A stretch of DNA of 41,819 nt from a virus. The notes below the pieces were generated by a model. It made no database searches, was not told where the DNA came from, and was given only the letters and a program-made list of their open reading frames with translations. Below are positions 1 to 41,819 of the stretch, in pieces; the stretch's first letter is position 1, and each line of letters begins with the position of its first letter. The translations under genes were made by a program, and so were the position numbers. The DNA is taken from positions 1-41,819 of the IMG/VR virus record IMGVR_UViG_3300022200_006398. One strand, given 5' to 3'.

Positions 1-1
1 C

Positions 2-391
2 AATGCTGGTGGTTACTACAATCACTCACTCTTCTGGAAATACATGCATCCAGGAGGGACTCCATTTGAAGGTAAATCCGAGCTCGGTAAAGCAATTAAA
101 AGCACTTTCGGTTCCTTCAATAACTTTAGGAACGAGTTCGTTGAATCTGGCAAGTCCCAGTTTGGATCAGGGTGGGTTTGGTTGGTTAAAAAAGATAATA
201 GGTTGGAAGTAGTACATACGCCTAATCAAGATAATCCTCTTATGAGCAATGCTGGTAAACCTATATTAGGTTGCGATGTATGGGAACATGCTTATTATCT
301 TATGAACGGTCCAGAAAGAGGAGAATGGATTAATAACTTCTTTAAAATTGTTCACTGGAATCATTGTAATACTATTTTTATCAGTGATTAA
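2..391 (+). CDS. sodA: Mn-type superoxide dismutase (5' end cut by window)
   Basis: C-terminal 129 codons of an Fe/Mn superoxide dismutase, which converts superoxide to oxygen and hydrogen peroxide in the cytoplasm. Visible family marks are NHSLFW (second metal-ligand His), FGSGWVWL, and DVWEHAYY carrying the ligand Asp and last ligand His. The first ligand His lies upstream of the window. The pairing NAGG before NHSLFW with NQDNPLM further on is the Mn-type signature; Fe enzymes usually carry Gln at the first position. The reading frame is open to the window edge, so the true start is not seen. The last dozen residues (after IVHWN) differ from typical SOD tails. A phage-borne SOD would protect an infected cell from oxidative damage; this role is inferred. 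Confidence 0.88.
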   Translation, partial: NAGGYYNHSLFWKYMHPGGTPFEGKSELGKAIKSTFGSFNNFRNEFVESGKSQFGSGWVWLVKKDNRLEVVHTPNQDNPLMSNAGKPILGCDVWEHAYYLMNGPERGEWINNFFKIVHWNHCNTIFISD

Positions 392-394
392 GAT

Positions 395-400
395 TAAATA
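395..400 (+). promoter_or_regulatory. T4-type late promoter element
   Basis: TAAATA ending 5 nt before the GTG start of the following gene. In T4 the late element spans about -13 to -6, so +1 would fall on the G of GTG, giving a leaderless message. Confidence 0.55.
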
Positions 401-405
401 ATTAC

Positions 406-1335
406 GTGGATAAAGATACGCACAAAATATTTGAGCAATACGGTACTGTAAATGAAATATCATGTCGTCATGGTGGTTCAAATACATATCCACCTACCCC
501 TAGACCAACACCTACCGCTACAACACCTACCTCCACGACACCTAACACTAAGTGCGCAATACCTAACTATCAACATACAGGATGGGACGATTTAAAAAGA
601 GCCGGTAAAAAATTTGCAAAAAATGAATGGGAAGGTGCTAAGAGAGCAGGAAGAGATATAGGTCGAGGTTTTAAAGATGTTTATAAAATGGGTGCAGGGG
701 CTGCTAAATTAGGGGGTAAAGCTTTAGGAGGTGGGATAAAATTAGGAGCTAAAGGTGGATATAATGCTGCTAAATTAGGACTTAAAGCTATTGATCCATT
801 TAGTAGTCAAGGTTTGTTAGGTAAAACTGCTTCTGCAGCAAAGAAAGCTGAAAATTGGGCCCGAACCGGAGCAGGGGACCCGTACGGGGCAATAGATAAA
901 AAAGTGTTGGGTACAGGCGGTAGATTGAATTTAGATAAAGATTTAAAAACCGGTAAAGCATTAACTCTTGCTGACCAACAAAAAGTAATAAGTGATTATA
1001 GACAAAAATATATATACCCAAAAGACAAAGATCATAATCTTAACCAACAAGTTGCTGATGCATTAGGTATAACATATAGTAAACCATTAGGTAAATTTGT
1101 AAATTTTGATAAAACGGCTCAAGATAATTTAGGATTCCCTTATCATATTGTTAACAGAAATAGAAATATTACCTCTGCAGCACATTTAGCTAATTTATTA
1201 GTTGACGATGTTGTTAGTGGAATACGTAAAGGTGTACCCGTAAAAATGGCTTATAAGAATGCATACGGTAGTATTAATAACCCTAATGTTATTAATGCAT
1301 TAATAAAAGCTAAAGTATTACCTAATCCTAATTGA
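406..1335 (+). CDS. Basic Pro/Thr-linker protein, probable virion or ejected protein
   Basis: Not recognised as a known family. GTG start chosen because a late-type TAAATA sits 5 nt upstream. Residues about 25-47 form a Pro/Thr linker of the same style as the giant fibre protein further along. Residues about 55-130 are rich in Lys, Gly and Ala with recurring AAKLG/GGKALG-like units, giving a strongly cationic amphipathic stretch. The C-terminal half looks globular (HLANLLVDDVVSGIRKG). Late expression and the shared Pro/Thr style suggest a virion-associated protein. The cationic Gly/Ala segment could interact with membrane or DNA. Function is inference only. Confidence 0.6.
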   Translation: MDKDTHKIFEQYGTVNEISCRHGGSNTYPPTPRPTPTATTPTSTTPNTKCAIPNYQHTGWDDLKRAGKKFAKNEWEGAKRAGRDIGRGFKDVYKMGAGAAKLGGKALGGGIKLGAKGGYNAAKLGLKAIDPFSSQGLLGKTASAAKKAENWARTGAGDPYGAIDKKVLGTGGRLNLDKDLKTGKALTLADQQKVISDYRQKYIYPKDKDHNLNQQVADALGITYSKPLGKFVNFDKTAQDNLGFPYHIVNRNRNITSAAHLANLLVDDVVSGIRKGVPVKMAYKNAYGSINNPNVINALIKAKVLPNPN

Positions 1336-1359
1336 TTTTAAAAGATACTTCCATATAAT
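1332..1359 (+). promoter_or_regulatory. Sigma70-type promoter of thyX
   Basis: TTGATT, 16-nt spacer, then a perfect TATAAT whose last base is 7 nt before the ThyX ATG. Transcription would start at or one base before the start codon. The -10 overlaps the 5' arm of an inverted repeat around the start. Confidence 0.7.
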
Positions 1360-1374
1360 AGAAAATATGGAAGT
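1347..1374. repeat. Inverted repeat enclosing the thyX start codon
   Basis: Perfect 9-bp arms ACTTCCATA (1347-1355) and TATGGAAGT (1366-1374) with a 10-nt loop. The 3' arm contains the ATG. Read-through RNA from the upstream late gene would fold and hide the start, while a transcript starting at the ATG lacks the 5' arm. Confidence 0.6.
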
Positions 1375-2044
1375 TAATCTTATTTCTGTTACTGATCCTA
1401 AAATTTTTACTGAAGATAACCAAAACAAATCTGAACGTTGGAGTAGGAGATCTTTAAATTCAGAAGAGCTTATTGCTTATTGTGCTCGAGTTTCCAATCC
1501 ATCTAATCAAATGAATATGGAGACTGCTCCGCGTTTGTTAAAGTATCTAATCAAACATAAACATTGGTCTCCATTTGAAATGGTCGATATGTGTGTTGAG
1601 ATTAAGACTAGTAGAGCAATAGCAGCTCAAATTCTTAGACATCGTAGTTTTTCCTTCCAAGAGTTCTCTCAACGATATAGCTCAGTTACTGAAATAGAAC
1701 CTATTGAACTGAGGAAACAAGCGGAGACAAACAGACAGAGTAGTGAGCAAGTAATTGACGAACCAGTAATCAATAATGTCGTACAATATGCAATTGATCA
1801 CGCTGTACAAACGTATGAGAAGTTGATAAAAGAAGGAGTTGCAAGAGAGCAGGCTCGTTTAGTTCTACCTCTTGCAGCTCAATCATGTCTTTATATGAAA
1901 GGTTCAGTAAGATCATGGGTTCATTATATTGATCTCAGAACAAAAGAAGATACTCAAAAAGAACATCGACTTATTGCGGAGAGTATTAAAAATATATTCA
2001 ATGAGCAGTTTCCGACTGTAGCAGAAGCCCTTGAATGGAAATGA
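1367..2044 (+). CDS. thyX: Flavin-dependent thymidylate synthase ThyX
   Basis: Converts dUMP to dTMP using FAD, NADPH and methylenetetrahydrofolate. The diagnostic ThyX signature RHRSFSFQEFSQRY is at residues 91-104 and fits RHR-x7-S. The C-terminal part keeps the nucleotide-binding ARLVLPLA and SVRSWVHYIDLR blocks. At 225 residues it is full length for the family. It has its own sigma70-type promoter and no Shine-Dalgarno. It overlaps the next gene by 4 bp (ATGA), so the two are probably translated together. With the downstream dNTP diphosphohydrolase-like gene, the kinase and the dUTPase near the window end, it makes up a phage nucleotide-supply set. Confidence 0.95.
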   Translation: MEVNLISVTDPKIFTEDNQNKSERWSRRSLNSEELIAYCARVSNPSNQMNMETAPRLLKYLIKHKHWSPFEMVDMCVEIKTSRAIAAQILRHRSFSFQEFSQRYSSVTEIEPIELRKQAETNRQSSEQVIDEPVINNVVQYAIDHAVQTYEKLIKEGVAREQARLVLPLAAQSCLYMKGSVRSWVHYIDLRTKEDTQKEHRLIAESIKNIFNEQFPTVAEALEWK

Positions 2045-2376
2045 ACAAACAATCAGATAACAATACGCAGTTTTCAACAGGAGCCCAACGTGATGATCGT
2101 AAGGGTAAACTTCGAATGAGCTTAATGCCTCACACAGCAATGAATAGAGTCATGAAAAGATATCTAGACGGTGCTGAAACTTATGGAGAGAATAATTGGC
2201 TAAAGGGTCAACCGTTCTCAGTATTGTATGATAGTGCTCAGAGACATATGATGCAGTTCTGGGCTGGTGATACTAGTGAAGACCATCTTGCAGCTGCAGC
2301 TTGGAATATTATGTCTATGATGCAATTTGAAGGTAAGAGAGAAGATTTAGACGATAGAAAAGAATTTCCTGTTTGA
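2041..2376 (+). CDS. dATP/dGTP diphosphohydrolase-like protein (DUF5664)
   Basis: Matches the small DUF5664/dGTP diphosphohydrolase N-terminal family seen in many phages. The family pattern is visible as TGAQRDDRKGK near the N terminus, YGENNWLKG, RHMMQFWAG and EDHLAAAAWNI; the His and Asp residues of the last two are candidate metal and catalytic positions. Known members remove pyrophosphate from dATP or dGTP. I chose the ATG giving a 4-bp ATGA overlap with thyX; an in-frame ATG 6 nt earlier is possible. Substrate cannot be read from sequence. In cyanophage S-2L a relative (MazZ) serves 2-aminoadenine DNA synthesis, but no PurZ is seen here. Confidence 0.75.
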   Translation: MNKQSDNNTQFSTGAQRDDRKGKLRMSLMPHTAMNRVMKRYLDGAETYGENNWLKGQPFSVLYDSAQRHMMQFWAGDTSEDHLAAAAWNIMSMMQFEGKREDLDDRKEFPV

Positions 2377-2400
2377 CGTTTTAAGGCTAAAATATATAAT
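2373..2400 (+). promoter_or_regulatory. Strong sigma70-type promoter
   Basis: TTGACG, 16-nt spacer, perfect TATAAT, then 8 nt to the ATG of the next gene. This is the best consensus promoter in the window. Predicted +1 lies about 2 nt before the start codon. Confidence 0.75.
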
Positions 2401-2408
2401 TTAAGAAT

Positions 2409-2699
2409 ATGAAAGAAAATAACACATATAAAGAAGCGGCAGTAGCACTGGTTAAATATTGTAATAAAAAGTTCACCGGTGGGTTTTTAGGTACACCTAA
2501 AGCAAATATCTATAGGCACCTTACTTTACCATCAGGTAAACAGGTTAAAGATTGGTTGATCGAAATGTATAGAGAAAGTCTTAAGACGAGAGGTCATAAT
2601 GAAGGCCGTTGGGCTCATTATCTTTTTAACAACCAAGATAAGGAACGTTGGAATCTTCTTTACAATGTTGCATATAATTATGCAAGGAAGATGCACTAA
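2409..2699 (+). CDS. Small hypothetical early protein
   Basis: No family recognised. The 96-residue product is basic and rich in aromatic residues, with a helical look (WLIEMYRESL, WNLLYNVAYNYARKMH), and no signal peptide or membrane segment. It has its own strong sigma70-type promoter and sits between a dNTP diphosphohydrolase-like gene and a nucleotide kinase. That points to early expression and a cytoplasmic role in host takeover or nucleotide metabolism. No Shine-Dalgarno is present. The role is unassigned. Confidence 0.7.
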   Translation: MKENNTYKEAAVALVKYCNKKFTGGFLGTPKANIYRHLTLPSGKQVKDWLIEMYRESLKTRGHNEGRWAHYLFNNQDKERWNLLYNVAYNYARKMH

Positions 2700-2731
2700 T
2701 TGACTATAGCGGTATCTGAATAAGTTTTAAT

Positions 2732-3484
2732 ATGCGTATAGCAATTTCAGGTACCGCTTGTCAAGGCAAATCAACATTAATAAAAGACTTTTTGCAGGAG
2801 TGGAATATGTACACCACTCCTGCAAAAACATATCGTGACTACCTTACAGAAAACAACCTACCCCACAGCAAAGAGACGACGAAGGATACGCAGTGGGACA
2901 TCCTTAATTTTATGGTCGATACGCTTCAACAATATTCAAAGGGCGATAAAGTTATTTTTGATCGTTGCCCTCTTGATAATATGGTATATTCTCTTTGGGC
3001 TCATGAAAAAGATAATAGCGACCTTGATAGCAATTTTATAAAGAAATGCATACCTGTGGTAAGAGAGAGTTTAAGATTTTTAGATGTAATCTTTTTTATA
3101 CCTATTACTAAAGCTGCACCTATAAAAATTGTCGAAGATGATTTAAGAGATACTGATGAAGAGTTTATTACCGAAATTGATAATATTTTCAAAGGTATTG
3201 AACGACAATATTTAGAAGGTCAAAAAGCTTCACCTTTTCTACCTAATGAAGAGTGTCCTGCTATTGTAGAAGTATTCGGTAACCGTGAACAGCGTTTACA
3301 TATGATGAGACAATACATTGATGCTGAAGGGGATTTGTTAGGTGAAAACAGCAGCTCTATCTTAGGTGAAGAGGTTCTTGATATGGAACAAATCCTTCGT
3401 GATCAACAACGTGAAATGAACAAAGAAAAGGCGCAAGCAGAAGAACTGATGCGCCAAATTCAAAACACTAAGAATAGACGTTAA
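2732..3484 (+). CDS. P-loop nucleotide/nucleoside kinase-like protein
   Basis: N-terminal Walker A motif GTACQGKST (residues 7-15), followed by a FDRCPLDNMVYSLW block of the kind found in AAA_28, NadR and deoxynucleoside-kinase-like P-loop proteins, where the DR pair contacts substrate. A ligand for the phosphoryl acceptor cannot be named. The last 35 or so residues (from MEQILRDQQREMNKEK) are a charged coiled-coil extension beyond the kinase core. Position beside thyX and the dNTP diphosphohydrolase-like gene supports nucleotide metabolism. The promoter is unclear: TTGACT is present, but the only -10 candidate is weak. The 3' end overlaps the convergent minus-strand gene by 4 bp. Confidence 0.75.
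   Translation: MRIAISGTACQGKSTLIKDFLQEWNMYTTPAKTYRDYLTENNLPHSKETTKDTQWDILNFMVDTLQQYSKGDKVIFDRCPLDNMVYSLWAHEKDNSDLDSNFIKKCIPVVRESLRFLDVIFFIPITKAAPIKIVEDDLRDTDEEFITEIDNIFKGIERQYLEGQKASPFLPNEECPAIVEVFGNREQRLHMMRQYIDAEGDLLGENSSSILGEEVLDMEQILRDQQREMNKEKAQAEELMRQIQNTKNRR
3422..3455 (-). terminator. Rho-independent terminator of the minus-strand gene
   Basis: On the minus strand, GGCGCA pairs with TGCGCC around a 14-nt loop and is followed at once by TTTTCTTT. It lies about 26 nt past the stop of the minus-strand gene, inside the 3' end of the convergent kinase gene. Confidence 0.6.
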
Positions 3485-4386
3485 CTATTTACTTGTTCAA
3501 ATCCAGTAATACTGTAATTTAAATTAAATTGAAGGGATTTGTAGTTAGATCTTATACCTCTACTTTTAAAAGTAATAAATATAGATTCACTTGGGTTTAA
3601 TAATTCTATTACCCCAACCCCATTCGTTGTTGGTATATTTGTCCCATTAACACTTAAAGTAACTTCTTGTGTTCTTATTCTTTTTTCACTCCTACCTGCT
3701 ATTTGACTTCTAAATATATTTTCTACTATATTTACGTTAGTTGCTATTCTTACATTTTTATAAGATTTTGAATCAGATGAAAATACGGTAAATGTTTCTG
3801 TAACATTATATTCTCCACCGGCTGTAAAATTTGGAGTTATTTCTTGTCTACCTGTAGTTAATACAGTAGCACCTATATTTGATTCTGCTACATCTAAGAA
3901 CCCTGGTAAACCATTACTTTGTATATTTAAAATTTCTCCTATCCCACCAGGCACTAATGTAACAAAACTTGAATTACTACCATCATAATATACCATACTA
4001 CCTGCTTGAATATTATTAGAATCGGTACTTATAGGTAAGAATGCTTGAGTACTTAAAGAGTTAATTGTAGTGTATGTTGATTCCCAATTACCACTTAATG
4101 AGTTTATAGTATTATAAATTGAATCTAATTTACCAAAATTAGGTTTAACTGTATCGTTAATATATGCATTAATAGAACACAATGATTGGGTATTAGTTAC
4201 AACCTGGGCAGATAATGTATCTATTGTCGTAAAGAAATCGGTATTTTCTTTACTAATAATAAAATTTTGAAAATCTAATTTATAGATAACTCCATTTGAA
4301 ATAGTAAACATATAATCACCATTGACTATATCTTGTATTTCCGCTATGTTATCTAACGTAATGAAATTGTCGTTTCCTGTGGACAT
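3481..4386 (-). CDS. Probable virion fibre or appendage protein
   Basis: No family recognised with certainty. The 301-residue product is rich in Ser, Thr and Asn with low Lys, typical of phage fibre proteins. Residues about 45-125 carry heptad-like spacing with repeated TINSLS and TIDTLSAQ units, suggesting a trimeric coiled-coil stalk. The rest (from GSMVYYDGSN onward) is beta-rich and ends in a strand-dense domain. It is a single-gene late unit on the opposite strand, with a TAAATA element 6 nt before its ATG and a hairpin terminator after it. Late timing and composition support a structural role; the exact part of the virion is unknown. Confidence 0.65.
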   Translation of the reverse strand: MSTGNDNFITLDNIAEIQDIVNGDYMFTISNGVIYKLDFQNFIISKENTDFFTTIDTLSAQVVTNTQSLCSINAYINDTVKPNFGKLDSIYNTINSLSGNWESTYTTINSLSTQAFLPISTDSNNIQAGSMVYYDGSNSSFVTLVPGGIGEILNIQSNGLPGFLDVAESNIGATVLTTGRQEITPNFTAGGEYNVTETFTVFSSDSKSYKNVRIATNVNIVENIFRSQIAGRSEKRIRTQEVTLSVNGTNIPTTNGVGVIELLNPSESIFITFKSRGIRSNYKSLQFNLNYSITGFEQVNS

Positions 4387-4407
4387 TTTAAGTATTTAAT
4401 CTAAAAT
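4385..4407. repeat. Palindrome holding divergent late and early promoters
   Basis: ATTTTA (4385-4390) and TAAAAT (4402-4407) are 6-bp arms around an 11-nt loop that contains the minus-strand TAAATA. The right arm is the -10 of the plus-strand gene; the left arm includes part of the minus-strand ATG. All pairs are A-T, so it would be a weak hairpin. Confidence 0.4.
4393..4398 (-). promoter_or_regulatory. T4-type late promoter element (minus strand)
   Basis: TAAATA read on the minus strand, ending 6 nt before the ATG of the minus-strand fibre-like gene. Confidence 0.55.
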
Positions 4408-4413
4408 ACATTA

Positions 4414-4632
4414 ATGACCAAAGTTAAAGCAGGTAAAATTATCAGGGTAGATAACAAAGAAAGAAAATTCGGTGCTAATCCCGAATATCTTGCTATTTGG
4501 GTTGAAAATCAATCTAATGATGAATTTTGTCTTTTGTTTACTGAAAGAGAACTAAAAGTTGCAAAAGATAGAGCAGATAAGAACAAAGAAGATATTCCAA
4601 GAAAAGGTTTCTTTACTGATTTGTTTGACTGA
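4414..4632 (+). CDS. Small hypothetical protein heading the sugar operon
   Basis: The 72-residue product has no recognised family. It begins with basic beta-like residues (KAGKIIRV), has a central segment AIWVENQSNDEFCLLFTERE that reads as two strands, and then a charged helix, giving a compact alpha/beta protein without a membrane segment. It is first gene after a sigma70-type promoter and shares its stop with the next start (TGATG), so it is translationally coupled to the first glycosyltransferase. Whether it belongs functionally to the sugar pathway is not shown by the sequence. Confidence 0.65.
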   Translation: MTKVKAGKIIRVDNKERKFGANPEYLAIWVENQSNDEFCLLFTERELKVAKDRADKNKEDIPRKGFFTDLFD

Positions 4633-5435
4633 TGACTAACTTAAATGCATCTGTAATTGTTTTCTATCGTAAAGATAGTGAAGATAGGGAGTTAAATTTA
4701 AAAACTCTTTTAAACTTTTACTACAAACATTACGAAAATTTCGAGTTTATAGTTTCTGAACAAAAACATTTAGAAAGTAGTATAGACTTCTCTTCTTATG
4801 AAAACCTTAAACATATAGTACTCCCTGATCTACAAGATACATGGAATAAAATGAAAGGTTATAATGAAGGGGTTAAAGATTCATTTTATGAAAATCTTAT
4901 CTTTAATGATGTAGATGTAATTTTTGGACCTGAACATATAAATGAAACTTTAGATATTTTAACTAAAGATAATAAGAAAATTATTTTACCTAACGACGGT
5001 CATTTTGTTTGTGTAAAAGAAGAGGTAAGAGATAAATTTATCGATAATTTAGATTACGGTTATCTTTGCGATCAAATAGACCCTAATCATTACAATCAAA
5101 TTAATTTTCAAAACGATAAAATTCATATAGGACATACAAGTACACCTGGAGGTGGGTTTGTTACTAAGAAAAGAAATATTTTTAACTGTAATGGTTTTAA
5201 CCCTAACTTCTTAGGTTGGGGATATGAGGATAACGAAACTTTAGCTCGTTTTAATAAAATGGGTTATACGGTATGTAGACTTACGGGAGACTTTAAGCCT
5301 CTGTTTCATATTAATCATGAGAGTGCTGAAAGAGAAACTAACCCATATTATAAACAGAATAACAATTTATGTAACTTTGTAGAAAAGATAGACAGTAAAC
5401 TTCTTTATCTATATAGCAACACTTGGAAAATGTAA
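4632..5435 (+). CDS. GT7-like (beta-galactosyltransferase-type) glycosyltransferase
   Basis: GT-A fold sugar transferase. The metal-binding DxD is FNDVDVIF (DVD at 93-95). The C-terminal acceptor block from GGGF (about 173) through NGFNPNFLGWGYEDNE (188-203) closely resembles the Glyco_transf_7C signature of beta-1,4-galactosyltransferases (NGFxxxxWGWGxEDDD). Known family members transfer Gal or GalNAc from the UDP-sugar. No signal peptide or membrane segment is seen, so a cytoplasmic enzyme is likely. It is a clear paralogue of the GT three genes downstream. Donor and acceptor are not determined. Confidence 0.8.
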   Translation: MTNLNASVIVFYRKDSEDRELNLKTLLNFYYKHYENFEFIVSEQKHLESSIDFSSYENLKHIVLPDLQDTWNKMKGYNEGVKDSFYENLIFNDVDVIFGPEHINETLDILTKDNKKIILPNDGHFVCVKEEVRDKFIDNLDYGYLCDQIDPNHYNQINFQNDKIHIGHTSTPGGGFVTKKRNIFNCNGFNPNFLGWGYEDNETLARFNKMGYTVCRLTGDFKPLFHINHESAERETNPYYKQNNNLCNFVEKIDSKLLYLYSNTWKM

Positions 5436-6247
5436 TGAAGATCAATATTAGAGATAGAAATTTTGGTCATGATATATCATCTTGTGCTAATACCCCAAGT
5501 AAATATATCGAATGGGTCAGAGACAATGTACCTGTCAGTGACGTTTGTTTTATTACTGATATGTGTCTTGAAGACGTAAAGAAAGCTTCTGGTGTTAAGA
5601 GAAAAGTAGCTTGGATATTAGAACCAAGAAGCATCCATCCTCATTCATATGCATGGATTGAAAAAAATAATAAACTATTTGATTTTGTTTTAACTTTTGA
5701 TCAAAATCTTATTGATAGAGGTGAAAATTATCTTTACTACCCTCATGGTAGATGTTGGATTAAAAATTATGTAGATAAACCTAAAACAAAAATGTGCAGT
5801 ATCTTTGCTTCAGAAAAAGCAATGACTGAAGGTCACCGTTTACGTCATCAAGTAATTGATTACAATGGTGAACAAATGGATTGTTTTGGTGAATATGTTC
5901 TCAATAGACTTGAGAATAAAGAAGACGGTCTTAATGATTACAGGTATTCAGTTACAATTGAAAATGCTATCTTACCTGGTTATTGGACTGAAAAATTATT
6001 AGATTGTTTTGCTACAAAAACCATACCTATCTATTATGGTGATAAAGATTCAGTTAATAAATTTTTCAACAAAAATGGTATCATTTATTTTAACTCATTA
6101 AATGATATTGATCTTGTTTTAAGTAATATGTCAGAAGATGATTACAATATGCGTCTTTCTGCTGTTGAAGAAAATTATAGCAAAGTAGAACAGTTTAGAG
6201 TACCAGAAGATTGGATATTCGAAAATTATAAATTTTTATTTGAATGA
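5435..6247 (+). CDS. GT10-like alpha-1,3-fucosyltransferase
   Basis: Residues 169-203 (YRYSVTIENAI, then YWTEKLLDCFATKTIPIYYGD) match the nucleotide-sugar binding block of GT10 fucosyltransferases, including the conserved Glu-Asn, TEKL and final Tyr-Gly. GT10 enzymes add fucose from GDP-fucose to GlcNAc or glucose. The length, 270 residues, is short but complete for phage and bacterial relatives. The ATG overlapping the upstream stop (TAATG) is chosen over a TTG 12 nt earlier. It is followed by a GT11 fucosyltransferase relative with a 4-bp overlap. No GDP-fucose synthesis gene is in the window, so the host or another part of the genome would have to supply the donor. Confidence 0.82.
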   Translation: MKINIRDRNFGHDISSCANTPSKYIEWVRDNVPVSDVCFITDMCLEDVKKASGVKRKVAWILEPRSIHPHSYAWIEKNNKLFDFVLTFDQNLIDRGENYLYYPHGRCWIKNYVDKPKTKMCSIFASEKAMTEGHRLRHQVIDYNGEQMDCFGEYVLNRLENKEDGLNDYRYSVTIENAILPGYWTEKLLDCFATKTIPIYYGDKDSVNKFFNKNGIIYFNSLNDIDLVLSNMSEDDYNMRLSAVEENYSKVEQFRVPEDWIFENYKFLFE

Positions 6248-7029
6248 AAACTATTTTATTAAAAGGAGGTTTAGGTAATCAGCTTTATCAAATAGCTGCA
6301 ATTAATTCTTATTGTAAAGATAATGATGAAGAGTTCTTTATTGATTATAGTGCAAGATTTGGGTGCGGTCAAGGTAAACACCCGGTAATGTATAAAGATA
6401 ACTTTTATAAGAATTTTAAAACCGGTAAAATAACTGATGAATTTAAACTTTCACAAGAACCACAATTTACATATAACGAAATAGAAAAAACAGATGAAAA
6501 CATTGTTTACGAAGGTTATTATCAGTCTCCCAAATACTTTGCAAAGTATAGAGATGAGCTTAATGATTGGTTTTGTTTTGATGAAGAAAAATATTCTCCT
6601 ATAGAAAACAAAATTAATCAGTTAAGAGAAAAAACAGGTAAAAAGGTTGTAGGTGTTCACGTTAGGAGAGGTGATTATACTCACAACCCTGATATACACC
6701 CTTCCATTCCTAAAAGCTTTTACGATAAAGCTAAAAACATGTTTAAAGATCACGTTTTCATATATGCAACTGATGACTTTGCAACCGTATCAAAAGAGTT
6801 TAAGTTTGATGAAAATAATATCTATGTAAACGGTGAAAGTGAATTAGAAGATTTCTATACGTTAAGTTGCTGTGATTCTATTATTATGGGTAATAGTACT
6901 TTTGCTGCATGGTCAAGTTATCTTGGTAAAAAGAAAGAAAAAGTAATTGCCCCGGTACCTTGGTTTGGACCAAAAGGCCCAGAGTATAAAGATTTACTTG
7001 ATGATAATTGGACTATTATAAAGGTATGA
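6244..7029 (+). CDS. GT11-like alpha-1,2-fucosyltransferase
   Basis: Carries the three GT11 landmarks: N-terminal GGLGNQLYQ (8-16), the GDP-fucose binding motif HVRRGDY (139-145), and IIMGNSTFAAWSSYLG in the C-terminal third. GT11 enzymes add fucose in alpha-1,2 linkage, usually to terminal galactose. With the GT7-like galactosyltransferase relatives on both sides and the GT10 upstream, the set resembles what is needed for a fucosylated Gal-GlcNAc type glycan. It overlaps both neighbours by 4 bp. Start has no Shine-Dalgarno. The enzyme family call is firm; the acceptor is unknown. Confidence 0.9.
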   Translation: MKTILLKGGLGNQLYQIAAINSYCKDNDEEFFIDYSARFGCGQGKHPVMYKDNFYKNFKTGKITDEFKLSQEPQFTYNEIEKTDENIVYEGYYQSPKYFAKYRDELNDWFCFDEEKYSPIENKINQLREKTGKKVVGVHVRRGDYTHNPDIHPSIPKSFYDKAKNMFKDHVFIYATDDFATVSKEFKFDENNIYVNGESELEDFYTLSCCDSIIMGNSTFAAWSSYLGKKKEKVIAPVPWFGPKGPEYKDLLDDNWTIIKV

Positions 7030-7835
7030 TCTCTATCAAATCTACATTCTGTATTTTTTATCAAAAAGATCATGACGATAGAGAACGTAATTTAAATATT
7101 CTACTTCATTATCTTTTAAAAAATTATACTGATTTAGAAATCTTAGTACTTCAGCAATATATAGATAAAGAGCAAAGAGATAATCTTAAACCTTTACCTA
7201 TCTTCCGTAATGAAAATATATTTCATCATAGATTATTAGAAGATACAGAGTATTGGAATAAAATGACTGCATATAACTTTGGTTTAAAATATGCTTCATA
7301 TGATACTATTTTCTTTAATGATGTAGATACTATTTTTAACCCACAAGATATAGTTAAAGCTTATGATCTTATTAATAACGAAAATAAGATTCTTATTCCT
7401 TCTGGTCCTAATTTTATTGATGTAAAAGTACCGTTAATAGATAAGTTTAAAGAAACTTTAGACTATAATACCTATTTGAATGAGTATCAAAATTTCCATG
7501 TTTATGAAAATAATCTTTTTAGACGTAATAACATGGGTGGCCCTGGTGGTGGGTTAGCTGGTAATAAAAACACATTTATTTCAATGAATGGATTTAACCC
7601 TAAATTCAAAGGTTGGGGTTTTGAAGATGATGAAACTCGTGAAAGATTTGCTAAGTTTGGAAACCCTGTAAAATTTATTGAGGATGGTTCTCCTATCTTT
7701 CATATGGTTCATGAAGGAGCAAAAAGAGGTACTGCAATGTGTAAGTATATGGAAACAAATAGACAAGTTTTAGAAGAAATGAGAGCTATGTCTTATGAAC
7801 AAGTAAAGGAATATAGTTTTTCATGGAAACTGTAA
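7026..7835 (+). CDS. Second GT7-like glycosyltransferase
   Basis: Paralogue of the first GT in this operon. It shares the N-terminal F-Y-x-K-D-x-x-D-R-E pattern, the DxD as FFNDVDTIF (DVD at 99-101) and the C-terminal block GGPGGGLAGNKNTF followed by NGFNPKFKGWGFEDDE (188-203). It probably arose by duplication and may add the same class of sugar (Gal or GalNAc type) to a different acceptor. The ATG in the ATGA overlap with the GT11 gene is preferred to an upstream TTG. Soluble, with no membrane segment visible. Confidence 0.8.
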   Translation: MISIKSTFCIFYQKDHDDRERNLNILLHYLLKNYTDLEILVLQQYIDKEQRDNLKPLPIFRNENIFHHRLLEDTEYWNKMTAYNFGLKYASYDTIFFNDVDTIFNPQDIVKAYDLINNENKILIPSGPNFIDVKVPLIDKFKETLDYNTYLNEYQNFHVYENNLFRRNNMGGPGGGLAGNKNTFISMNGFNPKFKGWGFEDDETRERFAKFGNPVKFIEDGSPIFHMVHEGAKRGTAMCKYMETNRQVLEEMRAMSYEQVKEYSFSWKL

Positions 7836-8515
7836 TCATATTTCAACCAGCTGGTATAGGTGATATTTTTTATTGCTTAAAAATAGCCTACTATATATCT
7901 TTCTATGATAAAAGTGTTAAAACAATTGAATGGCCTGTAGTAGACGAGTTCTCTTATATAAAAGATTATATTAAAATTCCAAAACTTAAATTTACTTCAT
8001 TTAATGATTTTGTTGATCAAGATGATAAAAAGCAAATTTTAAATTTAAGAGATGCTGATATAGGTAAACCTCAATACGATAACAACACAATGCAAGCTAA
8101 GTATGATTTAGCAAATATAGATTCTAGTGATGCATTAGATTATTTTGATTTCTTTAGAAATTATGAAAGAGAAGAAAAATTATATAATGAGTTAAATCCT
8201 AATAATGAAGAATATATTTTAAGAAGTTGTAATGTAGGTTCTCCTCCTCAATATTCCGCAAGACAAATTAATATTGAAACTAATAAAAAAATTATTGATA
8301 TAAAAGTATTACCCAACTACAACTTATTTGATTGGTGTAAAGTTTTAGAAAATGCATCCGAAATTTATATGGTTGATACTTCGTTTATGTATTTGATGGA
8401 AAAACTTGACCTTAAAGCATCCAAATTTAAATTATATAGTAGGTTTAATCCTGCCAATTTTAATGTAATAAAACATATTCCTAAAAACGTAAAATGGGAA
8501 TTAACTGAATGGTAA
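7823..8515 (+). CDS. GT9/GT-B-like glycosyltransferase fragment or relative
   Basis: N-terminal QPAGIGDIFYCLKIAYY resembles the GxGD start of heptosyltransferase-type GT9 proteins. The later stretch LENASEIYMVDTSFMYLMEKL resembles their donor-site block (A-x-x-x-x-x-x-D-T-x-x-x-H-x), but with Met-Tyr in place of the usual His. At 230 residues it is shorter than full GT9 enzymes (about 330), so it may be a reduced form. It overlaps the previous gene by 13 bp and is coupled to the operon. Activity is uncertain; a fold-level call only. Confidence 0.55.
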   Translation: METVIIFQPAGIGDIFYCLKIAYYISFYDKSVKTIEWPVVDEFSYIKDYIKIPKLKFTSFNDFVDQDDKKQILNLRDADIGKPQYDNNTMQAKYDLANIDSSDALDYFDFFRNYEREEKLYNELNPNNEEYILRSCNVGSPPQYSARQINIETNKKIIDIKVLPNYNLFDWCKVLENASEIYMVDTSFMYLMEKLDLKASKFKLYSRFNPANFNVIKHIPKNVKWELTEW

Positions 8516-8516
8516 G

Positions 8517-9152
8517 ATGGGTAATTTAAGAATTTTTAATTTAAATGAACTAACACAACTTAATAAAGCATCTGTGTTTATTGAAACCGGTACTTTATAT
8601 GGAGATGGAATTGTTCAAGCGTTAAGATATGACTTTGATAGAATCATATCTATAGAAATAGAACCAACAGTAGCAGAAAAAGCTAGACATAGATTCAGAA
8701 ATGAATCGAGAGTAGAAATAATTACCGGTCACTCAACCTCTGTATTAGAAGAAATTTTACCTACTATTGATAGTAATATTTTATTTTGGTTAGATGCTCA
8801 TTTTCCTGGAGCAGATGCTGAATTAAAATCATATGACGAAATTAAAAAATTAGATTTCAATTTAAATTTACCTTTAGAAGATGAAATTAATCTAATATCA
8901 AAAAGATTAGGTAAGTATAAGGATGTTTTAATTTGTGATGATTTATGGGTTTATGAATCAATAAAAGAAGGGAGTGACAAAAAGAGACCTTCGTTTGATG
9001 AACATTGTAAAGCTCACGGTCATAACATAACTTTAAATGATATTAACCCAGATGGAAAAGACCTTTCAATGTTATATGAAACTTTTGGTAAGACACATGA
9101 CTTTAGAAAGGTTTATAGAGATCAAGGATATGTAATAGTATACCCATTATGA
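8517..9152 (+). CDS. SAM-dependent methyltransferase-like protein
   Basis: Class I methyltransferase pattern: FIETGTLYGDGIVQAL as the glycine-containing first loop, then ISIEIEPTVAEKA with the acidic residue after strand 2, then VEIITGHSTSVL, and ILFWLDAHF as the strand-4 motif. The 211-residue length fits a single Rossmann domain plus a short C-terminal addition. Position inside a sugar operon suggests methylation of a sugar or of a glycan end, as FkbM-type enzymes do. The substrate is not visible. It starts 1 nt after the previous stop and overlaps the next gene by 4 bp. Confidence 0.6.
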   Translation: MGNLRIFNLNELTQLNKASVFIETGTLYGDGIVQALRYDFDRIISIEIEPTVAEKARHRFRNESRVEIITGHSTSVLEEILPTIDSNILFWLDAHFPGADAELKSYDEIKKLDFNLNLPLEDEINLISKRLGKYKDVLICDDLWVYESIKEGSDKKRPSFDEHCKAHGHNITLNDINPDGKDLSMLYETFGKTHDFRKVYRDQGYVIVYPL

Positions 9153-9952
9153 TAGTACATAACAATTTAAATAAAAATTATTGGGAAGACCCTTTAAGAT
9201 ATTGGGATTTTGAACAATATAAGGATTTGGTTTCTGATGACATTCACGTTTACATTGGATGTGATTGGGACGCAATGAAAAATTCAAATGTTACCGGTAA
9301 AAAGATTTGCTGTCATTTTGAAGAGGTATATGATGATTTAGATGGTACGGAAACTCTTATTGCACCTTATTGTGATGAGATGCTTACTATTAGTAAAACT
9401 GCTGCTGAAAAGAAACCTAATAGAAAGTATGTTTACTTTCCTTTGAACGAAAAATATTTACCAGAAAAGATTCTAGCTCCATCTGAAAAAATTTATGATG
9501 CTTGTTACACCGGTAATCATAATGGTACATCCCCTGTACCGGAAATCTTTAACACTTTAGGAGGTATGAGTTACGGTAAGTATGTGTTAGCTTCTTTTTC
9601 TAGAGGTACACATACAAATGTTACATATAAACAAAAATTGCAGTTGATAAGCGAGTCCAGGGTAACTGTAACTCATAACTCCACCCGAGCTTATGCTCAG
9701 TTGAAGAGCAGATCATTTGAAGCAGCATTTAATAAGAGTTTAATATTATGTTGCGAAAAATTTAGTAACTATATGGACCCTTGGTTTGTAAAGGATGAAC
9801 ATTTTGTTACTTTTGAGGAAGGTAAATTAAAAGAACGTTTAAACGAAATTTTAAACAACTACGAGTCTTATTATGACATGATAGAAAAGACTTATGATTT
9901 AGCTATTAATAATTACACGGTTAAAAATTTTATATTAGATTTTATATGTTAA
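9149..9952 (+). CDS. GT1-like (GT-B, CgeB-type) glycosyltransferase
   Basis: The C-terminal half has the layout of Glyco_trans_1_2 proteins: YDACYTGNHNG, then AYAQLKSRSFEAAFNKSLIL, where the conserved Arg-x-Phe-Glu block contacts the nucleotide sugar, then an aromatic acidic stretch and a closing helical part. The N-terminal half reads as a Rossmann-like acceptor domain. The family transfers sugars from nucleotide donors. 267 residues is compact for a GT-B enzyme. It has 4-bp and 7-bp overlaps with its neighbours. Donor unknown. Confidence 0.6.
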   Translation: MIVHNNLNKNYWEDPLRYWDFEQYKDLVSDDIHVYIGCDWDAMKNSNVTGKKICCHFEEVYDDLDGTETLIAPYCDEMLTISKTAAEKKPNRKYVYFPLNEKYLPEKILAPSEKIYDACYTGNHNGTSPVPEIFNTLGGMSYGKYVLASFSRGTHTNVTYKQKLQLISESRVTVTHNSTRAYAQLKSRSFEAAFNKSLILCCEKFSNYMDPWFVKDEHFVTFEEGKLKERLNEILNNYESYYDMIEKTYDLAINNYTVKNFILDFIC

Positions 9953-10887
9953 GTATTGTAACAACAACTATTAACGAGCCTACTGAAGCAACTAAAAGGT
10001 ATGCTAAATTAGCTCTCAATAATGATTGGACATTTTATGTAGTAGGGGATACCAAAACGCCTCATAAGCTTTACGAAGATATGGCTGGTGTGTCTTACCT
10101 TCACCCCGACTACCAGGAAAAGAAATATAAAGAACTTAGTGATAGTATAGGGTGGAGATCTATTCAAAGAAGAAATATTGGGTTTGTTGAAGCATATAAA
10201 GAAAGTAACAACAAAATTATTGCCACTATTGATGATGATAATATACCATATGATGACTGGGGGTCTGATATAAAGGTTAATACAAAAATAAATGTTAACC
10301 ATTATAGAGGTAATACATATGTCTTTGATCCTATTTCACCTACATCTTATCATGATAAAATTTGGCATAGAGGTTTCCCTTTAGATTATGTACCTGAAAG
10401 AAAAAAAGCTCAATTACTTCAAGATAAAGAAGTAGAGGTTAAAGTGCAAGCTGATTTTTGGAATGGTGATCCTGATATTGACGCAATGGCAAGACTAACA
10501 GTAAAGCCTTATTGTGATTTTAATTCTGAAAAAGGATTGTTCCCCTTTACTAGCGAAAATATCCACCCTTTTAATTCTCAAAATACATTTTTATCCAGAG
10601 ATGTTATACCTCATTATGCTGTATGGCCTCATGTAGGAAGAATGGATGATATTTGGGGTGGTTATTATCTTCAAACCAAAATAAAACCTAATCAAGTTAT
10701 ATTTGATAAAGCATCAGTTTATCAAAATAGGAATGAGCAAGATTTAATTACTAATTTAGAAAAAGAAATTATAGGTTATAGAAATACTTTATCATGGGTG
10801 TTAAATTGTTGTACTATTAACAGTGATTTAATACCAGATGAAACTAAAAAATTCTTAGACATTTATTTTAATGAATTTAATAAATAA
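9946..10887 (+). CDS. GT75/STELLO-like sugar-active protein
   Basis: Begins with a GT-A-like strand (LSIVTTTINEPT). It has a triple Asp metal motif in ATIDDDNIPYDDWG (DDD 96-98), HRGFPLDYV, and a later SQNTFLSRDVIPHYAVWPH with a DDIWGGYYLQ block. This order resembles the reversibly glycosylated polypeptide (UDP-arabinopyranose mutase) and STELLO/DUF288 proteins. It is the last gene of the uninterrupted overlapping run; a 38-nt very AT-rich spacer follows. Whether it is a mutase or a transferase cannot be told. Confidence 0.55.
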   Translation: MLSIVTTTINEPTEATKRYAKLALNNDWTFYVVGDTKTPHKLYEDMAGVSYLHPDYQEKKYKELSDSIGWRSIQRRNIGFVEAYKESNNKIIATIDDDNIPYDDWGSDIKVNTKINVNHYRGNTYVFDPISPTSYHDKIWHRGFPLDYVPERKKAQLLQDKEVEVKVQADFWNGDPDIDAMARLTVKPYCDFNSEKGLFPFTSENIHPFNSQNTFLSRDVIPHYAVWPHVGRMDDIWGGYYLQTKIKPNQVIFDKASVYQNRNEQDLITNLEKEIIGYRNTLSWVLNCCTINSDLIPDETKKFLDIYFNEFNK

Positions 10888-10925
10888 CATATCTTATATA
10901 ATTTTTTTAAAATAAAAAAAAACTT
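10888..10925 (+). promoter_or_regulatory. AT-rich spacer with possible promoter
   Basis: Holds a TATAAT at 10897-10902, 23 nt before the next ATG, with no good -35, followed by a T-run and an A-run. This is the one spacer in the window whose start would have a leader of some length. No Shine-Dalgarno. Confidence 0.3.
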
Positions 10926-11585
10926 ATGAAATTTACACATATACATCAATCCAAATGGTTAAAATATTACCTAAATAAAAACTTTGATAATAAACTTGGT
11001 GTTTTTTTAGAAATAGGGGTAGGTAATATTATAAGTCATGACTTTTGTGTATATCCAGAAAAATATAAGGAAAAAAAATGGAATGAATTGCCAATTATAG
11101 GATCTAATACTATTGAACTTTTGCAAATAGGTTGGGAAGGGTATTATTTTGACCCAGTTCCATTATTTGTAGAACAAGCTAAACTTTTAGCTCCTGATAA
11201 AAATAAAATTTATACTAAAGCAGTTGGTTTAGGTAAAAACAATGAGGAAAAGTTTTTACGAGCCGGTGATACATTTTTAGAAAGAGATACTCAATCAATA
11301 CCAAATGTAAATTGGATAAATAAAACGTACAAAATACAAAATGCAAATGAAGCATTATTAGAAAGTAATATTCCAAATTTTATAGATTTTTTTAGTCTAG
11401 ATGTAGAAGGTTATGAACTTAATATATTAGAAAGTATAGATTTTAACAAATATAAATTTAATTTAGTTTTTGTTGAAGTGGAAAGAGTAACTTTAGAGGG
11501 TGTTGCTAATTTATTACCAAATTATAAATGTATTGAATATGATCAAAGTAACGCCCTTTTTCAACACAATGAATTTAGTAAATGA
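10926..11585 (+). CDS. FkbM-family methyltransferase
   Basis: FkbM-type SAM methyltransferase, a family that O-methylates sugars and polyketide-like groups. Seen: FLEIGVG as the SAM glycine loop, WEGYYFDPVP, and the strongly typical block IDFFSLDVEGYELNILESID followed by LVFVEVE. 219 residues, single domain, no membrane segment. It ends the sugar region and its 3' end overlaps the pyrophosphatase start by 17 bp. Codon use is very AT-rich even for this window. It may cap the glycan built by the upstream transferases; this is inferred from context. Confidence 0.8.
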   Translation: MKFTHIHQSKWLKYYLNKNFDNKLGVFLEIGVGNIISHDFCVYPEKYKEKKWNELPIIGSNTIELLQIGWEGYYFDPVPLFVEQAKLLAPDKNKIYTKAVGLGKNNEEKFLRAGDTFLERDTQSIPNVNWINKTYKIQNANEALLESNIPNFIDFFSLDVEGYELNILESIDFNKYKFNLVFVEVERVTLEGVANLLPNYKCIEYDQSNALFQHNEFSK

Positions 11586-12090
11586 TATTCCAATAGGTAT
11601 AGATGCTCCTTTAAGGATAAATGCTATAATTGAAGTTGAAAAGGATACTAATGCCAAGTATGAGTACGATGAACAATTAGGTATCTTTAAACTTAGCAGA
11701 TGTCTTTACAGTAGTATGAGATACACCTGTTCGTATGGATTTGTCCCTCAAACTTTAGCTTTAGATAATGACCCTCTAGATGTTTGTGTTTATAATAATG
11801 TACCTATCAAAACTGGCACTCTAGTAGAAGTTTATCCAATAGCTGTTTTAGATATGGATGATAATGGTGATAAAGATTATAAGATTATTACAGTACCTGT
11901 TTCTCACGTAAAGGATTATCGTTCTCTAAAAGATCTTGACCCGCATTGGGTTTCAACTACATTTAATTTCTTCTCACATTATAAAGACTTAGAAGCCAAA
12001 GAAGTAAAAATTCATGGATGGCTAGGTAAATCAGATGCTAAAAAAATAATAAATGCCGCTCATAAACGTTGGTCTTCTTTGCAGAAGTGA
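11569..12090 (+). CDS. ppa: Inorganic pyrophosphatase (family I)
   Basis: Hydrolyses PPi to two phosphates. Family I marks: KYEYDEQ (30-36), SYGFVPQTLALDNDPLDV (55-72) with the metal-binding Asp trio at 66, 68 and 71, LDMDDNGDKDYKIITVP (94-110), and FFSHYKDLE (134-142). At 173 residues it matches the bacterial enzyme length. An upstream in-frame ATG 69 nt earlier is rejected because homology begins at MNLVNDIPIG. All key acidic residues appear intact, so it is probably active. PPi removal would favour DNA synthesis and nucleotide-sugar formation. Confidence 0.92.
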   Translation: MNLVNDIPIGIDAPLRINAIIEVEKDTNAKYEYDEQLGIFKLSRCLYSSMRYTCSYGFVPQTLALDNDPLDVCVYNNVPIKTGTLVEVYPIAVLDMDDNGDKDYKIITVPVSHVKDYRSLKDLDPHWVSTTFNFFSHYKDLEAKEVKIHGWLGKSDAKKIINAAHKRWSSLQK

Positions 12091-12096
12091 TATAAT
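12069..12096 (+). promoter_or_regulatory. Sigma70-type promoter with extended -10
   Basis: TTGGTC, 16-nt spacer, TGA-TATAAT (extended -10), then 6 nt to ATG. Predicted +1 is exactly the A of the start codon. Confidence 0.7.
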
Positions 12097-12102
12097 GACT
12101 AT

Positions 12103-12693
12103 ATGTTTAATGTAGAAAAATATGACGGTAATCTTCTTCATAGCAGATTTGCATATAAGTTTTTCAAAGATAAAGTATTACCTATTGGTAATCTAGTATC
12201 ATTTAGAGCTCCTATGGAAGTGCTTGCTGATGGAATGATCGATCAGGAAGATGTTGATAAGCAAGAATTCATCTGGAGTGATGACTCAATTAACTTTTTA
12301 TGGGAAATTCCTATCCTAGATAACCCTTTTGGTGCAGTAGCATATCAGAGATTGCTTAATACTTGTATTGCTAATATTCTAGCTAAGCCTGAATACCTGA
12401 ATTGTCCTATCTATATGGATGGTGATGATATCATGGTACAGAAAGAGTTTACTCAAGGCGGTGTTGTTCAGCAAGAAGGTAAAGTAAGTGTTAGTATTAC
12501 ATATGTTAAAGACGGTGTAGCTCTTGGTCATACCGGTATCAATGTAGTAGCTGGTAAGAAGGCTCCTGCATTTGCATTTAGTACTAATTTTACTGATGAG
12601 CAAGTGAATAATTTCTGTGGTGAAGTAAACAAAGCATTCTATGAATTGAATGATGATATGTTCGTTGCTACGTCTAAAGTTATTATTAAGTAA
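12103..12693 (+). CDS. DUF366-like protein
   Basis: Resembles the DUF366 family, small proteins of about 190 residues without a known reaction. Recognisable parts are RFAYKFF, LVSFRAPMEV, GMIDQEDV, and INFLWEIP followed by FGAVAYQRLLNT. The C-terminal half is beta-rich with a Gly-rich turn. No membrane segment. It has its own strong extended -10 promoter and is followed 5 nt later by the gp62-like gene, so it probably belongs to an early/middle operon. Function unknown. Confidence 0.6.
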   Translation: MFNVEKYDGNLLHSRFAYKFFKDKVLPIGNLVSFRAPMEVLADGMIDQEDVDKQEFIWSDDSINFLWEIPILDNPFGAVAYQRLLNTCIANILAKPEYLNCPIYMDGDDIMVQKEFTQGGVVQQEGKVSVSITYVKDGVALGHTGINVVAGKKAPAFAFSTNFTDEQVNNFCGEVNKAFYELNDDMFVATSKVIIK

Positions 12694-12698
12694 TTGTA

Positions 12699-13100
12699 AT
12701 GCTCAATATCTTTGAAATTCTAAATGATATAATTGTTACTAAGAAGGGTAACCTTTTGGATAACGTTGAGGATGAAGATCAGTTCCTTCCTTATATTGTT
12801 TGTAGGTGGTTGAGTATGTACTCTCCTGAGTATGCTCAGATTATTAATGAGACCACTAACAAGCATTATAACGTATTTGATACGAAGAGAGAGTGGTATG
12901 ATTATCTGATTAAAATATTACCAAAAGGTTCGCCTGGACGTATTCATTATATCAAAAAAGAGAAAAGAAAAGATATCAATAACTTTGATGAGATAGTAAA
13001 GTTTCTTGCTAAACGTTTTGAAATATCTAGACGTGAAGTAGAACAATATCTTGACTCAGGTAAAATAGATGTAACTAAAATTAAATCAGCATTGAAATAA
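12699..13100 (+). CDS. gp62-like sliding-clamp loader small subunit
   Basis: Similar in layout to T4-type gp62: the opening IFEILNDIIVTKKGNLLDN, the block LPYIVCRWLSMYSPEYAQIINET, a basic middle (HYIKKEKRKD) and a final helical FEISRREVEQYL. In T4, gp62 joins four gp44 ATPases to load the gp45 clamp. The product is 133 residues, shorter than T4 gp62 (187). The probable partner ATPase gene is at the far end of this window, not next door as in T4. Call is by pattern only. Confidence 0.55.
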   Translation: MLNIFEILNDIIVTKKGNLLDNVEDEDQFLPYIVCRWLSMYSPEYAQIINETTNKHYNVFDTKREWYDYLIKILPKGSPGRIHYIKKEKRKDINNFDEIVKFLAKRFEISRREVEQYLDSGKIDVTKIKSALK

Positions 13101-13124
13101 TATGTAAGGCTAATAAGTCTTTAC

Positions 13125-13535
13125 ATGTCTCAGGCAGAAAAAAGTATTGACTTATTAGCTCCTAAAAAGAGTCTAATCGACTTATCAGACCCCACTCAAG
13201 GATTCGATTCTACCTTGATGGGGTATTCCCTTTCTACCCTAATGGAAGATGTTATACTTGTTCGTTACGTTGACTCTAACGAAGATGGCACAGCTATCAT
13301 TCGTAACGGTATTTATGTTCCAATTAATGCTGATACCAAAGCATGGCGTATTGGAGAAGTATTACTTAAAGGTACTAAATGTGAATATGTCAATGTTGGT
13401 GATCATGTTATGTTTCCAAACAATCTTGGTATTCCTATTAATAATCTCGACGTTGATGGTATCGGCAATGTAAAGAAAGGGTTATTCTTAAACGAAGCTA
13501 GAATTTTCGGCATCGTAAAGCCTAATGAAGGTTAG
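13125..13535 (+). CDS. GroES-like co-chaperonin
   Basis: The region from about residue 38 has the Cpn10 order: LMEDVILVRYV (first strand), GIYVPINADTKAWRIGEVLLKG (mobile-loop exit and core), YVNVGDHVMFP (the G-D-x-V-x-F signature), then a hairpin and EARIFGIV as final strand. An extra N-terminal 35 or so residues precede it. T4 gp31 and related phage co-chaperonins work with host GroEL to fold the major capsid protein, which is the likely role here. It overlaps the next gene by 11 bp. No convincing promoter; TAATAA 8 nt upstream is weak. Confidence 0.72.
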   Translation: MSQAEKSIDLLAPKKSLIDLSDPTQGFDSTLMGYSLSTLMEDVILVRYVDSNEDGTAIIRNGIYVPINADTKAWRIGEVLLKGTKCEYVNVGDHVMFPNNLGIPINNLDVDGIGNVKKGLFLNEARIFGIVKPNEG

Positions 13536-13905
13536 TAGAGGACAACTTATAAACATTCTTAAAAACAATGTCTGTGAAGTAAAATTTGTTAGACGTGTTA
13601 TTAAGACCGGTGCACCACCTACTCGTCGTATGTTGTGTACAAATAGTTTTACTCTTTTGAATAGCGAGAACGGTAGGTTAACTCTAAACTATAGGCCCAC
13701 CACTCGTTTACCTGATTATGATCCAACGATTAAAAATTTAATTATTGTTTGGGATATATTCATGCAAAATTATAGACAAATTAATTGTACTAATGGTGTA
13801 GAATTAATTAGAACGATTCCTGCTAATGAGGAATTTTGGAAATACTTTACTGAAAACCTACAAACTTTAACACCACAAGAAAAACTAAATTTTCAAAATA
13901 CATGA
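13525..13905 (+). CDS. DUF2693-like SH3-barrel protein
   Basis: Fits the phage DUF2693 pattern of a small SH3-like barrel: a helix RGQLINILKNN, a strand CEVKFVRRV, then RRMLCTNSFTLL, and a late LIIVWDIFMQNYRQINC strand pair. Members occur in many phages and have no defined reaction; nucleic-acid or protein binding is possible. The 126-residue product here has a longer middle loop than usual. Translationally coupled to the co-chaperonin gene by an 11-bp overlap. Confidence 0.5.
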   Translation: MKVSRGQLINILKNNVCEVKFVRRVIKTGAPPTRRMLCTNSFTLLNSENGRLTLNYRPTTRLPDYDPTIKNLIIVWDIFMQNYRQINCTNGVELIRTIPANEEFWKYFTENLQTLTPQEKLNFQNT

Positions 13906-14249
13906 TTGTTAAAGTTATAGATGAAATAGAAAATAATTTTAAAGACTTTTTTCTTAATAATGTTAATTTTGTAATTAATGAAAAAATTATTAAGAAAGGC
14001 AAACTTATTAATCTATCAGTAAAAGATTTTTTTATTATATTTCAATTAGAAATACCTAAAGGCGGTATCAAAACATTTGAGATACCTTATCCCTTTGGAA
14101 TAGAAAATAAAAAGTCGTTTGTTAATTTTGATTATAGGCTTTGTACGTTAACTCAAAACGATACTTATAAATTTGTTAAAGCAAGAAATTTTAAACCAAA
14201 AAAGAACTCAAAGTTTTATGATGTTCAAATGATAATGAAAATAGTATGA
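13902..14249 (+). CDS. Hypothetical beta-rich protein
   Basis: No family recognised. The 115-residue product is basic and rich in Phe, Ile and Asn. It starts with a helix (DEIENNFKDFFLN) and then alternates short strands (FIIFQLEIP, TFEIPYPFGI). It contains no Cys motif, signal or membrane segment. 4-bp overlaps with both neighbours place it in one translated block with the DUF2693-like and zinc-finger genes that leads to the helicase. Confidence 0.6.
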   Translation: MIVKVIDEIENNFKDFFLNNVNFVINEKIIKKGKLINLSVKDFFIIFQLEIPKGGIKTFEIPYPFGIENKKSFVNFDYRLCTLTQNDTYKFVKARNFKPKKNSKFYDVQMIMKIV

Positions 14250-14548
14250 GAATATTTTTTAGTGTATTTACTGGAGTGATTTATGAACTTGAAGAAGAGT
14301 TTACTAACAACTTAGATTGTGGTCAACTTGAGATAACTAATCACCCAAAAAGTAATTGTAAGAAATGCTATGGTAAAGGCCATACGCATAAAAATATAAA
14401 AACAGACCACTACACGTTGTGCAATTGTACGATGAAAGAAGCTACCCCATCTATGTTAAAGATTATGTCAGAACACCAAGTAGAAGATGTTACTCTTCAT
14501 ACTAAAAAATCTGACTTTGATTCTATAGTCGATGACATATACTCATGA
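14246..14548 (+). CDS. Small zinc-finger protein (DnaJ-type CxxCxGxG)
   Basis: Contains CKKCYGKGH, the CxxCxGxG knuckle of DnaJ-type zinc fingers, followed 17 or so residues later by LCNC, so a four-Cys zinc site is likely. The N-terminal 30 residues are a strand-rich segment and the C terminus is acidic and helical. Such knuckles bind unfolded protein or nucleic acid. The gene directly precedes the helicase and overlaps its upstream neighbour by 4 bp. Function beyond zinc binding is not shown. Confidence 0.65.
   Translation: MRIFFSVFTGVIYELEEEFTNNLDCGQLEITNHPKSNCKKCYGKGHTHKNIKTDHYTLCNCTMKEATPSMLKIMSEHQVEDVTLHTKKSDFDSIVDDIYS
14517..14543 (+). promoter_or_regulatory. Weak sigma70-type promoter of the helicase gene
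   Basis: TTGATT, 15-nt spacer, TATACT, then 8 nt to ATG. It lies inside the end of the zinc-finger gene, so it is less certain than the spacer promoters. Confidence 0.35.
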
Positions 14549-14551
14549 TAT

Positions 14552-16180
14552 ATGTTTAGTAAATATTTGAGTAAATTTCCGTATGGTTATAATCCATCAG
14601 AGGCTCAAGTCAAACTTATCAAAGAAATCGAAAAAGCTTTCAATGATGGCTATAGGTTTGTTATTGCTTCTGCCCCTACCGGTACTGGTAAGAGTTTTGT
14701 ACCTAGAACTTTAGGTAATGTCAGTGCTAGACCGACTAAAGAATTTCGTTCGTTAATTGAATCGTACGATGCTTATGCTCAAGACTTTGCAGGTAATTTT
14801 ATTAATGAAGCAGAGTGTTTAGCTGAACCATCATTTGGTACATTTGCATTAACTATTACTAAACAGCTTCAAGACCAGTATAAGAAACTATTTGATGATA
14901 TTGATACTCTAAAAGGTAAACAAAACTACCTATGTGATATAGATGATTCATTTGATGTAGATACCGCACCTTGTACATATACTAAGAATCTTAAAAACCA
15001 ATGTTGGGCTAAAGGCTGTTGTAATTATTATACAAATCGTAATCATGCACTTACTAGTCAGTTTTCAGTTCTTAACTATAAGATGTTTTTGAGTTTACCT
15101 GGTCATGTTAAACGTAAAAACTTTTTAGTATGTGATGAGGCATCTGAGTTAGAAGAAGAACTAGTGAGACGATTTAGTGCTCATATTGATTATACGCGTC
15201 TTAATCTCAATAATGTTGAACATTCGGTTCTTAAGTCAGATAAGTATGATGTGCAATATAGGTGGCTGACTAATCTTATTTTCAATATTACGGAGACGAT
15301 TGAATCCCTTACGGGTAAGAATAACAATAAGATTATAACAATATCACAACCTGAAGCAGCTAGACTTAAGTATCTACGTAATCTACATGGTAATCTATCA
15401 ACTGTAGAACAAACTTGGCATAAATGTGAGTATATTGTCGATTTTGCTAAGAATGGTGTTAGTTTTACACCATTGAAAGTTAATAATCTAGCTAGTAGCT
15501 TATTTGATTACGGTGATAATATATTGCTAATGTCAGCTACTATAACTGATCATGCTTCGTATGCTAAAACATTGGGTATTAAACGTTACAAATATATAGA
15601 GACCCCATCAGCATTTGACCCTGCTAAATCTCCTATCTATCTAATGACTAAACCTGAGTTAAATTATAGTAACTTAGAACAAAATTTACCTAAGATAGCT
15701 AGATACTGTCAAGCATTATGTGATAATCACCCAGATGAGAAAGGTATTATACATACTCATTCATTAGATATTTGCAAATACCTACAAAAGAAACTTAAAG
15801 GTGATAGGTTTCTATTCAGAGAAGAAGCAGCTAATAATGAAAAGATATTAGAAGAGCATTTTTCTACTGATAAACCTACTGTATTAGTATCTCCATCATT
15901 AACGTTTGGTACAGATTTGAACGGTGATAAAGGTAGATTTCAAATTATTGTTAAAACCCCATTCCCGCCTCTTGGTAATAAACGTATTAAGAAAATGGCT
16001 GATTTAGATCCTGATTGGTATCAACAAAAGACATTAAGTGCATTCATTCAGACTACCGGTAGATGCACTAGATCTAAAGCAGATTACTCGGTTACATATG
16101 TAATTGATGGTAAAGCACGCAAATTATTGCTAAAGAATAAGGATAAACTACCAGAACATTTTATTGAGCGGTTGAAATGA
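14552..16180 (+). CDS. DinG/XPD-type Fe-S superfamily 2 helicase
   Basis: ATP-driven 5'-3' DNA helicase of the DinG/XPD group by motif. Walker A SAPTGTGKS is at 40-48. A four-Cys cluster site (C128, C141, C151, C156 or C157) falls between motifs I and II, where DinG and XPD bind [4Fe-4S]. The motif II box is VCDEASEL (D195-S198) in place of strict DEAH, then LLMSATIT (motif III) and QTTGRCTR (500-507, motif VI). 542 residues is compact. The family resolves R-loops, D-loops and stalled forks; in a phage it may assist replication or recombination. Confidence 0.9.
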   Translation: MFSKYLSKFPYGYNPSEAQVKLIKEIEKAFNDGYRFVIASAPTGTGKSFVPRTLGNVSARPTKEFRSLIESYDAYAQDFAGNFINEAECLAEPSFGTFALTITKQLQDQYKKLFDDIDTLKGKQNYLCDIDDSFDVDTAPCTYTKNLKNQCWAKGCCNYYTNRNHALTSQFSVLNYKMFLSLPGHVKRKNFLVCDEASELEEELVRRFSAHIDYTRLNLNNVEHSVLKSDKYDVQYRWLTNLIFNITETIESLTGKNNNKIITISQPEAARLKYLRNLHGNLSTVEQTWHKCEYIVDFAKNGVSFTPLKVNNLASSLFDYGDNILLMSATITDHASYAKTLGIKRYKYIETPSAFDPAKSPIYLMTKPELNYSNLEQNLPKIARYCQALCDNHPDEKGIIHTHSLDICKYLQKKLKGDRFLFREEAANNEKILEEHFSTDKPTVLVSPSLTFGTDLNGDKGRFQIIVKTPFPPLGNKRIKKMADLDPDWYQQKTLSAFIQTTGRCTRSKADYSVTYVIDGKARKLLLKNKDKLPEHFIERLK

Positions 16181-16181
16181 A

Positions 16182-16187
16182 TAAATA
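16182..16187 (+). promoter_or_regulatory. T4-type late promoter element
   Basis: TAAATA in the 13-nt gap after the helicase stop, ending 6 nt before the ATG of the tail-terminator gene. Opens the main virion operon. Confidence 0.6.
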
Positions 16188-16193
16188 TTTTGA

Positions 16194-16991
16194 ATGCGTT
16201 GGAAGTCGACATACTTTGAAATACAAGACCTTATTATTCAATTTGCTAATGCTTTTGATAGTATAGTTATTGGTAGATATAATAAGAATAGAGAGCAAAA
16301 AGATAGGATTTTTGTAAGATATCTATACGCTCCTAAACAGCGCGTTCTTTATGATATAGTCAATAAAGCAAAAACAATTACTTTACCGGTAGTTGCTATC
16401 AATGTAGCAGGTATTTCTAGAGATAATGATAGGGTTTTTAACAAGTTACCTGATGTTAACGGTTTCTATTATAGTAATGACCAGTATTCAAACAAATATA
16501 ATGCTCCTACCCCAGTAAATATTACAGTTAATTTTTCCGTTATAACAAGATATCAATTAGATATGGATCAAATCTTATCTAATTTTATACCTTATAACAA
16601 CCCTTATATTATTATAAGCTGGCCAGTTCCAACAGGCTTAGGTGCATTATCTGAAATGCAAGAAATAAGAAGTGAAGTACTTTGGGATGGTAATATAAGT
16701 ATGTCTTACCCAACCGAGTTACAAGCTTCAGATAAAGCACGAGTTACCGCTGATACAACATTCACTATTAAAGGGTGGATATTTCCTGCAGCTCAAAATA
16801 ACGTTAGTAATATTTATAGAGTTGATGCTAATTTCTATGCTGTTAGTGGTACTGAAAATACGGGTACGGTGCTTACATTAGATAATTACCCAACATTGAG
16901 AACTCAGTTGTCAGGATTATCAGCAATAACCGAAACAGTTACAGTTTCTGCTTCAGAGCAAGAAATTGAATCATTTATATTTTCACAATAA
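16194..16991 (+). CDS. 15: gp15-like tail terminator / sheath stabiliser
   Basis: Resembles the T4 gp15 family, which caps the tail tube and sheath and joins the tail to the head. Typical parts are the N-terminal helix FEIQDLIIQFANAFDSIVI, the strand RIFVRYLYAPKQRVL, ITLPVVAINVAGISRD, and the central VNITVNFSVITRYQLDMDQILSNFIPY describing the conserved NFIPY region. 265 residues agrees with the family. It lies first in a late operon and its stop overlaps the start of the giant fibre gene. Confidence 0.72.
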   Translation: MRWKSTYFEIQDLIIQFANAFDSIVIGRYNKNREQKDRIFVRYLYAPKQRVLYDIVNKAKTITLPVVAINVAGISRDNDRVFNKLPDVNGFYYSNDQYSNKYNAPTPVNITVNFSVITRYQLDMDQILSNFIPYNNPYIIISWPVPTGLGALSEMQEIRSEVLWDGNISMSYPTELQASDKARVTADTTFTIKGWIFPAAQNNVSNIYRVDANFYAVSGTENTGTVLTLDNYPTLRTQLSGLSAITETVTVSASEQEIESFIFSQ

Positions 16992-19900
16992 TGAAGAGAT
17001 TTGGACAAAAACTTTTAATTAATAATAATCAAATTAACAAACTGATTTACAGTGAGTATGAAAAATCGTTTGTTTTTAAAATACCTTTTACTAGGGGCGG
17101 CGTAGGTAATAGCTTAGGGAAAGCTTCGACTTATCAGGTTTATTTGAGCAGCTCTAACCCATCTTCATTTATCCCCAACTCTCTCTCAACGGTTAATTTA
17201 AGTAGTGTAACTTATTACTCTGATATTCCATCATTATCTTCTACTTACCCTGCATTTAGTGCTTATAATGCTTTAGATTTAGGTTGTGATGTATTTTTTG
17301 ATTACACGTCAAATACAGTACAAGTGGGTTTAGGAGCTCTATCTGGTATTGCAACAGGGGAATTTAAGTTTTTGATTACTAGCCCCGGAGGTTATAATGT
17401 ATTTCCTTCAGTTAATAGTGAATATCCTTTTTATATTCAATCTCTTAACACAACAAAAACACCAGAAAGGTCATCCCCAGCACCTACCGGTACTGCAACC
17501 AATACACCCACACCTACACAAACACCAACTAATACAAATACAGCTACTAAAACAAGTACAAGTACAGTAACATCTACTGCTACTGTAGGTTCCTCACCTA
17601 CACCCACCGCAACGGTTACATCAACCACCACTAATACCACAACATTAACACCAACACCTTCTCAAACTTTAACAAGAACACAAACAGGTACTCAAACTCA
17701 AACACCAACTAATACTTCTACTCAAACTCAAACCATCACTAATACAGCTACCCAAACCCCTTCACCATCTTATACACCTACACAAACTTCTTCACAAACA
17801 CAGACACCTGAAGTTACCCATACTAAAACACCATCTAGAACTAGCTCTATTACACCTACTACCAATGCATCAGAAACCGCTACTCGTACCCCTACTAACA
17901 CTGCCACACCAACCGGTACACCAGATGTAACATCTACTAATACACCAACAACAAGTAGGACACCAACTAACACACATACATCAACAAGAACAAGTAGCAA
18001 CAGCCCCACACCTACAAATACTATTACTCGTACTAGTACAGGTTCATTAACTGAAGGGTTAATAATGTATTTGGACGCTGATAATAGTTCGTCCACCGGC
18101 ACAGCTAATCAATGGACGGATTTAACTTCAAATACTAATAACGGTTCTCTAAGCGGTGATGTTTTTTATAATTCAGGTTCAACACCCTCTTCTATTAGAA
18201 ACTTTACTTTTGATCAGGGAAGTAGTATTGATATTAGCAGCAGCAATATAACATCATTAAGTACAAATGATTTTAGTTATATTATATGGGCTAAAATTTA
18301 CAGTTTAAACAACGGTTCATCTGTACTTTTATCTAACTTTAATAATACCGCAGGTGATTTTACTTTTGGTTTTTATAATAACTACTTTTCTTATTATAAT
18401 CCTTCTTTAGGTTGGACACAAGATACAAGCTTTACTCTTCAAACTGGTTATTGGTACCAATTTGCTTTAGTTAGATCTTCAGGTACTTCTAGACTTTATA
18501 TAAATGGGGTAACTAATTTATCTACTACCGATACTTATGATTATAGTAGTAGTGTTAACCCTAAGTTGGGTAGCGTTGTTAATAGTACGGGTAATTTTGA
18601 CGGACAAATGGCTATCGTTAAAGTCTATGAAAAGGCTTTAAGTACTGCTCAAGTATTACAAAGTTTTAATAACATAAAACATAGATTTTATTTACCTGAA
18701 GTAACTCAAACCCCTACCCAGACTAGAACACCTACTAATACAGCAACTATTACCGTATCCATTTCACAAACACCTACCCAGACTCAAACACCTACCTTTG
18801 GGTCATCACCTACAGGTACGCCTACTCAAACAAAATCTATAACTTTATCAAAAACTTCTACAAGCACCCCTACAACAACACCTACCAATACACAAACTAA
18901 TACAAGAAACTGGACCCATACCAGAACAGCAACCCAAACACCAACCAATACAAGAACATCAACTCAAACCAGATCAAGGACACCTACTAAAACACCAACC
19001 CAAACCCCTACTAATACAATAACAGCAACAAATACTGTTACATCAGGTAATACTCCAACAGAAACAAGAACACAAACAAAAACACCAACTAACACCCCTT
19101 CACAAACTGCTACAATTTCTTATACACCAACTAGGATGGCTACAACAGCTACACCTACTCAAACCCCAACACATACCTTTACAAGATCATACACCCCTAC
19201 TGAGACAAAGACAAGAACTTCAACTCAAGCTTCTTATTCTTGCTGTCATTTAACTATGCAAGTAGATGCTTCTAACATTTACAGTTATCCTGGTTCTGGT
19301 AATATATTTTGTGACGTAAGAAGAAATAATGATTTATACATTTGTGGTTCTCCTCAATATGTAACATATACAGGGCCATCAAATCATTTTTGTTTAAATG
19401 GGTCTACAGATTGTATGGTTTGTGGTTATCAATTAGCTAAAAATACTGCAATTCCTAGAACCGAAGCTGGTCCTATACAAAATAGATACCCTTATACTTT
19501 TATATTTTGGATTAGAGTTAGATCAAACATAAGTTCTTCAGCATCTTCATATACAGTGCCTATAGTAACCGATTATAATAATCAAGCTAATGTTTGTTAT
19601 TTCATGATGGGTGTTAGAGGCTCAGGAGACACTGTTAATGCAGGTAAATTAGACTTTTGGGAAAAAGACAATGACGGTAATGAAATTTTTGCTAGAACGA
19701 GTTTAACTTATAATGATAATAGCTGGCATCAAGTTGCTTTTGTAGCCGATTCATCAAAACTAAGAATTTATGTAGATGGTGCAATTAGAGCAATATCTGA
19801 AGCTAATAGACCTTCTGGTATTATTACTAATGGTACACCAATGCAATGGTTTTCAGGTAATAACTCTAATTTAGATGCTGATATAGCTATTATTAAAACA

Positions 19901-21004
19901 TATTCTGGTATAGCTTTAAGCCAAGGTAGTATAGTTTCAACTTACAACGTTTTACGCCCTAGATTTAGTTTAGGTCCTATTACCCCCACTCCTACTAATA
20001 CAAGAACCACAACACAATCTAGAACAAGAACAAATACGCCAACTATTACACCTACAAATACTTCAACTTCTACCAACACACCAACAGCATCTGTTAGTCC
20101 TACAGTTACGCCTACAGTTACCAGGACTCCAAGTTCGACTGATACACCAGGTGTTACTGCTACTAGAACACCTACTAATACTAGAAGTAGAACCCAAACC
20201 CCTACCCAAACTAGAACAAATAGTCAATCACCCACCCCTACAAATACAAATACACAGACACCAACACAAACTTCATCTAATACACCAGGATTAACACCTA
20301 CCCCTACTAATACAAGGACCGCATCTCAGACACCAACTACCACACCTACCCCTACGCAATCACCAACAAGCACCTCAACTAAAACATCAACTAGAACCCC
20401 TTCACCCACTAATACCAGAAGTAGAACTCAAACACCAACGACAACTCAAACACCAACAACTACACCAACTAATACAGTAACAAATACCCAAACACCTTTA
20501 CGTACATTTAATAATAGTTTAACTGGTACCGGTTCATCTCCTCATCCAAGTGCTAATGGAGTTACTTTCCAATCATCTGCAGGAGATGTTTTTGAATTTG
20601 ATACAGATTTAACTGGTGGACCTGCATTTGATACAATGTATGTTTACTTAGATAGTAGTATTAAATCTGTTGTTAGTTACTCTTATAACGGTTATACGGG
20701 GGATACCTTTAGAATACAATTTGCTCCTTCTTCTACTTGGTATTACGGTACGTTTAGAAATGGTAATATATACTTTACATCTCCTGCTGTAACACCTACC
20801 AGAACTAAAACTCAAACTAGAACGGGTACACAAACACCCACACCAACGCCTACAACAACCGGTACACCTGCATCAACCCAAACTAGAACACCTTCTCGAA
20901 CAAACACACAAACTAGATCACAGACCCCCACACAAACTAAAACCAAAACTAAAACTCCTACATCACATGCTAATCAGATTTATGTAAGATACTACGATGA
21001 GTAA
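16991..21004 (+). CDS. Giant Thr/Pro-rich fibre protein with lectin-like domains
   Basis: 1337 residues built as beads on mucin-like strings. The N-terminal domain (1-150) is probably the virion anchor. Thr/Pro linker 1 spans about 150-352 with units such as TPTQTPTNT. A LamG/concanavalin-like domain (354-565) contains LIMYLDAD and WYQFALVRSSGTSRLYING. Linker 2 is about 568-748. A second, Cys-containing LamG-like domain (750-993) has SWHQVAFVADSSKLRIYVDG. Linker 3 is about 997-1168, a smaller beta domain 1170-1265, linker 4 about 1267-1328, and a short tail ends YVRYYDE. LamG-type folds bind glycans or proteins, so adhesion is likely. Thr occupies alternate positions over long runs, suitable for O-glycosylation (inferred). 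Confidence 0.8.
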   Translation: MKRFGQKLLINNNQINKLIYSEYEKSFVFKIPFTRGGVGNSLGKASTYQVYLSSSNPSSFIPNSLSTVNLSSVTYYSDIPSLSSTYPAFSAYNALDLGCDVFFDYTSNTVQVGLGALSGIATGEFKFLITSPGGYNVFPSVNSEYPFYIQSLNTTKTPERSSPAPTGTATNTPTPTQTPTNTNTATKTSTSTVTSTATVGSSPTPTATVTSTTTNTTTLTPTPSQTLTRTQTGTQTQTPTNTSTQTQTITNTATQTPSPSYTPTQTSSQTQTPEVTHTKTPSRTSSITPTTNASETATRTPTNTATPTGTPDVTSTNTPTTSRTPTNTHTSTRTSSNSPTPTNTITRTSTGSLTEGLIMYLDADNSSSTGTANQWTDLTSNTNNGSLSGDVFYNSGSTPSSIRNFTFDQGSSIDISSSNITSLSTNDFSYIIWAKIYSLNNGSSVLLSNFNNTAGDFTFGFYNNYFSYYNPSLGWTQDTSFTLQTGYWYQFALVRSSGTSRLYINGVTNLSTTDTYDYSSSVNPKLGSVVNSTGNFDGQMAIVKVYEKALSTAQVLQSFNNIKHRFYLPEVTQTPTQTRTPTNTATITVSISQTPTQTQTPTFGSSPTGTPTQTKSITLSKTSTSTPTTTPTNTQTNTRNWTHTRTATQTPTNTRTSTQTRSRTPTKTPTQTPTNTITATNTVTSGNTPTETRTQTKTPTNTPSQTATISYTPTRMATTATPTQTPTHTFTRSYTPTETKTRTSTQASYSCCHLTMQVDASNIYSYPGSGNIFCDVRRNNDLYICGSPQYVTYTGPSNHFCLNGSTDCMVCGYQLAKNTAIPRTEAGPIQNRYPYTFIFWIRVRSNISSSASSYTVPIVTDYNNQANVCYFMMGVRGSGDTVNAGKLDFWEKDNDGNEIFARTSLTYNDNSWHQVAFVADSSKLRIYVDGAIRAISEANRPSGIITNGTPMQWFSGNNSNLDADIAIIKTYSGIALSQGSIVSTYNVLRPRFSLGPITPTPTNTRTTTQSRTRTNTPTITPTNTSTSTNTPTASVSPTVTPTVTRTPSSTDTPGVTATRTPTNTRSRTQTPTQTRTNSQSPTPTNTNTQTPTQTSSNTPGLTPTPTNTRTASQTPTTTPTPTQSPTSTSTKTSTRTPSPTNTRSRTQTPTTTQTPTTTPTNTVTNTQTPLRTFNNSLTGTGSSPHPSANGVTFQSSAGDVFEFDTDLTGGPAFDTMYVYLDSSIKSVVSYSYNGYTGDTFRIQFAPSSTWYYGTFRNGNIYFTSPAVTPTRTKTQTRTGTQTPTPTPTTTGTPASTQTRTPSRTNTQTRSQTPTQTKTKTKTPTSHANQIYVRYYDE
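17447..18040 (+). repeat. Thr/Pro-rich low-complexity repeat 1
   Basis: Degenerate short repeats of ACA/ACT/CCA/CCT codons encoding TPT, TNT and TQT units. The opposite strand shows long Val-rich open frames that are only shadows of this composition. Confidence 0.85.
18695..19235 (+). repeat. Thr/Pro-rich low-complexity repeat 2
   Basis: Second linker between the two LamG-like domains; units TPTQTxTPTNT with interspersed Arg (TRTxT). Confidence 0.85.
19980..20500 (+). repeat. Thr/Pro-rich low-complexity repeat 3
   Basis: Third linker, after the second LamG-like domain; same codon set with TRT, TQT and TNT units. Confidence 0.85.
20793..20975 (+). repeat. Thr/Pro-rich low-complexity repeat 4
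   Basis: C-terminal linker, shifting to Arg/Lys-rich TRTKT and TKTKT units near the end of the giant fibre gene. Confidence 0.8.
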
Positions 21005-22358
21005 TATTGATAATTTAACTATAAAAGCAAATCAACTTTTTGATTCTAACGTCAACTGGAATGGTGTTGTTGTTTCAAAAAAAGAAGTTCAAGGTGTTGA
21101 AACCCAACAGCCTTGTTTAACTTTATTTGTTGAAAAGAAATTACCTTTAAGTGATATACCTCAAGAGGATTTATTTCCATCTTCAGTTGAAGTAGATGGT
21201 GTAACTTATGCAACTGATGTTGTAGAAGTACCTTCTTTATCGGCAACCGGGTGCTATACTTTACCAGATCCATCTACTCCTCAAAGTACCTGGCAAATGC
21301 CTGTAAGTGGTAGTAGAGTAGAACATAGACCATTAGTAGGTGGTATATCTGTTGGTTCTGTACCTCCGGATGGCTGGGGAGGAAGTTCTGTTGATACCGG
21401 TACATTGGGTGGGTTAGCTGTTGATTTAGAAGATTACACTATTGTAGGTGTTAGTAACAATCACGTTTTAAGTAAAAATACTTTAGCTGGTGATTTAGGC
21501 GGAGCTTTTACTAACGATTTTGGTTTAACTTTTTGGACATATCTTTCAGTAAATGACACGACTTCTTCACCTGGTGATGACAGGTACCCGGTATATCAAA
21601 GATCTACTTATGATAAATTTACAGTTACTCAATCATTAATGCAACCTTTAACTGTTGGTACTGTTAAAAAAGCTTACCCTTTTAAATCTTCTGGTAATAG
21701 AGTTGATGTTTGTTCATTTGCATTATCTGGTACACATACTCTTAATTTATCGGGTTCATCTACTAACTGGCAGCAATATCAATTAGATATAAGTCAGCCT
21801 ATGGATTGGGCTACTGATTCGGAAATAAATTCATTATTAACCTCCGAGTTAGGTGCTCCTGTATTTAGATCTGGTAGAACTGAGGGTCCTGTAGGTTGGC
21901 CTGGTAGTGATCCTTATGGGTTTACTTGTAGGTTAAGTGCTTTTAGTATTGGTGGAGTTAATGTTAGCTATGGTGGTAATATAGGAACGTTAGGTTTTGA
22001 AGATCAAATATTTTTTAGAGGTAATTCATCTAGTTTATCCCCATCTTCTGGTGGAGATTCTGGTTCATTTGTTTGTGCTTTGTTTAATTCATCAAACCCT
22101 GCATTGTCGGCATGGAAAGTTATAGGTCTTAACTTTGCTGGTAATGGAGTTATAGGGGTTGCTAATAAAATAACAAATGTAGCTAATATGTTTAATTTAT
22201 CTGCTTACAAAGGAGATGAAATAGATATAGGTTATAAAGGTTATGATATGCAAGTAATTAGTAGTAGACAATCAGCATTAACTGCTATGATAGGTGGTAA
22301 AATGTATTGGCAAGCAGGTTCTACTGGTTTTCCTGCAACTACTTCATTTGACCCTTAA
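20997..22358 (+). CDS. Trypsin-like serine protease in the virion operon
   Basis: Chymotrypsin-fold peptidase by motif. The catalytic His is in VSNNHVL (His156), the likely Asp in NRVDVCSFAL (Asp237), and the nucleophile in GGDSGSF (Ser355), in the correct order. The N-terminal segment (GVVVSKKEVQGVE, LTLFVEKKLPLSDIP, VDGVTYATDVVEV) matches the N-terminal region of the Nal1-like/trypsin-like family common in bacteria and phages. No signal peptide, so it acts in the cytoplasm or as part of the particle. It overlaps the giant fibre gene by 8 bp. It may process fibre proteins or digest host-surface proteins; which is not known. Confidence 0.82.
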   Translation: MSNIDNLTIKANQLFDSNVNWNGVVVSKKEVQGVETQQPCLTLFVEKKLPLSDIPQEDLFPSSVEVDGVTYATDVVEVPSLSATGCYTLPDPSTPQSTWQMPVSGSRVEHRPLVGGISVGSVPPDGWGGSSVDTGTLGGLAVDLEDYTIVGVSNNHVLSKNTLAGDLGGAFTNDFGLTFWTYLSVNDTTSSPGDDRYPVYQRSTYDKFTVTQSLMQPLTVGTVKKAYPFKSSGNRVDVCSFALSGTHTLNLSGSSTNWQQYQLDISQPMDWATDSEINSLLTSELGAPVFRSGRTEGPVGWPGSDPYGFTCRLSAFSIGGVNVSYGGNIGTLGFEDQIFFRGNSSSLSPSSGGDSGSFVCALFNSSNPALSAWKVIGLNFAGNGVIGVANKITNVANMFNLSAYKGDEIDIGYKGYDMQVISSRQSALTAMIGGKMYWQAGSTGFPATTSFDP

Positions 22359-22368
22359 CATATAAGCA

Positions 22369-22374
22369 TAAATA
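22369..22374 (+). promoter_or_regulatory. T4-type late promoter element
   Basis: CATAAATA, with TAAATA ending 5 nt before a GTG start; +1 would be the G of GTG. Confidence 0.6.
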
Positions 22375-22379
22375 TTATC

Positions 22380-23096
22380 GTGGCAGGTATACCTACATTT
22401 AGAGATTTAATAAGACAAGCTAACGGTGGTCCTCAGAGAGCTTCTAATTGGGCTCAGGCCAATGTGCATGGTATACCAGCTGTAACTTGCAGCCCAACAG
22501 TTTGTAATACACCTTCTCCTACGACAACTAGGACAAATTCACAAACTTATACCCCTACATATACGTTTTCAAGAACATCTACACAAACCGGTACAAGCAC
22601 ACCAACTCAGACAAGAACAAGAACTGGTACACCATTAGTTACGCCTACCATAACATGTACTAATTCGAGTACCAGAACAAGAACCGGTACACAATGTGCT
22701 ACCAACACTGCAACAAGATCTCAAACACCTACTATTACAAGAACAAGAACAGAGACACCAAGTGCAACACCTTTACCATCTGCTACTATTACTCAATCAG
22801 CTACATTCACTAGAACAAGATATCAAACACCAACGCAAACCAGAACAAGAACACAAACACCTACACCAACATTAACAAAATCAATTTCACCAACTGTTAG
22901 CTATTATGCTACACCAACACCGACAGGCACAAGAACAAAAACCCCTACTAATACAGTAACTAGAACTAATTCATCTACTCGACCTACATCTTGTATTACA
23001 CCTTCAGTTACTAAATCACAAACAAGAACAAGTACAATTACAAGAACAAGAACCAAGAGTATAACATTATCTAGGTCAAGTTCACAATCATGCTAA
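22380..23096 (+). CDS. Thr-rich mucin-like virion protein
   Basis: GTG start supported by the late element 5 nt upstream. The first 45 or so residues (GIPTFRDLIRQANGG and NWAQANVHGIPAV) look like a folded or docking segment. The remaining 190 residues are nearly all Thr alternating with Arg, Gln, Pro, Ser or Asn, with a few Cys (two early, several in the middle and one as the final residue). It shares the repeat style of the giant fibre protein one gene away and probably forms an extended, possibly glycosylated, surface brush. No enzymatic domain. Confidence 0.7.
   Translation: MAGIPTFRDLIRQANGGPQRASNWAQANVHGIPAVTCSPTVCNTPSPTTTRTNSQTYTPTYTFSRTSTQTGTSTPTQTRTRTGTPLVTPTITCTNSSTRTRTGTQCATNTATRSQTPTITRTRTETPSATPLPSATITQSATFTRTRYQTPTQTRTRTQTPTPTLTKSISPTVSYYATPTPTGTRTKTPTNTVTRTNSSTRPTSCITPSVTKSQTRTSTITRTRTKSITLSRSSSQSC
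22525..23080 (+). repeat. Thr-rich low-complexity repeat
   Basis: Degenerate ACA-AGA-ACA type codon repeats encoding TRTRT and TQTPT units in the small mucin-like gene. Confidence 0.8.
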
Positions 23097-23100
23097 TATA

Positions 23101-24876
23101 ATGGGTACAGGAAATAAAAATACATTTGGACGTTCGTTAATGAAGTATGTACAAAGCAGACTTCCTTATCAGTCTTATCAAACTATCGAAACGTTAAATG
23201 ACGTAAACCCTAAGTATAAGCTATTTCAAGGCGAAGGTAGTCGTCGTGAAGACGCATTACAGCGTCAATCTATTTCATCATCCACACCTATTAATAATTC
23301 AGCTGTTGGTGATATCGCAATGGACAAGGGCTTTCAGGAGTTCATGTATGCGAATATTCAGCAAGATAAAGCAGCAAGAATTCGTGATTATAGAGTAATG
23401 GCAGCATTTGCTGAAGTTGGAGATGCATTAGATGAAATTTGTGATGAGATTATAAACAAAGATGCTAACGGTGAGATTGTAAAATTAAAATTTTTACATA
23501 GAGAGTTTAAACCTAATGAACAAAAGCAATTAGAAGATGAATTTCAGAAGTTCATTAGTTACTTTGATTTAGAGCATAAAGGTTGGGAATATTTTAGACA
23601 ATTACTTGTAGAGGGTGAAGTTTATTGGGAACATATTATTCATAAAGATCACCCAAAAGAAGGTATTTTAGGTACAGTACAAATTCCTACCGAACTCATC
23701 GATCCAATTTTTGGTAATATTCAAAATAGTATTGTTCAAGGTTATCTTTTAAGAAAACCTGTCTTTAATGAAGAGAACCCTACTAAGATTGAAGACATGC
23801 AACTCATTCCAATGGATAAAAATCAGGTTACATATGTTAACTCTGGTATCTGGAATGATAATAAGACAATTAGATTACCTTACTTAGAGAATGCTAGAAG
23901 AGCTTATAGACAATTATCTCTCATTGAAGATGCAATTGTTATATATAGATTAGTAAGAGCACCAGAGAAGTTAGTATTCAATGTAGATGTAGGTAATATG
24001 TCACCTCCTAAAGCAGAAGGGTATCTAAGAAACCTACAGCAAAAATATTGGAGTAGACATACATATGATACTGATAGTAGTGGTCAGGTAATGAAATTTT
24101 CACCTCAGTCAATGCTTGATTCTTTTTGGTTTGCTAAGAGAGCAGGTAGTGAAGGTACAAGTGTTACAACATTAGCGGGTGGTCAGAATTTAGGAGAGTT
24201 AGAAGACTTAATGTACTTCATGAAGAAGTTATATAAGTCACTTAAAGTACCTGTAACTAGATTAAACCCTGAGCAATCATTTCAAGATGGTACTGATATA
24301 TTAAGAGAAGAGCTTAAGTTTGCTCGTTTCATTATTCGTATGCAAATGCAGTTTGCTGCAGGATTAAAGAATGGCTTTATAACTCATCTTAAACTTAAGA
24401 AGATATGGGAGAAATATAATCTAAAAGAACTTAATTTAGATTTAGAGTTTAATGTACCTTCTAACTTCTTTGAAATGCGAGAGCAGCAAAAGCTTGAGCT
24501 TAAAGTTAATAACTGGTCAAGTTTAACTAATAGTGAGTTTGTTTCTAATACTTGGGCTCAGAAGAAGTACTTAGGTTGGTCTGATATTGAAGTTAAAGCT
24601 AATAGAGAATTTTTACGCAAGGACAAAGAACTCACTTGGGAATTAGCTCAGATTGAAGCTAGTGGTCCTAATTGGAGAGAGGCTATTGCCTCTGGTGGAG
24701 CCGAAGGGGGAGAAGGAATGGAAGCCGGTGGTGGTGCAATACCCGCTGGTGGCGGTTCAGGCCTACCCCCTGATTTCGGTCCCCCACCAGAAGGAGGCGG
24801 CCCTGATGTAACTGGAGGCGACGTTCCACCTGAAGGAGGCGCCGCTCCTGCCGCAGAACCAGCCCCGGTTCAATAA
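23101..24876 (+). CDS. 20: gp20-type portal protein
   Basis: Portal vertex of the head, a dodecameric DNA gate, by strong similarity to T4 gp20. Landmarks: ALDEICDEIINKD near 110; YRLVRAPEKLVFNVDVGNM in the middle; the crown/stem block with KAEGYLRNLQQKYW; and AGGQNLGELEDLMYFMKKLYKSLKVP near 365-385. At 591 residues it is longer than T4 gp20 (524). The excess is a C-terminal tail of about 60 residues, rich in Gly, Pro and Ala and encoded by unusually GC-rich codons. The gene starts 4 nt after the mucin-like gene with no promoter of its own that I can see. Confidence 0.93.
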   Translation: MGTGNKNTFGRSLMKYVQSRLPYQSYQTIETLNDVNPKYKLFQGEGSRREDALQRQSISSSTPINNSAVGDIAMDKGFQEFMYANIQQDKAARIRDYRVMAAFAEVGDALDEICDEIINKDANGEIVKLKFLHREFKPNEQKQLEDEFQKFISYFDLEHKGWEYFRQLLVEGEVYWEHIIHKDHPKEGILGTVQIPTELIDPIFGNIQNSIVQGYLLRKPVFNEENPTKIEDMQLIPMDKNQVTYVNSGIWNDNKTIRLPYLENARRAYRQLSLIEDAIVIYRLVRAPEKLVFNVDVGNMSPPKAEGYLRNLQQKYWSRHTYDTDSSGQVMKFSPQSMLDSFWFAKRAGSEGTSVTTLAGGQNLGELEDLMYFMKKLYKSLKVPVTRLNPEQSFQDGTDILREELKFARFIIRMQMQFAAGLKNGFITHLKLKKIWEKYNLKELNLDLEFNVPSNFFEMREQQKLELKVNNWSSLTNSEFVSNTWAQKKYLGWSDIEVKANREFLRKDKELTWELAQIEASGPNWREAIASGGAEGGEGMEAGGGAIPAGGGSGLPPDFGPPPEGGGPDVTGGDVPPEGGAAPAAEPAPVQ

Positions 24877-24879
24877 ATA
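24874..24879 (+). promoter_or_regulatory. T4-type late promoter element
   Basis: AATAAATA; TAAATA ends 5 nt before the ATG of the Cys-rich gene and overlaps the portal stop. Confidence 0.55.
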
Positions 24880-24884
24880 GATAT

Positions 24885-25109
24885 ATGAGCGATTGTAATT
24901 ACTCCTCTTGTTGCGGTGGCGAATCATTCAGTAGCCAAAAACCTAAAAAAGAATCAACTACTTATCCTAACAACTGCGGTGCTGCTTGTTGTTGTGGTAC
25001 CACATGTACAACTTGTACGACTTGTACGACTTGCACTACTTGTAGTGCTGCTACATCTTGCCCTAGTACTGCAGGAAGAGCAACATACAGTTGCTGCTGT
25101 TGCTGCTAA
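24885..25109 (+). CDS. Small Cys-rich repeat protein
   Basis: 74 residues with 18 Cys (about a quarter). The centre is five consecutive Thr-Thr-Cys units and the last five residues are all Cys. No known family. The N terminus has SSCCGG and a short Lys/Ser segment. Such density suggests metal binding or disulfide cross-linking after release from the cell. Late promoter and place right after the portal suggest a particle or assembly role. A hydrophobic frame overlapping it is a by-product of the repeat. Function unknown. Confidence 0.65.
   Translation: MSDCNYSSCCGGESFSSQKPKKESTTYPNNCGAACCCGTTCTTCTTCTTCTTCSAATSCPSTAGRATYSCCCCC
25002..25046 (+). repeat. 9-bp tandem repeat encoding Thr-Thr-Cys
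   Basis: Five copies of a 9-bp unit close to ACTTGTACG; two copies are identical and the outer ones differ by one to three bases. Each copy encodes one three-residue unit of the Cys-rich protein. Confidence 0.75.
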
Positions 25110-25110
25110 A

Positions 25111-25116
25111 TAAATA
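25111..25116 (+). promoter_or_regulatory. T4-type late promoter element
   Basis: TAAATA ending 5 nt before ATG. Confidence 0.6.
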
Positions 25117-25121
25117 TTAGT

Positions 25122-25403
25122 ATGTCAAGAGAAAGTATAAGCACATTAAAAGGTTACTTCGAAACTGGAGATGTTCCTACAGCTGAACAGTTTGGTAGCC
25201 TTATTGATTCTACATACAATTCAACATCAGGTATAGAAACATTAAGTACTGGTTATTCTAACCTTAGTGTTATTTCTTTAAGTGCTGACGAGTTTATTAT
25301 TAATGATTTAAGAGGTTCTACTCAATCATTAGAAGTAAAAGCACCTGATGATAGTACCATTACATTAACAATTACTAATGGTATTATTACTAATATATCT
25401 TGA
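25122..25403 (+). CDS. Small virion fibre-type protein
   Basis: 93 residues. The opening STLKGYFETGDVPTAEQFGSLIDS is a motif common at the N termini of phage and prophage fibre or appendage proteins. The rest is a Ser/Thr-rich linker and a small beta segment (STITLTITNGII). It may be an adaptor or a whole short fibre. Late promoter; it stands between two Cys-rich genes. No Cys itself. Confidence 0.6.
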   Translation: MSRESISTLKGYFETGDVPTAEQFGSLIDSTYNSTSGIETLSTGYSNLSVISLSADEFIINDLRGSTQSLEVKAPDDSTITLTITNGIITNIS

Positions 25404-25408
25404 TTTTT

Positions 25409-25428
25409 TAAATACAGCCATTTAAATA
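25409..25428 (+). promoter_or_regulatory. Double T4-type late element
   Basis: Two TAAATA copies (25409-25414 and 25423-25428). The second lies within the 5' arm and loop edge of an inverted repeat around the start. The first gives a leader of about 7 nt to ATG 25428; the second would suit the in-frame ATG at 25437. Confidence 0.45.
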
Positions 25429-25450
25429 TGCTCGTTATGTTTAAATGGCT
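25416..25450. repeat. Inverted repeat enclosing two candidate start codons
   Basis: Perfect 11-bp arms AGCCATTTAAA (25416-25426) and TTTAAATGGCT (25440-25450), loop of 13 nt holding both in-frame ATGs. It would sequester the start in read-through RNA but not in RNA begun at the internal late element. Confidence 0.6.
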
Positions 25451-26186
25451 ATCTCGTTTTTTCAGAAGAAATAAAAGCAATAGTAGGTATGTTTCATGTT
25501 GTACTCCTTTACCTACTCCTTCTGCTGCTCCTGTTTATTGCATAGAACCTCAAAATGTTCTAAAATCTAGCTGTTCTACTGCTAATGTTTGCTGTGGTAG
25601 CAACACATGTAATGGTTATAAAGTATCACCTTATAGTAAAAACTTTACTAAGCCTGAAAAACATAATCATGCTTATCGTCCTATTCAAACCACCGTTTGC
25701 TGTACTAATTGCGTACAGCCTATAGCTCAATGCGATCCAAGCCCGGTATGTACACCTCCAACACCGACAACGTGCTATAGTACACCTTTACCAACTTGTG
25801 GTCAATCTTGTCAAATTGATTTTTATGAAACAGTTAAGATGACAAGTCCAACTTGTTGCACACCAGTAGTAACTCCGACTTATCAGCCATGTGCATCATG
25901 TGTACCTCAAACTGTTGAAGCAGCTGCACAAGAACCTATTTTACCTCAAGAAGGTTATATTTTTGTAATGAATGGTTATGGTGTAAATGTTGAAGTTAAT
26001 AACGAAAAGGTAGAAGCTTTTATTGATATGGGTATTGATGTTAACATAACACCTGGACAAAAGGTATTGTTACATCACAGAAAAGGTAAATATGATAAAA
26101 TGATAGGAAAAGCAATTAGCGAAACTGGTACAGAAAGAAAGGGGAATGCAGAGGAAATCTTAGTACAAGAATTGTTAGATGTCTAA
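25428..26186 (+). CDS. Cys-rich protein with basic amphipathic N terminus
   Basis: Unrecognised family. Opens with MFKWLSRFFRRNK, an amphipathic basic helix that could sit on a membrane. Residues about 20-165 hold 19 or so Cys in CC, CxxC and PTC contexts mixed with Pro/Thr. The C-terminal 80 residues (from LPQEGYIFVMNGYGVNVEVNN) are an ordinary beta-rich globular domain with few or no Cys. A second in-frame ATG 9 nt on is an equally good start. It overlaps the next gene by 8 bp. Late expression beside the portal suggests a structural or assembly role, possibly metal-bound or disulfide-linked. Confidence 0.6.
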   Translation: MLVMFKWLSRFFRRNKSNSRYVSCCTPLPTPSAAPVYCIEPQNVLKSSCSTANVCCGSNTCNGYKVSPYSKNFTKPEKHNHAYRPIQTTVCCTNCVQPIAQCDPSPVCTPPTPTTCYSTPLPTCGQSCQIDFYETVKMTSPTCCTPVVTPTYQPCASCVPQTVEAAAQEPILPQEGYIFVMNGYGVNVEVNNEKVEAFIDMGIDVNITPGQKVLLHHRKGKYDKMIGKAISETGTERKGNAEEILVQELLDV

Positions 26187-26406
26187 AATTAATGACCAAG
26201 ATATTATTTTTTATTTAATTAGAAAGAGTGAAGATGAAGGAGAGTATATCTCCGCTGTCACTAAAGTAACCCCGGCTTTTTTGTTCGGGGTTCATATTTT
26301 CAGTTCAAATAAAGATGAAATAAATAAAACCTTCAGAATAGCAAAAGATCTTGTCAGCAAATATATTGATGAATATGACTTTACTAAGTCTTTAGATTCA
26401 TACTAA
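26179..26406 (+). CDS. Small hypothetical protein
   Basis: 75 residues without a recognised family. Alpha/beta mix: DQDIIFYLIRKSEDEG, AFLFGVHIFSS, then a helix KTFRIAKDLVSKYIDEY. No Cys, in contrast with its upstream neighbour. Its start lies inside the end of the Cys-rich gene, so it is translated with it. No Shine-Dalgarno. A 7-bp GC hairpin sits within the gene but lacks a T-run. Confidence 0.6.
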   Translation: MSKINDQDIIFYLIRKSEDEGEYISAVTKVTPAFLFGVHIFSSNKDEINKTFRIAKDLVSKYIDEYDFTKSLDSY

Positions 26407-26411
26407 TTTAA

Positions 26412-26417
26412 TAAATA
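26412..26417 (+). promoter_or_regulatory. T4-type late promoter element
   Basis: TAAATA ending 7 nt before ATG; +1 would fall about 2 nt upstream of the start. Confidence 0.55.
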
Positions 26418-26424
26418 ATCATAT

Positions 26425-28455
26425 ATGCCGACGGTAGATGCAGCAAAAATAAAAATTCGTAGAGGTACTGACCAGGAAAGAAAGCGCGTTATACTAGATG
26501 AAGGTGAATTAGGCTACACTATTGACACCAAGCGCGTATTTGCTGGTGATGGTACTTCCACAGGAGGAAACATTGTAGGTAATAAAACCTTTAATACAGC
26601 CAGAGTATCTACTAACTCTGTTATAGGCGATACTACTTTAGATAATAATTTATATTATACTTTAACTGCATCAGATTATACATCTACCGATTCATGGTAT
26701 CTTTTATCATCAAGAGTTGATGGTAGTACTATAAGATATAATTCAAATAATCATCTTGAATTAGTACCTGGAGCTGCAACATTATCTGCTGATAAAGTAG
26801 GGGCTGGTTTAGCTTTAGATGCCTCAGATACTTTATATATTAATATTGCTACTGATACCGAATCATCAACTTTACTTACCTTTAATGGTTCTAATGAATT
26901 ATCTGTTGGTACATTAACTAATATTTCACACGGTGGTTTAGGATTTCAAGATACAGCTACATTAACCCAGCACCACTCTAATGCCGATGCAATTAACCCC
27001 GGGTTTATGTCAGCATCAGGATTTAGTAAATTAGATGCTAGTCCTACCTTTCCTATTGCTACAGCTACTGATGCCAATTTACTTACTACTGGTATCAATA
27101 ATTACGCTACTACAAAAATTAATGCTTCTCAAATCACCGGTAATTTAGTTAGTGTGGGTAGTAGTTCAGCTAATACAGTAAGAAGAAATTTAGGCAACTT
27201 AGATAACTATACAGAACAATTGTCAGGTGGATATGTTACCGACCCTTACTATTTTCTTAATAAACAAGATTTTCCTGGTACGGTTTTGACAACTGGGTTG
27301 CCTTTAAGTTGTATATCTAATCAAGGAGCTTATGCTAATTTTAAAATAGGTAGATTTGCAGAGACGGATCCTGCTGACTCGGGAGATTATCAAAATAAAG
27401 CTTTTATATTACCTGGAGGTAATGGAGTAATTTATTCTATTTTTATAAAAGACCCTACTGATCCTACTGCTTTTGAAACATATAAAGCTACATACCCTGA
27501 AACCCAAACTATTGGTTGTAATTTTTCCACTACTAGTACAGATTTACAAGCCAATGTAGTAAATGCTATTAATACAATAAGCAATAGTTTAGGAGAATAT
27601 GTCTTTGATGCTTGGTTAGATGGAGATGATATTTACATTCAATGTTTAGTAAAAGGTTTTACTGAACCATATGATATAGATTATGCTCAAGGCCCAGGTA
27701 CATTAACATATGCTATAGAAGATACAGCTGTTACTTATGCTAATGCTGCAACATATGAAAGTAAATCTGGTTCTGGTGTGAGTGCCGGTGATAGTAGCAA
27801 CGGTAAAGTTTCTGCTAGTTTTTATGATTGGTTAGTATTAAGTACTGAAGCAGCATATTTAAGTGGTAGGGGATTACAAGCAAGTCATAGTATTACTAAT
27901 TTTCCTGCTCAAGCAAGTTTATCAAATAGTAAATACTTTTTAGTTTACGATTCTTTAGGTAATAGAACTTGTGTGTATTATGATGTAGATGGTACTGCTA
28001 CTGTTCCTTCTATATCAATAAATTCTCAACATAGAGGTTATATAACTAATTTAGTAAAAGTAGATATTCAATCTGCTACAACAGAAGATGAAGTAGCAGA
28101 TGCCACATTAACCGCTTTACAGGCAGATAGTTATTTTAGTTCTGTATATAATGTAAGTTATTCATCGGGTGATTCTACTATGGTATTTACTTCAATTGCC
28201 CCGGGTTATAATGATGGTATAGTTAACAGAAAAGGGGTAGGTATTGGTTCAGGCGCTACATTTACACCTAATGGAGGTGAAGGTACACCTGATGTACGAG
28301 CATTAAATGGTGCATTTTATAATGCATATAATTCTAACACTCAAAATTACCCTCAAAATTTAATTACCATACCTGGTAGTGCTAACACTAATCATGTATT
28401 GAAAGATATAAACGGTGATGATGTTTTAGGTACAACACTTTTAAAATTTAGATAA
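26425..28455 (+). CDS. Tail fibre protein with Mtd-type N-terminal domain
   Basis: The first 50 residues (IKIRRGTDQERKRVILDEGELGYTIDTKRVF followed in sequence by AGDG) match the major-tropism-determinant N-terminal fold used by phage fibres to trimerise or attach. The rest (676 residues in all) is beta-rich, Ser/Thr/Asn-rich and low in Cys. Two modules at about 350-440 and 490-600 look related: each has a Tyr-rich strand, an Ala-rich helix and a GD hairpin. No C-type-lectin variable region is seen at the C terminus. Probably a receptor-binding or whisker protein, paralogous at its N terminus to the next gene. Confidence 0.75.
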   Translation: MPTVDAAKIKIRRGTDQERKRVILDEGELGYTIDTKRVFAGDGTSTGGNIVGNKTFNTARVSTNSVIGDTTLDNNLYYTLTASDYTSTDSWYLLSSRVDGSTIRYNSNNHLELVPGAATLSADKVGAGLALDASDTLYINIATDTESSTLLTFNGSNELSVGTLTNISHGGLGFQDTATLTQHHSNADAINPGFMSASGFSKLDASPTFPIATATDANLLTTGINNYATTKINASQITGNLVSVGSSSANTVRRNLGNLDNYTEQLSGGYVTDPYYFLNKQDFPGTVLTTGLPLSCISNQGAYANFKIGRFAETDPADSGDYQNKAFILPGGNGVIYSIFIKDPTDPTAFETYKATYPETQTIGCNFSTTSTDLQANVVNAINTISNSLGEYVFDAWLDGDDIYIQCLVKGFTEPYDIDYAQGPGTLTYAIEDTAVTYANAATYESKSGSGVSAGDSSNGKVSASFYDWLVLSTEAAYLSGRGLQASHSITNFPAQASLSNSKYFLVYDSLGNRTCVYYDVDGTATVPSISINSQHRGYITNLVKVDIQSATTEDEVADATLTALQADSYFSSVYNVSYSSGDSTMVFTSIAPGYNDGIVNRKGVGIGSGATFTPNGGEGTPDVRALNGAFYNAYNSNTQNYPQNLITIPGSANTNHVLKDINGDDVLGTTLLKFR

Positions 28456-28456
28456 T

Positions 28457-29680
28457 ATGGCTAGCGTAGAAATAACAGATAACACTATTATACGTTCATT
28501 AGTTAGAAAAGGAACTAACGATGAACGAAAACAAATTTCCCTAGCTGAAGGTGAGTTAGGGTTTACAACTGACACTAAAAGACTTTATATCGGCGATGGA
28601 AGCGGTATTGGTAATGCTACTGGTGTAAAATATCTAGGTACTGTTAATGATTTTACTACTGTAGCTTCCTTAAACCCAATGCCGGGTGATTATTTTAAAC
28701 TTGGTTCTGGATTATATGCAAGAAAAAATGGTTACCAGGGTTCAGTATCTTTAGAGAACGATAATGCAGCTGTTGAAGCTGGATATGATAAAATTGGTTT
28801 AGCTGCAAACATAGGTAATGGACTAATTTTAAACAACGATAATTTAAATGTCGATGTAGATGGAGTTTCTATTTTGATTGATAGTAACCAGTTAAAAGTT
28901 GGAGAAGTAAATTATGATGTATTGCCAGATTCGTCTGCTAATAGTTTATTAGGTAATTCATCTACTGACGAACTCCCACCAGATAGTATTAGCGTAAACG
29001 AAAATAGCGTACTTGGTAGAATTGCTAGTAGTAATGTTGATAATGTTACTTTTGATCAAATTTTGTCTAATGCTATAACCCCTACTATGGCATCATTAAA
29101 ACTTACTGGGTTAGTTGGTTCTTCTACAAGACCAATTTATGTAAGCAGTGCTGGACAAATTACTACTACATCTCCAAATACACAGAAAAATATATCTTGT
29201 AGTCAAGGTGAAAGCGGTATATTTGCAATGTCTAATGGATACCCTCCTAACGTTTTAAGTTATAATATATCCAATATAAGTGCTGCTATAGCATCTGGAA
29301 CAAGTTTGGATTATTTAGGATTTGGATATGGATTTCAATTAAATGTTAACTATTCTATATGCACAGTTAATATAGATAATATAAGAACAGTTACTGGTAA
29401 TACTTCATTAACGTGGGATGAAATTGATGAATTTCATTTTCAATTTTGTAGTAATAATGGAGAAACAAGATGTGGGTTTTTTGGATATAGAAATCAATTA
29501 TCTAATCAAAATGTAATTTTAGATTTTGATTTACGTAGCAACGATGACGGGAGAATGGACGGTAGATCTAATTTTGGTTATCATATTATACCTAACACGG
29601 GTTCAGATTTACAATTTCATGTTGGATTAAGAGGAAATGGAGGTTTCCAAGCTTCTTTAGTTAGTATAAAATTGAAATAA
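28457..29680 (+). CDS. Second tail fibre protein with Mtd-type N terminus
   Basis: Shares the Mtd-type N terminus with its upstream neighbour (LVRKGTNDERKQISLAEGELGF, then TDTKRLYIGDG at about 35-45). After this come beta-rich repeats with SSTDELPPDSISVNENSVLG, a pattern often seen in fibre shafts (order and release of strands), and a globular C terminus from about 245. 407 residues. It starts 1 nt after the previous stop and has no promoter of its own, so both fibres should be made together from one message. Confidence 0.75.
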   Translation: MASVEITDNTIIRSLVRKGTNDERKQISLAEGELGFTTDTKRLYIGDGSGIGNATGVKYLGTVNDFTTVASLNPMPGDYFKLGSGLYARKNGYQGSVSLENDNAAVEAGYDKIGLAANIGNGLILNNDNLNVDVDGVSILIDSNQLKVGEVNYDVLPDSSANSLLGNSSTDELPPDSISVNENSVLGRIASSNVDNVTFDQILSNAITPTMASLKLTGLVGSSTRPIYVSSAGQITTTSPNTQKNISCSQGESGIFAMSNGYPPNVLSYNISNISAAIASGTSLDYLGFGYGFQLNVNYSICTVNIDNIRTVTGNTSLTWDEIDEFHFQFCSNNGETRCGFFGYRNQLSNQNVILDFDLRSNDDGRMDGRSNFGYHIIPNTGSDLQFHVGLRGNGGFQASLVSIKLK

Positions 29681-29698
29681 CAAGTAAATTTATATAAT
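29672..29698 (+). promoter_or_regulatory. Sigma70-type promoter
   Basis: TTGAAA, 15-nt spacer, TATAAT, then 6 nt to ATG; +1 would be the A of the start codon. Confidence 0.6.
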
Positions 29699-29704
29699 AA
29701 AGAT

Positions 29705-29902
29705 ATGAGTAATATTATTACAGAAACAGATGGTGTTAAAATGGATAAATGTGTACTTTGTGATGCCGAAACACCATATACCGAACACACCCATATAGAT
29801 TATCGTAACTTTTATGTAGAAGGGTGCGGTCAACTATGCGGGGAATGTTGGGATAAAGTTTATAGTGACAAAAGTAATAAAGATAATTTACTATTAGGAT
29901 AA
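29705..29902 (+). CDS. Small zinc-ribbon-like protein
   Basis: 65 residues with CVLC near the middle and CGQLCGEC about 30 residues later, giving a CxxC...CxxC site that fits a zinc ribbon. Similar small proteins in phages often bind host RNA polymerase or nucleic acid, but nothing here shows a target. It has a sigma70-type promoter in the middle of late genes, pointing to early or middle expression. Its start has no Shine-Dalgarno. Confidence 0.65.
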   Translation: MSNIITETDGVKMDKCVLCDAETPYTEHTHIDYRNFYVEGCGQLCGECWDKVYSDKSNKDNLLLG

Positions 29903-29905
29903 ATA
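29900..29905 (+). promoter_or_regulatory. T4-type late promoter element
   Basis: TAAATA ending 7 nt before ATG, overlapping the stop of the zinc-ribbon gene. Confidence 0.55.
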
Positions 29906-29912
29906 AACATAT

Positions 29913-30314
29913 ATGGATGCAGATAATCACATGTTATTAGAAAAATATTTTTCTACTCATAATAGTCCTTATGAAAAGGAAACAAAAACATCCAAACATG
30001 TAAAATTTGCATCACCTCAAACTTTTCAATCAGATCTACTTAAGATCTACAGTGAGTCAGGAACCTCAAATCTACCTTCAATTTATAGATTAGTTCATGA
30101 AAACTTTAAAGATGTGCAAATGTCTTTGAGTCATTCAGAAGGCTATAAGCATCTATACTGTGCGGCTATAGGTGACTATGAAATTGAAGGTAGTCAGGTT
30201 CATTTCTTACACCCAAGACCTAAAGTCTCTTTATATGAAAATACCTCTCTAGATAAGTGGGCTTCACTAGCTATCTTTAAGAGAGGTACTTCTACTGCTT
30301 TATTTAGAATCTAG
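29913..30314 (+). CDS. Hypothetical late protein
   Basis: 133 residues, no recognised family. Mixed alpha/beta: a helix at TFQSDLLKIYSES, another at SIYRLVHENFKDVQ, then strands (HLYCAAIGDYEIEG, VHFLHPRPKVSLYE) and a basic end. No membrane segment. A late element precedes it, so a virion or lysis-stage role is likely. Its 3' end overlaps the convergent holin gene by 11 bp and holds the holin terminator hairpin. Confidence 0.6.
   Translation: MDADNHMLLEKYFSTHNSPYEKETKTSKHVKFASPQTFQSDLLKIYSESGTSNLPSIYRLVHENFKDVQMSLSHSEGYKHLYCAAIGDYEIEGSQVHFLHPRPKVSLYENTSLDKWASLAIFKRGTSTALFRI
30237..30288 (-). terminator. Terminator of the minus-strand holin gene
   Basis: TACCTCTCT (30242-30250) pairs with AGAGAGGTA (30280-30288); inner pairs GATA/TATC and AGTG/CACT extend the stem. 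On the minus strand the stem is followed by TTTTC. It lies about 16 nt past the holin stop, inside the convergent gene. Confidence 0.6.
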
Positions 30315-30873
30315 GGCCAATATTTGGTGTTTCAGGTCTTCTAGTTGCTGTTGCAACAGCTTCTCTGAATTGAGCTTTATTTACTTTCTTTTCCTCTAGT
30401 TGTTGAGGAGTCGTTCCTGAAGTTACTAAAGCCTTTGTTTCTGCTAATTGAGGTACTATTTTCTCAGCACTTCTACCAACAACATAGCCTCCTAGACCAA
30501 TTGTCATTAAATTAAACAACTTATCCGGTAGGTCTAACGCAGGAAATATACTTTCACCACCAAATACTGTTGAAATTTGATTAACTAAGGGAGCAATAAG
30601 ATAATTGTTAGCAATAACACATATGATTATCCACATCAAAGCTGGTCTCCAATTACGTTGAAACCAGTGACCTTGGACTTCAGCTAATACTATATCTTTT
30701 TGCGCTTGTAGAACGTTATTTTGATTCTCTATGATTTTAGCTTCAAAATCTTTTTGAATCTTTTCTATTTCAGCCTGAACACGCATTTGATCCTCTTTAC
30801 GAGTAACAAATTTCGTTATAACATTTGATATCGGAGCGGCTAACCCTGATATGATTGAACTTATTCCGACCAT
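30304..30873 (-). CDS. 3TM holin (gene-transfer-agent holin family)
   Basis: Lysis membrane protein. After a charged coiled-coil segment (QMRVQAEIEKIQKDFEAKI), residues about 70-135 hold FQRNWRPALMWIIICVIAN, a second hydrophobic stretch and LMTIGLGGYVVGRSAEK. This W-R-P plus G-G-Y-V-x-G-R-S arrangement is typical of the 3TM GTA-type holin family. 189 residues; the C-terminal 45 are hydrophilic. It is a one-gene late unit on the minus strand with TAAATA 5 nt before ATG and its own terminator. No endolysin is visible beside it. Confidence 0.82.
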   Translation of the reverse strand: MVGISSIISGLAAPISNVITKFVTRKEDQMRVQAEIEKIQKDFEAKIIENQNNVLQAQKDIVLAEVQGHWFQRNWRPALMWIIICVIANNYLIAPLVNQISTVFGGESIFPALDLPDKLFNLMTIGLGGYVVGRSAEKIVPQLAETKALVTSGTTPQQLEEKKVNKAQFREAVATATRRPETPNIGPRF

Positions 30874-30878
30874 AAAAA

Positions 30879-30884
30879 TATTTA
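30879..30884 (-). promoter_or_regulatory. T4-type late promoter of the holin (minus strand)
   Basis: TAAATA on the minus strand ending 5 nt before the holin ATG; adjacent to the divergent sigma70-type promoter. Confidence 0.6.
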
Positions 30885-30885
30885 G

Positions 30886-30913
30886 TTGATTAAGGTCAGA
30901 TTAACGCTATAAT
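30886..30913 (+). promoter_or_regulatory. Sigma70-type promoter
   Basis: TTGATT, 16-nt spacer, TATAAT, then 8 nt to ATG. Same spacing as the thyX promoter; divergent from the holin late promoter. Confidence 0.68.
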
Positions 30914-30921
30914 ATTTGTAT

Positions 30922-31155
30922 ATGAAAACGAACGCATATAAAGTTATCGTGTGTGTCAAAGATATTGATACTATGACAAAAACTACAGAACAAGTAATTG
31001 ATGTCGACGCTTTTACTGCTATGGATGCTCATAAAGAGGTTCAAGATAATATTAATTGGCGTTTGCAAGAAATTACTGAGGTAATCCTAGTTCAGGATAA
31101 GAATGATGAGAATGGTCAGCTAGTTTATTCTCTAGAAACAGGTTTTGCAGAATAA
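30922..31155 (+). CDS. Small hypothetical early protein
   Basis: 77 residues, unrecognised. Reads as an alpha/beta fold: strands AYKVIVCVKDID and EQVIDVDAFTAMDAHKEV, helix, then strand ITEVILVQDKN. Acidic overall, with no Cys motif or membrane segment. I chose the ATG 8 nt after the -10 over a TTG 6 nt earlier. A sigma70-type promoter points to early or middle timing. Confidence 0.62.
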   Translation: MKTNAYKVIVCVKDIDTMTKTTEQVIDVDAFTAMDAHKEVQDNINWRLQEITEVILVQDKNDENGQLVYSLETGFAE

Positions 31156-31161
31156 TAAATA
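31156..31161 (+). promoter_or_regulatory. T4-type late promoter element (near-consensus)
   Basis: TAATAAATACTATT matches T4 late consensus TATAAATACTATT closely; TAAATA ends 5 nt before ATG, so +1 would be the A of ATG. Confidence 0.7.
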
Positions 31162-31166
31162 CTATT

Positions 31167-31430
31167 ATGCCAAAAGTTCAAAACTTTTTTCAGTCCATTC
31201 CGGATTTAAAATTGTTGACTTTAGGGTCTAAATATTTTAAAGTTGGTAATTGTGATATTGCTTTAACTAAAAATCAAAATGTTTTTCTCAAAACCCCTCC
31301 CAACATCGATGCAAGTAAAAAGGATGAAGCCCAAGAATGTATCAATAGAATAATTGATTATCTTGTAGAAGAAGGTTTCGTACCAAAAGCAAAAGACAAT
31401 AAAAAAGTACACGTTTGGGTTTACAACTAA
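31167..31430 (+). CDS. Small hypothetical late protein
   Basis: 87 residues, unrecognised. Strand-rich first half (LKLLTLGSKYFKVGNCDIAL) and a helix DEAQECINRIIDYLVEEG in the second. The near-consensus late promoter suggests a virion or assembly role. The stop overlaps the next ATG (TAATG), so the pair is co-translated. Confidence 0.6.
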   Translation: MPKVQNFFQSIPDLKLLTLGSKYFKVGNCDIALTKNQNVFLKTPPNIDASKKDEAQECINRIIDYLVEEGFVPKAKDNKKVHVWVYN

Positions 31431-31852
31431 TGGGACGATCTATATCTAAGGCTAAATCAAAAGCCGAATATTGGCATACCTGGCATCATGATGATAATAA
31501 AGGATATTATATTATCAGAGATTATCATACATGTAGAATAGAAATTGTTAGATACAACAAAGGAGAAACAGATCCAGTAACTAACGAAGTTTTCGATGAA
31601 GATATCTATTTACCTACTACTTGCGGTATGCGTTTAAACTATAGTTGGCATAATACTAAAGATGATCACCCTATTTACTTTAGATCATTAGAGAGCGCTA
31701 AGTATCATGCATGCAAGAAGTGGGATTTGAATAGGGCTATGTACCCTACCTTGAATAGAGATTACAAACGAGGAGGGGGTATTGTTCAAAAAATGATAGA
31801 TGAAAATCTTAAATTGCATGCATCAGGTAAATATAATCCATACGCAGATTAA
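31430..31852 (+). CDS. Hypothetical protein, His/Tyr/Trp-rich
   Basis: 140 residues, unrecognised. Basic N terminus (GRSISKAKSKAEYWH), then an aromatic HTWHHDDNKGYYIIRDYHTCRIEIVRY segment spread over strands, and CGMRLNYSWHN. The clustered His and Cys could bind metal, but no named motif fits. I chose the ATG at the TAATG overlap rather than an upstream TTG. Second gene of a two-gene late unit. Confidence 0.58.
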   Translation: MGRSISKAKSKAEYWHTWHHDDNKGYYIIRDYHTCRIEIVRYNKGETDPVTNEVFDEDIYLPTTCGMRLNYSWHNTKDDHPIYFRSLESAKYHACKKWDLNRAMYPTLNRDYKRGGGIVQKMIDENLKLHASGKYNPYAD

Positions 31853-31855
31853 ATA
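31850..31855 (+). promoter_or_regulatory. T4-type late promoter element
   Basis: TAAATA ending 5 nt before ATG. Confidence 0.6.
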
Positions 31856-31860
31856 TTTCT

Positions 31861-32211
31861 ATGGCCTATTACATGCCCGATATTCCATCAAATACTGTTT
31901 ATGTAAATTTAAACAAATGCTATAACATAGTATTTACACTAACTGGTGCTTCAAATTACGTTAAACCTGATATTGCTGTTAAGTGTAGTGAAGTTGTGAT
32001 CTTTAATACAACTGGAGGTGATCTTAAGATAAAATCTGGCAATAGTGAAAGTGTAGACCCTGCTTCATTGAACGATTTTATTATTCCTAACGGTGAAAAA
32101 TTTGTTGTTATGGGCATGTCAAATACTGAGCAATTAAGCTGCGCTGGCTCTTCTGGTACGTTAACAGCTAGAGCTCATTGGTACAATGGTACCCCTCAGG
32201 TGAGACAATAA
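31861..32211 (+). CDS. Small beta-rich probable virion protein
   Basis: 116 residues. Almost entirely strand-like (VYVNLNKCYNIVFTLTG, VVIFNTTGGDLKI, EKFVVMGMSNTEQLSCAG, GTLTARAHWY), ending in a short flexible tail. This resembles small decoration or fibre-tip beta-sandwich proteins in composition, though no family is recognised. The late element 5 nt upstream agrees with a virion role. Confidence 0.58.
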   Translation: MAYYMPDIPSNTVYVNLNKCYNIVFTLTGASNYVKPDIAVKCSEVVIFNTTGGDLKIKSGNSESVDPASLNDFIIPNGEKFVVMGMSNTEQLSCAGSSGTLTARAHWYNGTPQVRQ

Positions 32212-32214
32212 ATA
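32209..32214 (+). promoter_or_regulatory. T4-type late promoter element
   Basis: AATAAATA; TAAATA ends 5 nt before ATG. Supports the ATG start over an earlier in-frame alternative inside the upstream gene. Confidence 0.6.
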
Positions 32215-32219
32215 TATAC

Positions 32220-32498
32220 ATGGATAACGAGGCAATACTTGATTTGGCTCTATCTGTGTGCGAAGAATTTTGCGATACTATTATAATGGACCCTAAAAAT
32301 GGGTCCATTTTACTGTATGTACCTAAAAAATATTACGCACCGATAGTAACAAGGTTAGCTAAACTCGAATTTATCGAGGTCTTTAAACAGAAGAGACGCA
32401 AGTATATTGTTACCTGCCTTCAACAACTTATAGATGATATAGATACTGAAATTATTGTTGAAGAAGAAGATGATGATGAGGAAGATGGTATTTTTTAG
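32220..32498 (+). CDS. Small protein with acidic tail
   Basis: 92 residues, unrecognised. Globular alpha/beta body (ILDLALSVCEEFCDTIIMD, GSILLYVPKKYYAPIVTRL, EFIEVFKQKRRKYIVTC) and a strongly acidic end EEEDDDEEDGIF. Acidic tails of this kind occur in DNA mimics and in single-strand-binding partners, but this is not diagnostic. Late-type promoter. A stable hairpin with a T-run lies inside the gene. Confidence 0.58.
   Translation: MDNEAILDLALSVCEEFCDTIIMDPKNGSILLYVPKKYYAPIVTRLAKLEFIEVFKQKRRKYIVTCLQQLIDDIDTEIIVEEEDDDEEDGIF
32285..32311 (+). terminator. Intragenic terminator-like hairpin
   Basis: AATGGACCC and GGGTCCATT form a perfect 9-bp stem with a 7-nt A-rich loop, followed by TTT then ACTG. 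It is inside the acidic-tail gene, about 65 nt from its start, so it could attenuate that gene's expression. Confidence 0.35.
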
Positions 32499-32503
32499 AA
32501 GTA

Positions 32504-32512
32504 TGTTATAAT
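32504..32512 (+). promoter_or_regulatory. Extended -10 promoter of the nuclease gene
   Basis: TGT-TATAAT extended -10 with no -35; 6 nt to ATG, so +1 would be the A of the start codon. Confidence 0.55.
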
Positions 32513-32518
32513 GATTGA

Positions 32519-33211
32519 ATGTTAGAATTTGATCCAGCATCACATACGTATAAAAACCCCGTAACTAACGAAAAGTACTTAAGTGCCACTACATTGATTG
32601 GTAAGTTCAAGAAACCTTTTGAACTTGAAAAGATGTCTAAACTAGTAGCTGACCGCGAAGGGGTATCTCAAGATGAAATAAAAGAGAGATGGAAAACCGT
32701 TAATAAGCAAGCATGTGTTTATGGTTCATCTATTCACCTTGTTATGGAAAATTGGCTTCATGATAAGGATATTACTTCTGAAGAAAAAGAACTTTACACT
32801 GACCCTATTGAACGTATTTGGCAACCAGATAGATCAAAGATTGAACCGGAAAAGAAACTATGGCTACACGAATACAAAATAGCAGGCACCACCGACGTAT
32901 ATGAAACGCAAGGAAAGTATTTCAACCTATTTGATTTTAAGACTAATAAAAAGTTTACATTTACTAATCAATATGGGGATTATATGTTGGACCCTTTATC
33001 TCATTTACCAGCTTGTGAATTTAGCACTTACGCTCTACAATTAAGCTTATATGCGTATATGCAATCTTGTCTTTCAGGTCAAAAAGTAGGAGAGTTAGCG
33101 TGCTACTATTATGATAGAGATGAAAAGTCGTGGGTAAAACATAACACACCTTATCTCAAATTAGAGGTTCTTGCAATGTTAGAAGCATGGAAATCTAAAA
33201 ATAGTAAGTAA
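32519..33211 (+). CDS. PD-(D/E)XK nuclease (RecB/Cas4-like)
   Basis: DNA exonuclease of the RecB-type superfamily. The core reads EYKIAGTTDVYE (catalytic Asp after the G-T), then NLFDFKTNKKF (the D-x-K of the active site), and YALQLSLYAYM (the Q-x-x-x-Y motif). The N-terminal SATTLIGKFKKPFE and a GSSIHLVMENWL His-containing block agree with this group. 230 residues. Extended -10 promoter implies early/middle timing. Likely role in host DNA degradation, replication or recombination. Confidence 0.82.
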   Translation: MLEFDPASHTYKNPVTNEKYLSATTLIGKFKKPFELEKMSKLVADREGVSQDEIKERWKTVNKQACVYGSSIHLVMENWLHDKDITSEEKELYTDPIERIWQPDRSKIEPEKKLWLHEYKIAGTTDVYETQGKYFNLFDFKTNKKFTFTNQYGDYMLDPLSHLPACEFSTYALQLSLYAYMQSCLSGQKVGELACYYYDRDEKSWVKHNTPYLKLEVLAMLEAWKSKNSK

Positions 33212-33214
33212 ATA
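33209..33214 (+). promoter_or_regulatory. T4-type late promoter element of the baseplate operon
   Basis: TAAATA ending 5 nt before ATG, overlapping the nuclease stop. Confidence 0.58.
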
Positions 33215-33219
33215 AGTTT

Positions 33220-33960
33220 ATGAGCGAAGATAGTAAAGCAATTTTAAATAAGCTAAAAGAACTTAACAAAAAGAAAAGTCTTTCTATCTTCCTCCCCTCA
33301 TTGGGTAAAAAGTCAAAGTTTTTACCCTTTACCCTTAAACAACAAAAAACCATTCTATCTAGCATGCCTTCTGATGCTAGTGGTTTGATGAATTTTAACA
33401 ATACCTTCAATACTATAATTGTTGAAAATTCAGAAGAAGAATTAGATTTAAATTCTCTGACTACATTTGATAGAACTAGCATTATTCTTAGTTTTAGATC
33501 TTCTACCGTAGGTAATGTATATGAAAATGAAGATGGTAAAGTTAACGTAAATAACGTAATTAAAAAAATAGCTGAATATGATTACAAAGATTTATTTGAA
33601 GAAAAAGAAATATCTTTAAAAGATCTATCAGTTAAAGTAAAAGTTCCTGATTTAAATTACGATTCAACAATTAACAATCAAATTTCCAAAAAGTTAACCA
33701 AGAAAACTTCAACACAAGAAATTGTTAGTGAACTTTATACTAGTGAAATTTTAAAATATATTAATGAAGTTACTATAGAAGATACTACAGTAAATTTACG
33801 TAATATGAATTATTACGACAAGTTAGAACTTGTAGAACAACTACCTGGTAATTTTGTTAAAAAAATATTATCTTTTATTCAATCAATAAAACAAATAGAA
33901 ACTGATTTAACTACTATTGATGGTGTTTCTGTAGACGTATCAAACGATCTGTTCTCTTAA
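33220..33960 (+). CDS. gp26/gp51-like baseplate hub assembly protein
   Basis: Resembles the T4_baseplate (gp26/gp51) family: LSIFLPSLGKKSKFLPFTLKQQKTIL at the N terminus is the typical L-P-S-x-G-K...PFT-x-K-x-x-K-x-L opening. It is followed by LNSLTTFDRTSIILSFRSSTVGN, the family's D-R/K-x-x-x-x-L-x-x-R-x-x-S-x-G pattern. 246 residues, with a helical, acidic C-terminal half. It starts the late baseplate block. The exact T4 equivalent (26 or 51) cannot be fixed by eye. Confidence 0.62.
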   Translation: MSEDSKAILNKLKELNKKKSLSIFLPSLGKKSKFLPFTLKQQKTILSSMPSDASGLMNFNNTFNTIIVENSEEELDLNSLTTFDRTSIILSFRSSTVGNVYENEDGKVNVNNVIKKIAEYDYKDLFEEKEISLKDLSVKVKVPDLNYDSTINNQISKKLTKKTSTQEIVSELYTSEILKYINEVTIEDTTVNLRNMNYYDKLELVEQLPGNFVKKILSFIQSIKQIETDLTTIDGVSVDVSNDLFS

Positions 33961-33967
33961 CTTCCCC

Positions 33968-33975
33968 TATAAATA
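33968..33975 (+). promoter_or_regulatory. T4-type late promoter element (full octamer)
   Basis: Perfect TATAAATA in the only 21-nt gap of the baseplate block, ending 6 nt before ATG; flanked by a small CTATA/TATAG palindrome. Confidence 0.7.
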
Positions 33976-33981
33976 ATATAG

Positions 33982-35889
33982 ATGACAGGTGAGTCAACTA
34001 TATTTGCTGCTCAATTTGCGGATATGTTTAACAAGTTCGTTAAACAGCAACTTGACTTCCAGAAAAAAGTAGAAAAATCTTTTACTCAAATAGCTAAAAA
34101 TACTTCTACTGCTGATAAAAGTAAAAATAATAATCATCAAAATTATCAAGGTGAATTAGGCAAATTTAACGCAAAAGAAAAAAAAGAACAATCTAGCAAA
34201 AATCCAAGAAAAGTAAAGCAGGGTCCTACCCCGGTAACTTTAGTTGATATATCTAAAAAAGCTGCTGCAGCACTTAAAGATGAAGATACTTATAATATAA
34301 CTAATCTAACATCTGGCGGAAAAGGAGGTGGTTCTGGATTGTTAGGAATGTTAGGTAGTCTTTTAGGACCTATTTTACCGGCACTTTTAAAATTTATAGG
34401 TATACCTGCAATAGGGGCTGCATTAGGAAGATTCTTTAACTTAAAACCTTTTTTAACTGCGTTAGGTTTAACCGGTGCTATACCAAAAATAGCCTCTATG
34501 TTAAGTGAAGGAGTAGGTAAACTATTTACTAAAGTAAAATTAGGGGAAAAAGTAACTAAATTTTTCTCTGCTTTAAAAGGATTTAAATTTTTACAACCAT
34601 TTTTAAAACCTCTTAAAGCGTTATTCAACCCTATATTGAAAGGAGGTAAAGCTGTAGGTGGTTGGTTATTTAAAAAATTACCAGGGATCGGGTTCTTACT
34701 TAGTCTTGGTATAGGAATGGATAAAATATTAAATCAAGAAGGTAAAACTATAGAAGGTCTTCTTGATATAGCTTCTGGGTTTGCTTATATGTTTCCTGGT
34801 ATAGGTACTGTAATAGGATTGGGTATTGATGCTTTAAATTGGTTAATTAATTCAGATGCAATAAGTGATGATGCTCAAGCTGATTATGCTAATTTAAAAA
34901 ACACACCTATTGGTTTTAAATCTTTTGGCGATATATTCAGGGAAGGAATGTATGACATAAAACAAGGTCAACAAAACGTTAAAAGTTATTTCGGTAAAGT
35001 AGGTTTACAGTATAGTGATTTTCAAAAAGACCCTTCACTAACTAATTTTATTCCTTTTGTTGAAAGTTTATTTGGTAGTTATGACCCATTTGTTATGGGG
35101 TTAAAATTCTTAAACGGTGATGAAGTATTTCCTTCTATTGACGAAGCTCAGGGAGGTATGAGTTGGACTATATTAAAAGAAACATTACTGTTACCTTTTT
35201 ATAATTTAACTAAAAATTTATTCGGTAAAGTTTCCGATCTTTTAGCTGAAGAATTTGGTTTATTTATAACAGCTGTTGAAGACGAAGTAGATGCTAGAAA
35301 GACAGATGCAGAACTAAATGAAAAATATAAAAGAAAATCTGCTGAATTAAGAGAAACAATAAAAAATGAATTTCCAGATATCGAAACAATGGATTACAAA
35401 GCTTGGGCCTTAAAAACCGGTAAATATTATCATGGAGGTAAGATGGGTAAAAGAATTAGAGATAATTATTATCAATCTTATCAAAGTTATTTAGAACAAA
35501 TTAGAGAAGAAGAATATCAAAAAAGAGAAGAAGCTGAAAAAGAATCATTAACTCCGGGTACCGAAGATACAAATATTACACCTATTTTTGAAGATTCAAA
35601 TTATATACCTTATCCTTCTGACATACCTGAAGGTACGGGGCGCGGTGGGTTATTAAATCAAGTAAACCCTGTTTATGATGAAAAATCATTTAACCCTGAT
35701 CACCCGCTTTTAAAATTAAGAAATGACTTTAGTCAATTATTAGAAGCAACAACAGAACAAACTAAAATGATGGCCGCTATGCTGCAAAAGAATACATCTA
35801 ATAATGTATTAGCTCCTTCAACCACTAACAATAACTATTTTAACGTAGTTAGTAATGTTAAAGATTACAGAAGTGGTGTTAACTCTTAA
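33982..35889 (+). CDS. Probable tape measure / tail-length protein
   Basis: 635 residues, close to T4 gp29 (590). Charged coiled-coil N terminus (FNKFVKQQLDFQKKVEKSF), then long hydrophobic Gly/Leu-rich helices at about 105-290 (LLGMLGSLLGPILPALLKFIG, PGIGFLLSLGIGMDK, FPGIGTVIGLGIDALNWL) as in tape measures. A charged coiled-coil follows around 430-520, and the end is Asn-rich (STTNNNYFNVV). Its place between the gp26-like and gp48/54-like genes suits a hub/tape protein. If it is the ruler, the tail should be near T4 length. Confidence 0.58.
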   Translation: MTGESTIFAAQFADMFNKFVKQQLDFQKKVEKSFTQIAKNTSTADKSKNNNHQNYQGELGKFNAKEKKEQSSKNPRKVKQGPTPVTLVDISKKAAAALKDEDTYNITNLTSGGKGGGSGLLGMLGSLLGPILPALLKFIGIPAIGAALGRFFNLKPFLTALGLTGAIPKIASMLSEGVGKLFTKVKLGEKVTKFFSALKGFKFLQPFLKPLKALFNPILKGGKAVGGWLFKKLPGIGFLLSLGIGMDKILNQEGKTIEGLLDIASGFAYMFPGIGTVIGLGIDALNWLINSDAISDDAQADYANLKNTPIGFKSFGDIFREGMYDIKQGQQNVKSYFGKVGLQYSDFQKDPSLTNFIPFVESLFGSYDPFVMGLKFLNGDEVFPSIDEAQGGMSWTILKETLLLPFYNLTKNLFGKVSDLLAEEFGLFITAVEDEVDARKTDAELNEKYKRKSAELRETIKNEFPDIETMDYKAWALKTGKYYHGGKMGKRIRDNYYQSYQSYLEQIREEEYQKREEAEKESLTPGTEDTNITPIFEDSNYIPYPSDIPEGTGRGGLLNQVNPVYDEKSFNPDHPLLKLRNDFSQLLEATTEQTKMMAAMLQKNTSNNVLAPSTTNNNYFNVVSNVKDYRSGVNS

Positions 35890-35892
35890 ATA
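35887..35892 (+). promoter_or_regulatory. T4-type late promoter element
   Basis: TAAATA ending 6 nt before ATG, overlapping the stop of the previous gene. Heads a five-gene overlapping block. Confidence 0.58.
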
Positions 35893-35898
35893 ATAATA

Positions 35899-37251
35899 AT
35901 GGGACTTAGTTATACATTTTTAGGTACGAATACAACTAAAGATAAAGAGGTATATACACCTCTAATTATACCTAATTCCTTATATAGTTTAGGGTATGAA
36001 CCTCCTATACCCGCAGCTCCAAACCCTAACTACAGTGGGTTACCTACCCCTTTTAGTGTTATAAGAAATCATTTAAAAGATAATCTAGATAACAATAATA
36101 ATTTAACTACTACTGTAAATGTATTGAATGATTATATGTGGACAATTTCTCCTAAAACTAGTAAAATGGGTAGAAATGCAGAAGAATATAGAAATGAAGG
36201 ATTTAGAAATGTTAATGATGAAACACCATATATTTTCTTAAAAGAAAAATATTTTTTAGTTAATAATATAATTGCTCAAGCACTTTACACTTTATCTATT
36301 TTTGAAGGTACCCCAGTTAAGTCGTTGACTGACTTTTTTAATTCTGCTACAGATTATGTACAAAAAGGATTAAGAGCATTTGGAGAAAAAGTAAAACCCA
36401 ATGCCCTACCACCAGGGGAAGCGGGTCCCCCTGATCCATCTAACCCAGCCCCATCTTTCCTTTCACAAACAGGAGCCGCTATAGCTAACGGTATTACAAC
36501 TTTTAATAATAACGTTGATACGTTACAAGCTATTTTTAGAAAGTATAATAATCCTGATTTAGAATCGGTTTTATTTCCTTATCAAAAATTATACTTTGTA
36601 GGTCCAACAGGTTTTCAATATAAAATACCTTACCTTAACACTAGAGTATTAGATATTAACAACAGTTTTGGTGAATCTGTTGAAAATATTACCGGTAATT
36701 TAATAGATTTAATTAACTCAGGTACTGGTTTTACTGAAGTGGTAGCCGGTACCGGTAAATTGCTTTCTCAAGCAGGTACTGCAAAAATTGAAAGAGCTAA
36801 ACACTATCAATATCCTTCAGAAGGACCAGCAATAGAAGTGGTATTCCCTCTTTATAATACATCACCCGCTACTTATGAAGATGTTTTAAACAATTATAAA
36901 CTTGTATTATTGTTAATGTACCAAAATTTACCTTTAAGACAAGATAAAATTATAGTTGAACCTCCAGTGTTATATGATGTGACTATTCCTGGTAATAGAA
37001 GAGCCCCATATTGTTATGTATCTAGTTTAGTTGTTAACTATAGGGGTAGTACAAGATTAATGGATTTAGATCTAGGTGGTATATCATCTACAAATGAAAA
37101 TGTTTCCATACCAGCTAAACTAAAAACTATAGTACCTGATATGTATGAAATAAGAATGACTTTACAACCTATGATTGCAACCACCAAAAATTTATTATTT
37201 GCTACAGTTACTGATAATGTAGTAAAAGCAACAACTCAATCGTTTGAATAA
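35899..37251 (+). CDS. gp48/gp54-like tail-tube cap protein of the baseplate
   Basis: The C-terminal third has the gp48/54 order: AIEVVFPLYNT, a helix NYKLVLLLMYQNLPLRQDK, EPPVLYDVTIPGNRRAPYCYV, LVVNYRGSTR, and VPDMYEIRMTLQPMI. Proteins of this group form the platform on which the tail tube starts. At 450 residues it is longer than T4 gp48 (364), with a Pro-rich insert near 165-190. The N-terminal part is unassigned. Stop and next start overlap. Confidence 0.55.
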   Translation: MGLSYTFLGTNTTKDKEVYTPLIIPNSLYSLGYEPPIPAAPNPNYSGLPTPFSVIRNHLKDNLDNNNNLTTTVNVLNDYMWTISPKTSKMGRNAEEYRNEGFRNVNDETPYIFLKEKYFLVNNIIAQALYTLSIFEGTPVKSLTDFFNSATDYVQKGLRAFGEKVKPNALPPGEAGPPDPSNPAPSFLSQTGAAIANGITTFNNNVDTLQAIFRKYNNPDLESVLFPYQKLYFVGPTGFQYKIPYLNTRVLDINNSFGESVENITGNLIDLINSGTGFTEVVAGTGKLLSQAGTAKIERAKHYQYPSEGPAIEVVFPLYNTSPATYEDVLNNYKLVLLLMYQNLPLRQDKIIVEPPVLYDVTIPGNRRAPYCYVSSLVVNYRGSTRLMDLDLGGISSTNENVSIPAKLKTIVPDMYEIRMTLQPMIATTKNLLFATVTDNVVKATTQSFE

Positions 37252-37610
37252 TGGAAGGTAATTATCAAAGAAATATAGATGGTTTACCTATATTAGGTAA
37301 TAATAGATATGAAAATATTTTTAAGTTATATGAAACTGAAAATAATGAATATTTTTATAATTTAAAAACTTCTATTTCCTTCCCTTCAGATATTGATGAT
37401 ATTTATATTGATAGTTTTACACTAGATAGAAATGTACCTTGGACTATAATTAGTTACAATATATACGGTAGTATATTTTTGTGGTGGTGTATTACTGAAC
37501 TTAATAAAATATCTAATCCAGTGATTATGCCCAAATCTGGTTCGGTTATAAAATATATAAAACCACAGTATATAAAACAAATAGTTTCACAGATAAATCA
37601 AAATGGCTAA
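37251..37610 (+). CDS. 53: gp53-like baseplate wedge protein
   Basis: Small wedge protein joining the baseplate wedges to the hub. The second half has the gp53/LysM-like pattern: DRNVPWTIISYNIYGSIFLWWCITELNKISNP, followed by a Gly before the final KYIKPQYIKQIV (written in two parts; residues about 60-95 and 105-115). 119 residues, short against T4 gp53 (196), but the diagnostic W-x-I-x-S-x-x-x-Y-G-x-x-x-x-W-W run is intact. Overlaps both neighbours by 1-8 bp. Confidence 0.7.
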   Translation: MEGNYQRNIDGLPILGNNRYENIFKLYETENNEYFYNLKTSISFPSDIDDIYIDSFTLDRNVPWTIISYNIYGSIFLWWCITELNKISNPVIMPKSGSVIKYIKPQYIKQIVSQINQNG

Positions 37611-39255
37611 TTTTCAAAATACACCCACTACTGGGTTACCTCTTATAGATGAAACATTAAATCAAGCTAGTTTAAATTTTAGGTTTGATGATGTTCAATA
37701 TAAGTACTATGTTTATTTGTATAATGGTAACGGTCAAGTGTTAGGGTTGACTAATGAAGCTATAGAACTTTTAAACATTAGAGACAATATTCATGAATTA
37801 GCAGCTACCGGTACATGTATTATAAGAAATGATGATGATGCTATTGAAAGAAGTAACTATAATCTTCAAAATGATCAGCAAGAAAATTATTTTGCAAGAC
37901 AACCTAAAAATGGAAGCGGTACATATATAGATGAATTTTTCTTTCGTAATGATTGTAGAGATTTCTTATTAGTTTATATACAACCAGAACTTAAAGACTT
38001 GGTTAATGGAGAAGAAATAGATAAAATTAAACCATTATCTACTTTAGTATATTCATTTGCTATTATTGAAAATGAAGATACTGTTTCTCAAAATGATGAT
38101 AATATTAAATTTAAGAAATTAACTTTAGTTGACACAGATTTAGAAATTTTAAGAGAGAAAAATTTATTTTTTAGTTCAGCAAAAATAGTTTCCTCTAATG
38201 AGGGTACTGATATTGCGCATTCTGATGATGATAGTAGAGGAGCATATACAGGCGATATATTAAAAAATATTATAATACAGGGACTAGATGTAGGTGGTTC
38301 AGGAGAAAGAACTGAACAAAATGGAAGCGTAATAGATTATGATTTATTTGATTTAGGTACATCTACTCTTTTTTATTCTTCACCTGGAGAATTTAATGTA
38401 TTAGATGATATTAATTATGTATCTAAAAGACACACTTCTTCTGCTCCTCCGCATGATCCTTGTTTACTTAGAAAAGACAGATATAGTCAAAAATATACTT
38501 TAATAAGTTATAAAGATTATTTTCAAAATGCAATATTTCAAAACGAATTAGGCTCTTCTGGTGGAGCATTACATAATGAAACAATATTTTTAGGGTCAGA
38601 AAGTATAACTAGTGATACAAATGTTAAAAAAAGAGCTCCGAATATGCCATTTAATAATTTAACATTTGGGGAATATTCAATGGTTAATAACTATGATTTT
38701 TTTAACATGAGTGGTATAGACACTCAAACAAAATTAATTACTACCGCTGTTCATTCATATCAAACTAACGATAAACAATTTCAAATAGATTTATCTAACA
38801 ACAATATTAGCTCAACAATGGATATGTATTATAACTTTTTTGTTAAAGGAGATAATGAGTATCCCTTATTTGTTTCAGGTAAAGAGATATTCACCAATAC
38901 TTTCTTAAATCAATTTAGAAAAAACAATCTAAATTATAAAAATATATTTTCTATTAATGATACAGAACCAGATCAGCGTTTAGGATTAGGTAGAAATGAA
39001 ATATTAAAGAATATGATATTTTTAAATAACGCCATCGAACTTAAACTGAAAGGACTTACTTTTAGAAGTTCAGGTAAGTTTTTTAGTTTTGAAAGAAAAG
39101 CTGGGGTAAATGAAAGTAAGTATGATGATAAAGTCTTTGGTACTTATTTTGCAGTACAAGTAGATCATAATTTTTCAAAAGGCACTTACACTAATAATAT
39201 GATTGGGGTTAAAACTTACTTATTTGATAACCCATTTGTAAAGGAGGTTAAATGA
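37603..39255 (+). CDS. gp27-like baseplate central hub protein
   Basis: Late-tail hub candidate, 550 residues. The C-terminal segment, LKGLTFRSSGKFFSFER through FGTYFAVQVDHNFSKGTYTNN to IGVKTY, resembles the final barrel of gp27/VgrG-type hubs. N-terminal part begins with a strand-rich domain (KYYVYLYNGNGQVLGLTNE), and the middle carries an Asp-rich loop and long insert regions. It sits between the gp53-like gene and an unassigned tail gene. The family call rests on one end only. Confidence 0.5.
   Translation: MANFQNTPTTGLPLIDETLNQASLNFRFDDVQYKYYVYLYNGNGQVLGLTNEAIELLNIRDNIHELAATGTCIIRNDDDAIERSNYNLQNDQQENYFARQPKNGSGTYIDEFFFRNDCRDFLLVYIQPELKDLVNGEEIDKIKPLSTLVYSFAIIENEDTVSQNDDNIKFKKLTLVDTDLEILREKNLFFSSAKIVSSNEGTDIAHSDDDSRGAYTGDILKNIIIQGLDVGGSGERTEQNGSVIDYDLFDLGTSTLFYSSPGEFNVLDDINYVSKRHTSSAPPHDPCLLRKDRYSQKYTLISYKDYFQNAIFQNELGSSGGALHNETIFLGSESITSDTNVKKRAPNMPFNNLTFGEYSMVNNYDFFNMSGIDTQTKLITTAVHSYQTNDKQFQIDLSNNNISSTMDMYYNFFVKGDNEYPLFVSGKEIFTNTFLNQFRKNNLNYKNIFSINDTEPDQRLGLGRNEILKNMIFLNNAIELKLKGLTFRSSGKFFSFERKAGVNESKYDDKVFGTYFAVQVDHNFSKGTYTNNMIGVKTYLFDNPFVKEVK
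39241..39247 (+). promoter_or_regulatory. Shine-Dalgarno sequence (rare here)
   Basis: AAGGAGG, 5 nt before the ATG of the next gene, inside the last codons of the hub gene. It is the only strong Shine-Dalgarno I found in front of any gene in the window. Confidence 0.65.
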
Positions 39256-40145
39256 GCTACAAATATTACACAACCATAGACCCAAAATTATATGACCTAA
39301 ACGTCTATTATGAAAAAGAGTTATATAACAAAGCTACTAACTTTGGATTATTACTAGCTCAGGGGGTTAATCAATTAGATAATTTTATTGAATGGAGAAA
39401 GTCATTAGTAGGTATAGACCCTATTACTAGCCAATCTGAAATATTTGTTGATTTAGATAAAGGAGGTATATCAAAATATTCTGAAATACAATATAAAGTG
39501 TTTTGGTATGAAAGATATTTAACTTCAATAGCTCCAGTAAAAAGAAGATTTAATAAAGTACTAAAAGATAAAGTTCAGGTGTTTAAAGAAATTTCTGATA
39601 GTATAGGCTTATTAAGAAATGTAGAATATTTACCTGATGACTCTTTATTGGCTATATATGATGTTGACTTTAATTTGGTTTCAGATGATTTAGTTGAACA
39701 GTTAGTACCTGTTAACTTTGCTACATCTGTTGAGAATAAATTAAAACCTAATACTAAGTTGTTAACAGGTTATATGTCAAGATTTTGTACTAGTTTGTTT
39801 AGACATAATATGTATCAATTATCTGAACCTTTTTCAGATAGTAAAGAAGCTCATGGTAGTAATTTAGTAGCTGATTACTATCATTACGATAGAATATATA
39901 ATGTAGCTAAAGAAGAGCTTGAAGCTGACTTAACTGAGTTTTATGGAAGCTTGTATGATATAATTACTTTTTATGAGCAGTATGACCCTCAAGATGATAC
40001 TGATAACTTACAATTAAAGGAAAAAGGAGCAATAGAGTTTACTTTAGAAGGGTTGGAAAAGAAAACCGACTACTTAAAGAAAGAAGTCGGGTTTTATAAA
40101 AATGTAGCTGATAGTCTTACAACTCTTGGGACTGTGTCGGTGTAA
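39252..40145 (+). CDS. Hypothetical tail/baseplate-region protein
   Basis: 297 residues, no family recognised. Largely helical with many Tyr, Lys and Asp (YYEKELYNKATNFGLLLAQG, YDRIYNVAKEELEADLTEFY) and a charged C-terminal coiled coil (LEGLEKKTDYLKKEVGFYK). No membrane segment. It ends the overlapping baseplate block and overlaps the hub gene by 4 bp, so it is probably a tail or baseplate-assembly protein. The 3' end overlaps the convergent small-terminase candidate by 29 bp. Confidence 0.6.
   Translation: MSYKYYTTIDPKLYDLNVYYEKELYNKATNFGLLLAQGVNQLDNFIEWRKSLVGIDPITSQSEIFVDLDKGGISKYSEIQYKVFWYERYLTSIAPVKRRFNKVLKDKVQVFKEISDSIGLLRNVEYLPDDSLLAIYDVDFNLVSDDLVEQLVPVNFATSVENKLKPNTKLLTGYMSRFCTSLFRHNMYQLSEPFSDSKEAHGSNLVADYYHYDRIYNVAKEELEADLTEFYGSLYDIITFYEQYDPQDDTDNLQLKEKGAIEFTLEGLEKKTDYLKKEVGFYKNVADSLTTLGTVSV
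40062..40095. terminator. Bidirectional terminator between convergent genes
   Basis: CCGACT pairs with AGTCGG; after a mismatch CTT/AAG extends the stem around a 5-nt loop. The plus strand continues GTTTTAT and the minus strand continues TTTTC. It serves the minus-strand gene best, about 22 nt past its stop. Confidence 0.6.
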
Positions 40146-40593
40146 TATCTTTTTCTTCTCTTTCAACTTTAGCAAATAACTCTTTCATAACATCGTCTCT
40201 AGAGAGCATAATCTTAGCATTAAACTCACCTTGCATTAATTGCTTCTTACCGTCGATGTCCATCTGTTTAACTTCTTTCTGTGTTTTATCTTTTTTGTTC
40301 TGAACTAATATTTTAGAAAGAGTTTCTATAGCAGATGAAGAAGCATTTATTAATTCAGACAGACTTGATACGTCTCTACTTTCAGGAGCAGTTTCAACAT
40401 ATTGTTTTACTTCATCAACCATTTCAATTGATTTCTTTACAAGCTTACCAGCGTTGTTAAGTATAAACTTTTCAAGCTCTTCAGGATCTAAGTTAAACTC
40501 TTCTTCTGCCTTTTCTGGCTTCTTAAGATATTTTTCAGCATTCTTTAACTGATCAACTAAATCACCTATATCATGACTTGGTATATCATCCAT
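40117..40593 (-). CDS. Probable gp16-like small terminase subunit
   Basis: The 158-residue acidic helical protein matches T4 gp16-type small terminases in length and layout. It has an N-terminal acidic region, a central helix pair (DVSSLSELINASSSAIETLSK, then LVQNKKDKTQKEVKQMD) and a C-terminal IMLSRDDVMKELFAKVE resembling the gp16 V-F-x-G-x-x-x-E-L-x-x-x tail. gp16 recognises DNA and stimulates the gp17 packaging motor. The ATG is chosen because a late TAAATA ends 7 nt before it; a TTG 6 nt earlier is less likely. One-gene late unit with its own terminator. Identity is inference by pattern. Confidence 0.5.
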   Translation of the reverse strand: MDDIPSHDIGDLVDQLKNAEKYLKKPEKAEEEFNLDPEELEKFILNNAGKLVKKSIEMVDEVKQYVETAPESRDVSSLSELINASSSAIETLSKILVQNKKDKTQKEVKQMDIDGKKQLMQGEFNAKIMLSRDDVMKELFAKVEREEKDITPTQSQEL

Positions 40594-40600
40594 TGCCAAA

Positions 40601-40606
40601 TATTTA
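40601..40606 (-). promoter_or_regulatory. T4-type late promoter element (minus strand)
   Basis: TAAATA on the minus strand, ending 7 nt before the ATG of the small-terminase candidate. Confidence 0.55.
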
Positions 40607-40632
40607 ATGGTTTAATTTTGTAGTACAACATA

Positions 40633-40638
40633 TATTAT
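40633..40638 (+). promoter_or_regulatory. Sigma70-type -10 of the dUTPase gene
   Basis: TATTAT ending 6 nt before ATG; TTTAAT lies 16 nt upstream as a poor -35. +1 would be the A of the start codon. Confidence 0.45.
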
Positions 40639-40644
40639 GATTGT

Positions 40645-41148
40645 ATGAGCGATATGTGTGATGTATATGAATCAAATACAAACTGGGTTAATGTAGATAA
40701 ACAAGCATTGACTGTTAAGTTTAAGAAGACGCATGATGATGCAAAACTACCTACAGTAAACAATGAAGAATGTATGACTGGTGATTCTGGTTATGATTTG
40801 TTTGCTGTAGAAGATACGACTATTCCAGCTCGTGGTAGTGCAGTTGTGCCTGTCGGTCTTACTCTTGCAGATATTACCCCTGGTTATTGGTTTCGAATTG
40901 AACCTCGATCTGGTCTAGGTTTCAAACATGGCTTACAACCTCATCTTGGTGTTATTGATAATCAATACAGAGGTGATCTAGGTGTTAAGTTGTATAACTT
41001 TTCCGATACTGACGCTGTAATCGAAAAAGGTAAAGGTTGTGCACAATTAGTTGTCTATAGATTGTTGCAACCTATTATTGAATGGGCTGACGAAGTGTCT
41101 GATACTAACAGAGGGGCTGATGGATTTGGCTCGTCTGATAGTAAATAA
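40645..41148 (+). CDS. dut: dUTPase (trimeric dUTP diphosphatase)
   Basis: Hydrolyses dUTP to dUMP and PPi, keeping uracil out of DNA and feeding ThyX. All five motifs of trimeric dUTPases are present: SGYDLFAVEDTTIPARG, PRSGLGFKHG, GVIDNQYRGDLGVKLYNFS, GKGCAQLVV and RGADGFGSS (the P-loop-like C-terminal arm). 167 residues, with about 25 extra N-terminal residues. Early/middle type promoter. Followed 4 nt later by the clamp-loader gene. Confidence 0.93.
   Translation: MSDMCDVYESNTNWVNVDKQALTVKFKKTHDDAKLPTVNNEECMTGDSGYDLFAVEDTTIPARGSAVVPVGLTLADITPGYWFRIEPRSGLGFKHGLQPHLGVIDNQYRGDLGVKLYNFSDTDAVIEKGKGCAQLVVYRLLQPIIEWADEVSDTNRGADGFGSSDSK
41142..41147 (+). promoter_or_regulatory. TAAATA element before the clamp-loader gene
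   Basis: TAAATA, 5 nt before ATG, formed by the last codons of the dUTPase gene (AGT AAA TAA). It may be a chance result of the stop codon, since a clamp loader is not expected to be late. Confidence 0.3.
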
Positions 41149-41152
41149 TGAT

Positions 41153-41819
41153 ATGTTCGATTCTCTTTTCGTTGAAAAGTATAGACCACAAACACTCGAT
41201 GATATTATCTTAACTGATGATAATTATCGAGTGTTTAACCAATTTAAGGAAAAAGAAGAGATACCTAATCTCTTATTTGCTGGACCTCCAGGTATCGGTA
41301 AAACTTCTTTAGCAAAGATTATCGTAAAAGATCTTATAAAATGTGATTACATTTATATAAATGCATCTGATGAAAACGATATAGAATCTATTCGTAAGAA
41401 AGCTATATCATATGCAAAAGAAAGACCATCTAAAGGTAAGATTAACGTTATCATTTTAGATGAGTGTGATGGTCTTTTGCAAGAGTCTCAAAAAGCTCTT
41501 CGTAATGCTATTGAAGAGTATAGCAGAACAACGAGATGGATTCTAACATGTAATTACATTCATAAGATCATTCCAGCATTACAGAGCAGATGTCAGAACT
41601 TTGACTTAACCCCTCCTATATTAGAAGTCGTTAAACGGTGTAGTGCTATTCTTAATTATGAACACATTACTCTTACTGAAGAGAACAGGGACTACTTCAT
41701 TAAGTTGATTAAAAAGGATTACCCTGATATTAGAAAATGTGTTAACAACATTCAAAAGTATACAGTCAATGGAAGACTCACTATTGACAAAGAGGAAACA
41801 GACCAGGTGTTTATTGACG
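41153..41819 (+). CDS. 44: Clamp-loader ATPase subunit, gp44/RFC-small type (3' end cut)
   Basis: AAA+ ATPase that loads the DNA polymerase sliding clamp. The first 222 residues are present. It opens with FVEKYRPQTLDDII as in RFC and gp44 proteins, Walker A is GPPGIGKT (44-51), Walker B VIILDECD (99-106), and the SRC arginine-finger motif is at 145-147. The reading frame is open at the window edge. It lies 4 nt after dut; the probable partner (gp62-like) is about 28 kb upstream instead of adjacent. T4 gp44 is 319 residues, so about a third is missing here. Confidence 0.9.
   Translation, partial: MFDSLFVEKYRPQTLDDIILTDDNYRVFNQFKEKEEIPNLLFAGPPGIGKTSLAKIIVKDLIKCDYIYINASDENDIESIRKKAISYAKERPSKGKINVIILDECDGLLQESQKALRNAIEEYSRTTRWILTCNYIHKIIPALQSRCQNFDLTPPILEVVKRCSAILNYEHITLTEENRDYFIKLIKKDYPDIRKCVNNIQKYTVNGRLTIDKEETDQVFID

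Follow-up and report, generated by a model that had tools for sequence, protein, structure and literature searches.

Introduction

Sugar genes of marine phages usually carry the generic label of 'LPS genes'. The closest described counterparts of the locus analysed here, which lies in a 41,819-nucleotide stretch of viral DNA (IMG/VR record IMGVR_UViG_3300022200_006398; hereafter the window), are the LPS/cell-wall clusters of the cyanophages S-SCSM1, S-T4, Sf-CH5 and S-SRM01. These are likewise T4-like marine phages, and common to both is the clustering of GT10/GT11-type and GT7-like glycosyltransferases, FkbM and other methyltransferases, and genes for GDP-mannose-derived sugars; homologous gene families were found in the T4-like phages S-T4, Sf-CH5 and S-SRM01. 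The families are, however, mostly 22-37% identical, with the predicted mutase alone reaching 56%, and the portal is ~31% identical to that of the cyanophages. Unlike them, the window's clade has no psbA in the records searched, and its island occupies a different site, between a fibre-like gene and pyrophosphatase/gp62.

Two further systems bear on the locus. Chlorovirus PBCV-1 encodes glycosyltransferases and GDP-sugar enzymes that make an unusual fucose-containing glycan, and its antigenic variants arise from glycosyltransferase mutations (PMC5408694). PBCV-1 is a eukaryotic virus with a proven capsid N-glycan, whereas the acceptor and enzyme activities of the window's island are predictions. 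The second system comprises MtdL and Hyg20, antibiotic-pathway GT75 NDP-pyranose mutases that share with the window's putative mutase the fold, the DDD motif, the nucleophilic Arg, the base Asp, a Gln and an Arg, but that are encoded in antibiotic clusters rather than a glycan operon. MtdL is a GT75 mutase that makes both GDP-L-fucofuranose and GDP-L-galactofuranose. During A201A synthesis it converts GDP-L-galactopyranose to GDP-L-galactofuranose (PMC9937993).

Results

Organization of the sugar operon

The earlier note's proposal of a sugar operon at positions 4632-11585 of the window holds: nine sugar genes, all on the + strand, follow one another there, mostly with overlaps. The operon extends beyond that span, with a 72-aa ORF at the front and an inorganic pyrophosphatase, its start placed by comparison with the near-identical relative L058, at the back.

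4414..4632, + strand: 72-aa ORF, operon head, read from the sequence; its stop overlaps the start of the next gene (TGATG)
4632..5435, + strand: GT7-like / GT2-like glycosyltransferase A (PF02709, 45.7 bits; family A5)
5423..6247, + strand: GT10-type protein, alpha-1,3-fucosyltransferase family (PF00852, 30.5 bits; TTG start)
6244..7029, + strand: GT11-type protein, alpha-1,2-fucosyltransferase family (PF01531, 83.2 bits; phrog_2644)
7008..7835, + strand: GT7-like / GT2-like glycosyltransferase B (PF02709, 39.4 bits; family A5)
7823..8515, + strand: small GT9-like (GT-B) protein, weakly supported by predicted fold
8517..9152, + strand: putative SAM methyltransferase, part of the conserved core (sub-threshold RMNT_CmcI, E 0.065; family A4)
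9149..9952, + strand: GT1-like glycosyltransferase that may use what the mutase makes (PF13524, Glyco_trans_1_2, 27.7 bits)
9946..10887, + strand: predicted GT75/MtdL-like nucleotide-sugar pyranose/furanose mutase (profile, fold, residues)
10926..11585, + strand: FkbM-type O-methyltransferase, accessory cassette (PF05050, 45.2 bits)
11569..12090, + strand: inorganic pyrophosphatase, last island-linked gene (PF00719, 171 bits); begins inside the FkbM gene

All nine ORFs named earlier are present, and the observation of a sugar operon is confirmed. Neighbouring genes overlap by 4-22 nt, except for a 1-nt gap between the GT9-like and first methyltransferase genes and 38 nt before FkbM. Against L058, dN/dS was 0.011-0.106 in the eight testable genes of the nine, indicating strong purifying selection; chance ORFs and decaying genes are thereby ruled out. 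An NCBIfam scan of five island proteins gave no match, and one relative, L209, was omitted from an alignment owing to a stop codon.

Cassette exchange

The island is modular: close relatives swap parts of it while the remaining genome is nearly unchanged. L058 has no FkbM gene, and the segment it lacks is bounded exactly by 16-nt repeats. In another relative, the flank is 84.5% identical and the island is replaced.

3481..4386, - strand: left border of the island, a divergent fibre-like protein, from comparison with relatives
10870..10885, + strand: left 16-nt repeat AATGAATTTAATAAAT, border of the FkbM indel by comparison with L058
11568..11583, + strand: right 16-nt repeat AATGAATTTAGTAAAT, border of the FkbM indel; holds the pyrophosphatase start

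The N-terminal 60 aa of the fibre-like protein are 72-90% identical among relatives and the rest diverges, its C-terminus being swapped. Since cassettes are exchanged at a fixed site, near-identical phages probably make distinct products, akin to serotypes.

Glycosyltransferases and methyltransferases

The GT10 and GT11 assignments hold, with Pfam scores above the cut-off (23.9 bits for each family) and conserved motifs. In profile searches against the PDB, the GT10 protein matched H. pylori FucT best (8e-16), and E180, N181, Y187, E190 and K191 of its donor-binding block, EN..GYWTEK, are invariant in 10 phage proteins. The GT11 protein carries HVRRGDY, an HxRRxD motif, and found no match in the PDB. 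Viral scans with either protein singly, later superseded by an alignment query, matched only the window's phage and L058.

The two GT7-like proteins, GT-A enzymes with 35% identity to each other, had been taken for galactosyltransferase relatives. Their GT7 C-terminal domains (cut-off 23 bits) support the family, but similarity is mostly C-terminal, and in Pfam searches of both proteins the GT7 N-terminal domain scored 14.9 bits against a cut-off of 27 or was absent. Protein A carries DVD, GWGYED and HxxH motifs that are conserved across family A5. The best PDB profile match was chondroitin synthase (8.5e-14), ahead of beta-4-galactosyltransferase (1e-11), with a weak match to polypeptide GalNAc-transferase 2 of family GT27 (4e-5); galactosyltransferases are therefore not singled out as the closest relatives, and to name galactose as the sugar or GlcNAc as its acceptor is to guess.

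These results weigh on the proposal that the operon makes literal Lewis/H structures of the kind found in Helicobacter O-antigen, in which Gal-GlcNAc bears alpha-1,3 and alpha-1,2 fucose. Enzymes of this type do occur in GT10 and GT11, and the best GT10 match is to a Helicobacter enzyme. Both families nevertheless include other acceptors, so that specificity is unreadable from them, and although the fucosyltransferase families are present, the galactosyl- and GlcNAc-transferase steps could not be identified from Pfam or PDB profiles: the GT7-like proteins are not demonstrably galactosyltransferases, matching chondroitin synthase at least equally well, and no GlcNAc transferase was identified. 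A furanose mutase and methyltransferases are, moreover, foreign to the Lewis/H pathway. We regard this specific product as very improbable.

The remaining glycosyltransferase genes encode two GT-B-like proteins, of which the GT1-like assignment was borne out (cut-off 25 bits). The GT9-like protein has no Pfam match, and its model (pLDDT 89.5) weakly matches GT9/WaaC heptosyltransferases (E 1e-4, TM 0.55), so that fold lends the earlier reading weak support. As for the two proposed methyltransferases, FkbM lies above its cut-off of 22.7 bits, whereas the first reaches RMNT_CmcI only below threshold but is kept in relatives.

A probable MtdL-like mutase

In profile searches of the PDB, the 9946-10887 product matched MtdL (E 5e-33). 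Its predicted structure (pLDDT 93.7) has TM-scores of 0.77-0.80 to MtdL and 0.61 to rice UAM2; the first six Foldseek matches were MtdL and the next rice UAM2. The window's protein is 23-24% identical to MtdL and shorter (313 aa vs 376 aa). Residues D96-98, R142, D177, S211, Q212, R232 and D235 are invariant among 149 homologues, and D96-98, R142, D177, Q212, R232 and D235 correspond to the GT75 DXD, the autoglycosylated Arg159, Asp195, Gln229, Arg257 and Asp260. The MtdL residues matched by the invariant ones bind metal, or their mutation abolishes or strongly reduces activity (PMC9937993).

The conservation is not complete. Asp87, which is essential in MtdL and Ser in plant enzymes, is replaced by Ile73 in the whole subfamily; the Mn ligand His287 is Gln260 throughout, and Asn42 is Lys37. 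These changes would count against the assigned activity and substrate, which stand as unproven. Because Ile73 and Gln260 occur throughout the subfamily, we call the protein MtdL-like and place it in a separate subfamily.

From profile and model, this hitherto unrecognised enzyme probably turns a six-membered sugar ring into the rarer five-membered form. Its relationship to GT75 agrees with the earlier description of a GT75/STELLO-like protein; the proposed role in extending or capping the chain probably does not hold, and the gene most likely makes a furanose donor instead. Plant STELLO was rejected as its identity, MtdL being the best structural and sequence match. A literature search found no relevant paper on phage GT75 or reversibly glycosylated proteins.

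Donor supply and gene neighbourhood

GDP-mannose 3,5-epimerase (GME; profile match to 2c59, 3e-88) produces GDP-L-galactose. Of 50 dereplicated phage loci with the mutase, 36 have GME within 10 kb; the phage counts are phylogenetically non-independent. Cellular loci carry GME more often inside the phage-type clade (5/8) than outside it (7/68; p 0.002). Among GT10 loci, GME accompanies 7/9 with the mutase and 18/71 without (p 0.003), an association that is not significant (p 0.14) when only loci of at least 15 kb are counted. The window's phage and L058 are the only GT10 loci that have the mutase but no GME in reach. A GT1-like gene immediately 5' of the mutase is found in 37/64 phage loci vs 0/76 cellular ones; at cellular mutase loci, an epimerase-type sugar SDR adjoins the mutase in 46/80. 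No nucleotide-sugar epimerase is encoded in the window, which means that the donor has to be supplied from outside it, and a search of the window for GDP-fucose synthesis genes found none. GMD and/or GDP-fucose synthase are present in some relatives.

Discussion

Taken as a whole, the locus is best explained, with somewhat better than even confidence, as a modular phage-encoded glycan-assembly operon that includes an MtdL-like mutase pathway. The mutase would convert the ring of a GDP-sugar from pyranose to furanose through a covalent Arg142-sugar intermediate, its substrate most likely being GDP-L-galactose, in view of the GME partner in relatives, or GDP-L-fucose. The GT1-like enzyme encoded directly upstream would transfer the furanose. 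GT10 and GT11 would attach fucose, or else some related GDP-L-sugar, with the methyltransferases capping hydroxyls.

The acceptor is a matter of guesswork. Because the island has no lipid-carrier, flippase or polymerase genes, we lean slightly towards virion proteins of the phage itself being glycosylated in the cytoplasm, rather than towards a new polymer on the host surface. The earlier note had named Thr-rich virion proteins and the host surface as possible targets, and two Thr-rich proteins are indeed encoded in the structural region:

16991-21004: 1337-aa LamG-bearing protein, Thr/Pro-rich, with a Thr/Ser/Pro tract
22380-23096: 238-aa protein, Thr/Pro-rich, with a Thr/Ser/Pro tract

That their stalks receive a mucin-type glycan is a tentative reading. 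The tracts are long (Thr 24% and 32%) and occur in every portal relative of at least 80% identity, and the sugar island is present in all of these whose island region was covered; the absence of carrier genes and the GT7-like match to polypeptide GalNAc-transferase 2 point the same way. That match is weak, however, and the proteins are placed in the virion from gene position alone. The tract-bearing island phages all belong to one clade and thus represent a single evolutionary event. Tracts are missing from L095 and G020 despite their GT10, and G017 shows the reverse, a tract but no GT10. The link is no more than suggestive, and the Thr-rich proteins were rejected as proven targets. L095, which has the island, mutase and GME and yet no Thr-rich tract, also counts against our preferred explanation of the locus.

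A substantial possibility, if short of probable, is that the enzymes alter a lipid-linked or LPS-core glycan of the host during infection, blocking superinfection or grazers. The same gene types in cyanophages have been described in these terms (PMC9602691). Und-PP-linked host intermediates could be accessible to cytoplasmic glycosyltransferases, the GT9-like fold resembles LPS heptosyltransferases, and next to the island lies the divergent fibre-like gene, whose product has a swapped C-terminus; against this, the island and the relatives read yielded no priming transferase, flippase, polymerase or ligase. Glycosylation of DNA bases, as by T4 on hydroxymethylcytosine, would suit a T4-like phage whose window encodes nucleotide metabolism (ThyX, MazG, tmk, dUTPase), but none of the window's genes was recognised as a hydroxymethylase, and many unrelated glycosyltransferases together with FkbM and fucosyltransferase families are unlike the known DNA-modification set; we give it almost no weight.

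The boldest form of the glycan-assembly reading is that marine T4-like phages build a mucin-type O-glycan of fucose and L-galactofuranose on Thr-rich, lectin-bearing virion stalks, its type switched by cassette exchange, via an undescribed phage-borne lineage of GT75-type mutases. In this full form we consider it unlikely.

For the mutase, a gene that belongs to no Pfam family gains a testable chemical role, the ring contraction of a GDP-sugar, linked across dozens of phages with an epimerase as partner and with the glycosyltransferase encoded next to it. This role predicts a furanose in the product and hence a concrete target for glycomics. The exact exchange of cassettes among near-identical phages opens the purpose of phage glycan variation to direct comparison.

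The sugar operon and its phage

The 41.8 kb virus record is probably a fragment of the genome of an uncultivated T4-like myovirus; its portal protein is ~30-33% identical to those of cyanophages and pelagiphage HTVC008M, and the sugar island is surrounded by relatives of clamp-loader (gp62), helicase, gp3-like and baseplate genes. Its host is probably not a cyanobacterium, since psbA was absent from every searched record of the phage's clade (among them near relatives of up to 66 and 69 kb and a 209-kb relative at 61% portal identity), and the same search was positive in two records, cyanophage S-T4 and another large one.

The nine open reading frames of the island are as the earlier note described them, and are listed here with their neighbours:

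3481-4386 (-), fibre-like protein, its N-terminus conserved and its C-terminus exchanged between otherwise ~95%-identical phages
4632-11585 (+), island: GT7a, GT10, GT11, GT7b, GT9-like, methyltransferase MT1, GT1-like, probable mutase, FkbM
11569-12090, inorganic pyrophosphatase, linked to the island by translational coupling

Seven of the nine genes score above Pfam thresholds or match a PDB profile strongly; the GT9-like assignment is based on a fold match (E 1e-4), and that of MT1 on a sub-threshold match and conservation. Overlaps of 4 to 22 nt join the genes, apart from one 1-nt gap and 38 nt ahead of FkbM, and comparison with relative L058 gives dS of 0.16-0.36 and dN/dS of 0.011-0.106. 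The island is a functional operon. As a type, the fucosyltransferase-bearing sugar cluster is already known, because such clusters have been published for T4-like cyanophages, that of S-SCSM1 including GDP-mannose 3,5-epimerase (GME) (PMC9602691). The phage pyrophosphatase apparently moves as a unit with these genes, as it is missing together with the GT9-like gene and MT1 in one relative (L009).

The island of L058 matches that of the window at 93% DNA identity but lacks FkbM, the indel being a 698-bp segment between 16-nt repeats at 10870 and 11568 (one mismatch). These repeats double as coding sequence for the C-terminal end of the preceding protein, and the right copy carries the pyrophosphatase start. 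In relative L140 the right flank (11569-17407) is 84.5% identical to the window and the island just 67-76% alike where alignable; the GT1-like, mutase and FkbM genes are absent, MT1 overlaps the pyrophosphatase directly, and one GT34-like gene and one additional GT7-like gene are present. Two others (L137, L139) retain GT10-GT11-GT9-like-MT1-pyrophosphatase with the left part replaced, and in L133 the site is occupied by SDR genes, one sulfotransferase-like gene and one GT34-like gene. Where covered by the sequence, the island's left border is the divergent fibre-like gene.

Possible targets of glycosylation

No carrier, flippase or polymerase genes were identified. Two candidate virion proteins, encoded in the structural region of the clade, are rich in Thr:

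16991-21004, 1337-aa protein, long TPT-type stalks (Thr/Pro/Ser tracts) between two LamG-type domains
22380-23096, 238-aa protein, 32% Thr

Such mucin-like tracts would suit O-glycosylation. They occur in all relatives with portal identity of 80% or more, which form a single clade; among more distant relatives just three (58-68%) have them. The correlation between tract and island is broken by L095 (GT10 and island, no tract), G020 (GT10, no tract) and G017 (tract, no GT10), and a target on the host surface is roughly as probable as the virion tracts. Elsewhere in the window, two adjoining proteins (26425-28455 and 28457-29680) are probably receptor-binding proteins, since both start with an Mtd_N domain (major tropism determinant N-terminus).

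The probable mutase and its neighbourhood

For the probable mutase gene (9946-10887), no family was found in Pfam, PHROGs or NCBIfam. The profile of its protein matches MtdL (7yua, 7xpr; E 5e-33), and a Foldseek search with its AlphaFold model (pLDDT 93.7) places six MtdL structures first, followed by rice UAM2. Both MtdL and Hyg20 convert GDP-L-fucose and GDP-L-galactose between their pyranose and furanose forms, and the GDP-L-galactofuranose of antibiotic A201A synthesis comes from MtdL (PMC9937993). A literature search, with subscription journals outside its coverage, found no paper on phage GT75-type mutases.

Residue correspondence read from profile alignments
MtdL DDD109-111, phage D96-98
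MtdL Arg159, phage R142
MtdL Asp195, phage D177
MtdL Ser228/Gln229, phage S211/Q212
MtdL Arg257, phage R232
MtdL Asp260, phage D235
MtdL Arg289, phage R262

All of these residues are invariant across 70 phage and 79 cellular homologues, bar one gapped row at R262. MtdL Asp87, His287 and Asn42 are replaced almost uniformly by Ile, Gln and Lys. The protein is therefore a subfamily of its own, and homology does not fix its substrate. As for recognition of the nucleotide's base, Asp40 is retained, and most homologues have Ser, Thr or Cys at residue 86 in place of the Asp that blocks GDP binding in MtdL.

GME, identified by a 3e-88 match to the Arabidopsis enzyme, lies less than 10 kb from the mutase in 47 of 67 phage loci (36 of 50 once dereplicated), and only 10-70 nt away in several. 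Phage mutases form one clade with eight cellular ones (support 0.957), and GME accompanies five of these eight cellular loci versus 7/68 outside the clade (p 0.002). Leaving aside L057 and L058, both identical or almost identical to the window's phage, the nearest mutase is that of L120, where GME stands 12 nt downstream. The window, when scanned, held no epimerase-family gene; upstream of it, near-identical L058 carries a single GMD-like SDR, and GME was not found in that stretch. The missing donor-making step must be supplied by another part of the phage genome or by the host. The same upstream stretch (L132, 1-8374) is a second sugar cluster, encoding in order a 640-aa GT1, a 558-aa radical SAM protein, a GT9-like protein, the GMD-like SDR and a superoxide dismutase; window ORF 44-391 corresponds to the C-terminal part of this dismutase.

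Of 64 phage loci, 37 have the GT1-like gene immediately 5' of the mutase, an arrangement seen in 0 of 76 cellular loci, and its product is therefore the best candidate user of a furanose donor. In cellular genomes an SDR directly adjoins the mutase in 46/80, 38 of these from one other family, for which the best matches of solved structure are sugar epimerases/dehydratases; in these 38 bacterial and archaeal loci (within L151-L218) the conserved SDR directly follows the mutase. The pair would constitute a widespread two-gene sugar pathway in bacteria and archaea, built around an MtdL-like mutase that lies outside the Pfam families.
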